From Owenia fusiformis (Eukaryota > Annelida > Polychaeta > Sabellida > Oweniidae), in NCBI GenBank assembly GCA_903813345.2, contig CAIIXF020000007.1, forward strand, positions 1,181,730 to 1,245,729: a stretch of DNA of 64,000 nt, in the 5' to 3' direction. Of this stretch, positions 1 through 64,000 are shown in pieces. A program made the position numbers and the translations under genes. The notes under the pieces were generated by a model, which did no database searches, was not told the DNA's origin, and worked only from the letters and a program-made list of their open reading frames with translations. How positions within the stretch are numbered: position 1 is the stretch's first letter; the number at the start of each line of letters is the position of its first letter.

Positions 1-577
1 ATTTGCAAAACATTAAAAAATGTGTTAAAATGCATTTATTTGTTTGCACATTTATTAATGATTCTGTATTTGTATATTTAATTTTATCAGAATAGAACTA
101 TTTAAAGTTGACAAAAACACTTAGATAGCATCTAATAATGTCTTCAAAAAATTATCAGGGGACTCACTATACCCCAGGACCATCCAAGATCAGACATCCC
201 CACTTGGGCGTACCAACTCAAAATAATAGCCCTACAGCCATGTATAAGTTGATGATTTATTAAAGCAGCGCGGCAAAGAGTAGACATTTATATAATATAC
301 GACATGTAGCATGTTGGAATCAAGATTTTCCAAAAATATATGAAACAACCATATTCTTTGTATCTCAAAAATTATTAAAAATGCAGAAATATCCGTATTC
401 ATTGGAATTGAAAAAATTTTTGATTAAAAAAAATTCTGGACTTCCTAGAAAATAGATGGATGTTTTAGCAAAAAATTCGCGTCCAGTCTGGTCTTCAATG
501 GCCCTTATTATATAAATAGCGTTTTTGAGAAGAATGTTCCCCAACAAGACTAGCAAAAACTTTCCCCTTCTTTGTAG
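1..577. other. Intron or upstream DNA of the ankyrin-repeat gene, no exon seen
   Basis: AT-rich sequence left of the first recognisable ankyrin exon. It ends in a good splice acceptor (pyrimidine-rich tract, tag at 575-577). I see no coding stretch or clear repeat here. Confidence 0.5.
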
Positions 578-3500
578 GTCTAAGTCAAATGTCTTTCCTG
601 AGATGCCTAGCGAGGATCCAAGATGCTGACATTGAGCTCCAAAATGCAAAGGGAATGACCGCGCTGATGATAGCCTCTGAGATGGGTGATGCTGTACTAG
701 TTGATGTCTTGTTGTGCCTCATTGGGTCCAACCCTAACACCCCTAACCGTTCTAATGGTTGGACAGCACTCCATTACTCTGCTAGAGAAAATCAGATTGA
801 TGTGGCAAAGTGAGTTGAGTGCATTAAGAACAGCCCCTAAAAATGTCTGAAACTAGAATTTGAAGATAATAAGATAATTCTAACTTGTTTTCCCCTTGGC
901 CTTTGACATCTTTGCACCAAAATTAACATTGCAAAGATGATTTGATCACTACATGTACACAGATGTTTAGAGTTAGACACTCATGGGATTGCATTTAAGT
1001 TTATAAATGTTATTTTTTAGATCTAATTACTACACCAAGAAGAAAATATCAATTCATTTTTTTGATTAAGATAAAATACATTTGTTACGCTATCTAATGC
1101 TATGAAACATGAGGCCATATGAAATGGGAGCTACGATATATTTATTTATGAAATAATGTTCCAAACTTTGAACCATGTAACACATGAGTCATTGATATTT
1201 TGCAATTACATTGTATAATATTCGGTGATGCAACCTGCCATTTTATAGCACAAATTATATTATTTATAGTTGTTTGACAAAACGTGGTGCTGATTTTAAT
1301 TTGGAAGACTTTGAAGGCCGAAGAGCTGATGATATTGCTAAGCAATATAATGTCCAAGACTGCAGGGAGGTCATTGAGGCACAGAGGGTGTTACGTATTG
1401 AGAGTCTCAGTCAACAAGTACAACAGGTCTGTAGATTATCTTTGCCACTAGTTGCTCCGTTATATGTAAAGCTAATCCACACTAAAGTCACAATTTTAGT
1501 GAGATAAGTCTATAATTGTTCCATCGAATGAAGTTCAGAGGGATATAGGGAATGCCTCTGTCTGTACATAACTCAAACACTGGTTTTGTTCATATTCTGT
1601 ACACCTATGCGCTATGGGGGTAGAAGTTCTGCTCGAAAGCCGATTTTTGAAATTGCGACTCATTTAAAAATGGCAGCCATTTTAGAGCTGACATTACAGT
1701 TATTTAGGTGCAATGTATAAAACTGTAATAGTAATATGTTTTAAATGTAAAAAGTAATATTGAGCATGAAAGCTAGAAATTAAGATATTTAAGAAATACA
1801 TGGCAGTCTTCTTGAAAATTTTAATGTATGTTATTTTACGATTTTTGCTAATAACTGAAAAAACAGAAGACTTTTGTAAAAATGGCAGCCACAGCTTTTT
1901 GATGGGATTTGCTACACTTTGGCATTGCTGTTTATCATATCTAGTTATCACTCTTCCTTGATATTGTTAACTTCACGGAAGCAGAGTATTTGCAAAATGA
2001 CATATCCATTTGACCAGGTCTCCTATAGCCTAATAAAGCATAAAATATCTCAATATCTGGACTGCAATCATTATTATAGAATAAAAACATATCGACAATA
2101 TCACAATGTTTCTATTCATTAGAACTGGATTAAATATACTCATAGAGTAGTTTACTTAATAACATTAGCTCGAGCATTATATTTTTGTAAGAATGCAAAA
2201 AGAACATTTTGTATCTTGATAATTTCCATACATGTTTAATACAAAAAATCATTAATCTGATGAAATATTTATTTTTCTACAGGGTGAACTTACCTCAACT
2301 AGTCTTAGGGTGACAGATCTTTTCAATGTAGACAGGGAGGGAAACACATTGATCATGGCAGCTGCCACACATAATCAGTGTGACAATCTGGAGCTCCTAA
2401 TACAAAGGGAAGCTAGTCCAATTGATGCTCAACATGAACGAGTAAGTTATTAGGGCTATTATAGGTTGGGGTATATCCCCAATTTGCATTAAAGTGTGCA
2501 CCAAAGTTTAAAACTGCGCAGGCGCAGCGCTCTCGCTAACCTATATAATATAAAGAGATTACAAGGTACAGGCTTCAGAGGTAAGTAAGGAAGGTGAACA
2601 ATCTTCGTCCCATGTTGATTTCCCGTATTATCGTAAACAGGCATGCTGTTTGTACACGCAAGTACATGCATGAAGGCCTAATATTGATATTGTATTGATA
2701 TTGCTTGCATACCTAAATAAAAGTAAACTCTTCTAATCCCCTAATCTAAACACGGCGGTATACGTAGTCCGATTTATCGGAGACTTTAAAAACTTGTTCA
2801 AACAGTTCAAACAGTGTTGTTTAGCTTACTATTCCGATTTTCATTTTCTGTGCAGCACTGTTTCACAAACGGCACTGGGCAGCACTGTTTGAAATTGGCA
2901 CTGGGAAAAAAAATGTTAGGATATCTTTTGTCAAACTTTCTCAATTTGGCATTTTGTAAGATAATGAGTTTTTCCAATGTGATATAAGCTAGTGTTTACA
3001 TTGTTTATATATACAAATTTTGTATTTTAGACGGGTAGAACAGCACTGACGATGGCAGCCATGTTAGGCCATGAGGAAGCTGTACGACTTCTTTTAAAGT
3101 AAGACCTTCTTTTTCAGTATAAATTAATATCATTTTTTGTCATGACAATTGCTCAGCACTGTAATGTTATAGCATACTAACTCTTAATCAGATATACTAT
3201 TGCGTGTTCCATACTCTATACCCTCTATAATCTCAGAAGCAAGCTTTATTCAAAGACGGACTCAAAATGCAGAACAGCATTCACAATTTTGATGTTCAGA
3301 AATATTTTCTGATCAAGGGATTAAGAAATTATTTACAAAAAAGTTGAACATAAAAAAATGAAAACAAGAATCTTGGGAGTCAAAAATATTTCACATATGA
3401 CTTTGTATTGCCACCTAAAACATTTTTCACACATAATCATCAACTTGGAAGATGTTAACTTGCTTGCATGCAGAAAAACAACCACTAAAAATCAATTCAG

Positions 3501-6500
3501 ACCATCCATATATGAACCACCATATCAGAAAAATTCTGAAGGTTATTTAGCCAATAGAGGCTTTGCTAATCTTCAGATTGGTCCAATTTTAAATATTGCT
3601 TTCCATTTTAATCCCCAGCACATCCTCAATTCTAGCCAGCATGTAAAAGTGAATAAATGTGTGCATGTGCATGTATATTTAAGGTATGATGCTAATCCAT
3701 CCATTAGGGATATAGATGGCTACCTTTCCCTCCACTATGCAGTACAGCATGGGCACTGTGAGACTGTTAGAGCCATACTGAAATATCCCAGGGCTTTCAT
3801 GGTACAGTATTTATAATGTCAATTATGAAACATGTTCATTTCACATGATATTGAAACTTGTTTTCATGTTGTTACAATTCAATATTTCAAGTCATTCATT
3901 TGAGTTATTTATTATCCCACCAAACAAAGTTCAGTAGGGATATAGAGAAGTCGTTTGTCCATCCGTTCTGTAGTCCATGCATTTGTCTGTCTGCTAACCA
4001 ACTGGTTGAGTTCCACCTTTTTAGGCAAATTTCTTGTCGGCATAGGACAATTGCTGAAAAAGAAATCTTCTTCAGTAGTGTTTCTCAATTCAGATTTCCT
4101 TTCCTTCCTCAAATACCAGTCATCAGATTTGTTTTAAATATAGGCTGATGCCTTTTAACTGAGCATAGATTCTCTCTCTACGTTAGAAGGAATTCCTCAT
4201 ATGATAAAGAGTATGTCATGGTCATTGGAGTAGATTTTGACAAAAAGATACAGTCCTACTTCCTGGTAATCATGTAAAAAATAACAAGTGAACTGATAAA
4301 ATATGTTTTGTTAAGTAGGATTCACTATTCTGAGGAGTTGCAGGCTCTTTAACTTAACTACATGAAATGAACACTCAGCAAGGTTTACATTTTTTACATA
4401 AGTTGACACGTTTTGCGGTTGATCATGTACAGTAATAACATTCAGGGATATATAAGTCCAAATGAATCTTTGACTCATTGTTTAGTTTGTCTTTTGAAAT
4501 TGATGCTTACTTTAAGAGATGTTAAAAGACCAGGACAAAAAATCATGATTTAATCTTGAGTCTTCTCATTCAAATTATATGCCCTGTTATTTGGCATATT
4601 TGGAGGTTGTCCCAGTATCCTTCGGATTTGTGTCTAATGTTATCAGATTATTTGGTCGAATCTTTTGTCTGTTGACATACGTATATTTATTTTGATACAT
4701 GGATCTATCTATCATGATATGAGAGGCTATTTGTCATGATAAAAGAGTGCAAACATGTATTTATCAAAACTTGAGGATACTGACATGAAAAGATGTACAT
4801 TGATAAAAATGTTAAACATGCTGATACATGTACTTGCATTATGTACATCCTACGGAAATTAGCACTTAAATCTATAAAACATCACTTCTCCTGTATCTTC
4901 AACAAGATGTGAAGAAACTTCTTTAATTTTTTTACATTTCTTGCAGGGTCTTGCAACAAGTTTGAGATTAACAAATGACCTAGTGATGCAATCCCTTATA
5001 AAAGATGCCATAAATCGACGCCAAGTTGAGATTGTAAACCCAGAACTTTTTGAATGTGCCTTAACAGGAAATGCTCAACAATTATTTTGTGTACTTGAAG
5101 AAGGCGACAGCGTAAATCCATCTGTAAGTAAATCCTAAAATGGCTCAGTTTCTAACTCTCATCCAAAAAGTGCAAATTCTCAGACAATTTATTAATCATT
5201 GATCGACTTGTACACTGTACAGTAAGTGCCATGTCAAGTTCTAAATTGAATAAGGTATAATATTAATGCACCATTTCACATCTTTAAAGGCAAGTAATTC
5301 CTTCAATTGTTTTTTTTCAAGTAGTAATATTTACAGGAAAGATTTGCTGATCTTGATACTGGTAGTTATCACAGATACTTTGGGTTGGCTTCACAGAATA
5401 TAATTGAAAGCAAAAGATGAATGAAATAAAACAGTTTTTTTGTATCAATGTATATATTTAATTTGAATTCTTCTTTGTTAATCACAGAGTGGGGTTGGAG
5501 ACTGGCCTTTATACCTAGCAGCTGAAAATGGCCACATTGACGTCATTAAACTTCTGTATGAAAAAGGTGGCGATGTTCGACGCCAGCACCCTAACACACG
5601 CAACACTCTCCTGCATGTTGCAAGCTCTCGAGGACATTTAGCTGTTGTGAAATACCTGGTGCAATTCTGTAAACAAAATGGCTACAACACTCCATCTGTG
5701 AATGGCCCCTCACACTATCGGGAGCTTCACATAAATGTATTGAACAATCAAGGCAAAACTGCATTACAGTTAGCAGCTGAGAAGGGTATGTACAACTATA
5801 TTAGATTACATCAACTTGATAGACCAGGAACTTACTTAATGATAACATTACATAACACTATGAAGCCTCAATTTGTTCAGCATTAAGCCAGAATCTTACA
5901 TTAGTTTCCCCCAAATGAAGTACTAGAATAAACATGACATGAAATGAAATGAGCCTTAAATATAATCTAAAATTGAAATAGTACTCTGACTATATTATTT
6001 GCTAGATTTGACACTACCTTCAATTATAGAATAAATATATGGATGAATATTTATAAAACTCAGAGCTGGCACAAGTGTGGTTGATAATGAAGGGATTCTC
6101 TTCTTAGCTCTAACTTTACAGACATCACATATGTTTTACCTAATGAAATGTTGCTCTGTCTTTTAAGGCTACAGTAAGATAGTGAAGGAGTTGCTAAACC
6201 ATGGTGCAACTACAGTTATCTTAGGTCCAGATGGTCAGTTATTCTCCTGTATGGTCTACCAAGGCATACAAGTCCTCATTGAGACACACAGGGAAAAGCA
6301 TACCACTGAAATCATGAATTGTATACAAGATACGAAAGCTAGGAAAAGTTTCTCCCAACTGAAAAAGATATGGCAGGTACTAAATACTTTGTATGCTTCT
6401 GCCCCGCCTATTGTATATTTTCATATGTTTATTGTGAATAGATTATTCAACAATTTAAAGCAAATGCTCACATAACAATGAATTCTGTAAAATTACAATG

Positions 6501-9500
6501 TAAATTAATGAAGATTTTGAATCAGGGAAAATGATACAATTGTTTTTGATCGTTGGCTAAATTGTTCATGTGAGTCACTCTTATGATCTTTTACCCCTCT
6601 AGCCAAGGTTTGATCATAATCTACGAGACAAATCAGGTGATTCTCCTCTCATGGTATCCTGCTCAGCAGCTCGTCTTGATATCCTCAAATTCCTGCTTGA
6701 GTCTGCTGTCTATGATATAGAGGGCACCACTGCTGACTCAAGCTATGACGGCTATGTTGATGACTCTGATAATGATTCTGGCGTTTTAGAGATTACAAGA
6801 TCACAGAAGTTCACAAGGGAACCGAAGGGTAAGTAGGTGATCACACGAAGTTTAAAGTGCCCGATAAAGTATAAAATGCGCATGCGTCCAGGTGTTGATA
6901 AACTATAAATAGCGAAAACCCAGGGTTTGTCACCACAAGGTAAGCCAGGACGTGTTGAGAGAACAGCTAGTGTTGATATTGAATTTATATGTAGCCAGAT
7001 AAGTTTCCTTATTGAAATTACATATGGTTATTAGCAATACTTTGGAGGTGCTAAATAATAAAATATTTAGAGTATATATGAGAGAAATTGGTCATTTCGA
7101 ACCTGTTGAAAAGTTTGTGGCTCTCGGCTACACCGGGGAATTTACTTCCATGAGTACACACATAAATGTAGGGTTCCCCAAGAGGTACGCGACAAGGTGA
7201 CCTGGCATCAAATGTGCGACTAAATGCTACTATCGAGTACGAATACGACAATAAGTTATTGCATGCGACAATTCCGAGCCTTCATCTCACTGAAGTATTT
7301 TGAAGTGAAAATAGGATTTTTGTTTTCATACATGGATTCAGATGAACGTAACTTTATTCTGACAACTAATCAAAACTGAACAAAATTGATTGTACGTAAC
7401 AGACAATTTATTGTTTTACAATGTTTTGATTGGCTAAACGAATGAAACCAACAAATTATGACATGTAAAATGACAATTTTGAAATGTAAAATTTAAAAGT
7501 GACAAACACAACCTCCCTATCCACTCTTTGGGAGCCCTGGTAAATTAGTAATATGTACATGCAGCAGTGGTAGTGTGCAGCTTATTATCACACTACGCTT
7601 TGTATTCTAAAGCCTGTTGTTTGTAATAACACTGTTCACTCAACGTATGTTTTGTGTGTGGGCAGTCAACGATAATAATTGTTTTATCCCGGTTATATGA
7701 CCTCGGCAATTATAACAAAACCGTACTAAACGAAAAAACGCAAATAAGAGAAAGCTTTCACACACATATAAAAAATGAACTAGTCTAATCCGCCAGTATA
7801 AACTCTGTGCTATACGTAGCCGGGCCAGGCGCACACTTTAAAGAGATGTAACACAAAATGTTTGCAGGGTTCAGGACTAAGGTTAAAAGCATGATTGCCC
7901 CAATTGCACATATGCATTCAGTCCATATATAATAAGCAACCAATTTCTTGCAACCAAGTCTTTTTCCATTAGTTAAAAGTGAATGTCATTGGCAGTCAGG
8001 CAGGTGTGAATTTGGAACCCTCAATGTTTGTTAATTGTTATGAAAGATTAGTACATCATGTGAAATTTCATGGAAAATCTTGTTTGAAATATACAACCAT
8101 ATGTGTTATACAGGTGTCCACGATGATGTCTCAATGCCTGAAGTGGCCAGTGACCAGGAACCTGTACCCAGTGCCCACTATACATTTCCATTCTCCAAGC
8201 GCAGAGGACCACCAGAGTCGCCCACTAGGGAAAAACAGTTCTCTATAGCCAGTGCACAGTCATCTGCTCCTCCAAGGTCTATGCCAGGAGATAATTTCAA
8301 GTGAGTTAAGAACTGGAAAATAAAAGTATAATATAATAGCAAATGTCATGATATTTTCAGTCAACTGGTCATAGATTTGTTAGTATTAAGTTTAAGATAT
8401 AACAAAAATCCCAATTCTGAAAATGGAATTTTGAATTTTATGAACACATTTTTGTGTTTTGAGAACCCATACCAGGTCGTTCAATAAGTTCACGGGAAAA
8501 TGCTCTCATTTCAATGATTTTTGATATTTTCTAATGAAATTTTTACAAAGTATAAAAGATATTTCATGAGAATATATAAAAAATCTTCGAAATGAGAGCA
8601 TTTTTCTGTGAACTTATTGAACGACCCAGTACATTACCTCCTAAGACATATGCCCTTCATTCTAATATTTCTTTATTTTTTTAGTATTAAGTTTAAGATA
8701 TAACAAAAATCCCAATTCTGAAAATGGAATTTTGAATTTTATGAACACATTTTTGTGTTTTGAGAACCCATACCAGGTCGTTCAATAAGTTCACCGAAAA
8801 ATGTTTCATAAGAAAATATCAGAAAAATTCGAAATGAGAGCATTTTTCCGCGAACTTATTGTACGTCACCTCCTAAGACCTATGCCCTTCAAATCTTGAG
8901 TCTTAATTTTAACTTCTAATATTTCTTTATATTTTTAGAACAGCCAAAAGAAGATTATTTGAACAAACAAAGCAAACAAACAATTCTGAGGGAGACCTGA
9001 AGCAATTAGAGGCCTCATCAAGTACAAATATGTTGAACAGTATATCAACAATGTTTGATGACATCACTAAACAGAGGGCAGGTGTATTTACTTCAGGTAT
9101 ATACTCATATTTGAAATACAACCAATTCTGATATCTGGAATTTCAGAATTTTCACATTCTGGATTAATGCTTGCGAATGGATTGAATGTGAGTGCAATGT
9201 CATTTTGAAGTATTTAACCTGATGCAATCCCTGACTCTTTCACTTTATTACATCCGTAACCTATTATTGATGAAACTAAAGTATTAGTTACTGTTACTGT
9301 AATTGGTGAAATATATGGGCCTTAAAATGTGTTAATACTTACTGCAGCACTGCTGGTTAATGTGTTCATATGTCGCCACATTATATGTCACCACAAACAT
9401 CTACAGGGTGTCCCGAAAGTATGGGGCCCCCCCTAGGCAGACATATACCAGTGTCGTCATAGTATGTGTCATATATCATTTTAAAGCTTATCCAAAGTTA

Positions 9501-12500
9501 CATAGATTCGCCAAGTATCATGGTTCAACTCTCAAATGTGAAAAAATTACAGGCATTTCAAAATTTAGTGTTTGATCAAAATTAAGTTCAATTTTACACC
9601 AAATCACTAGTCAATGTGTCCTCCCGGGCCATCTTAACTGCAGCAATTCTTTTCGGGTCAGATGGATATTGAGTTGGAAAAAGAGAACGATGGGGGTAGA
9701 AACTCTAGGGAAACTCTTCTAAAGTGCCTTAACAGGTTTTAAGAGGGTTATAAAATTTCACACCCCTATTTAAAGGGCTTTTAAGGTCATATCTGAAAAT
9801 AATTGCTGCTGTTAACATGGCCAAGGGGGGACTCATTGACTAGTAATGTCGTGTAGAATTGAACTTTATTTTGACAAAACACTAACTTTTAAAATGAGTG
9901 TAACTTTTTCCCATTTGGGAGTGAAACCATGATACTTGGCAAATCAATGTAACTTTGGATAAGCTTTAAAATGATATATGACACATACTATGAGGACACT
10001 GGAATATGTCTACCTAGGGGGGGCCCCATACTTTCGGGACACCCTGTATTTATCCACCATTCATTGTCTACAGTGTGCATTGTCTGTAACAAATTGTTAT
10101 ACTTGAAGCAAATTGTTACACTAAGTAATTTGCAATTGCATGTTTATGGTGACATTTTGTCATTTTAATGCCTCGATTAATCGTGTTCCAGATAAGATGG
10201 TGAGTCATGTGTGTGCTGTGAATGCCAAGGATGGGGCAACTGCTCTCCATAGAACCATCCAGAGTGGAGATCATTATCAGATCATCCTCCTGTTAGTAGA
10301 ATGTGACCAGACATGTGTCAACATACAAGATGATCATGGTCTTAGCCCCATACATCTGGCATGCAAACTGGGCAGGAGGAAAATTGTTGAAAAATTGACA
10401 GTATGCATAAAATTGTTTGTTATTCTTATGTTATAAATAAAACGGAGTTCCATTGCCTCACTTTTCCACTCACTTTTCCACTCACTTTTCCACTCACTGA
10501 ATCGAAACTTTTCCAGAGAGTTTTTGCGAAAGAATTGAGCCGTTTCAATTATATCAATTGTTGTTTCTTTTATGTTTGATAATTTCTGCTTAGTTCATTC
10601 ACATGTTGGTATCCAAAAAAGGAAGGCAAATCTAGTATGATGGACTATACCATATTACACACGTATTTGTGTAGTGAAATCCTGTTATATGTAGTATCTG
10701 AAGTAACACATCCATTTCATAAGGGGCTATAATTCTTGATGTAAGTTGTATGTATTATCCAACACACTTGTATTGCAGGCAATGCCTTATGTAGATCTGA
10801 ACAGTCGCACATTGGATGGTAAACTACCTGAGGAGATGACAACAAATAAGCTGTTTATTAAACTCATTACTGACTCAAGACTTCAACATCCATATAAGTA
10901 AGTTGATTAAGTTTTATTATTGAATATTAATTTGACACAGATGGCCAATTATATATTTATTTTTTTAATTTAACAAAACTTTCTATTTATTTTTTATTAA
11001 TTGTTTATTTTATATATTCAGTGTGTTATTTATGTGTTACATTTTTATTATGTCACCACCAGAAGTGGTGACATATTGTTATAATAATCTCCAACTTTTT
11101 TGCGTATGACAAATAGTGACATTTTGCATGTTATTGCCTTGTACAGTTATTTTACAAGTTATGAAGTTATTTCTTAGTGGTAAATAAGGCTCATACAATT
11201 TCAATGTCAAGCTGTTCCTGTTTTTTGAGACAGCAACATTAATGTACATGATTTTCATCAGGCATGTTAGGATGACGAAATAACACACCAGAGATGAATA
11301 AAATTGTAGATATTGATCAAGATTAGATGAGACAAAAGTACTTCTACTGGATTAACAGTGTTAATCAGTTCCAAAATGAAAATGACTTCAGACAATATCC
11401 AAAAATTTAAACTTATCATTATTTATGTGGTCATGATCATCCCCAGAGTTTCAGACACGAGATATAAAACCAACATCAATCACTAAATATTTTCTTACAT
11501 TGTTATCTGTCGAATATTTGAAGTGGATGACTTACGAGGGGTGATCCAAAAGTCTTGGACGCCCCGCTCTAACTTTGCTATTTTCTAATATAATTGCATG
11601 AAACTTTCAGATAATAAAGATCAACATCTTAACAACTTTGTGTATAAGTTTCAACAGAAAATAATTTATTTTAGCTTTTTGGTAAGTATTTTTTAACACT
11701 GGGTCCCTGCCACCCGGAACGGTATTTGAATATAGCAAATCGAGTCACAACTGTTATAATATGGCAAATACTTTAGGTGCAGGTGCACAACCTAACACCA
11801 GTCATGATATGAGAGAATTTCCGATTTTCAATCTCAGTGTCATCTGCCATCATCATCTTCACATATTAAGACCTACTTTTCAACATATTTTTCATGAATT
11901 TGAACACATCTTTCATACCGCTTTACCAATGAATGGAAGACATTTATGAAATCGCCATTCCTTATGTGATACAAATGGTGCTGGAGTGCCACTCTAAACC
12001 TCATACAATGAATAAAAAAACATTTTTTCAACCCCCCTTCTAACTTGGAGAAAAGGAAGACAATCACACAGAGCCATATCTAGACTGTATCGTGCATATA
12101 GTAGCTGCTAAAGGTCAATAATAGAATAGAATACCTTGTAGTATTCTTTGTTCCAGTTTTATTTCTTTCATGTTCTGCATTTCAGCAGCCATTTTGGTCA
12201 AAAAGGATACCAGAATGAGGGTTGCTTGTCTGATGTCATTTTCTTAGAATTTGACATACAGTAAAACCTGTCTTATCCGAACACCCACGGGACCAGCCAA
12301 AAGCGTTCAAATTGGCAGGTGTTCAAATTTCGAGGATTTTGTTGGTCTTTGTTGGTCGGGGGGGGGGGATTTTCATTGTTCAGTCCACTATATTGAACAC
12401 TTAATACTAAGTCAGAAAACAATAAATGTTGTTGATGAGTTAATTCTATAATAGTCATATAGCCTATATGCTATGTTTTATTTATATTTTGAACAATATC

Positions 12501-14443
12501 ATCGTTTTAGTAAAAATAACTCTTATGTTTTGGCAAAAACTTTGTAATACACTGTAAAAGTATGTGATAGTCTCGTATGAAATCTTATGCTTATCAAATG
12601 ACTTATCCCATATTATGGTAATATAGCACTGCTTTACTTTTGCTTGAAAAAGTCCTTCATTGTTGTTTGTTTCTTGGCACTTTTAGTATTAGCAATATTT
12701 GAGTAGATATCCTCTTCAAGTAAAAAGAATTTTTCATGAGTGTTCATTCGAGATGATGTATAATCCTTCAAAATATCAAGGGCATTCAGGATGTCAGATG
12801 TATGCCTTTTAGGAGACATTTTAGTGATAGGATATTACAAAGTTGAATTTTTTCTCTTTCTTGTGATATAGTCTTGTCTGCAAATGTCGTCTGTGTTGTC
12901 TTTATGATTATAAAACATTTACTGATTGAATCTTAGCTATCATAACAGACCCATGGGATATAAAACAGTCAAGACCTGTTCATAATCCAAATCAAAAACA
13001 TCCAGTTAATTTACAATAAGGATAAACCAATTATCTCCCAGATTCTCACCTTTCTCTTAATCCAAATCAAAAACATTCAGTTTTTTTCTAAATCTTGTCT
13101 GCAAATGTCGTCTATGTTGTCCTTGTGATTATAAAACATTTGCTGATTGAATCTTAGCTATCATAACAGACCCATGGGATATAAAACAGTCAAGACCTGT
13201 TCATAATCCAAATCAAAAACATCCAGTTAATTTACAATAAGGATAAACCAATTAACTCCTGTATTCACACCTTTCCAAAACATCCTGTTGTTTTCCACAA
13301 ATTAGGGATGTCACTGAGACTAAATAAGTTAGTTAGGACAATATTGGTTCTTTGATTACATTGTATATGTAAAGATAAATAACAACTATAACATTGACTC
13401 AATATTTGGCTATAATTGAAATGTCCAGACATTTGATTTCTGATAAAAATGTTCAGATTAGACAGGTCACTTTTTCAAATCTGGTTGTTCACTGTTCAAA
13501 TTAGGAGGTGTTCAGATTTCAAGGGTTTTTTAACATGGGAGTCAATGGGAGGAAAAAATGGGACCGAAAAAAAGTGTTCAAATTGGAAGGTGTTCGGATT
13601 AGCCAGGTGTCCAGATATACAGGTTTTACTGTATATGGCCATTTTTATATGTGACAATATATATAAAACACAATTAACTGGTTGCCTAGTAACAAAGTAA
13701 GTAAACTAACATGGTTTAACATTCAAAATTCAAATAAAGAGAGTGCTCAAGACTTGCAAAACAAGTCAAATGGCGGCAACATTTAAGGCTGAAAGTTGTC
13801 ATGTGCGAATACCGTTCCGGGTGGCAGGGTCCTGTATTAAAAACTATCTAGAAAACTACATAAACCATATCATTTCTCCATGAAATTAATACACAAGGTA
13901 GTTAAGATGTTATTCTTTATTTTTGAAAAGTTTAAAGTAATTTTATCAAAAACCAACAAAATTAGAGCAGGGCGTCCAAGACTTTTGGATCACCCCTTGT
14001 ATATGCATGTGGATTACATACCTAGGGAAGCATTTGTATGGAAATCAATGGCAAAGTTATATCCACCGATAATGCCCTGTTGCCCCGAATAGCCCACTTA
14101 CCTCATTTTGATATTAGATTTCTTTAATAACCATGACAATATCATGATGTCATGTTTCATTTTGATCAAATTCTTCTCACACACAAATAATAACTGATAG
14201 CACACCAAATAATAGTGACAATACCTAATAATACAAACATTCAAGTAGTTTATGTACAAATATTAACGTGTGTGTTTTACTTATTCCAGGCCTCCACAAA
14301 TGTTTACTTCCTGTCCACTTGGATTCTCCTCCAATACAGAAGAGTCCCCAAGTGTTGGGGCAGGAACTAGCGTAGACTTTGATAAAATCAATACACGCTT
14401 CCAAATGATGAAATCACAAATGGGCCCTGATTTAGCACAATAG
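578..14443 (+). CDS. Ankyrin-repeat protein, 3' part (14 exons, 5' end outside window)
   Basis: Exons: 578-809, 1270-1426, 2283-2441, 3031-3098, 3684-3801, 4947-5123, 5488-5785, 6168-6376, 6603-6828, 8114-8300, 8939-9096, 10192-10400, 10779-10897, 14290-14443 (TAG at 14441). All junctions are GT-AG and phases agree, giving 822 residues in the window. Ankyrin hallmarks recur: GMTALMIASEMGD and GWTALHYSARENQ (exon 1), GRTALTMAAMLGHEEAVRLL (exon 4), YLSLHYAVQHGH (exon 5), WPLYLAAENGHIDVIKLL and TLLHVASSRGHLAVVKYL (exon 7), SPLMVSCSAARLDILKFLL (exon 9), ATALHRTIQSGDH and LSPIHLACKLGRRKIVEKL (exon 12). Exons 9-11 encode an acidic and Ser/Pro-rich linker between the main repeat block and a last repeat pair. 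The C-terminal 50 residues are not ankyrin. No kinase, death or SAM domain is visible, so the family member is not identified; it is probably an intracellular scaffold, which is inference from the repeats. Confidence 0.85.
3912..4060. repeat. Possible dispersed repeat fragment in ankyrin intron
   Basis: A segment with the phrase cccaccaaacaaagttcag, a following gggatatag and a gtctgtctg run resembles end pieces of dispersed molluscan repeats; a related phrase (aagttcagagggatatag) occurs near 1530. Boundaries are uncertain. Confidence 0.3.
8379..8880. repeat. Direct duplication carrying two copies of a mariner-type MITE
   Basis: About 115 bp starting ttagtattaagtttaagata (8379) is repeated almost exactly from 8681. 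Each copy runs into an inverted-repeat element beginning CCAGGTCGTTCAATAAG. The first copy is whole (8472-8629), the second shortened (from 8773 to about 8867). Both sit in the intron before the exon at 8939. Confidence 0.8.
8472..8629. mobile_element. Mariner/Tc1-like MITE, 158 bp, TA-flanked
   Basis: The left end CCAGGTCGTTCAATAAGTTC and the right end, which reads CTGGGTCGTTCAATAAGTTC on the opposite strand, form terminal inverted repeats extending into the shared ATGAGAGCATTTT block. TA dinucleotides flank both sides (8470-8471, 8630-8631), as expected of Tc1/mariner insertion. It has no coding capacity. Confidence 0.8.
9404..10046. mobile_element. Mariner-like non-autonomous element with long inverted repeats, 643 bp
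   Basis: The element begins CAGGGTGTCCCGAAAGTATG and ends with its reverse complement, flanked by TA (9402-9403, 10047-10048). The arms are long, about 190 bp: the block with atgatacttggc and taactttggataagcttt near 9930 is the inverse of 9485-9530. No transposase is present. It lies in the ankyrin intron between exons 9096 and 10192. Confidence 0.85.
10457..10498. repeat. 12-bp tandem repeat, about 3.5 copies
   Basis: The unit CTCACTTTTCCA is repeated head to tail in the intron after the exon ending at 10400. Confidence 0.85.
11050..11083 (-). repeat. Solitary terminal hairpin of a pearl-like element
   Basis: tgtcaccaccagaagtggtg folds into a hairpin. Read on the minus strand with its neighbour (taacaatatgtcaccactt) it matches the right end of the tandem element at 58100-58133. 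It may be an isolated element end. Confidence 0.5.
12634..12819 (-). pseudogene. C-terminal remnant of a pogo-type transposase with PIP-box
   Basis: This 61-aa frame ends in KKQTTMKDFFKQK followed by a stop. QTTMKDFF fits the PCNA-interacting consensus (Q-x-x-hydrophobic-x-x-F-F), a feature known from the C-terminus of pogo-family transposases. The position inside an element with pogo-like ends, and a length that is a small fraction of a transposase, support a broken transposase tail. The N-terminal DNA-binding region and DDE core are absent. Confidence 0.6.
12872..13258. repeat. Direct duplication of about 166 bp inside the pogo-like element
   Basis: Segments 12872-13038 and 13092-13258 are nearly identical, sharing tcttgtctgcaaatgtcgtc and gacccatgggatataaaac. 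They are separated by about 50 bp. Confidence 0.9.
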
Positions 14444-14843
14444 ATACACATTTCTTACAAAGGAACAGTAATGGATTGAGGCCCTAAGTGAAACAACTTT
14501 TAATTCTGGAATCAGTGATCAAGCCTACATGTACAGTAATTGGGAACTGATCTCTGTTTCTTGTAAGACCAATGGGAAGTGTGGATAATAACAAATTAAC
14601 AAATGCCCGGTGATTTAATTGGCAAATTTCGCGATGATCATTTTTCACGATTTAACCACTATCACGTAAAATGTGAAACAAAATCTCGCACAAAATATAC
14701 TGGGAGTACAGTATATATAACAGAATAATTGTGCCATAACAGAATAATTGTGCCATAACTCATTATTGCTGCAATTTGGTTGTTTTATATAATTAAAATA
14801 ATGAGAAATAAGGAAGTCAAACATAAGAATTGCAAGAACATGA

Positions 14844-15268
14844 ATGTATTGTAAGATATCATTGACTAATGTATTGTAAGACATCACTGGCTTGTGTATT
14901 GTAAGATATCATTGACTTATGTATTGTAAGATATCATTGACTAATGTATTGTAAGACATCATTGACTAATGTATTCTAAGATATCATTGACTAATGTATT
15001 GTAAGACATCATTGACTAATGTATTGTAAGACATCATTGACTAATGTATTGTAAGACATCATTGACTAATGTATTCTAAGATATCATTGACTAATGTATT
15101 GTAAGACATCATTGACTAATGTATTGTAAGACATCATTGACTAATGTGTTCTAAGATATCATTGACTAATGTATTGTAAGACATCATTGACTAATGTATT
15201 GTAAGACATCATTGACTAATGTATTGTAAGACATCATTGACTAATGTATTCTAAGATATCATTGACTA
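14844..15268. repeat. 25-bp satellite, 17 head-to-tail copies
   Basis: The unit GTATTGTAAGACATCATTGACTAAT is repeated 17 times without spacers, starting 400 bp after the ankyrin stop codon. Two linked variants alternate: GTATTG...GACATC and GTATTC...GATATC. The second type occurs at units 6, 10, 13 and 17. Confidence 0.95.
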
Positions 15269-15720
15269 TCAGTCATAATACTCAAATCTGATTATCTGAT
15301 ATCAGCTGTTTACAATCACTTCTCTATAGTGAAGCCATGAGGTGAATAGTGTTTACTGTTCACTCATTTGATTTCCCTCTTTGGGATGTCTACCTCTTTT
15401 GCAATATTTATAGATTACAATATACCCAGTTGACCTCTGGCTAGGTCAATAATTTTTGTTGTTTATCGATATATGTACGAGTTTGTATTTTTAGTTCAAG
15501 CTCATCTTGAATATTATGTCTATTTATTATGTATTTGTAAAATTAATTACCAGAGAATACAAAATAACCGATAAAAAGTGCACACGTAAAAACAAATTCT
15601 AACTTGTGTTTAATTTACCTAATATGAACCATGAAGGATTATGTTTCAACAGAGACATCACACAACATTTTAGCTCAACATATCAAAAATCCGTAACACA
15701 TTCGCCAGATTTATGCCTTA

Positions 15721-16199
15721 CACCCCAGTCACATTTGTCGCACGGCGGCCGCAAGTCGACCGCAGATCAATTAAATCGGTGAATTTCTGGGGCGAGCGTA
15801 GAAAAACTACGCTCGCCTTGCGGCCTCCGTACGGCGTATGCAGATTTTTACAGGCCGCAGGGAAGGAGTAGAAATTATAACTCGGAGTTATAATTTTTGT
15901 TCATTTCTGAGGTCACCGTAGAAAAACAAGATTGAATCATTATTTGTCAATATTTCACGATCACTTTTCATTTGATATTACATCCTAGCACTATGAATAA
16001 CATTTATAAGTTGTCCCGATGTAAATAAAATGAAAAAAGTATTATTTATCAACAGAAATTTAAAATTCACCGTGCGGCTGCCGTGGGAAATGTGACTGGA
16101 AAAGTATGAGAGCGCAGAAATTCCACGGCGAGCGTAGAAATGTTACTGGCCGCAGAAATGATAGACCGCAAGGTCGCCGTAGGAAATGTGACTGGGGTG
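15721..16199. mobile_element. Harbinger-like MITE, copy 1, 479 bp, TTA-flanked
   Basis: The left end CACCCCAGTCACATTTGTCG and right end AATGTGACTGGGGTG are inverted repeats, flanked by TTA on both sides (15718-15720, 16200-16202). A 3-bp TWA target duplication is typical of PIF/Harbinger. The arms are GC-rich (ggccgc, cggcgagcgtag) in an AT-rich surrounding. No coding sequence is present. Copy 2 is at 53565. Confidence 0.85.
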
Positions 16200-17251
16200 T
16201 TAGGATGCGGTTGCACATTTTAGCTAGAATCCGTTTAACGAAACTCGATTACAGGAATGACGACTTTCAATGAGGAAAAAATGTTATACAACTTTTGAAA
16301 TGGAACTGTATGTCTTTGGAGAAAAAGAAAATTGAAATAGACAATTGTGTAAGCTTACATACTCATGTCTCAATGATATGTTTATTTGCGGATATGTCAC
16401 TGTATTCAACATGGAGTGTTTGTGTTTTATAGCTGATAAAGAGAAAAGTCGTTCAAAAAGTTAGAGTGGTTTGAGCTCCGAGTATACAGATCAGGGTCAA
16501 TGTCAAAGCAAACTGGCTCTTCCAGGTATTCAGCTGAGCGACATGACCCACTGAGTGGTGTTATGTGAATATATTACCTGGTATACCTTGGGCTGTCAAC
16601 TTGGAACAAAAAGGGAGATTTATAACAATTGGGAATTTTTGGAATCCGGTGATTAAAATAAATGTTATACTACAAGAGTTGTTTACAAATACGTGCAGTT
16701 GTGCGATTCCTAAGTATTAGAAGCAATATATTTTAAACATCATGTAAACCTGCCTAGATACCATATATCAATAAAATTTAATCATTTAATCTATTATAGT
16801 CCATGCAAATAGCAGACCGAGTCCAATAGGATGTTGTATGCTAGGCATTTTCAAATTAATTAAACTGCAATTAAGTAATTCAAAACTCAATTTAAACTTT
16901 ACTTATTGGCACTCTGCGTTACAGTTGAATGCATTATGATTCTTCAATCTAAATAACGTGTGGTACGTGTGATACTTGACTGATCTTCTCTCTGATAACA
17001 TGTCCTGAATCACAATGTCGAAATCTGTATAAACAAACATTTATATCGAGGCCATTGACATAAGTAGATGATGGTACGATATTTATAGATATGTTTATTT
17101 GCCACTTATTACTTTAACGACATTGTCGTTGTTTATCATCTCAAAATACATATTCCATATTATTTTCAATATATCCACATGGAGTCCTGATACATGCAAT
17201 GAAAATGATTTACAGATATTCTATCTCTCAATGCAACATAAACCGCCAGAT

Positions 17252-17574
17252 TTAAAGAGAGAATCAGATCTAGCGAGCAAGTTTAACAAAAAAAATTCTC
17301 AATTTTAGAAGTTTTTTTGGCTTATAGTGTTCCTTGTCCTATCTATTTTCTATAAATCCCCAAAGTGCAAATTATCTTTAGGAGGCTAAAGATTTTTACA
17401 CTTTTGTATTATTTTTCTATTATTATAGTTACCATTTTATTATTTGGGAACATTGTTGCACTTTGAATCCGTAGTATTACGTTTACCAATTTGTTGAAGG
17501 GATTTATTAATATGTCAATTGATCGTGTTGTTTGCAATTTTGTCACCCCTATTATAGATCTGATTCTGCCTTTA
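17252..17574. mobile_element. Small inverted-repeat element
   Basis: Left end ttaaagagagaatcagatct and right end agatctgattctgcctttaa are imperfect inverted repeats. The same two ends, brought within 60 bp of each other, occur at 21951-22009. Confidence 0.55.
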
Positions 17575-19920
17575 ATGTTCACCATGATGAAATTAAATAA
17601 AAAATGTTTTTGTTAAAAGATGGCAGGACAAGACATGATCCCAGTCAAAAAATAATTTAATACCTAATAATGGTAATCGTACGATACCCATGGCCCTTCA
17701 AGCATTTTAAAGGCGTGATTATCTCACGTACTTTACTGAAAGCACTTTAAGTTCATTCCTTCGTTCTTTTAACTTACAATAGACTTGATAGTTTAATAAT
17801 TAAGATGAACCTTGCCGACGAGGACGGTTCTAAACATGGAACTCTATTTGTCTTTATCAATTGATTTAAATATAAAAATATAGTTGTGACTCAATGCCAA
17901 AACCAATAACGTTTTGATTATTAAAATAAAATAAGATTTGAACTGAATTGTATCTATTTCCTAAATCTTAAATTTTCCTAATCTAAAAAGCTTAAAAAAG
18001 CGAATTAAAAACATCCATGGTGCATCACTTACATGTACTTGCAATTCAGAGTAAAATGGATTATTTTTAGCCTCCGAGTCAATGACCCTATCGTGAAAAT
18101 ACATTGCCATTTACGTAAGTGAACACGCCTTCTATTGACTTGATTCTGTTCAATTTAACTTCCTTCTTCGAAAAATCAAATCCCACTCTATTGAACACGC
18201 ACTTTTACACGCGTATGTGTATAACATTTTTAAAAGTACAAAAGCTTTAAATTCTAAAGATTGCCTCATAAATTCATATCAATAAGAACTTTGAAATAAA
18301 GAAAATAAGACTACACCGTTTCAAACTCCTTTTTTGTAATGTATGTTCGCCCAATCTTCATTTCTCGCATGGACTCAAATTATTATTTATATTATTCGAT
18401 TATTGATTTATATGTATTTGATATGATAAGTGTATTTATATGTATTCATTTTACCGTTTTAGCTTCAACTATTGATCAGTTTTGTAAAATGAAGAGTTAA
18501 TCTTAAAAACCGAAATGAACACTTGCATACACAACCGCAGAGTCAAGGTCGACGGGTTTGATTATGCAGACGAAAAAGTTAACTGAAAAATATATGGGCT
18601 TCTTCGGTATGTCCAAAAGTTCATTCAAATGGATTTGTTTTTGTTCGCCCCGTAGACGCCCATCTTAAATCATTTTGGAGACCATAATCACGCTGGTAAT
18701 CGAACAAAATGAACGGACGTGGAGGGGGATGCAATTTTGCTAAAACATTCGATGAATCTGGAAGATTCATTTTTTAAGGAAAGGTTTTGAATTGCTAAAT
18801 GGATAGGTGCATGGCACTGGAAAATATGCAAGGTCTTCAAGGATTTTTGAACGGCGATACGCTTCTGAGATATGAGATCTATGAAAAGGCGCAAGCAAAA
18901 TGTCAAGTTTTTGCTATAAATCATCAAGCAACACTGGCCTTCACGACAAACAATCCAATACATGAGTAAACCTTTCCTAACAAATAAATCTTACAGATTT
19001 GATGAATTTTCTTGCAGAAAACCCCTACTCTCCTATACTACCCCTCCCTTCATTTGTCCAATTACCAGGCGTGTTATTAATAGATTTTTCAGTTACTAAA
19101 TAAATAAAGATAAATGATATCAAGTACTTTTTAGAAGTTTTGAAAATCTAAGTTGATATATTGATTTTGAATCAGTGTTAACAACCTTTTATTTATTTTT
19201 CTCTTAAACGGTGTCAATGTATTTATATTTATTTCGAAACAGAATTAATGGTGATCTTAGATTCTAAGAAAGATGTTGGTATTCGCAACGGTGAATCATA
19301 TATGGCTGGGATCATTTCATTTAATATCACCCATTGAGCAATGCCAGTCAATGGATTGCACGAGTTGACCGATAAGTTGTTACACCACAAAATGCATGTT
19401 CACATTGATTCCTGGAAGACTCCCAATGAATACGTAGATTATTTTATTCATCTTAAGGATATTTAGAGTTCATTGATTTTGTATACCTCTATACTTAACT
19501 TTCTAAGAAATATGCAATATCTGAATAAATGGTAGGAGGGGCTGATTATAACGGTCATTCGTATTTACGCCTTGTGAGAGTCTATACAGGTGATAATTAT
19601 GGCATACACGACAAACTGGGTATAAAACACGAGGTTCGATTGGCTGATTGTTACCTGCTTGATGGCAATTACAGTGAATAAAAAGTAGTCCGGTCAAAAT
19701 AATAGATATGAATTATAATGCAACACTTGTGATTATATAAATATGCTCTTTAATTTTTTCGGCAAATGAATTTAAGGCGTTTGCACAGTGACAACTCATA
19801 ACGTACAAGAAGAAACGATTTGCAAGACTGTAAGGCTGCAAAGCTCTAAGTCTGAAGCGACAGGGGGAATTGAACAATACGTTTTGAAAAAATCTCACAA
19901 ATATCGGTCATTGACGACAT

Positions 19921-20507
19921 ACAGGGTGTTCGGCAAAGATAGCAACAGGTTTGTTTTTGAATAATTCGTTAAGGGCTTTAAAGTTAGAATCAGAGATAGT
20001 TGGAAACTTTTCAAAATTTTCATCAAAATATCGTTTACCTTCTCAAGTAACTCTCAACCAGTATTAATAAGTGAACAAACACATAGTGTAAAGATCTGTA
20101 TAACGCTTTCCAAAATGAGGAAAAACATATAAAAGATCTGAATTTCCTTAAGGAAAAGTACCAATTTTTGTTATAGTTGCTCTCCATCTCTGTCTCTACC
20201 TTTAATTATTTCATTGTTTATTTTTATTTAAAATTGCAATAGATCAACAAAAAAATAAAATTAAACATTTAAAGTTGCTCTCATAACCTAATGTTATTTA
20301 TCCATAAGGTAGACGTAGTTCACTTTCCATGTCACATGAAATAAGGGAATAAGAACGATGTTTTTGAAATAGTTCTTATCTTCTAACACTATAATTTTTT
20401 TTGTATATTGAGCGATCGCGACTAAATATGCCAATCTATTAATACTTGGCACCAAACAAACTAAGTCAGCATTGAATTTTCCTGAATTTTCTGACACCCT
20501 GTGTTTA
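19921..20507. mobile_element. Possible mariner-like element with ACAGGGTGT ends
   Basis: acagggtgttcggcaaagat at 19921 is facing ttttctgacaccctgtgt at about 20487-20505. Only the outermost bases match as inverted repeats, so pairing the two ends is tentative. Confidence 0.35.
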
Positions 20508-20589
20508 TTTAAAAATATTAGTTTTAATGCATACTTCATTGTTCTTAAATGTCAACAATATTCGCTGAAGTTGTTTAAAACATATGATA

Positions 20590-21361
20590 CACTCCCCTCC
20601 ATAAGTTTGGCAACCTTAGCTCCCCCATTGAACAACGTGTTAAAGCCTCTTTACCTTTGAATTTTTATTTACTTAACCTACGATGAAAATACTTATACTA
20701 TTAATGGAAACGTAAATTGACTTTATTTCCAAAACCTCCAAATTTTCTCATTTTTTTCCTCAATTGCAATAAGTCGAAAATTGATGATTTTGATGAATTT
20801 TTGAATATCGACATTTCCATGTCAACCAATGGGAAATGGTAGGTTTGCCGAAAGTCATATGACAGAATATCCATCCATCTGAGTCCTAGCAAAAAATACG
20901 AGTTAGGCAGGCCATTGAATTTGCTAACTTTATTTAACAAAAAATATGTTTCTTCAGGTTCAACAAAGTTATAGGGCTTTAAAGTCAAAATTGTTTTTCA
21001 AAAAACCTCTCCCATTGAAATAACACAGGAGGCGAAAAATTATTTTCAAAAATGACTTTGAAGCGCTGTAACTTTAGTATTCATCAAATAAACTAAACAC
21101 TTAGTGTACATTTCCTATTGGATTACATGGGAATGACTATCTTCAAAAATTCATCAAATTTATCATCAATTTTCGACCTATTGTAATTGAGGAAAATAAT
21201 TGAGAAAATTTGGAGGTATTGGAAATAAAGTCAAGTTACGTTTCCATCAATATTATTAGTTATTTCATCGCCGGTTAAGTAAATAAAAATTCAAACGTAA
21301 AGAGGCTTTAACACGTAGTTCAATGGGAGAGCTAAGGTTGCCAAACTTATGGAGGGGAGTG
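20590..21361. mobile_element. Near-complete palindromic MITE, 772 bp, TA-flanked
   Basis: The left end CACTCCCCTCCATAAGTTTG and the right end (its inverse, ttatggaggggagtg) are flanked by TA at 20588-20589 and 21362-21363. Inverted homology continues inward: ttggcaaccttagctc, aaagcctctttac, actttatttccaa and ccaaattttctca all recur inverted, so the arms take up nearly the whole element. It ends 365 bp before the PKS start codon. Confidence 0.85.
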
Positions 21362-21671
21362 TAGGTCGCGTTCCCAAGAGTTTAAACAGGCAATTACCAA
21401 AGTTCCGTCTAGTGAGGAACCGTTTGGTAATTTTGTCAGCAAGGAACTCATGCATGAAAAACTAATTCACGGTCTTTCAGAGAATCTTTCACAATTAAAA
21501 GAATTACGTAATTTCTAGTCGGTACCAACAAGAAACTCAAAACCATGCATAAAACATTCAATATACACTATTCAACATATAAGACAATACTACTTGCAAA
21601 TATATACCCCCTCTCCTCTTGTTCATTAAGTCGATCTGCGTAAAAATAATATATTTTAGTTTTCATAGGTT

Positions 21672-21679
21672 ATTTGCAT
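21672..21679 (+). promoter_or_regulatory. Octamer-like motif upstream of PKS start
   Basis: ATTTGCAT, identical to the octamer element bound by POU-domain factors in animals, lies about 50 bp before the PKS ATG. Because the transcription start is unknown, function is speculative. Confidence 0.2.
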
Positions 21680-21727
21680 TTACATTGTAACTTACTTGAC
21701 AGATTTGTGATATTGACGTTTGCGACG

Positions 21728-21829
21728 ATGCCTGACGGTGTGCAGGAACATGGTACTAACGGATCTCGTGAGGAGGAAATGGTTGATCCACCTATTATGC
21801 AGTTCCACGTTCCAATGAGCGGGAGCGAG
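21728..21829 (+). CDS. PKS coding exon 1 (N-terminal leader)
   Basis: 34 codons from ATG to GAG, followed by gtaagt. It encodes an acidic, flexible leader with no recognised domain. Phase 0 joins it to the exon at 24139. Confidence 0.75.
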
Positions 21830-24800
21830 GTAAGTTCAAATTCGAAGAGATAATCAGGAATTAATTGCGTGTGTAGATATGAGTCATTGGGCCATTTTTT
21901 CAAAAAGTATAAACATGTGAATTTGATGAAAATGTTTCATAGACGTAACTTAGAGCGATTCAGATGTAGCGAGCAAGCTGAACAAAATTGATCTGATTCT
22001 GCCTTTAAGGTTTATCTGACCTATTTAAACGGCTTATGTGTTATGTAAGAAAGAGCGAAATGTGTTCATTATAAATATTTGATACGACATACGAATATCA
22101 ATGTATGTTTGGTCATGTGTACAGGTACAAAATATGTTAGATAAAGTGCGTGTATTTACAGGTCTGTGTATGAAGGCATGGTATTTATTAATTTGATTGG
22201 TATCGTTTTTTGATATAGCTAATACAGAGTATGCTAATAAGGCAGCACTCGTTCAGGCACTATGCTTGTATTCCTTATAAACATGTAGAGGAAGGCTCCC
22301 GAATCCAGTTTTATCTTCTGGAAAAATTCAATTATTTCAATGACAAGCTGATTTATTTCATGATTTCTACCTTTTAAAGCACAAAACAAAACAAAAGCTT
22401 CAACAAATAACAAAGAAGCGTCTGCAACTTTATAATAAATGCTATTAACTAGTGCGTGACTTGACTATTTGATCTGCCGCAGCGCCACTTTCGAGTTACT
22501 ATGACACAGCCGATACAATACCAAAATGTCAACATATCTCAATCTGATTTTAGAATAGTATGTGAAATAAGATATCAAATGCTTCTTAGCAAAACCTGAT
22601 TCATTAATTAAAGATTCAGGTTAAGTATTGACCTTTGGAACAAACAAACTGAATAAAATCAAAAACCCATTAGAAAAATATTTCTGAGAAATTCCAATGA
22701 TATGTCATGACATCCTTGATAGCATTCAAAACCTTCGTTTCATCAGGTGTATGTAAATATTATCCACTTGACATATTACTGTAGTCAAGTGTTTATGAAT
22801 TATTTCGTAGTTTTGAAAAACAATATTATATGTCTATCGTCAATCAACAAAATTAAATCCCATTCGTCATTCTGTACGTCGACTTTGATTGCTATACTTT
22901 TAATATTTATTTCCAAGGTAATTAAACAAATTCGCCGTTACGCATTTATACTGACCATTTATGATATAAAACAGAAATACCAGTTTTTAAAACGAAATGT
23001 AGGGAACCGTGTTTCATGGCACATTAAGAAAAAAATCACCTGTCCACAAGGAGCATTAATTCTAGCTAATAAGGACTCAATACAAAACTTAAAATAATCT
23101 GTAAAATCCAAAACCCCTACTAAATTTTTGCAATGTCACTAAGTATGATTCACTGATTGTTAAAATGATCAAAATGATTCACTAACATGCTAATTATCAG
23201 TAGGTGGAAACCCAAGGCCATAAGAGGTAAGGCCATAAGAAGTAGATTCTTTGTTTTGCGTCCCCTTGCTTGCACAATTTTGAGTAAATCAGAAAAAACA
23301 AACACATGCAAATAGCAATCACAAAGCTCTGAAGGTACCATCAAATTTCGTTCAATCAGAATCATAGGAAATGGCGGATAATTTGATGTGCGCCAAAATT
23401 GACAGTGTTATTGATTACTTGGCATACATTGTGTATTTTCTTATTTGTTACCCTTGAATAACAGCTATGTTTAAATATATTGTATAAAATGTATAGATAT
23501 GATTGTGTTTGTGATCACTGCAAATTGGTATGTCATCACTTTTTATGCCCATAAAATGTATTCATTTCTCAGCAAACAAGTTTGTGTTTTTTCTTGAGTT
23601 TGTGTTTGTTTTCTTTGTACCCTTGCTTGATTTGGATTTAGCCAGGACGCAAAACAAAGGATCTACTACTTATTGCCTAATCTTTATTACCATAATGAGG
23701 AATGTTAAATTAAAAAAATATTCTATATTACTGTATGATCTCCATCGGGAACATGGCCAAATCTAAAATGAGTCGAGATTCTAGATTTTGATCATGATCA
23801 TGACAGCAAAATAAATCATTCAAAAGGCTCACTCATATGAATTATGGGGTCCCTTTGGAGATCACGCGCTATTAAAAGCTAGCGAGCCTTTACTAATAAC
23901 AATTCCTCAACGAGTTCATTTTGCTATCAATGACATTACCTTATGTCGGCATGCAAGTTCAGTGGGGCAGATTAAGCCAAGGTCATTCGTAAGGTCTGAT
24001 AGATGCGGGATACTTTGTTCATTTGTTTGTTTATTTCTTTGTAGTTTTGTTTGGTTGTTTATTTGTTGGATTGGTTCTGAGTTTGTTCATTTGTTTTTTT
24101 GTTTGTTTATATACACCATTATATTGTTTTCTTTCAAGACGTCCGACGCAGGGGAAGAGACAGACACCAATGCCGAAAATGCAGTTATCCCACCAGCTGT
24201 TACAGAAACAGGGACATGGCCAGGGTACAGAAAGATTGCTATAATTGGCATAGGTAAGAAAAACACCTACTATATTCCCCCTCGAACACACAAATCTTGC
24301 AGTAATTCACAGCTTCTCATTGTATGAGCAACATGGGCGGCATCAAAATTGTCGGAGACGCGTTGGGTCGGAATCTTTTGTGATGAAATTCCTGTGAAAC
24401 TTCAAAAATTGCCGTTTTATCAGAAAACAACTATTTATGTGAGTCCTTAAAAAGCTCAGATTGCACCAAATAACGTCTTGGATGAAAAAATATTTCTCGG
24501 GTGATGCTCCCTCGGATCCCGCAAGATAATCAATTGCCGCGCCTCGTATATTTTCTGGAACTACTACCCTTTTTCAATTATGGTCAATACTTTAAAAAAG
24601 TTTATCATGAAACCAAAAATACCTCAATCAGTTTTGTTCCACCAGGGACAAAGTCAGGGGTGACAAATCTTATCTTGATATAGCTTCTGATCCATTTCAG
24701 TCAAGAAATGTGAAAAATACCTTCCATTCAAATTGGGATGTCCACCAGTACCTCATATTGTTCAAGTTAGTTATTCAGTCATTCATAATTGATGCATTTC

Positions 24801-27800
24801 AGGGTAAAGTGTAATTGCATGACTAACTATTTCATTTGCATGACTACTTTGCCACTGGCAAATGTTTTAGGGCTCTATGCTTTTGCATGATGTATAAACT
24901 TACAAAATTAATGTGATATTTCAATAGATTTAGATTTTAATTAAGACTTTAAAGAGCTTAAATCATTTGAAAACATAAATAAAGTATATTACTGTGTCAG
25001 TAAGTTTCAGTACAACAATTGTGTCTTCCTAAAGATACAAAAACATTATTCAAATAGTATGTCGTCAGTAACACGGTAATTATATTACATATTCTTAAGA
25101 TTCATGAAATCTTCATAAGCCTCTAAATGAATGTATTTTAAAGACCCGCAACAATTTTTTGTATCATTGGAAAGCTCTGATACCGTACCTTTGAAAATTT
25201 GAAGATAGATACAACTTCCACTCATGCCATTGCCAAGGAAACGGATGCTTAAATGGCGGCCATCGATTACACATGTTAATAGGCATAAATTATCATAAAG
25301 ATAAGATCAACTCTCAAATACTGAGTGACACTCTCATGTATGCGTCTGGGTGGATCTGTAATAATACGAGTAAGGTCTTATCAAGTGTATTTACAAGTAC
25401 TTTAAACCGGGGCACCTTAACCAGTCAATTGCAATTGAACATTTTGACATTGCCCCAAATATCTGCAACCTTTTTAAACGAGGAAATGTCAATTATTATA
25501 AATAAGAGAGCATTCGATGTATTGAATTGGTTTAAATAAGAACATGTTTTGCTATTCATCTTAGCTTTATCTAAACAAAGTTGCACTAAAATCTGTTTAC
25601 CACTCAACTCTTGAATCAGGTTGGCATGATGACATTGTCAATGCAAGTTCAAAAGTATTTCTGAGAAAGACTTTTATCAATGAAAGAAATTTATCAATGG
25701 TGCAGAAATATTTTAAAGATGATAAACACTTATTTTTATCTAACATAGGTCAGTGATATTGTATACTTCTGATTGTCTATCATATCTAGAAACGATTTAT
25801 AGAAAAATTGATAAATTTCGAAAATAATGGTGTATCCTGAATGCTACCACGGCGTAATCCGATGACATAATATTTTTTTAAATGCTATGAAATCTAACAT
25901 TTCTTATGATTGCATAAATTGAAATGGTTCAAATAACATACTAGTAACTGTTACTTGATCTATTCAATGGAGTTGAAAAATAATATTACATTGTAAAATG
26001 TTGTATTTGATAATCAATAAATCCACAACTTTTGCTACTAAAATAGAGGGAAATTCAAATATTTGAAAATTAAAACACCAATTGTTTTGTATTCAAGAGT
26101 CGACTTTTAAAAATCCCTAAAACTGTCACCACAAATTATATTTAGGTAGTTGAGCCTTTTGAATAAAAAAGTGACTAACGAAGTTGCTGTATCACAGTTC
26201 AGGTAACATTCAGACACTTAATAACTTGATTATGAAAGATAGACACAACGAACAATTGAACAACCTTTATATATTTCGTCAGGGTTGGGGATTTAATTTA
26301 TTTTTGGGACTAGGGATTAATCTATCCGTATATTTGTTTTACAGCACATGGCGTTCATTCTCTAAAGTTTTTGTTTCTCAGTCAATCTGACTGAAATTTT
26401 AACTTAGTATACCTAGATTATTCATACATTTGAATCTCAAGTTATAATGAAAAGCTTCTTGAAGAAAATAGTTATAGTTGCTATAGTCACACGAGTCGGG
26501 GGGGGGACGCGGAGCAGGCAAAAGGGATTTGTTTTGTTTGAACGTTCACAATTTTTCATTTTGTCCTGTTTATTTTACTAAAAGTATCTCAAGGGTATAG
26601 GTGTACAGAATGGGTTCCGCCATGTGTTTGAGGAATGGGTAATAAACAGCAGAGGTATATACTTATAGACCATGATATACACTATTTTGAACACCTATAC
26701 GCTTGAGATACTGTAAGTAAAATAAGCAGGGGAAAATAAAGATTGTGAACATTCAAACAAAACAAATCCTTTTTTGCCTGCTCCGCGTCCCCCAGACTCA
26801 TGTTTTTCTTCAAGGATCTTTTCATTATAACTTGATATTCAAATGTATAAATAGTGTAGGCATACTGAGTGAAAATTTCAGCCAGATTGACTGAGAAACA
26901 AAAATTTTAGAGTACTTTTGCAGAAATTAATGAACGCCCTTTATATTATATATTACACACAAGGAAGACGGAGGTCACAATCGAATTTCAATATGATTGA
27001 CATCTCTGAATTCTGGCCCAATTGAATTAATAATTCATATCCATTTTACTTCAAACTTGTAATGTCTCATTTATAAAAGTTGCTAATTGCTAGATATATA
27101 TGGCATAAAAACATATCAAGACTCTTAATGTGAAACATGCTATCATGAGTTTACATATTTTTCTCAACGATGATTTCGATTTTAGGTTGTCGAATGCCAG
27201 GGGATGTAAACGGTACTGATGCTTTCTGGGACGTCATTTCGAAAGGGAAAGACACAATAACTGACATCCCTCCAGACCGCTGGTCGACCGATGCCTTCTA
27301 CAGTCCAGACCAGTCTAAGTCAGGTACCCACGTGACAAAAAGATGTGGATTCATTAAAGGTATAGATCACTTTGATCACACATTTTTTAAAATTTCTCCT
27401 CGTGAAGCCGCTATGATGGATCCACAACAGCGTCATACTTTAGAAGTGACCCAGGAAGCATTTGATGATGCTGGGATTGATCCAACAACTCTAGACAAAC
27501 GATGTGGAGTCTACCTGGGAATAGGAATGATGGACTATCCTACCATGATCGTTAATGATAAAAATCTCATAAACGCCTACACTCATACTGGCGTTGCGCA
27601 CAGTGTGGCGGCAAATCGTATTTCATATGCATTTAACCTGAAAGGGCCAAGCTTTGCTGTTGATACTGCCTGCGCAGCTTCAATGACAGCCCTCCATCTT
27701 GCATGCAGCGGTCTTTGGAACAAAGAATGTGAAGTTGCAGTTGTGGGGGGAAGTAATGTCCTACTAACTCCTGAAATAACAGTTGGATTCAGTCAACTTG

Positions 27801-30800
27801 GAGTCCTTTCCCCAGATGGAAAAAGCTGCCCATTTGATGCCGATGCCAAAGGTTATGTCAGAAGTGAAGGATTCGGAACGTTGATTCTCAAACCACTAGA
27901 TGATGCTATTGCGGATGGAGATCATATCTACTGCTCAATTCTTGGAACAGCAATAGGGGATAATGGACAGAATCAAAGCATAACAATGCCATCTACCACA
28001 GAGCAGCTTCAGATGATTAACACAACATACTCAAGGTACAACATTCCTATGGAAAATGTTTCCTACGTAGAGGCACATGGCACTGGAACCCCCGTCGGTG
28101 ATCCCTTGGAGGCCAATGCAATAGGCAACGCCTTCAGACCACACAGACTGACCAGTGACAGACCTCTGCCAATAGGTTCCTGTAAGAGTAACTTTGGGCA
28201 TATGGAATGTACAGCAGGTGCAGTAAGTACCATTAAAGGCGCCCTCATGTTGCATAATAGAATTCTTTGCCCATCTACCAACTTCGAAAAGATAAACCCA
28301 GCAATAGACTTGGACAGTCTAGGTATCAAAATACAGCAGGAAGTAGAACCTCTGACTAGGAACAGGAAACATATCATGGGTATCAACAGTTTCGGCTTTG
28401 GTGGTGCATTAGCTCATGCAATCATTGAAGAATATACAGCCGAGGATACACCATGTGGATCGGCTGGATGGCGATTCGGAGAAGATGACACAGAAGGACT
28501 GTCGATTGCAATACCCCTTTCAGCAAAGAACGATGCTGGGTTAATTGACCTAGCCAAAGAATGGTTGAAATTTAAATCAGAAAAAGATGCACAGGTCATC
28601 GTGTCGTGGCTGGCCACTCGCCGACCTCATTATGAGAGCCGAGTAATCCTGATAGCCAATTCTGGAAAAGATTTTCGTGACAAACTGCAATGTTTCATAG
28701 ATGGAAGACCACAAAGTTCAATCTCAGGAAAAGCAACTACAGGTGAAGGTGGAAACAAAAGGGTATGCTTCGTCTATCCAGGGCAAGGCCAACAGTGGGC
28801 AAAAATGGGCGTCCCTTTATACAAGAAAGAGAAGGTCTACCGCGATTGTATCAACCTATGTGATATGATATTCAAGAAACTGAGTGGCTGGTCTCTTCTC
28901 GAAAAGCATGGTGTCTTTACAGATCAACCAAAAGGAGGTCGCTATCTCTATCAAGTCATCAACGACACAGATGTTTCTCCCCCTGCTATTGTATTCCACC
29001 AGATTGCCCTGACGAAGTTATGGCTGTCGTGGGGTGTCTATCCACAAGCAGTTGTGGGACATAGCTTGGGTGAAGTAGCGGCAGCATTTGCATGTGGTGG
29101 TATAACCCTAGAGGAAGCAATTGCTATAGCTCTGTACAGAAGTGAGGAACAGGCGAAGCTGAGTGGAAATGGGGGCATGGCTGCAACTAGAATATCTGAA
29201 GTGGAGGCTAGAGCATTTTGTGAGAAACATGACGATATATATGTCGCCTGTGTCAACTCTCCATCTTCAACAACTATAGCAGGAAACCTGCTTACAATTG
29301 AAAAACTTTCGAAAGAAAATCCTACTACTTGGAAGCAACTTCGAGTCAATTGTGCCTACCATACCCAATATATGGAACCAGTTCAAGAAGGTTTCACCAA
29401 ACGACTGAGCAAAAAACTACGAAATAAGGTGAAACCAAAGATCCCAATGTTTTCTACTGTGACTGGTGACAAAAAAACAGGCGGATTTGATATTAAGTAC
29501 TGGTGGGATACCATCAGGAAACCAGTTTTATTCCGACCTGCAGTTGAAAAACTGTTAAATGAGAAATTTGATGTCTTTGTCGAGTGTGGAGCATCTGCCA
29601 CCCTCTTGACATCAGTCAAAAATTCAGCACAGTCTTTACACATGCCATACCCAATCTGTATCACATCTGGACAGCGAGAACAGGACAATTTAAACAGTAT
29701 GTTAACTGCAGTTGGCATGCTCCATGTGAACGGTGTGGAACTAGAATGGGGGAACATAACTGGCAACTGTCAACAATGGGCTCCATTGCCACGCTACCCC
29801 TGGCAACATCAAACACATTGGGCTGAAGCGGAAACCAGTAGACTGCGACGATTGGGCCTCGTTCAAAGTAATTTCAAAAACAGCAATGGGAAAATATCGC
29901 TGAAGGAATTCCCATTTCTAACTGATCACAAGGTCTTGGGCAATGTTACCTTTCCCGGTGCAGGGTACATTGAATACATCACACAGGCATGTATCGTGGA
30001 CGATGAACATGTATCATTCTCTGATATAAAATTCAAGAACGTGCTTGTTTTTGGTGAACAGAACAAAGAAAAAGATGTCCACTTAGAACTATCCAGGAAA
30101 GGTGATCGGGTATCAATTTCCACCGGCAACACAGTCCACATGGAAGCTATCATTAATACGACTAAATCAGAGGCGGGTTCTCCTTGTCAGTTTAAGTTTG
30201 AAGAGACAGAGTCTAGTTTGGCTGGTTCTCTAGAAGTTGGCAAAGGAGACATATATGCTAACTTCGAACGTGTTAAGCTTGAGTATGGACCTGCCTTTCA
30301 AACACTACAGAAGGTAACATTATATGATGGTAAAGCGGTAGGAGTGATTCAAGGGGAGCGATACCACGAGGAACGAATCTGCAGCAACATTCTTGATGGA
30401 TGTTTTCAACTTGCTCTGGTTGCGAGTCAAACTAATTCATCTGCTTACATACCTGTTAGCATTGGCTCACTAGAACTATTCTGTCCTAAGGTCACATCGG
30501 GCTCCCCACTCCAAGCTTATGCCAAAGTAACAGATGTAAACTCATTCACACTGACTGCAAATATCAGTGTATTCTCAGAGAATGTAGAAGTTATCAGAGT
30601 CACAGAAATGGTAGCCCAGAATATGGATGGAGCAACACCTGCTGTAGACATCAATGAATGTGTCTACACCACATCCTGGCAACCAATAGCTGCAGACCTG
30701 GGGACAACTTATATTGCAAACGATATATTCAATCCCAAGAACCTCAAGGAAAAGTATTCTGAAGAAATGAATCACATTGAATCCCTTGATCCCTACATGA

Positions 30801-33800
30801 GAACAATCAGAGGAATTTGTGCAAGCTTTGCAAGAAGAGCATTGGAGTCGGTCCCTGAACGTGAATACCATGAGCGAAATGGGCTGTATGTAGCAAGGCT
30901 GAAACAGATTATCAAAGAAGATGACGTGTGTTTGCCTATTGACGAGGTTGGAAACAAGATGCGGGATATTGAAAACGCCTGCCCAGCCTTCAAGACTGAA
31001 ATCAAACTATTTGGAACGCTGGGAGAAATGCTACCAGAAACTCTTCGAAATCCAAACAAAGCTGTTGAAGTGTTGTTTGGAAAAGAGTTTCTTCCAAAGT
31101 ATTTCATTGATTCGCTTACCACTAGATTGTACTACCAAACAGGCTCAGAGATAGTTAGTAAGGCAGTTGATCAGGCATTAGAGTCGAAGAAGATTGTACG
31201 AGTCTTAGAAGTTGGTGGTCGCATGGGTGGACTGGCTCAGTATCTTCTTAAACCACTCCAGAGTTTAATCAACGATGGGAAAGTTGAATATACATTCACC
31301 GACCTGTACTCAGTGTTCTTTCCACATGCTCAACAGACATTAGGCGAGTTCTCAGGAGTTCAATACAAAGAACTCGACATTGAACAGAGTGTTGCAACTC
31401 AAGGATTTGTCCCTCATACCTATGACATCGTCGTATGTATGGACACTCTTCACTCAGCAGTGGATTTGGAAAATGGATTATCCAATATGAAAGACCTCTT
31501 GTGTCCAGGGGGTTGGCTGGTGATGTATGAAGCAACTAATTCAGCTAACATTGCAGAAATCACATTTGGATGTCTTGAACTTTGCTGGGTGTTTGATGAC
31601 TTCCGAAAAAATACGTGCTGGCTTGACAAGATGGGTTGGGAGAACCTACTGGAAAACAATGGATTCAAAGATGTGGTGGGTGTATCTACACCGAACGAGT
31701 TTTTCCATTCTATCATTATCGGGGTGAAGACAGATGATAAAGACATTCCTGCATCCAGCAATACGGTGGTACATTCAGAACAACATTTAGACAGTGAGGG
31801 ATGGAGAGATCTTCAATGTGAAATAACCTCCAACAGAGCAGCCCTATACAGTCACGTAGACAGTTCATGTCATTCAATTGATGTGATTCACCTTTGGGAG
31901 AACACGAGTACCCTTGAGGACCTTGTAGATATAGTAAAACACATGTCTAACAGTCCAAACTGCAAGAGCCTCTCAGTTGTAGTAGAGGAAGATAGCATTA
32001 GTGGATCCATTCCAACTGGTTTCCTGAGAGTTGCTGTGAATGAAATAAAACACCTTCCAATGTATACATTCAGAGTAAAAGGACTTAAAAGAAAAGATGC
32101 AATGTCTCGGGTTATTGACATCATCCGAGATGGAAGTATTCCTGACTCAGAGATTATGATTGAAAATTGTAAAATAAGTGTCCCACGAGTTATGAAGTCA
32201 GGTATGCCAACCCAGGGTACGGTGGAATCATTAAGATGGTGTATTGACTTTGATGGTTCTCAAGCAATTGACAACTTATCATACAGATCGTTGCCACAAA
32301 AACCACTGTCAATGGGAGATATACGGATAAAGGTATCTGCAGCTGGGGTCAATTTTAAGGATGTCATGATGGCGACTGGTAATCTTAAAGATCTCAACAT
32401 TGCCCCTCAGTTTGGTATTGAGTGTTCGGGTGTTATCACAGAATCACATCCATCGGTCGGAAACGTCAAAGTTGGTGATAGAGTCGTAGCATTTGCAAAT
32501 AACTGTTTTGCATCTGAAGTAGTATGTGACAGCAGACTTGTAGCCAAGGTACCAAAAGCGATAGACATAGATGTTGCAGCAGGAATGGGGATCGTGTTCT
32601 CAACAGCTTACCATGCCCTTGTTGAGCGTGCAAATATCCAAGAAGGGGAGACTATTCTAATTCATTCTGCATGTGGAGGTGTTGGTCAAGCTGCCATACA
32701 GATAGCATCCCTGTATGGAGCGAAAATTATCTGCTCTGCTGGTACAGATAATAAGCGTAACTTTCTGAAGGAACACTATGGAATTGAACATGTGACTAAT
32801 TCGCATTCTCTCAAATTTGTTGATGACATTATGAAGTGGACCGCCAACAGGGGAGTTGACGTTGTACTGAACTCACTGAGTGGAGAGTATATCAAGAAAG
32901 GAATGGATGTTCTTGCACATGGTGGACGTTTCTGTGAGATCGGAAAGCGAGATATCCTTGAGAATTCAGAATTAGAGCTGAACACATTCCTTCGAAATAA
33001 ATCATTCCTTTCTGTCCAGCTTGATGTCTTGATGGTTAACAAGCCAGAGAAAATGACAAAACTGCTCGAGAAAGTTATGACACTCTTGGATAATGGAGAC
33101 ATAAAACCAGTACAAACAGAGACCAGAAATATATCCCAGTACAAGGAAACACTAAGATGGATGATGACAGGGCAACACATTGGTAAAGTGGCGTTAAAGA
33201 TACCCGTGGACTATGCTCCCACTAATGTTCTACCGCCTACAGACATGTTTACTGATGACGGCTGTTACATGGTGACAGGGGGCCTTGGTGGTGTAGGTCT
33301 AGCTGTTGCTCGGTGGTTGGGCAACAAGGGAGCGAAATACATCGGCTTGTTATCAAGGCATAAAGCGTCAACATTCCAACAGCGATGCACGATACAGCAC
33401 CTTGAGAATATCGGGTGCAAAGTAATTCGACTACAAGCCGATGCGGGAGATAAAACTGCACTATCAATTGCCATTGGTAGCCTTGAAGAAGCATCGAACA
33501 AACCTTTAAAAGGTATATTTCATCTGGCTGGAATCATAGATGATTCGAACATTCAGAAACTCACGAATGATCAAATTAGACGGACACTGAACTCCAAAGT
33601 TGATGGTGCAAGAAACCTACACGAACTTACTCAAAACAAAACATTGGATCATTTCGTAATGTTCTCGTCAATATGCACAGTAATAGGGAATATGGAACAA
33701 GGTTCATACTGTGCCGCCAATGCCTACCTGGACAAGCTAGCTGAGCACAGGCGGTCGGTTGGTTTACCTTCATTGTCAGTTCAATTTGGGGCTATACGAG

Positions 33801-34903
33801 GAGCTGGATTCCTCGAGAGGAATTCCAAGGTGACGAGCATTATGGAGACCAGGGGTCTGTTGTCGCTTCACATCAACGAGTGTATCACCTTTCTGGAGAA
33901 AGCTATGAGGTGTCCCACTACTCCTGCAGCCATAGGATTTTCGAACTTGGTAAGCAATACTTCATCGCAAATCAATTATATTATTGAAGACATGACGTTG
34001 CAATGACATATTTTCAAACAATATTCGACTGATCTTATGGTATTAGTAGCTGATCTTATGGACGATAGATGATTTAAACAAAAATTTGATATGGCAATGA
34101 AGTCGAGGGTTCTTAATCTTATCCTATAGTTCCTACCGATGTAAAAATTTAAAATATACGCATATTTAATGTAGAAAAGATAATATGGTTGTAATGATGA
34201 TAATTTTGATAATACTAATCTTTCCACGGTCTGCATTTATGATAAATTAAGATTCATCTTTACCAGTACTCTATAATATCCTGAGATACTGTTGTATTGT
34301 ATCTATACAATTTATAAGCATCAACAAGCCTGAACTTATGATGTTTTCCCTCACATTTCAGGACTGGAATCTTGTACAGGGGATGAGCCACCCTCGCCAT
34401 ATGCAATTTCGTCACCTCCAAAAGGTCCAAAATCAAGGAAAATGTAAGTTCTAAATATATTTATGTTTAATAGTGTAGTGGTAACGAATACGACCCATTT
34501 TTAGAAAATTCGAACATTGTTTTTCTCGTGTACCACCGTTTGTCGAATTTATGATGATAATTGTTTTCTCCCATTCGCTACGTTTCTGATGCTGTTTCTT
34601 TACTCCCTCGTCTTATATTTACTATGATATTTGTTTCCAGTGAAATGCCAGAGTAGCAGAGAGGAACTTCAAGAAAAACTTCTTACCAAGCTATCGGAGA
34701 TCTTATGCACACCTGTAGAAACAATAGACATTAATAAACCCATGACGGACTACGGTATAGACTCTCTCATGGCAGTAGAAATGGTCCAATGGATCAACAA
34801 AGAGTTGGGACTAAATATGTCTCAGCTGGACATACTCGGGGGAATATCAACTGGATTGTTATTAGACAAAGCCCTCGATGGGAAAGTTGGATTATCTGGC
34901 TAA
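21728..34903 (+). CDS. Type I highly reducing polyketide synthase, no thioesterase (2441 aa)
   Basis: Coding exons: 21728-21829, 24139-24253, 27186-33949, 34362-34443, 34641-34903; all junctions GT-AG with matching phase. ATG 21728 has A at -3. Domain order with key residues: KS about 66-490 (Cys235 in DTACAAS, His370 in EAHGTGT, His411 in NFGHMECTAG); AT 580-880 (Ser699 in GHSLGE, His798 in CAYH); DH 960-1220 (His987 in HKVLGNVTFP, Asp1143 in LDGCFQ); methyltransferase-like 1290-1560 (motif I GGRMGG at 1416); structural KR half 1590-1720; ER 1760-2070 (HSACGGVGQAA at 1899); KR 2080-2300 (GGLGGVG at 2104, Ser2234, Tyr2247 of YCAAN); ACP with Ser2396 in GIDSL. The chain stops 45 residues after that serine, so there is no thioesterase or reductase. 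KS phrases such as GCRMPG, DIPPDRW and MDPQQR are PKS-like rather than those of animal fatty-acid synthase. Likely cytosolic, iterative, making a fully reduced chain; product unknown. Confidence 0.95.
21951..22009. mobile_element. Minimal inverted-repeat element related to 17252-17574
   Basis: gcgattcagatgtagcgagc and tgatctgattctgccttta face each other with about 15 bp between; both resemble the ends of the element at 17252. It lies in PKS intron 1. Confidence 0.5.
22010..24138. other. PKS intron 1, remainder
   Basis: AT-rich. It contains an inverted-repeat pair (23228-23305 and 23601-23679) and a T/G-rich tttg run (24016-24110) just before the acceptor at 24137-24138. The reading frame near 22747 looks random. 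Confidence 0.6.
23228..23679. mobile_element. Inverted-repeat element in PKS intron 1
   Basis: Arms of about 77 bp: 23228-23305 holds agtagattctttgttttgcg and the inverse, cgcaaaacaaaggatctact, lies in 23601-23679. The interior is about 300 bp without coding capacity. Confidence 0.65.
24139..24253 (+). CDS. PKS coding exon 2 (leader and first KS strand)
   Basis: It starts in phase 0 after ctttcaag and ends ATTGGCATAG before gtaagaa. It encodes a Thr/Glu-rich linker and YRKIAIIGIG, the first strand of the ketosynthase; the split glycine codon is completed by the exon at 27186 (GCRMPG). Confidence 0.85.
24254..27185. other. PKS intron 2
   Basis: 2.9 kb of AT-rich DNA between the first KS strand and the rest of the KS. 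Apart from a large inverted repeat (26350-26939) I see no gene in it. Confidence 0.7.
26350..26939. repeat. Large inverted repeat, arms about 270 bp, next to the KS exon
   Basis: The left arm (26350 to about 26630) holds tttgtttctcagtcaatctg, a G-run with gacgcggagcaggcaaaagg, and cacaatttttc. The right arm (about 26675-26939) holds the inverse: cctgctccgcgtccccc and cagattgactgagaaacaaa. The loop is about 45 bp. Its right end lies 247 bp before the KS exon. Confidence 0.85.
27186..33949 (+). CDS. PKS coding exon 3, single 6764-bp exon for KS through KR
   Basis: The reading frame is uninterrupted from the acceptor at 27184-27185 to the donor gtaagc at 33950. It begins with the last two bases of a glycine codon and ends in phase 0 after GGATTTTCGAACTTG. 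It holds 2254 full codons: nearly all of KS, AT, DH, methyltransferase-like, ER and KR. The frame stays open 19 codons into the next intron, to a stop at 34004-34006, but the good donor and the downstream ACP exon favour splicing. It is visibly richer in G+C than the flanking introns. Confidence 0.93.
34362..34443 (+). CDS. PKS coding exon 4 (KR-ACP linker)
   Basis: 82 bp between cacatttcag and gtaagttc, encoding DWNLVQGMSHPRHMQFRHL and onward. It restores frame between the KR exon (phase 0) and the ACP exon (phase 1). Confidence 0.85.
34641..34903 (+). CDS. PKS coding exon 5 (acyl carrier protein)
   Basis: It starts after tttgtttccag and ends with TAA at 34901-34903. It encodes a carrier domain with the phosphopantetheine site YGIDSLMAVEM and stops right after the last ACP helix. 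The in-frame sequence preceding it (from 34631) is intronic. Confidence 0.92.
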
Positions 34904-35866
34904 GGTTAACGTTCACACTCAATTGCTAAGCTGAACATTTACTTGACAAAATAACATTGCTTAAATATTAAATTATTGAATATTATAGCTAACGCATTAG
35001 TGTATGGATGATTATTATGATTGTTAGATAAACCTAATCAACTACATGTTTTGTACCCTAATACGAAGCCCTGGAGGAAGTAGTCGTTTATATATATTCT
35101 CTAAAGGATCAACATTCTGGTTCACCAGTCTCCTCTTACCTTTCCACTTCAAGACAAAGGGGCGCGATCTTTACACTCGTTCCAGTTGACTAGGTTTATT
35201 TTTTGTATATTTCTATGTTAATATTTTAACGTATATATATTTATTTGTTATTGTTAATATTTTATTCAAGACATTTTTGTATGTATATTTTAATATTATA
35301 TTCAGATGACAATTTTTTAACATATTTACATCAATATCATGATAGTAACTTGAGAATACTTTGAACATCAACTTGTTACAATATTTCAATAGCTGCGGAC
35401 ACGTTTTATATTTGTAGTCAAACTCGATTACCATACTAGTATAACTAGTTCAATTAACTATACTCAAGTAGTAGATATTACATCGTGGTTAGCAATCTCT
35501 GTCTTTCTGGACAGGTCATCACCTGCAGTGCAATAGATATGATAGAGAAATGCTATGAGCATCAGAATGTACAAAATGTAGTCTATACTTTATTCTTTCT
35601 GAAAAAGTAAAAGTTAATATATTTTAAAATTATAAAATGGTTAAACTGTAATGTCAATGTTTTAAAAGTGTAAACTTATTGTCCTCAAGTGACTACTTTT
35701 CCTAAATGGAATTGGGTTCTTTTATAAGCAAGTTGAGAAGTACTGGAGTACCATTATATTAATTACATATTCAATTTCTTTCGAATGTAAGTAACTTCCT
35801 GTCGTATCATTACTTGTATGCCAGTGTTTTCTCATGTCTCTGTTTAAATGCACAAATATATGAACT

Positions 35867-36053
35867 AAGCTTGTATTCGCGAATGTAACTAACGGCCAGC
35901 GGTTACCGGATTAACCTACTATTTTATGACCAAAACATTTAAATGTGAGTGGAATAGTGGCAGGGACTATTCATATCTAAATGGGGTTGTGATAGAATAG
36001 TAGGTTAATTCGGTAGCCGACAGTCGTTAACTGCATTTTCGAATACAAGCTAA
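35867..36053. mobile_element. Small MITE, about 187 bp
   Basis: Imperfect inverted repeats: aagcttgtattcgcgaatg at the left, cattttcgaatacaagct at the right, with ggattaacctactattt matched inversely by agtaggttaattcgg. Flanking duplications are not clear. Confidence 0.65.
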
Positions 36054-36619
36054 AACTATAATGTATCCACCATTGTGTATCATACTGAATCCTTATACGT
36101 AATACAAATGTCAAAGTATATATTACCTAAGAAGTCTAACAACAAGCCCTTGCACACAAATGTGAGAAGGTGTTCAGTCAAGTAGAGGGGGCCACAGAGG
36201 CTTGTAGCTAGACTTATAATACTTAGACTGATAATACACATAATTATTCAAGTAACATATGATTCAGTTTTCATTTATTCATATCAAGTTTCAATAATTA
36301 CCGGTTGTGATATGTTTCATTTAAAATCTATTTATATAAGTATTTAATAAAAAAACATGTGTCTAAATTATTATTTTGTTCGATATTTTGCTGGTGATTT
36401 TAGTGTTACCGGGAGAAATTAGAAGGAATCACATATATGGTTGTGTAAATGCTGTCTTCAATTCAAACGCATCACAATGATCCCTTTCAAATTCTAGTGT
36501 TATTCTCTGAAAACAGAATTGAGATATCTTATAAGATATAAAAATCATGGAAGATTCCAAAATCAGAAATGACCGAATTTTTGTTTGATAATCTCAAAGA
36601 TAAAAGAATTGTCTTTCAA

Positions 36620-38510
36620 GGCATGCTAAAGAGACTTCTCCGTGGCATTTTTCTTTGTTCCTTTTTATTTTGAATTCTTAATACCATAACATTAACTGAC
36701 TGCTCAATATGCAACTTTTAACCACTTTGAATTTTATATGATCATTTGAGTTGTCACGTCAATAACATATGGAAATAAAAATGATAAGATGTCAAAAGAG
36801 TAGTTTATCTTATTTGTAAAAAATAAAAAGAGCACAAATGTATACAACATGTCCCCACCAATGGGTCATCCTATATACTGCAAATTTTTCATCCTGAATG
36901 CCTAACACCAATCAGTTGAAAAGACAAGTTTTTAAGAGAAAAATCCGTTCTAGATTTTCATACTAAGAACCAGCCCTGAAAATTTGAAATTGATCCGTCA
37001 AACAGTTAACCAGAAAACGCGTAGACAAGACTTTACAGACAAGATTTTAGGGCGGAAAATCCAGAATGACCGCTTTGACATTTACCCAGAATGCCAAAAA
37101 ACGGTTCACTTCGAGATTTTCATACTAAGAATCATCCCTGAAAATTTGAAATTGATCTACCAAACGGTTCACCTGAAAACGCGTAGACAAGACTTTATAG
37201 ACAAGGTTTTAGGACGGAAATTCCAAATTGTCTCAATATTTTGCACCGGTATAACCATGCGCAGTAGAATAAATCACAGGGTTACCCTAAATTGTAGAAA
37301 CATGAATATGTTTCTTATAATTAATTAATTCATATATCCCAAGGATTTCACCCGTTCCCTTTCTGACCAAACCTTGTTTTATCTTTGATTTTTTACAATA
37401 AAATAAACTACTCTTTTTGACATCTTATCATTTTTATTTCCTTACTTTATTGACGTGAGAACTCAAATGATCAATGGGAAAACAATGCTAAACTTGCACA
37501 ATGAAATAGGTATTCTAGCAGGCCTAGGAAAATATGGCTAGAAAAAGATGCTACACCTAAGGGCTACAGGTGGACAAACTATTCCCCTTGAAAAGTATTT
37601 TAAGGGTGAGATCACGGAATTCATGATTGCATTGAAAAGCTTTGAATGCTAATTTTCAAGAATGGATGTATTACCAGAGAAGAAAATATGAAGAATTCAT
37701 ATAGTTTATTTCGAGTGATTATTTAGTGTCAAGTTTTGTCTCTAGTGACAGCATGTTACTGAATATCTCATCAAGTGACTTAAACTACAACAGCTAAAAT
37801 AAGCATACCGAAATATTATAATTCAGTATGATTCGGAGAAGGGGATTACAGTTATAAGGGGTTAGCAATTTATTTATTATCTCAATTCTTGAATTTGAAG
37901 ATCTTCTGCTATATTGTTTAATATGTATTATAATAGATCAATTTGATGGTAAGAACTAGATATAGTATGTGATATGATCGATTTTACCTTTTTGTCGTCA
38001 TTGCTGAGGAATACAATAATACCATTCCAATTAATGATAACTCACTTATTGTATTACTTGTGCTTGATACACATGCTGGAAGAAATGCTTTTAGAATTAG
38101 TAAACCATTACCAAAACTATGGTTACCCTGTAGTAGTGAAAGGCACATTAAAAATGAATATCATCCCCTTCAATCTATTTGTACAGGTTTTTCTGATTAT
38201 TTCACATTTTTCTATATTTTGCGTAACAAGGACGGTGAATTTTCTTCATTTTTCGTCAAACATTTCGTCTTACCAATATTTATTATATCTGTCAATTTCA
38301 AGAAAATCGCGCCGCTACGTTTGAAAATAATTCAAATTATGTCGTTTTTCCCATTGAGCTCCATTATAAAAATGGAATTTTCAAACTTAATATTTTAAAA
38401 TTCTACGTGGTGAAAAGTTGCATATTGAGTAGTTAGTTAATGTTATGGTGTAAAAAATTCAAGAAAAAATGCCATGGAGAAGTCTCATTAACATCTCTTT
38501 AAACGAATCT
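36620..38510. mobile_element. Nested inverted-repeat structure
   Basis: Outer arms: about 36620-36735 (gagacttctccgtggcattt, accataacattaactgactg) pair inversely with about 38395-38510. Inner arms: 36739-36816 (aaaaatgataagatgtcaaa) pair with about 37395-37475. Inside the inner pair is a pearl-like fragment (36835-37255). No transposase frame is evident. Confidence 0.65.
36835..37255 (+). repeat. Fragment of the pearl-like tandem element (two core units)
   Basis: It begins agcacaaatgtatacaacat then gtccccacca, like the start of the element at 51596, and carries two copies of the core phrase cctgaaaatttgaaattgat ... gtagacaagacttta. The microsatellite and terminal hairpin are missing. Confidence 0.75.
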
Positions 38511-41500
38511 GTCAGAACAGTTGGATCTTTTAAATAAAAGGCGGGTCATGATTAGAGCAAAAAAATATATTGGAAAATAGTAACTACTCCTTAACTATCC
38601 CTTCGAGGTTCATTTAGATTTGTGGTCAAGATCTTGTTTAAAGGTCATGCAAGATCACATAAAATATGATTTTTAGGAATATTTCAAGCAAAATTGTCCA
38701 TTGAGGTCCGTCCTATGTATGGATTTACTTCCCCTCAAAAGATGCAATGCTGATTAATATTCAAGAAACCCACCCCTTCATCTGAAGCTGTCCTTCCGAT
38801 CTTATTATTGAATAATTTTCAAAAGTCTTAATCTGCTTGCTTAAAACCACACATTGAAATGAAATAAGTAATCTCTTGATGTGCCAAGTAATATGACAAT
38901 TTGCCCATTAAAACAGAATAATTTATGAAGAATAGAGGACTTTGACTTAATTGAAACAATAAGGATCAAGTTATTGTAAAAAACATCAATATAAACAATA
39001 GATCATTTTTACAATAGTATTTCATAGATCTGCAGTCGATACAGATGCCAACAGCTCGAATTGATGAATTGAATTCAATTTCTACCCATACTGGCACAAT
39101 CATTGGTTTTCCGATTGGTGACTTAGATGATGAATATTCAAGTTTAAGGGGGCTTTCCAATACCCTGCCATGTTATTCACCCCAAAAGCGTTGTTCGCCA
39201 ATACACGTTAACGCACACAGTGTTTTGATGAGATTTCTGATTCCTGTTTGGTCTATATTTTTCTATATCAATTTACTTATTTGCATTTTTATTTGATGTA
39301 TAGTTCAAGTTTATCATGAACCTTCGTTGTAGGACTTCAAGCTTCAAGGCTTCTTGTAGTAATAATTAACAAAAAAACAAACATATTATTTTGTTGTCCT
39401 AAGTAAAGTTACACGTTACCTTTACATTCGTTTGACTTCACTTCTTAAAAGAGAGCTTCGTCTTCTAGTAGTTTGGCTAGACTCTGCGCGCAGGGTAGTT
39501 ACACGTTTGTATTATAAGGAAGTGCCAGTTATACTTGTAAATACTAAAGTACTAAATAAACACCATGAACAACATTAGGGCATCAATCACTTTCGAAGTG
39601 TGCTGTGTGCTGTGTAAAAGAAAAGCCGACAGCTTCTGATGCGAGTAGGTGTAGTTATCAGTTTCACCACCAGGTGACTCGTTCGAGTCAGATAGCATGG
39701 CGAGTATAGCATAAATGTTCCCTTTAAATTAAATATTAATCTGTTTTATTGGTTTAATTTTCATATCACCCTTATTTACGTTATGGGAATTTTAAATAAT
39801 GTTCAGTAAAAGAAAAGTATCTCCAATTCAAGAAAAGATATTTCACTATCGAACTTTTCCAAATAAACATGGCGTCATTTACATTCGGGTTCTTGTCTGG
39901 TCAAATTTCAAAATCAACCCGGATGAAGATCAAACTGACACAGTGCAAAACTGAAAGAAATCTGCAATTCCAGTTTTCTTGCAAAAGTAAGGATATAATC
40001 ATATTTCTATATGGGGCGTAGTCAAAGATCGTTTGAAATAATCGTGAAATTATAACCCTTGCTAGACTTCGAGCACTCTCACATGCAATCCGCAGTCTTT
40101 ATGCACTTTACTTCCTATTTTGTAAATTGATATCCATTATATTCAAAGTCAATGCCCTTTAGGCCATAAGCATCAAGTGAATTGCCTGTCGATGGGTAAC
40201 TGACTCCGAGTACTCATAAAATGTCCCGTAACAACTCATACACGTACCTATTCGTCTCAAGGAGTGTTTCCCCGAATTGTTAGGTCATTGACATACTAAC
40301 GTATAGACTCTTACACCATTTCTAAATACTTTTCGCCACCTCAAAATTTACCACTAGTGTTATAAATCAAAAATGATATCTAAAACTCCAAGGAGTATTT
40401 TTGTGACGACGCCATTGGAAGAACCCACGTTTTCGGCCAAAAAAACAACAAAGTAAACAAAGGTTTCACATTTGTTTTGAATGAAACAGAAAGATGCTAT
40501 GAGTACCATTGTATGGTAATTACGGAATTGAAAATCCACAGCTCTTACTAAATCACCAAAGCATATGAGGATCTGATAGATAAGAATTGTAATGTAGATA
40601 TAAGAGATAAAGTCCACGCTATCTACTCATCCCTATTGCCTTCCTAAATTCATTTTTATGACAGGCTGATCTGAAAGAGAAGGTGAATGGTTGATCATGA
40701 ACCCGGGAGATAAATTATTTCTGACCAATCATTCGATTTCTGACCACAATCGCCTTTGATGGGCTTTAAAATGCATTTTCACGTGTATGTTTTAAGAAAA
40801 ATACGATTTATATCTAAATATATAGATAGAGATATACGACTACTCTGTTCTATTAAAGTTAGAAGAAACTCGGGCAAAGCCCAAAATGTGTCAACATTAC
40901 GCCCAAGGCGTCCGCCTGTGGGTATGACCATCCCTGGAAGATAATCACCATCTCGGTTGAACACATCGAACGCGGAAGTTAAATATTAACCATTTACTGG
41001 GTATCGAGGAGTCGTCAGTAATTTATCTCCTGTGTTCCTAGAACTGGACACAGTACCTGAGTTGTTTACAAATTCAAGCCAGGCAAGGCACGTGGCTTTG
41101 ACCAAATAACCACCATTTTCTTCGAATTGTATGTCATTCCACCTGATTAAAAAGAGTTCCTTGTCAGACAAAATACAATTGGCTTAGACTATTTGCTCAT
41201 GAGAAAATTAAACGTGATTGTTTTCACGATACCGAGCGATTCCTTTAAGATAAAACGGAACGAAAAACGGAAAATAATTGTGTTGAGCAAAAAGACTTAA
41301 TATTAGGCGTTTTATAAATATCGTAGCAAGCAAATGTAAGTAGCCTTTTAAATATCAACACTATTCTTTTATCATAAATGTAGATACACAGTGTACTAAT
41401 ATGCTGTCAACCACACCATTCTCCGTTCTCGGCGTTTGTGCCTCTTCAAAGTAGTATTCTAAAATATTGGCTGAGGGTGACAGTATGTTACAATGCAAGC

Positions 41501-41674
41501 AGCGACGTTACGATCAAAAACATTAAAGATAAATGTAATCAAACTTCGATGTAAAACGGCCCGTTACAATAAACAATATATACCGGGTATTCAGTTCTAA
41601 GGTAGAATACACTGACATCGCCTCTTTAAAGATGAAATTATTTTTTATACCATTGTATTTACATTTCAGACGAA

Positions 41675-44600
41675 ATGACCGGTAAGAGTGTTTGCATCAT
41701 TGGGGCAGGCGTTAGTGGGCTAGTTGCTATCAAAGCATGTTTGGAGGAGAAACTACAGGTCACGTGTTATGAGCAACATGACAAACTAGGCAAGTGACAC
41801 TTGATGTTTTATGACATTGTTTATTAAAAACCAGCACATAATATGAATAATATTTTTGAAGATTTAATTTCGTGAAATTTTTTAATGCGATCCTATTATA
41901 TGTTTCACAAGAGTTGTCTAATATAAAGTAGAATGCATCAAGCCTCTTGTTCCTCGTATATTAAAGAGCGGGGGGGGGTCTTGAAAGGGAGGTACACAAC
42001 TGCTCGGTGCAAGTGAGAGGGGGTGCGTAAACGATCTTTTAATGTTGCGCCGGGTAAGTAATGTTACTGATCATTGTTGCTTGGTTGTATTGATTGATTG
42101 ATTGAATATGTATTGATTGTTGGTTGCTGGTGCTTCATTTTTACCAATTAATCAACATCTTGATTAATAGGTGGCGTTTGGTACTACACCGAGGAAGTGA
42201 GACCGAACCAAGGTCCAAGTGCGTATGCCACATTGGTGACCAATTCGAGCAAGGATATGATGGCGTTCAGTGATTATCCCATGCCCCCACAATATCCCCC
42301 GTATCTTCCATGGGAGAAATTTACAGAAGTGAGTTTCATATTATAAAATGCTTTGGTCTCAAAAGGGCGGCCATAAAATTTACCCGGGAAAATCTATTCG
42401 TATGCGGCCTATTATTGCGGTCAATATATATTTGTAATTATATAAACATCGTTTTGTTTACCATGGTAATACGATAGAACAACATCCTCTTTTCAGTACT
42501 TACAAAACTATGCAGATCACTTTAACCTTGCAAAACACATAACATTTAACACGAAAGTCGTAAGTGTCGATCCAGTGGAAGACAAGGAAGGACGATGGAA
42601 AGTATGTGTATCAAATGGGGACAGCAAATCGGAGTTCGAAACCAAATTCTTCGATCATGTCATAGTCTGTGCTGGTTTCTTCAAAAACCCGGTAATTCCC
42701 GAAATCCCGGGACTGCAAAACTTCAAGGGCAAAGTAATGCACACACATTCTTACCGATCGCCCGAGGTCTTTAAAGATAAAACAGTCCTCGTTATTGGGA
42801 ATGCAAATTCTGCATCAGATGCGGCTACCGATGCTGCGACATACGCTAAAAAGGTACGGGAATATTTCATTGGATTGTTTGTTACATGCTTTTTCACATT
42901 ATATGATTAAATACCCTCTAGTAATTTGTGAACACTCATTTCATATACAAAAGATTTCATTCCATGTGGTTTCAATTAAATGTACTGCCATAAATCCCCA
43001 TCAGTATAATTTTAATACGGGTTGGTCATGTTGTTATACAGGCTTATGTGAGCATTGGTGATGGAACATGGGTTCTGTCGAGATCAGCTCAGCAAGGACT
43101 TCCGCGAGATTTCATGCTTCGACGAGTCCTCATGAATTTCGCCCCACAAAGTGTGGTCAGTCGCATCCTCATGAAAGACTGTAATACTCGCTTCAATCAT
43201 GAAGCGTTCGGTCTCCAATCCACACAGCGTCCAATGTATGGTTCAGCTGTCATGGTCAACGATGAAATCTCATATAAGATCATCTCTGGGAAGCTTCAAG
43301 TTAAAGCAACCGTAGTGGAGTTCACAGAACACGGAGTGAAATTGGAGGATGGATCAACGCTTGATGGAATTGACATGGTCTGCTTCGCCACCGGGTTTAA
43401 GGTCGATTTCTCCTTCATGAACGAACAGATATTGAAAGGTTAGGACAAAGACCCTGAATTGTTTTGCTTTTGTTATATACTAAACTATTATCTGTTTAAA
43501 ATATCACGGGTTTAGGTGCTTCCATTCATTTCATTTCCACCTTGTGATTCTATGAATTGTCTTCAAGCGTTATATTAATGTTACCATGTCGACACAATGT
43601 TTTAACAATATTTAACATGCCAAACTTTTGTAACTACCTATTTACCAACTCAAACTTACAGTAATCGTTATCAATATAGTGATTTTTACAATTTCTTAAC
43701 ATTCTAAGCACATTTTTAGATTAACGAATGGGTAATCACCAATAAGGTTATATCTGAATTTCAGTTACAAATAAGGAAATTAACCTGTACAAGATGGTCT
43801 GGCCCATTGAGCAACGAGTTCCCAGTATTGCCGTGGTTGGCTGCTTCTCCACTGTCGGGGCTCATACCCCCATCATGGAGCTACAGTCATACTGGGCCGC
43901 GCGAGTCTTCAGTGGCAAATGCAAGCTACCACCTAAAACAGATATGAAAAAGTGGATCGATGAAACGATTGAGACACAAATAAAGAATTATGGCAAACTC
44001 AAAATAAAGGTATTGGGATATTTTACGTTGATCATCTGTATGAATAATAAATAATGCAATGAGATGTACAGTACTAGATTGATTTCTATCAATTGTCTTT
44101 CATAAAGTTTCACCCTATTTGCTTATCAATATTACAATAAGATATTACATTGGAAATTATGGGAACTAGATTAGATTAGACTCTATAGTGTGGTTGGATG
44201 CCTTAAAAATAGAATATGATGGAAAATTAAAATTGTGTGACTCCTATGATATCGTGTATATTGCATATGTTAATGTAACTGCTTTCAAATGCTTTTTCAA
44301 TGAATAAAAAAGGAATAAAAAAAGTTTCAGTTAAATTTTTGCTTTTCAGTTACATCAACTCCCCTATCGAGACTCCATTGCCGAGGAAATAGGAGCTCTT
44401 CCCAACATTAAGTCTCTTCTTCTTAGAGATCCTGCTATGGCGATGCGATGTTTCTTCGGACCAGCATTTCCCTATCAATACAGGTAAATTCTGAAAAAAA
44501 ATAAACTAGAAACGGAAACATAAACATAAACAACTCTGTGATCACTTTTATTTTCCACTTTTATGTCAATAGTTTAAATTGCGAACGCAGCAAATATACT

Positions 44601-44892
44601 TAACCGTTATAAATTCACGAGCAATATTTGAAACTTACGAATAGACAAAATTAACGAAAAATATTTACTTTTTACATGTATGCGTTATTCGAAATTCAAT
44701 TTTAATTCCAGGTTGACAGGTCCATTGGCAATAGACGCTGCGAGGGATTATTGCATCAACGCTTACGACAATACAGTAAACGCAACAAAAACAAGAATTG
44801 CAAGAACCAAACCAGGAAGTGGAAATGTTGGACTCATTCTTTTCATATTTCTGGCAATCATAGCAGTGATTCTCGCTATTTTGATTCGTTGA
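41675..44892 (+). CDS. Flavin-containing monooxygenase, FMO family (528 aa)
   Basis: Exons: 41675-41789, 42171-42328, 42497-42853, 43042-43438, 43765-44009, 44350-44483, 44712-44892 (TGA). Phases agree throughout. FAD-binding GAGVSG is at 10-15 with the acidic Glu33 closing the Rossmann fold; the FMO-identifying motif [11 protein letters not shown] spans 167-177; NADPH-binding GNANSA is at 192-197; FATG is at 325-328; [10 protein letters not shown] follows near the end. The last 21 residues ([20 protein letters not shown]) are a hydrophobic anchor, as in FMOs tethered to the ER. Length is normal for the family (about 530). It should oxygenate soft nucleophiles (N or S), or act as a Baeyer-Villiger enzyme, using NADPH and oxygen; the substrate is unknown. 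The first intron starts with GC, not GT. It lies 6.8 kb downstream of the PKS on the same strand. Confidence 0.95.
41790..42170 (+). other. GC-AG intron in the FMO gene
   Basis: The exon ends CTAG and the intron begins GCAAGT, the strong consensus of GC-type donors. It ends attaatag. Only this junction reconstitutes [12 protein letters not shown], the conserved FMO sequence; the nearby GT (gtgaca) shifts the frame. Confidence 0.85.
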
Positions 44893-47800
44893 AAATGCAC
44901 TTCCTAATTCAATTCAAACAAATTGTATTTCAAAGAAATTGTCGAATTAAATATACATGTATTAAACCAAGAACTTACATTCCTATTTTAACATACAAAA
45001 TTAAAAACACTTCTCTCCTTAGCTGTACTTTTACTTCTTAAGTAAAGATGACACCACGGACATAAACACAAACGTCATACAGCTAGAGTCTTTAGGCTGC
45101 TTGTATTTACTTTTCATATGTATAATGTCAATGCAATCACTGAACAGAATATCTCTCTCATGTCATATCAGAGATTCACATATAAAGACGTAATAGTTTT
45201 ACCACTGGCCAACTGACATATATTTATCGGACATATATATTTTTATATATTTATAGGCTGTGTGATATAATGACTATTTAGATATCTTGTTATATTTCCT
45301 TTACTATTCGTGCAACTTTTGTTGTTCTAACATCGCCTTGTATGTAAATCGCGTCATGAAACGGAATAAAATATTTTTGTATTTATATAATAACAATTGT
45401 GCAATTTCTTATTATTCTAAACTAGCGTAAACTTGGAGAGTCAAAATTCACTAAAATGCTACTGTGCTTTATACGTCTAATATCTACAGTGTATGTCAGT
45501 AAGGCTATTTAATAGCAAACCCCTAATAATCATAATTGCTGATCAAAAGTAGTTAATTATATTCAAATAAAGACCTACTTAACAAAATCTCCACTGCATA
45601 AATGAAGGTGGCAGGTAGCTTGCAGTGGCGTAGGAACAATGTACGCCAAAACGCCAGTGCGTAGTGTTGAAAAGTGAGAATAAAAAGGCTTATTAATTTA
45701 CCTATGTTCTTTATTCATATTTTCTTATTGTATTGTGCAAAAGTAATCTCGAGCACACTAGCCTAAAGAAATGTTTGTGGATACCATATGATATGGTCGA
45801 TTTTTTAATAGTACTCTTTTGCATGATTTTTGTGCCTCTGTTATTTTTCTAACCTTGGCCACAGATAAATGACACTTTTTGAAAAATAAAATATTGAAAG
45901 TTAATACCTTGTTTCTACAATTCTAATACTGTAGAAAATGCAAAGTAATCATTATTGCTCTGTTTGGCAAATAATCAATTAACAGATTGAATTATCTTAC
46001 CAACATGCTTTATTTCATGAAAATCGACTGATTTGACTGACTATCTTATGGATTTCAAAACTAAAATAAAATTTCGCCAAATATTCGTGATTCTCGTTCT
46101 CTTCACGAGAGAAAAACAGTCTTTTTTATCAAAAACTACTTGATGAATACCTTTGCAATTGTTTGCGCATGTTCCGTAATGTTTATGCAAACTGTGGTAT
46201 CGTTTAATTATAATGATGAACCTCTTTAAATTAGATGTATATTTTTTATTTTCCCCTACCCCCAATTTTTCAATTTCACTATATCGATTTATATTCCTTT
46301 GCTAGGCAAAATCATAGACAGAAATTATAGTTAAGTCAGCAATTATCTATTTTCATACTAAATCACCGACTGTTATTGGTAGTACTTCTTGAAATATGAA
46401 TAAGACAAAAATAACTTGAAAATGTTGATTATTCAATTACGCGTTCCATTGATTTCAGTTCTAGAAAAGCTATTACCTAGTTTTTTTATTTCATTTGAAA
46501 GATAATAGATTATTGTTTTTATGAAATATAACATTTTTGGCACCCCCTAAGTCACGCTGACCTCGATTTGACCTTTGTGGTGGGAGGTTTATTTGGTCTT
46601 GCGAACTAGTGTTATAAAAAAGGTTGCAGACATTAGGATTAATTGTATCATTGATCACGAATGCGTTTCTTTAAATCAATTGATCAAGCTAGATTCTTTA
46701 ATCTGTACGTGTCGTATTGCACGGTACTATACACGATGGAATCAGACAATAATATGTATCTCAATTCAATTATTCGAAAATGATTAAAAATCTCTCATTG
46801 TTATTTTGAAATCGATCGTCTTTATCGTTCGAGACATAAGAAAAGTGAGGATGATTTGTGTCGAGATTTAAAAGATCGGCTTTCCATGGTGATTTTAAAT
46901 GATGAAAATCATTCGAACATTTTAAGCTCATTAAAAAGGGTATCAGGGATATTAAGCTTGCATATAAAATCGAAACGCCAACCTATACGTATAACCAATC
47001 GCCCATACAAATACATCGCTTAACTATTTCCGTTCACATTTAGGTTGTGAAAACATTGCAAGCTTAAAATCTCTATTGCCATAAAATGACAATAAAATAG
47101 GCGTTTTGATAAAGAAGATTTGACACAATTGTTTCATATTTTTGGCGGGATTTTTTGGCGTAGTGTTGAATTTACACCTTCCTACGCCCCTGGCTTGGAC
47201 AAAAATTGAATCAAAGAAAAAACGTATTCAAAATTCCTTTGAACCGAAATGCTATAAATGGATCCAGCATCTAGGTAATTTTAAAGTTGAATTTACCGCA
47301 TGGTATTTTATTAGTGATATTAAAATCCTGCATTAGCTCCTTCCGTTTTGAAACTTAAATGTACTATCTAGATCATAAGCGCATCACACTTCAATATTGA
47401 AATGTCACAGAGGTGTGAGTAAAACAAAAGTTTTGTTGCCAAAAGTGAGCTAGAAACTTGGTCAGATGGATTTTTCATCTAAAATCAGAATGTTTATGGA
47501 AAAAAGAACATGAAGATCCTGGACTACCCCCCCCCCTTCTTTCTTCTTTGCTTAGCTGGCTAAGAATTATTTCTCTGTATTAAATAATTCCTATATTTTG
47601 AAATTCATTGAGCTTATAGAATATCAGAGCTCACTTCCTGAATTTTCCATCAATAAATATGAAAAGATCTTAGAATTAATGACAAAATATCAAAAAAATT
47701 CATGTTACCAGAATCACTGGACATTAAGTGATCAAAATATTGATTTTGCAAGGTAATATAAATTATAAAAATACAAAAACAAATTTGGGGTCCCAAAAAT

Positions 47801-50551
47801 AAGAAAGTGCTTAGACTACTTGGCAGGGACAATTTACAGGGTGGGCCAAAAAAACAATACCCAACTTTAAATCAGACTGAAAATAGCTATGTTCAATATG
47901 ATACATTGATTTATATATCATTTTAAAGGTAATCCATTTTCGAACAATTTGGTATATAACACTTTGTCATGTAATCAATATTAAAGTTTTATTATGCTTA
48001 TTTGCGAGGCCGGGTCGGTATTTAAGGTATTCAGATTTTAGGGAGAAAATAGTAAATCTGTGGAATTATGTTAATTTTTTATTTATATAAAATTGTATAC
48101 CGAGACTGTAAACCGAGAAACTACTGTTGACATTTGACCTTCAAGGTTTACAGTCGAGGTATATGGTTTTGACGGTTGACCGAATGGAGAGGTCTACAAT
48201 TGTTTTGTTAGTCAGAAGAAACTAATAATACACATATAGACGACAGTCATCAATTATGGCTTCATTTCTTTTCTCTTTTCTCCGAACCACGCCAGCAATA
48301 ATTTTTTAAGAAAATCTTAAGACAGTGGTAGTTAAACTCTCTGTTTTTGGCACATAACTGCGTACTCACTAGTAAATCAATGTTAATTAATTTTTCGTTT
48401 CTTTTTGTATTTTTGCTATACTTGTCGTCTAGCAAAGTCAAAATATCACTTTCATCAACGATTACGAAATGTTCGTCTACCCAAGGGCGTTACAATACCC
48501 GGGAATTTATCGGTTCGTCCAGTACTTGTTTGTGATAGCGCCCTCTGTAGGTCACTGTGCTTATAGCCTACAGTAATACGGGGTAGGATATCGGGAATTC
48601 GGTCAGTTTCTATCCGTCGATTTCGCTATGAATTGAAGCAAGTGTGACCACTTTATCCACTTAAACAATTTGATAATTGATTAAATCTTTAAACAAAATC
48701 GATAAACACGTTATACACTTCCTATCTCCTTAGAAATTAGCATGTATTTATGGATTGTGTTTTCGAACAAGGCTCGACCCACACCAATAGGGAAATCCTT
48801 ATGCTAATTAGTATGACGTCATATTTTCCTGGGGAATCCTAGATTTCACAGCCTCAGTCTGTTATTGTGTCAAATGTAAACGCTCTTGGGACGCTCTTTT
48901 GCAGACAGAAAATTGACAGATTAGCTTTTAACTTTCAGCTTTGATGTTTAACTATTCTGTATTTCTACCGGACTTCTTGCTGAATATCATATAATGTTAT
49001 AACTTGATTTGGATCATTGCCTGATTGATCATTCTGAAATTTTGATTGTGATTCATGATTGATTGGCAAGAAAAATAATTCCTATTGTTTTCCAGCGAAG
49101 TCAAAATGTTACAGCATGAGTTATAATGTCGAGTTTGCATCATGTTAAATTCTGCTAGTGATTTGAAGTCCATGCACAAGCATACACATAAGAGACAAAC
49201 ACACCCAGGCTCCAGGCCGTGGATGGAAATATAAAACTATTTAAGGCACAAACTGGTATTAATAGACCGATATGTAGTGTCTGCCATGTATTGAAGGTAA
49301 ACCAATCTGTATTATTAATGTTTCTTCTATCAATACATGGGTTGTGCAATAGAAAAGCAATGGCACAATCAAAAATGTGCATATCAATCGTGAATATCTC
49401 TCGGTTCAAAGCTTATTTCCAACAGAATCGTGTCAAAATATGTGTCTGAGTAACAGTTATACATTATAAGATCGCAAACTCTTACCAATTATCAGCCGAA
49501 TGGCTCATTTTCAACGAAATGTCCTTAAGACAACAGCCCTGGGTCGCGCCTGAGACCAAAAACTACTTCAAATAGCCCTCCCCTAATTATATTGGATAAT
49601 CACATTTATGCGTGCGCGCGCAGCTCATCCAATGAACGAAACGCCCCTTTCCGCTGAAATCACCGGGTATTGATCTTTCCCTTGGTCTACCATGTTTTTT
49701 TCAGTAAATATTATGACGTCATATGCCCCATAATTCACAAGTGTAGTACAGTAACATAAGCGGTCAATAATATGATATCCCATGATGCACAGGTGAGGTA
49801 CAGGCAAAAATGTTGACCGCTAATTGACCAATCAGATGCGAGTATTTACACTGAGGTACTAACAATTATAATTGTGATTCGCCTATGCATTGTAGTTCAT
49901 ATCAAACAAAACAAAATAATCAGTTGCACTACCGCTTTTGTAAGTTTCTATATATTTCTAAAAATATGTCATTCATCACACATACACGAGTATTAAATTC
50001 AAGGTTCTAGATTGATTAAAAGCCAATTTGAGTGTAAATCAAATTTATTATAGTATTATATTTAATAGCTCTGCATCAAGAGGTAGCAAAGTGTACGTGA
50101 CATTTTGAGCAGTGAAATATATACGGTTGGTATAATGTGACATTATCAATATACGTATTTTGTATAATAAAATAAATACAACATAATTTATACAGTATAT
50201 AGGAATGTTAGTTCCCCTTTTATGAATCATATGCTAACTAACAAATGGATTATGTTTGAATTCATCCACAGAGGAGCCAATGTACATTTTCGCCGGAGCG
50301 ACTTGAGATCATGAATAATGGAGACAATTGATGACAATGATGTTTGATAATTAACTATAAAATTGCTCGTGTCCAAATATACACGATTGTCATTCAAACA
50401 TGCATGTTTTTATGCATACACATATGAGGTATTAAAATAAATGTGAATATTTTTGTATAAATATTGACACTTATATAAATCCGAGTTGGGAACTTTTTTC
50501 AAAAGTGCCAAAATGAGACGGATGGGGTAAAGTTGATATTTTTAAATTGAA
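44893..50551. other. Intergenic region between FMO and 5'-nucleotidase (convergent genes)
   Basis: No gene is supported. It starts with the FMO 3' untranslated region. There is a possible inverted-repeat element at 45620-47195 (gcagtggcgtaggaa versus cctacgcccctggc) and a lone mariner-like end at about 47838 (acagggtgggccaaaaaa). The rest is AT-rich with short random frames. Confidence 0.6.
45365..45370 (+). terminator. Candidate FMO polyadenylation signal
   Basis: AATAAA 473 bp after the FMO stop, in a T/A-rich context. It is the first perfect hexamer I noticed downstream; usage is not shown by sequence alone. Confidence 0.4.
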
Positions 50552-53500
50552 TTATCGCCAAGTGCTTATTCGGGTTATGATCAGTCCTATCAATGTCATG
50601 ACTATTGATACCAAGGGTCCCCCAGAGGAACGTGAACAATCGTCGTCATCGTCAAAGATCCAGCCATCTTCCTCGCATCGTTCTTTTCTTTTACACCAAT
50701 CACAGTCACACGGAGCCGGTGACGTAACACGTGATGTCACTGAAATCGTCGTTGACTCGTCTGATTCTGTAGTAAATTTTGTGTTGCTTTGTTGAAGAGT
50801 AATTCTTCCTTCTATCCCAACAATAATTGGAGACATCTTGGAGAAGTGCTCGATTACTACGCTTGAGTCCAAATTATCTACAATTATAGTTGCAAAGCAT
50901 GATGCCATAGTAATTTTTGTCCTTTAAAACACTCTTGGGAATGTTGCGGTTGTACAATGTTGTGTTGGATATTTGTGTAACTCTATGTTAACGCTATTTG
51001 GTCTTTTTCCTCTATTCCTACATAAATTTACTCATATACTACATTCAGTACAACTTGTTATTGTCAATGCGTTTTCATTTGACCCTTAACATTGTGTTCA
51101 CATTGTTCATTTTGATGATTCTAGGCATTACCAGGTTAATACGTATACTCACTTTGTTCCTCGTGGAGTGTTTTGTTCTCTCTTATCATAGCGTATCCAT
51201 CGCCTCCTTCTGCTAAAAATGTTGACATTGCGACCTTATACACTTTGTCATTGTCTAGAGGCTCATATACTGGAGTGTCACATTCAGCACATCGTACCAG
51301 GATTGACACCACTCGAGACCCAACTGGTTGAGAAGTGTCAGCAACGATCTTCAAACCTGTCAAATGAAGGGATAATACACAATATACACTTTAATTGACT
51401 TATTCAATGAGATATTATACCAATGTCAACGATATTACATTGTAAACACTTGAGCTGAGACAAAATACTAAGAAAATTCTAGAGTGTTTGATACGATTAT
51501 ACCATTCTAATGGGTTGACCTACGTCTTGATATATGACAATAGGTAATTTAGATCACCTTGCGTATTTCCAAGAATCGAAATTCTTAGACAAGAACACAA
51601 ATGTGTACAAAATGTCCCCACCAAGTAGTGATCCCGTGAAATGGTTATCCTGAAAATGAGTAGACAAGACTTTACCAACACAATTTGAGGACGGAAAATC
51701 CAAAGTGGCCACCTTAAAATTTACCCAGAATGCCAAAAATTTAGTCAGTTCTAGATTTTCATACTAAGAACCACCCCTGAAAATTTGAAATTGATCCGTC
51801 ACACAGTTAACCAGAAAACATGTAAACAAGACTTTACAGACAAGATTTCAGGATGGAAAATCCAAAATGGCTGCCTTGACATTTACCAAGAATGTCAAAA
51901 AACTAATCTGTTTGTAGATTTTCATACTAAGAATCATCCCTGAAAATATGAACTTGATCTACCAAACGGTTCACCTGAAAACGGGTAGACAAGACTTTAC
52001 AGACAAGATTTTAGGACAGAAAATCCAAAATGGCTGCCTTAACATTTACGCAGAATGCAAAAAAAGTAATCAGATGTAGATTTTCATACAAAGAATCATC
52101 CCTGAAAATTTGAAATTGATCTATCAAACCGTTCACCTAAAAACGCGTAGACAAGACTTTACAGGCAAGATTTTAAGACGGAAAATCCAAAATGGCTGCC
52201 TTGACATTTACCCAGAATGCAAAAAAACTAATCAGTTCTAGATTTTCATACTAAGAATCATTCCTGAAAATTTGAAATTGATCTACCAAACAGTTCACCT
52301 GAAAACGAGTAGACAAGACTTTACAGACAAGATTTTAGGACGGAAAATCCAAAATGGCTGCCTTGACATTTACCCAGAATGCCAAAAAACTAATGAGATC
52401 TAGATTTTTATACTAAGAATCATCCCTGAAAATTTGAAATTGATCCACCAAACAGTTCACCCATGAAAACGCGCAGACAAGACTTCACAGACAAGATTTT
52501 AGGACCGAAAAATCCAAAATGGCCGACAATAAAAAAGTCCTTATGAGTTTTTGCTGATTTCTTTTTACAAAATTATCACATATAACTACTGTTAACAATA
52601 AAGTAGACTTTTACAGCAAAGTACATCTGAAATTATTTATAAAGCTACTAAATAGTTAAAGTATGAAAACTCAAAAACACCATTCAATATGATACAAAGT
52701 ATTATCGCTCGCTAACTTTTCTTAAGACATTCAAAATGGCTGACATGACTGAGCTAGCAGGTCCAAAACCTAATCAGATCTAGAATGAAGTGAGCTGAAC
52801 AAGATGTTAAAGTTTTACAAGCAACTGTGAAGCAGTTTTCTTAAAGTTTGCAGACAAGGATTTTAGCATTTGACTTCAAAATGGCCGACAGGAAGTAGGT
52901 TTCGAGTTAAATTTTTTTCGTCCACATCTATAGGCACTCATAAGTTATTCCTGAAAATTAGAAGGTGATACCTGTAGCGGTTTTGGAGAAAACTGCCGGA
53001 CGTACGGACGGACAGACAGACAGACAACCAACCAGACAGACGGACGGACGGACGCGCCTAGGACGACAATATGGCCCCACACTATGTGGTGGGGACATAA
53101 AAACGAGGACTATGAATTCAAAGGTCGGGCATTTGAAAAATGACCAAATGCCATAGGTTGCCAAAAATGAGTATTCGTCGGAACATATCTCTCACATCTA
53201 CATTGAACATTCTTTCGCTGCTCCTACAAGAGGTAATGAATTCTCACCTGCCACTTGTAGGAACCTTGGATGACCAATAAGAGACACTGAATGCTCCATG
53301 ACGTCCTTTAGAGTTGTTCCTTTAAGTCCAACTATGTCAATCGTGTTTCTGAATGGAAGAACATGTTGTACTGCACCAATTGTCACTGGACCTTAAAAGA
53401 CGAATATCAGTTACTTGTTGACCGTAGGCAACTTTTACCGAGAGGGAGCTTTTGCAAAGGGAAGCTTCTTGATAGTTTTGGCTAAAACGATCATGGGAAA

Positions 53501-56500
53501 AGTGCTCAGAATGGTGAAAAACTGCATCCGCTCCGCTGCTCCCCCTGGCTATTTGCCTGCGTTACACCCCAGTCACATTTGTCGTACGGAGGCCGTGCGT
53601 CGACCGCAGATCGATTAAATCGGTGTAAATCTGCGGCGAGCGTAGGAAAACTACGCTGGCCTTGCGGCCTCCGTACGGCGTATCCAGTTTTTTACAGGCC
53701 GCAGGGTCGCCGTAGAAATTATAACTCATGGCACGGGGCATTGTACCTGGGGCATTGTATTCTTCGTTTTCAAATATATGATTCGGATTCGGAGAGTTTT
53801 TCTAATCCCGGTGTAAAAGAAATTATGGTCCCCTGGGGATTATGGTCCCCTTTCCTAAAGGCCCTTGTTGGCCCTGATTGTGGATACGATGATAAGGGAA
53901 ATAGTTGTGTTTAGGTCACCATATAAATCAATGGAAAGTAGGACCATAATTTGATAGGACCTCCTACCCTTTTACAAATGATGGTCCCCCAGGGATTATG
54001 GTCCCCTTTCTTAACGGCCCTTACTGGCCCTGATTGCGTATAAGATAATCAGGGAAAGAGTTGTATTGAGGGCACCATATAAATCAATGGAGAGTGGGAC
54101 CATAATTTGAGAGGACCTCCTACCCTTTTACACCTGGATCCTGACTATGGAACTCCTTCTATATTGAACTAACTCTCCCTGTTTGAATATACAATATTAA
54201 GGAAATGGATACGTTATTAGGTAAAAGAGTCACCATGTCAATGAGGAAGGAACGTGTAGAACCAAATAATAGACTAGATACGAGTATAAATAATCTTGAT
54301 TTACCTCATTAAATATTCAAAATTCAGTCAAAGCGATGTCATATTTGAAATCTACATGTAAAAGTACATCTAAAAATATGGTTTCGAACGTTGTTTATCA
54401 ATTTTGAAGCCACCAGCCATAGTATTTGAGGCTGATTTGAGATACATTTCATCCCATTTAAACTGTTTTCCTTGCACATTTGAAATTATAGTAGACAGGC
54501 ATCACATGCGGAGTTATAATATTTGTTCATTTCTGAGGTCCCCGTAGAAATAAACTGGCTCAACAAGATTGAATCATTATCTGTCAATGTTTCACGATCA
54601 CTTTTCATTTGATATTCCATCCCAGCACTATGAATAACATTTATAAATTGTCCCGATGTAAATAAAATGAAAAAAGTATTATTTATCAACATAAATTTAA
54701 AATTCACCGTGCGGCTGCCTTGGGAAATGTGACTGCAAAAGTATGAGAGCGCAGAAATTCCACGGCGAGCGTAGAAATGTTACTGGCCGCAGAAATGATA
54801 GACCGCAAGGTCGCCGTAGGAAATGTGACAGGGGTGTTAAGATGCATTCGAAGATATTGTAAAAACTTAATGGTAATCAGGCGTTTAGTTTGTTGCATAT
54901 CGGCCACGTTGACCCAGTTTAATACAAATGCAATAAACATTTTTTCTTGCTACACAAGATTATCTCCCCTCTTGAGAAGATAAAAGAGATGCTACGATCT
55001 GTTATGGTAAAGTTGCCTAAAAATACCAACGTAGCTTACACTGATTATTTGCTACTGAGTGTTGTGTTGGTAAGTATTCTTTTTGATAAGAATGTCGTTG
55101 GGTTTTCAAAATAATATAGTTTACATACCGCCTCCTTCATTTGATATAGATACTCTGATACTTCCAGAGTTCATGATGGCAATTGAAGCATCCGTCCAAC
55201 CATCAACTCCTTTGGAATATTCTAACATTTTGCGCACCATGGCGTCGGTTATAAGGTTACCAAAGCTACATTCCCCTTCCTTGCAGGATATACTGTCCAA
55301 CATGACTCTGGTCGATCCGATCACTCGAGAGGTTTCATTATCAAATGCACTTTTCCTCTGTGTAACTACTGCTGATACATTCGGATCTATAAAATGAAAG
55401 TGTATATTTTGACGCACCCTGTATATTATGAATGTCTTGTTTAAACCTTATCATTTAAAATTATACGGCGGTTAAAATATGAAAATACACACATACATAT
55501 GTATATGACTACTTAACTTCACATATACATCATGTTAAAAGAATTACATAAACACAAATAAAAATAAGACAAAGCACAACTTAGCAGAGTGCCATGGAAA
55601 TACTTAAATTCACCTGGAAGACCATGTTAAATACAATCATGAAGTCATGTGGAAACCATGTTAAAAACATACAGTCTGGTTTAATATGGATGACTATATT
55701 ACGCTGTCTGGGTTAATGTGGAAGACCATGTAAAATGAACACAGTGAGAGTTAGTACTATAGAAGACAATGATAATACGTAGTCAAGTTGAATGCGAAAC
55801 ACCATGTTAAGTAAACGGAATTTGAATTAATGTGGACAGCCATGTTGAATATACGTAATCGGGGTAAATTTAGAAGACCATGTTAAATAGACGAAGTCTG
55901 AATTAATGCGGAAGATCGTGTTAAAAACACAAGTACGGGGAGTTAATGTGATTCAAAGAAATGAAAACACACAGTCGGGGTTAAATTGGAAAGTCATGTT
56001 AGGATTATATAGTCATGGCTTATAGTTGAAGACCAAGTTAAATACACGAAGTCTGGAATAATGTGGAAAATGGTGTAAAATACAGGCAGTCTGTGTAAGT
56101 GTGGAAGACCATGTTAAAATAGTGAGTATAATATGAAAGGCCATGTTAAATGGTTAATCATGAAGACAACGTAAAATAAACGCTGTTGAGGTTAATGTCG
56201 AAGGCTATGTTAAATGCATGCAGTGGGGGTTGTCACTTAGTATGTAAGAACATTTAAAATACACGCAGATTGATTTCGTGTGGAAGACCATATTAAATAT
56301 TGTTTTACAAAACTCACCTTTTGTGACGTTGCTGCTAAGCAGGATTGGGTTTCCCATATAAGACACAAGATTGCCGTCAGCATCAAAATCCAGTGTTATT
56401 TTCCCGAGGTATTTTCCATACGCATAATCGTGAACAATTGGGATTTTTCTTCCTGGTTCTGCATCGGAATCGACAAATAGAGGATATGGTCCCTCGATAT

Positions 56501-59500
56501 CGTCCTCCTCTGCTGGGGTGTCTCCTAGATTTCAAATACAATTATTATACAAGGCATTAACATGACAAAATGTCACCCCCTAAAACAATTTGGTCAATTT
56601 AAAGCAAGTTGAAAAAATACCTCTTTGACTTTTTTTGACATTGAGAAGGTCATTGAAGGTCAAATGTCAAATGTAAAGTCAGATTTGAACTTCTGAGAAC
56701 ATGTATATGATTTTGAAAAAAAATTAAGTAAATTTGAAGCAAGTTGAAAAAAAGACCTTTTTGACCTTGAAAAGGTCATTGAAGGTCAAATGTCAAATCT
56801 AAAGTCAGATTTGAACTTCTGAGAACATGTAGATGATTTTGACAAAAAATTAATCAATTTGAAGCAAGTTGAAAAAAGACCTTTTTGACCTTGAGAAGGT
56901 CATTGAAGGTCAAAGGTCAAATCTAAAGTCAGATTTGAACTTCTGAGAACTTGTAAAGTCAAATTTGAACTTCTGAAAAGATGTAGATGATTTTGAAAAA
57001 AAAATTGGTCAATTTGAAGCAAGTTGAAAACAGACCTTTTTGACCTTTTTTGACTTTGAGAAGGTCATTAAAGGTCAAATGTCAAATCTAAAGTCAGATT
57101 TGAATTTCTGAGAACATGTAGATGATTTTGAAAAAAAAAATTAGTCAATTTGAAGCAAGTTGAAAAAAGACCTTTTTGACCTTTTTTGACCTTGAGAAGG
57201 TCATTGAAGGTCAAATGTCAAATCTAAAGTCAAATCTAAAGTCATATTTGAATTTCTGAGAACATGTAGATGATTTTGAAAAAAAATTTTAGTCAATTTG
57301 AAGCAAGATGAAAAAATACCTTTTGACCTTTTTTGACATTGAGAAGGTCATTGAAGGTCAAATGTCAAATCTAAAGTCAGATTTGAATTTCTGAGAACGT
57401 GTAGATGAAAAAATTTAGTCAATTTGAAAGTTGAAAAAAGACCTTTTTTGACTTTGAGAAGGTCATTGAAGGTCAAATGTCAAATCTTAAGTCAAATCTA
57501 AAGTCAGATTTGAATTTCTGAGAACACGTAGATGATTTTGAAATTTTTTTTAGTCAATTTGAAGCAAGTTGAAAACAGACCTTTTTGACCTTTTTTGACC
57601 TTGAGAAGGTCATCGAAGGTCAAATGTCAAATCTTAAGTCAGATTTGAATTTCTGAGAACACGTAGATGATTTTGAAAAAAAAAATTTAGTCAAATTGAA
57701 GCAAGTTGAAAACAGACCTTTTTGACCTTTTTTGACCTTGAGAAGGTCATTGAAGGTCAAACGTCAAATCTAAAGTCAGATTTGAAGGTCAAATGTCAAA
57801 TCTAAAGTCAAATCTAAAGTCAGATTTGAATTTCTGAGAACATGTAGATGATTTTGAAAAAAAATTTAGTCAATGTGAAGCAAGTTGAAAAAAGACCTTT
57901 TTGACCCTGAGAAGGTCATTGAAGGTCAAATGTCAAATATAAAGTCAGATTTGAACTTCTGAGAGCATGTAGATGATTTAGAAAAAAATTGAAGTCAATC
58001 TAAACAGTATTTGTTAAGTTATAGGAAGTTGTAAGAAATTGTTACAGACGCCGGACGCCGGACGCCAACCTCCAACCGCCGTCGCAAAACAACGGTGACC
58101 ATAACAATATGTCACCACTTTTGGTGGTGACATAAAAATATTGTTTATAAATCAAATATGATCTACGAAATACAACACGATAAAAGTATTATTATACAGA
58201 ACATGTATTACATAAATTATTTAAATTAAATAATCAATTCTCATCCATAACATAACATATATTACAATAAGTACATTATACTGAATTCAAATACTCCTTG
58301 GCTCTTGCCAGTGTTAAAAGGTTTGGTTGAGGGATTGACCAGTATCTTACCAGTATACAGAAATGTATTCGTATGTCCTCCAACTATCAGATCAACGTCA
58401 GTTAGCTTTTTGGCGAGATCCATATCGATGTGGATCCCGCCATGACCCAACACAATGATTTTGTTGATTCCCTTACGTTTGACAGCGCCGATTTCTGATT
58501 GTACGCTCTGGTAGATGTCTTCGAAGGTTATAGTTGGACCTACATGTGACAGTATAAAAAATTCTTTATATTTCCTTTTAAGAATATAGCCTATTATTAA
58601 CCAATTCAGTCACATAAATCGCGCCGTGAAAAATAATTGGGATAAAAATACTGACACATCTCCCAGCGGGTACCAGACCCTTTATTTTCCACCCAAAGCC
58701 CTGGAAGCACAGGTTAGGGATAAAAACCAGAGATGCTGACCAACTCAAATTGTTTCTGAACCCAGCTGGTAATCTCAGAACTGTAAGCCAATCACTGACC
58801 TGTGATACTGAGCAAGAAGGCCAGTGAATGATATCTAAATCAGCTCTATCTTATCCCGACCCATTACATAATTAATTTTCAAGATACTGGGAATCCAGTC
58901 TACCTAGAGTTTACTGGCCAGTGTGAGCAATTCAGCCATCAAACCTCTGATTGTTTATATACACTATACACACACATACAGAATCAGGAAGAGCATTCAC
59001 AATTCTAAGCTCTGTCTTCTCTGATCTTACCAGTACCTGGTTAGCATCTCTGAAAATCCATTTATCCCCCATCAGCGATACTAACTAGTGTTAAAGCAAT
59101 TGAACTGAAAATTACCAATGCAATGGCTTCTCCAATTATAAAATAAATAGAGGTTATTTAATGGGAGGTTTTTGATACAGTGTATATCTGGGGGAAATAC
59201 AATATATCAACCCGAGGGATCGTAGTTATATTCCCGCGTGTTATTTACCTTTAACACTACTAAGTATGGAATAATACAAGCTATTATATCAAAATATAAG
59301 TCTACAATGTGTTCCTGAAATCAAGTCCAACAATGTATGGTTTTGAAGGTTATTGCTTTGAAATTTATAAGAATAGAAAGACACATATACCTGGTTTGGC
59401 TATGAACGGTGTGTCAGTCGTGGTATACCCCACAATTGCTACTCTTTCACCCTCAAATTCAAATTCTACGGACGGGGCGATTTTATTCCTAAGTTGAACA

Positions 59501-60160
59501 TCATTTGTTACATTAACGTTGGCGCTAATTATGGAGAAATTTGCAAGGCTCACAAAGTTTGCCAAAGCAGTAGGACCCTCGTCAAATTCGTGGTTTCCAA
59601 GGACCTGTTAAACGAATAAATCGAAACTTTACCTCTACATATTATATACACTTTAACACTTTTCGCTGATTATGAATCTAGAATATAAAAAATACTAAGC
59701 ATGAATTTGACATTCAGAGCATTGAAGTTTTAGTTACATCCCGTATAACTCAGAGTTTTTAACCCTGTGTATTAAAAATAATCACAAGTACATAACAAGT
59801 TCGACTCCCGTAAACTTATAAACTGTCACTCACCATAACATCATATCCAAGAAGATTCATAAATTCTGCAATTACAGATTCACCGAACACAGTATACCAA
59901 AGAGTACCCTGCCATTGATCCCCAGCATCCAACAATAGTACATTTTTATATGACTTTCTGATCTCCTTAACCTGTGTCGCGATTCTCGCTGAACCACCGT
60001 AACAAGCGTTTTGTTCCAACCAATACCTGCTACAAATGCCACCATATTTGTTGAATTCCTCGATATGTGCGTGAATGTCGTTAGTATGTAATATAGTCAG
60101 CTCTATCTCAAAGGTACTTTTGAAGAGCAACGAAAGAAGTGCAATTGTATAAATCAACAT
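50552..60160 (-). CDS. Ecto-5'-nucleotidase, GPI-anchor type (622 aa)
   Basis: Coding exons, from the 5' end: 60160-59834, 59604-59391, 58539-58351, 56524-56318, 55386-55129, 53391-53248, 51356-51153, 50877-50552. All are GT-AG and phases agree. A signal peptide covers about residues 1-17. Metallophosphatase ligands: HTNDIH (Asp28, His30), DAGDQWQGT (Asp81), GNHEFD (Asn113, His114), His213 in GHGG, His236 in GGHTNTF. The C-terminal nucleotide-binding domain has GNLITDAM, NSGSIR (Arg390), VLPFRNT and FLAEGGDGY (493-501), then GIEGRI (535-540). The tail has a short Cys-rich stretch, a run of five Asp, a small-residue stretch (SRSSGG) and a hydrophobic end, as in GPI-anchored enzymes. It would hydrolyse extracellular nucleoside monophosphates such as AMP to adenosine. 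It is about 50 residues longer than vertebrate NT5E because of the tail. Confidence 0.95.
51596..53100 (+). mobile_element. Pearl-like tandem-core element in 5'-nucleotidase intron
   Basis: It starts near acacaaatgtgtacaaaatg tccccacca. It then carries about six units of roughly 157 bp (51640-52520; each with cctgaaaatttgaaattgat and ggaaaatccaaaatggctgc), more divergent units to 52930, a microsatellite of acgg/acag repeats (53001-53055), and a terminal hairpin ccccacactatgtggtgggg. This layout (left end, tandem cores, ACGG-type microsatellite, hairpin right end) matches what is known of pearl elements of bivalves, which are thought to be Helitron-related. Confidence 0.7.
53565..54836. mobile_element. 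Harbinger-like MITE, copy 2, with internal insertion
   Basis: The left end CACCCCAGTCACATTTGTCG is identical to copy 1 (15721) and the right end ends GACAGGGGTG; TTA flanks both sides (53562-53564, 54837-54839). Sequence follows copy 1 up to about 53727 and resumes at about 54509. Between them is a 781-bp insertion. Confidence 0.85.
53728..54508. repeat. Insertion inside Harbinger-like copy 2, with a duplicated 150-bp unit
   Basis: Within it, two head-to-tail units start near 53828 and 53983, each with ggattatggtcccctttc and gaccataatttga. Outer phrases atcccggtgtaaaag (53804) and cttttacacctggat (about 54125) are inverted, suggesting a further small element of about 340 bp. Confidence 0.7.
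55600..56300. repeat. Degenerate minisatellite, units of about 37 bp
   Basis: Variants of gtggaagaccatgttaaata followed by cacgcagtcggggttaat recur about 18 times in the 5'-nucleotidase intron between exons 56318 and 55386. Copies differ by substitutions and small indels. Confidence 0.8.
56568..58133 (+). mobile_element. Tandem-core element with terminal hairpin in 5'-nucleotidase intron
   Basis: Ten units of about 120-170 bp each carry gagaaggtcattgaaggtca and tgaacttctgagaacatgt (or close variants). They are followed by a GC-rich stretch (gacgccggacgccggacgcc) and a hairpin tgtcaccacttttggtggtg at 58111-58130. The left edge has a matching tgtcaccccc phrase at 56570. Architecture is as at 51596, but the core sequence is unrelated. 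Confidence 0.75.
58540..59390. other. 5'-nucleotidase intron 2
   Basis: 851 bp. A stretch at about 58650-59070 is richer in G+C than its surroundings and may be a dispersed repeat, but I find no termini or tandem structure. Confidence 0.4.
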
Positions 60161-60255
60161 GTTTATATCTTTAAGTTTAAAATACTACGAATTAATAGTC
60201 TAGCTAATAGTAGCTCTGGCGTTCTGTACAGACAGAAAACGTGTAGACTTGCTGA

Positions 60256-60261
60256 TATATA
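60256..60261 (-). promoter_or_regulatory. Candidate TATA box of the 5'-nucleotidase gene
   Basis: TATATA on the minus strand about 95 bp before the start codon. A start site roughly 30 bp downstream would leave a 5' untranslated region near 70 nt. Confidence 0.3.
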
Positions 60262-60667
60262 CCAGTACTTGTGCAGTTCTAATTTATATGCGAATAATTA
60301 AATATACCATGTAAAGTCTTCAATATCCCGGTCGTATTCCATTATTGCATTATCGCTAAGATTTGTAAAGTTATATGAATTATGTGTGTATTTCTTAGAA
60401 AACCTATGATTTGACCAAAAGTATTTACTAATTTAGCCGTATCGAGGCTTTTGAATCAAATACGCCCTTATATGAACCAATCACATCAAGAGTGTTGTTG
60501 TTTTATTTAATTCATCTCAATAGTTTGAAATCAGTACTTCCTTGTTTGAACAAGGAGCTCTTAAAATTTTGATCAGTCATTTGTGATTTATGTTTCAGTT
60601 TTAAAATGTGGCCAGATAATTTCTTAGAAATAATATAACTGGTGGTCGTTTTCATGAGTCATTTGGC

Positions 60668-60860
60668 ACTGGCGGATCTTGGGGGGGGGTCAGGGGCCCC
60701 AATAAGTGTGCCTTTTTAGGCATTACTGTGCCTTTTAAGGCCTTGCTCTTTAATTTAAGGCCAAATTTTGAAGAAAATGGGCCTTAAATTAAGGGGCCCA
60801 AAAATTTTTAACATTCAAATTTGCCCTCCCCCTTGTTGGTTCCTAGATCCACCCCTTTTT
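60668..60860. mobile_element. MITE-like repeat, copy A
   Basis: It starts actggcggatcttgggg and ends cctagatccaccc; it contains aggccaaattttgaagaaaa tgggcc, shared with copy B at 61030. Copies are 170 bp apart. Confidence 0.6.
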
Positions 60861-61029
60861 GGGCATTATAAGAATGTGTAACAACCTTTTCAGAATAATC
60901 TGATCTTAACATGATAATTTACCTCTCCAGGGTCAATGCAAAACATCGCTTTTTTAAAACGCTAGCTCAATAACAAAATATTCATTTAATCCTGGCTTAA
61001 AATGCTACGACTCAAGTGGTTCACGTGCA

Positions 61030-61316
61030 CCGCACTGGCGGATTAGGGGGGGGGGGGCTGGGGTGGGCCCAGAAAAAAAAATTGGGCCCAAAATTTTTTT
61101 GGGCCAAACAAGGCCTTCAGGCCCCAAAAGGTCGGCCTTTTTGGTCATTACTGGGCCTTTTAAGGCCTTATTTTTTAATTTCAGGCCAAATTTTGAAGAA
61201 AATGGGCCTCAAAATTTCAAAATTTGGGCCCACTTTTGGATTTTAGGGGCCCAAAATTTTTTCTCTGACCTGAAATTTGGACCCCCCCCCTTGTTGGTTC
61301 CTGGATCCGCCCCTGC
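61030..61316. mobile_element. MITE-like repeat, copy B
   Basis: The left end cactggcggat and right end ggatccgcccctg are inverted repeats; G-runs and C-runs lie just inside each end. Long gggccc and aaatttt palindromic words fill the interior. The open frames here (61016-61323) are by-products of this biased sequence. Confidence 0.65.
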
Positions 61317-61558
61317 ACCGTGATCTTTCAAGACCATAAAACAGCAGGAGAGGCGACTTTTAACTAAATAGGCTATGTTTGTGGGCCAGTTAGGTTTTTC
61401 TATTTTCTCTATTTTAAGTTGTGAGGTCAATTTTAAAAGCACAACGCCACCAGCATGCAGACGTCAATCTTTTATGTTATAAATAAAAGAGTGAAAATCT
61501 ACACGACCTGTGATAAATGCATATATAGAGCCAACAAAAAGTTCAAAAAAGCAAGCCC

Positions 61559-61868
61559 AATGTCCTGTTTAAGAGCGCGTATTCTAACTATTGAAAATGA
61601 ATTCTAGGAATATTATCGGGATTCAACTTGATCGAGCCTTTCTGAGAAAATGAGGATTTCAGCAAGGATGTAATTCATGGGGGCTCAGGTTACTGAAAAG
61701 CTGCAAAATTCATCATGTATAGTCATCATGGGGAGAATTACAAAATCCACATCATCTCAGAAGAAATCAAGTTTATCGAGTCTCAACAAATAACTTCATG
61801 TAGAAAGTTGGAATCCATTTTCATGTTTTCAATAATAAGAAAAGAGGTTCTTAAACAGGACATTAACT
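61559..61868. mobile_element. Small inverted-repeat element, about 310 bp
   Basis: caatgtcctgtttaaga at the left is matched by tcttaaacaggacatta at the right. An inner pair (ttgaaaatgaatt and ccattttcatgttttcaa) extends the similarity. Confidence 0.6.
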
Positions 61869-62654
61869 AAGGCCCTTTTGAATTTTTGGGTTTAGCGTAC
61901 GTAAGGGACAATACTACTATACAATACTTTATACTATTGCCCTTTTAATCCATCACGTGGCTGAAGTTGTAAAAATTGTTAGCTTAGGTTTTGCACTTGA
62001 TGAGAGTCATATTCTGAATGTTTATTATCAGAAAATACTGGCGAAGAAAGGCAAATTGTGCCGTGTTTATTCTTCGGGAGAACTACTGAAACTGAATTCA
62101 AGAGAAGTTTTCTTCCTCTTGGTTTAGGGATATTCGATATGTATATCATTAACAGTTGTCAGGAAATTGAATCAACCAGAAATGCATTGTCTTGTGTTTT
62201 TAGTAATAAACACAAGACAAACGGCTCAAATAAGTTGATAACATTCACGAATGTCCAAACTCATCAACAAACTATCAACAATTTCTATACAATAACACAC
62301 AATATATTATTGTACAATGTATTATTTTACAATGTATCATTGTAAAAGCATTAGGGTAGTTTGGCCATGGTTACATCTATTAAAGCTAGACATGCAAAAT
62401 TCACATCACACGACGCAGGCTTGAAAAATAATTTGGTACGCCATCATCTACTCGTCAATTTACTCTCCCTCATACAAAAGTTTGGTGACCCTCCCAACTG
62501 ACTACATGGTTACGTTTCAATGTTATACTTGGAAAGTGACTATGAATATTTGGCAAACACTACTACGTAAGCTAAAAACATAAGCTAAAAATCTAGGTGT
62601 CAATACACATTTAGTGGAGTTGTGTATATATTTACCATTCTATTTGAAGCTAGA

Positions 62655-62815
62655 ATCATATATATAGAGGATATCCTATGATTTATGAGTGATATGATTT
62701 TTATCCACGAATGGATATGATATCTGCACGAGCGAGCGTAGCGAGAGAGTGCAGATATCAATATCCATGAGTGGATTAAAATCATATCACGAGTAATTCA
62801 TAGGATGTTCTTTTT
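62655..62815. repeat. Palindromic element with GAGCGAGCG core
   Basis: atcctatgatttatgagtga and ttatccacgaatggatatga are followed by tgcacgagcgagcgtagcga gag, then the same phrases inverted (atatccatgagtggat, atcatatcacgagtaattca taggat). Arms are about 70 bp. Confidence 0.75.
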
Positions 62816-63518
62816 ATTCCATAGTTAAAGTCATCATCAGAATCGTCGGAAATTAAGTTATTTAATTCGAATTTCCAAACGATCCGGAGATGTTGACACG
62901 TAGCCTCGTTTTGAGTCTGAAGTAGCAAAAATCCATAAACCATCGCATACGACGTCGTATGTCATGGCTAAAAAACCGTATGTTATGGTTAAGAGAAAAT
63001 TTGTCAAAAATATCATATTTTACCACTGATTACAAAAATACCGTTTTTATTTTCACATGTTATCCTATGAATATCATGCTAACTATGGAATAAAAGTGAT
63101 TACGTCGTTATTTCATAAACAGTACCGTGTTTTACCATTCCGAATAATGTCGAATGATAAAATCTTCCCATTGGATAACATTATGAAGATAATATTTCCA
63201 ACATTTAATTTTCCGAATCTGGCAAATATTAGGCAATAGGCAAATTAAATGATGGGGCGCAATTACCACTTTTACAGTAAAAGCCCGATTTCGAAAAGAT
63301 AAACGATATCTTGTCAAATGGAGAAGCTATTGAAAATTCAAAATGTTGAAGTCTATCAATTCTAACACAATAACATTACTACTGTTGTGAGTCATGAACA
63401 TTGTAATTGCTATTAACCCGATCCAGCTATCCATATCAATTTTATGATACAATCAAACGTTAAGACCAACAGTGAAATGCAATTGCGTTTTGGGAACAGA
63501 AAGTAGACATGGCAAGCA

Positions 63519-63626
63519 ATGATGCGATAAATTATCATATTTTGTATCGCATCATTGAAAGAAAAAAGCAAAGAAAAAATCGGATCAGAGATTACATATT
63601 GTATATTACTATGTAATCTCTGATCT
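63519..63626. repeat. Two adjacent hairpins
   Basis: caatgatgcgata pairs with tatcgcatcattg (63519-63558), and gatcagagattacata pairs with tatgtaatctctgatc (63583-63626). Each has an AT-rich loop. Confidence 0.75.
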
Positions 63627-64000
63627 CATTTTTTTCTTTGGCGACTTTCGAGAGTTATGACTGAAGGGACTAGAGAGCGAGGGATACATAGTGGAACATT
63701 TTTAAAGCAATCTTCAAAAATGTAAAAAGTTTCTTAAAAATTCCAATTTTGTTTTCTGAAATAAGTATTAAGATGCCTGACTATTGAGAGAAGCTATTGA
63801 AAATTTTAGATGCGTAAATAATATATATAACTGTTCTTATCAATTTAATCACATTTGTTTTATTGTCATTTTTTATATTAGTAACAGCCCATCTAACTTC
63901 TTTCTAGATTTGTCACATTTTGTGTCTTATCAATTGTCTTCAATAGTCTTTTGCCACAAAAATGGCGTTTTGATTTTCGGTTGATTTCATTCCAAAGTAT

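Follow-up and report, generated by a model that had tools for sequence, protein, structure and literature searches.

A 64,000-nucleotide stretch of the Owenia fusiformis genome (contig CAIIXF020000007.1; hereafter the window) carries a gene for a large type I PKS that stops directly after its ACP. Animal PKSs without a release domain are widespread, and products are known for few of them. What kind of enzyme does this gene encode, does it belong to the animal, and what might it make? We consider it likely that the gene is host-encoded and specifies a probably iterative, reducing animal type I PKS, one of a three-gene family. Measured by published criteria, nothing sets it apart from other animal type I PKSs; its domain order, the absence of a thioesterase (TE) and its distance from fatty acid synthase (FAS) have all been published before for animal PKSs.

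A complete five-exon gene in a three-copy family

The gene is real and complete. An earlier note on this DNA had claimed a complete gene of five exons, and its coordinates and frame hold, giving 2441 aa with a single terminal stop (Table 1). The gene lies on a 39.8 Mb contig that also carries FMO and 5'-nucleotidase genes, and its GC3 is 0.39, compared with 0.40 in the FAS exon pieces of the same genome. Two paralogues are 70% and 60% identical to the window copy and share the junctions and phases of exons 2 to 5; the family is spread over two contigs, with one paralogue on C10 and one on C7, the window's own contig. No counterpart of exon 1 was found upstream of either paralogue, and this exon takes all its support from the window sequence. 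With a dN/dS of about 0.16 against the nearer copy (dN 0.18 and dS 1.12 to the C10 copy), the window gene is under purifying selection.

Table 1 Features of the PKS gene and its neighbours (positions in the window).
Feature	Positions	Strand	Basis or remark
Whole PKS gene, ATG to stop	21728..34903	+	Five exons, 2441 aa, GT-AG introns, one terminal stop
Exon 1	21728..21829	+	34 codons from ATG; weakest exon
Exon 2	24139..24253	+	3' end is the KS start (KIAIIGIG); junction and phase same in both paralogues
Exon 3	27186..33949	+	6764 bases, KS to KR
Exon 4	34362..34443	+	82 bases; length identical in both paralogues
Exon 5	34641..34903	+	ACP and stop codon
KS	27182..28288	+	Pfam PF00109 and PF02801; first codons of the open frame fall in intron 2
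AT	28769..29740	+	Pfam; GHSLGE and CAYH motifs
DH	29888..30595	+	Pfam
C-methyltransferase-type domain and its N-terminal part (modelled stretch)	30656..31726	+	Pfam, structure model
SAM loop LEVGGRMGG	31205-31231	+	MT domain
Dyad His	31451-31453	+	MT domain; His266 of the modelled stretch
Dyad Glu	31529-31531	+	MT domain; Glu292 of the modelled stretch
ER	32315..33196	+	Pfam ADH_N, ADH_zinc_N
KR	33260..33799	+	Pfam
FMO	41684-44487	+	Pfam; same strand as the PKS gene
5'-nucleotidase	about 55-60 kb	minus	Pfam

Pfam finds KS-AT-DH-MT-ER-KR-ACP on a single chain, the KS-AT-DH-(MT)-ER-KR-ACP order of animal type I PKSs. Each of the three copies has the active-site motifs of KS, AT, DH, ER, KR and ACP, with minor differences between them, and the ACP matches both PF00550 (E 2.9e-12) and PF23297, the ACP of highly reducing PKSs (E 3.9e-13). 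The earlier note was right that this type I PKS has its full set of reductive domains and that DH, ER and KR keep their motifs, but its domain list overlooked a methyltransferase (MT) between DH and ER (Pfam E 2.6e-13). Its prediction of a saturated or largely saturated chain is too strong: certain reducing iterative PKSs are described as using KR, DH and ER on selected intermediates only (PMC6334511), and the MT could add methyl branches.

The window holds 26 stop-to-stop ORFs with a length of 110 aa or more. To survey the neighbours, 15 of these were given to Pfam, together with two shorter ORFs and the ACP exon; the remainder were the PKS exon (scanned separately), seven antisense ORFs within it, the exon-2 ORF and two others. 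Besides the ACP, the matches were only ankyrin (in one ORF shorter than 110 aa), FMO, metallophosphoesterase and 5'-nucleotidase, in a scan that small exons may escape. No tRNA was found in the window. The FMO gene was considered as a linked tailoring gene and rejected: among the 74 FMO exon matches listed from a genome search in which only the best candidates were scored, C10 has none and C7 has only those of the window itself, so no conserved PKS-FMO cluster is seen.

State of the methyltransferase domain

The overlooked domain has the fold of a PKS C-methyltransferase with its additional N-terminal domain, and its model matches CurJ with a Z of 32.9 over 340 residues, compared with 19.7 for human FASN. 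Two of its motif positions are altered. In the GxGxG SAM loop the middle Gly is replaced by Arg, whereas all 12 bacterial segments compared and the five PDB matches listed carry Gly at this position. Three residues before the dyad His stands Asp, where all 12 bacterial segments have Asn, a residue called invariant in PMC13300579. The His-Glu dyad itself is retained in the window and C7 copies, and in the window its spacing of 26 residues equals that reported for CitS (PMC11579551). In the C10 copy the MT motifs have decayed and the other domains are retained.

These observations bear on two readings. The domain could be a pseudo-domain with a purely structural role, like that of animal FAS and those of the echinoderm enzymes SpPks1 and CrPKS (PMC11414698), so that the product would be reduced and unmethylated; we give this just under an even chance. 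The changed Gly and Asn positions speak for it, as does a C10 copy that keeps every other domain without the MT motifs, and the strobilurin PKS, whose C-MeT has a mutated SAM motif, has been judged probably inactive in that domain (PMC6158276). Against it, the dyad is intact, the model is nearer CurJ than human FASN, and the window and C7 copies agree in all 18 motif columns, compared with 129 of the 206 other columns. The pseudo-domain reading is compatible with the remainder of the explanation that we favour.

The other reading, which we put forward tentatively as somewhat short of an even chance, is that the C-methyltransferase of the window and C7 copies works despite the change in its SAM loop. 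These two would then draw on malonyl-CoA and SAM to build reduced chains with methyl branches, and the C10 copy, without methylation, would make the unbranched counterpart. A SAM-using animal PKS, for which the window gene is a candidate, would be notable. Three copies in one genome that differ in MT state offer a natural comparison for SAM methylation by animal PKSs.

A release of constraint specific to the MT of the C10 copy was also considered and is rejected. Over the whole gene the C10 branch is 2.0-fold longer than the window branch, and it is longer in the ACP (0.30 versus 0.03), KS (0.16 versus 0.07) and AT (0.23 versus 0.13); it reaches 0.52 in the MT and 0.64 in the stretch before it. 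Hence, the C10 copy has evolved faster throughout, and the acceleration is greatest in the MT and the stretch ahead of it.

Relation to fatty acid synthase and host origin

The genome encodes an animal-type FAS. We compared the KS in a tree with 26 of 80 bacterial loci (picked for spread), two of the four other PKSs of this genome and a partial human FAS row. A clade supported at 100/100 unites human FAS with the genome's own FAS and FAS-like gene, and the window KS falls outside it, in agreement with the claim that this KS stands apart from FAS; a position inside animal FAS, which would have spoken against that claim, was not found. In the best tree the three copies group with Planctomycetes at 80/48, values that amount to no support, and the AU test does not reject clades of the KS with FAS (as its sister, p 0.094), Dictyostelium (one PKS, p 0.111), the genome's other PKSs (p 0.141) or LovB (p 0.306); neither the FAS clade nor the LovB clade appears in the best tree. 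Both the unsupported deep placement and the unrejected FAS clade count against the reading favoured here.

That the gene is an animal FAS-like PKS (AFPK) or an FAS that lost its TE is improbable. AFPKs do lack a TE (PMC10764717), and the AU test leaves a grouping with FAS standing, in a tree without an AFPK row. However, the best tree keeps the KS outside the FAS clade, and the KS scores 373 bits with CurL, compared with 315 with Dictyostelium PKS16, 284 with LovB and 242-249 with FAS. Over the whole protein the AFPK EcPKS1 reaches 452 bits, below FAS (557-572) and LovB (566), and the FAS and AFPK genes described so far carry dense introns along their whole length (PMC10764717).

The same KS scores, higher with bacterial PKSs than with FAS, could suggest contamination or a gene recently acquired from a symbiont, a protist or a bacterium, and an Acidobacteriaceae locus has the identical domain order; a symbiont origin has also been considered for an MT-bearing mollusc clade (PMC10764717). 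We regard such an origin as very improbable, given the spliced introns, the divergence among three copies that sit on two large contigs, and the FAS-like base composition. The nearest bacterial KS found is 47% identical, and the whole protein 29%, in a scan that sought only the short patterns FDHTFFK and EAAMMDP and may therefore miss a nearer bacterial relative. These points bear on contamination or recent transfer and not on old transfer.

Release, proposed working and known systems

The C-terminal TE of animal FAS is lacking. The stop follows the ACP directly at the homologous position in all three copies, which indicates, indirectly, that the absence of a TE is a family trait and not a lost 3' exon. 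An exon-wise genome search for the PF00975 thioesterase, which weak matches can escape, found three places; the FAS gene on C1 is matched, but nothing in the window or near any of the three PKS genes. A model too short by a 3' exon for a TE or reductase is thus extremely improbable, and the claim that the chain ends after the ACP without a release domain is borne out. As far as this search reaches, the note's statement that the window lacks a hydrolase gene is correct for thioesterases, but a 5'-nucleotidase gene is present on the minus strand. As the earlier note also said, animal PKSs without a release domain have been described, and for them a trans-acting partner was proposed (PMC6334511). 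Release in trans is most likely here; sequence by itself gives neither product nor release route.

In the enzyme that we propose, the AT would load mainly malonyl-CoA and the KS would repeat condensations. KR, DH and ER would act on the beta position, reducing it in every cycle or only in some, and in part of the cycles the MT may attach alpha-methyl groups taken from SAM. The finished acyl chain would stay bound to the ACP and be freed by a separate enzyme, either a hydrolase or an acyltransferase, or by ring closure.

Several known systems resemble this gene, by description rather than by sequence in the case of the vertebrate, echinoderm and mo-clade 5 enzymes. Duck ApPKS and related vertebrate PKSs are likewise described with KS, AT, DH, ER, KR and ACP, no release domain and a place apart from FAS, although the six domains listed for them include no MT (PMC6334511). 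SpPks1 and CrPKS share the order KS-AT-DH-cMT-ER-KR-ACP without a TE, but their KR is reported as inactive, their cMT as a pseudo-domain and their products as aromatic (PMC11414698), whereas here the KR Tyr and the MT dyad are kept. Mollusc PKSs also have few introns, gathered at the N-terminus in the published genes, (PMC10764717); two of the four here lie near the 3' end, a difference that counts against the reading favoured here. Among them, mo-clade 5 is the sole clade said to be likely to have an active MT (PMC10764717), to be set beside a window MT with dyad kept and SAM loop altered; its KS is described as sister to amoeba PKSs, and for the window KS a clade with the one Dictyostelium PKS in the tree has an AU p of 0.111. 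Whether MT-bearing PKS genes belong to the animal or to a symbiont has been doubted in print, and an example with introns on a large animal contig is relevant to that question, with no kinship to the doubted clade implied.

The fungal highly reducing LovB (KS, AT, DH, MT, KR and ACP, without a TE) matches the window KS, at 39% identity, and the MT, but is described as needing a separate ER, LovC (PMC7870829), whereas the window gene has its own. The sacoglossan AFPKs EcPKS1 and EcPKS2 are, as here, animal and TE-less with a similar domain set; unlike what we propose for the window gene, they are reported to have an FAS-like KS, a methylmalonyl extender, an inactive ER and no use of SAM (PMC7280274). 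The proposed SAM methylation would follow the logic of fungal PKSs and differ from EcPKS1, which takes methylmalonyl-CoA.

A complete gene ending at the ACP

The polyketide synthase (PKS) gene described in the earlier note is real, complete and host-encoded, with five exons, GT-AG at every intron and 2,441 residues closed by one stop. Given its 2,285 codons within surrounding DNA of 34% GC, the open frame is not a product of chance, and Pfam matches on it reach E-values as low as 5e-81. Exon 3 carries KS, AT, DH, methyltransferase (MT; PF08242, E 2.6e-13), ER and KR, and exon 5 the ACP; the earlier note does not mention the MT. Exon 1 has support from the window only, no counterpart having been found upstream of two paralogues.

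Those paralogues, the C10 and C7 copies, lie in the same genome (498 Mb in 525 contigs; the window is C7:1181730-1245729). Junctions and phases of exons 2–5 are identical across the three copies, exon 4 is 82 bases in each, and in each the stop directly follows the ACP, which speaks against an unseen thioesterase (TE) exon. That the protein ends without a TE, as first proposed, also agrees with a genome-wide search for PF00975, in which weak matches can be missed: none was found near the three PKS genes, and its three places are the fatty-acid synthase (FAS) gene on C1, C189 and C10:28.12 Mb. The latter two matches lie away from any KS gene found and are possible free-standing TEs, candidates for release in trans. 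We infer that the product is released in trans or via cyclisation.

The gene is under purifying selection, with dN 0.18 and dS 1.12 against the C10 copy and saturation at synonymous sites against the C7 copy. The three PKS genes have a GC3 of 0.39, matching the 0.40 of exon pieces from FAS, as would suit genes long resident in the genome. No flavin-containing monooxygenase (FMO) was among the matches listed beside the two paralogues, and the neighbourhood is therefore taken as ordinary. The inverted repeat in intron 2 resembles a hairpin-shaped mobile element. A repeat family lies 3' of the PKS, since the translation of the 162-base array is, by eye, like that of the ORF at 36954-37328.

Features in the window (plain positions) and elsewhere in the genome (C-numbers are contigs of the assembly, G000)
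Feature	Coordinates	Strand	Basis or remark
PKS exons 1–5	21728-21829, 24139-24253, 27186-33949, 34362-34443, 34641-34903	+	reading frames, splice sites, paralogues
Ankyrin-repeat ORFs	3325-5886	+	ORF scan
Tandem array	14843-15268		25-base unit, 17 copies
Long inverted repeat, intron 2	26360-26912		109-base arms, 90% complementary, further arms nested
FMO exons	41684-44487	+	about 7 kb downstream of PKS
Array	51649-52523		about five 162-base units
5'-nucleotidase gene	about 55121-60184	-	metallophosphoesterase and C-terminal domain matches
Complex tandem array	56632-57822		units 126-262 bases
C10 copy	C10:35.44 Mb		big-exon identity to window copy 69.8%
C7 copy	C7:19.57 Mb		big-exon identity to window copy 59.8%
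PF00975 matches	C189:17971-18165, C10:28124631-28124771		possible free-standing TEs
Four further PKS genes	C4:22.87 Mb, C4:22.91 Mb, C9:0.52 Mb, C11:19.87 Mb		L005, L006, L011-L017
Second FAS-like gene	C9:34.695-34.715 Mb		L009, L010; 8 kb of fetched stretch is N

Position of the KS domain

The KS tree has 37 rows, among them 26 of 80 bacterial loci, and good support at 14 of its 34 inner branches. It joins the three copies in a single clade (100/100) on a long branch. A separate clade (100/100) unites the genome's own FAS, its C9 FAS-like gene and human FAS, and a third, placed weakly near LovB (83/94), holds two of the genome's four other PKSs. Scores against the PDB set run from CurL (373 bits) through Dictyostelium PKS16 (315) and LovB (284) to FAS (242–249), the top row, 7zma, being the sum for a pair of KS domains that score about 300 apiece. 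Tree and scores together place the KS outside FAS, as the earlier note had argued. The nearest bacterial KS domains among the loci found belong to two Planctomycetes (47%). The tree groups these two with the three copies, but at 80/48 the node is not supported, and none of four alternative placements was rejected. The domain order recurs, in one frame, in an Acidobacteriaceae locus (L024) that is 29% identical over the whole protein, so the KS-to-ACP layout is not peculiar to eukaryotes.

The four further PKS genes each combine a big exon of about 2,000 codons with small exons over which the KS is split. AT and DH occur in the scanned parts of two of these big exons and a KR start in one; no MT or ER match was found in the scanned parts of two of the four. 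The KS of the second FAS-like gene groups with FAS.

The methyltransferase domain

Among solved structures the MT is closest in sequence to the C-methyltransferases in CurJ (E 6.2e-32), PsoF and LovB. A structure model from 14 aligned sequences (our three and 11 of 12 bacterial segments; mean pLDDT 82) has CurJ as its best match (Z 32.9, rmsd 3.4, 340 residues), with a weaker match to the equivalent region of human FASN (Z 19.7, rmsd 3.1, 256 residues); a shared fold is no demonstration of activity. No relative of this MT was detected in the remaining KS genes retrieved from the genome (best E 1.7).

In the motifs LEVGGRMGG, FTD, DTLH and YE the window and C7 copies agree at all 18 columns, as against 129 of 206 in the rest of the MT stretch. 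The C10 copy retains 11 of the 18; its changes affect the SAM loop, the Asp of FTD and the His of the dyad. In a three-sequence comparison its MT branch is 0.52 and that of the window copy about zero (estimate -0.02), with ER at 0.11 versus 0.10 and KR at 0.15 versus 0.13. Because the faster change of the C10 copy extends to ACP (0.30 versus 0.03), KS (0.16 versus 0.07) and AT (0.23 versus 0.13), and amounts to 2.0-fold overall, its release is strongest in and before the MT and not confined to it.

The MT His and Glu are 26 residues apart, as are His2067 and Glu2093 of CitS, named as the catalytic dyad in PMC11579551. Two substitutions speak against activity: Arg replaces the middle Gly of the SAM loop, and Asp replaces the Asn that sits three positions ahead of the His. 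Gly and Asn occupy these places in 12 of 12 bacterial segments, and PMC13300579 calls the Asn strictly invariant among fungal enzymes. The chances that this MT is catalytically active look about even. The remaining interest lies in this domain, which one of the three copies has lost.

Comparison with published animal PKSs

The AT motifs are GHSLGE and CAYH (the paralogues have SAYH), which in the alignment stand opposite GHSQGE and YASH of EryAII. Patterns of this kind point towards malonyl-CoA, and by these rules the extender leans towards malonyl-CoA. The AT of duck ApPKS is described as favouring malonyl over methylmalonyl about 64-fold (PMC6334511).

Nothing on this particular gene appeared in the literature searched, which mostly excludes subscription journals, and a published annotation may exist. 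The striking features singled out earlier are present in the sequence but not new, being already in print for animal PKSs in PMC10764717, PMC11414698 and PMC6334511; the gene thus belongs to an already described kind and is ordinary in kind. Lin et al. 2024 (PMC10764717) found PKSs in all the animal phyla they examined, sponges and ctenophores excepted, and report animal FAS-like PKSs without a TE whose offloading is mostly unknown. They also describe one mollusc clade likely to have an active MT (mo-clade 5), sister to amoeba PKSs and possibly of symbiont origin. In their account mollusc PKS genes have few introns, clustered N-terminally, whereas here the introns sit in two pairs, one close to each terminus. 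Sabatini et al. 2018 (PMC6334511) describe animal PKSs that carry KS, AT, DH, ER, KR and ACP, lack a release domain and stand closer to bacterial PKS than to FAS, and they suggest a trans-acting partner. SpPks1 and CrPKS share the order KS-AT-DH-cMT-ER-KR-ACP without a TE, and are described as having a pseudo-MT and a KR that is likely inactive (Li et al. 2024, PMC11414698); EcPKS1 is described as not using SAM (PMC7280274).
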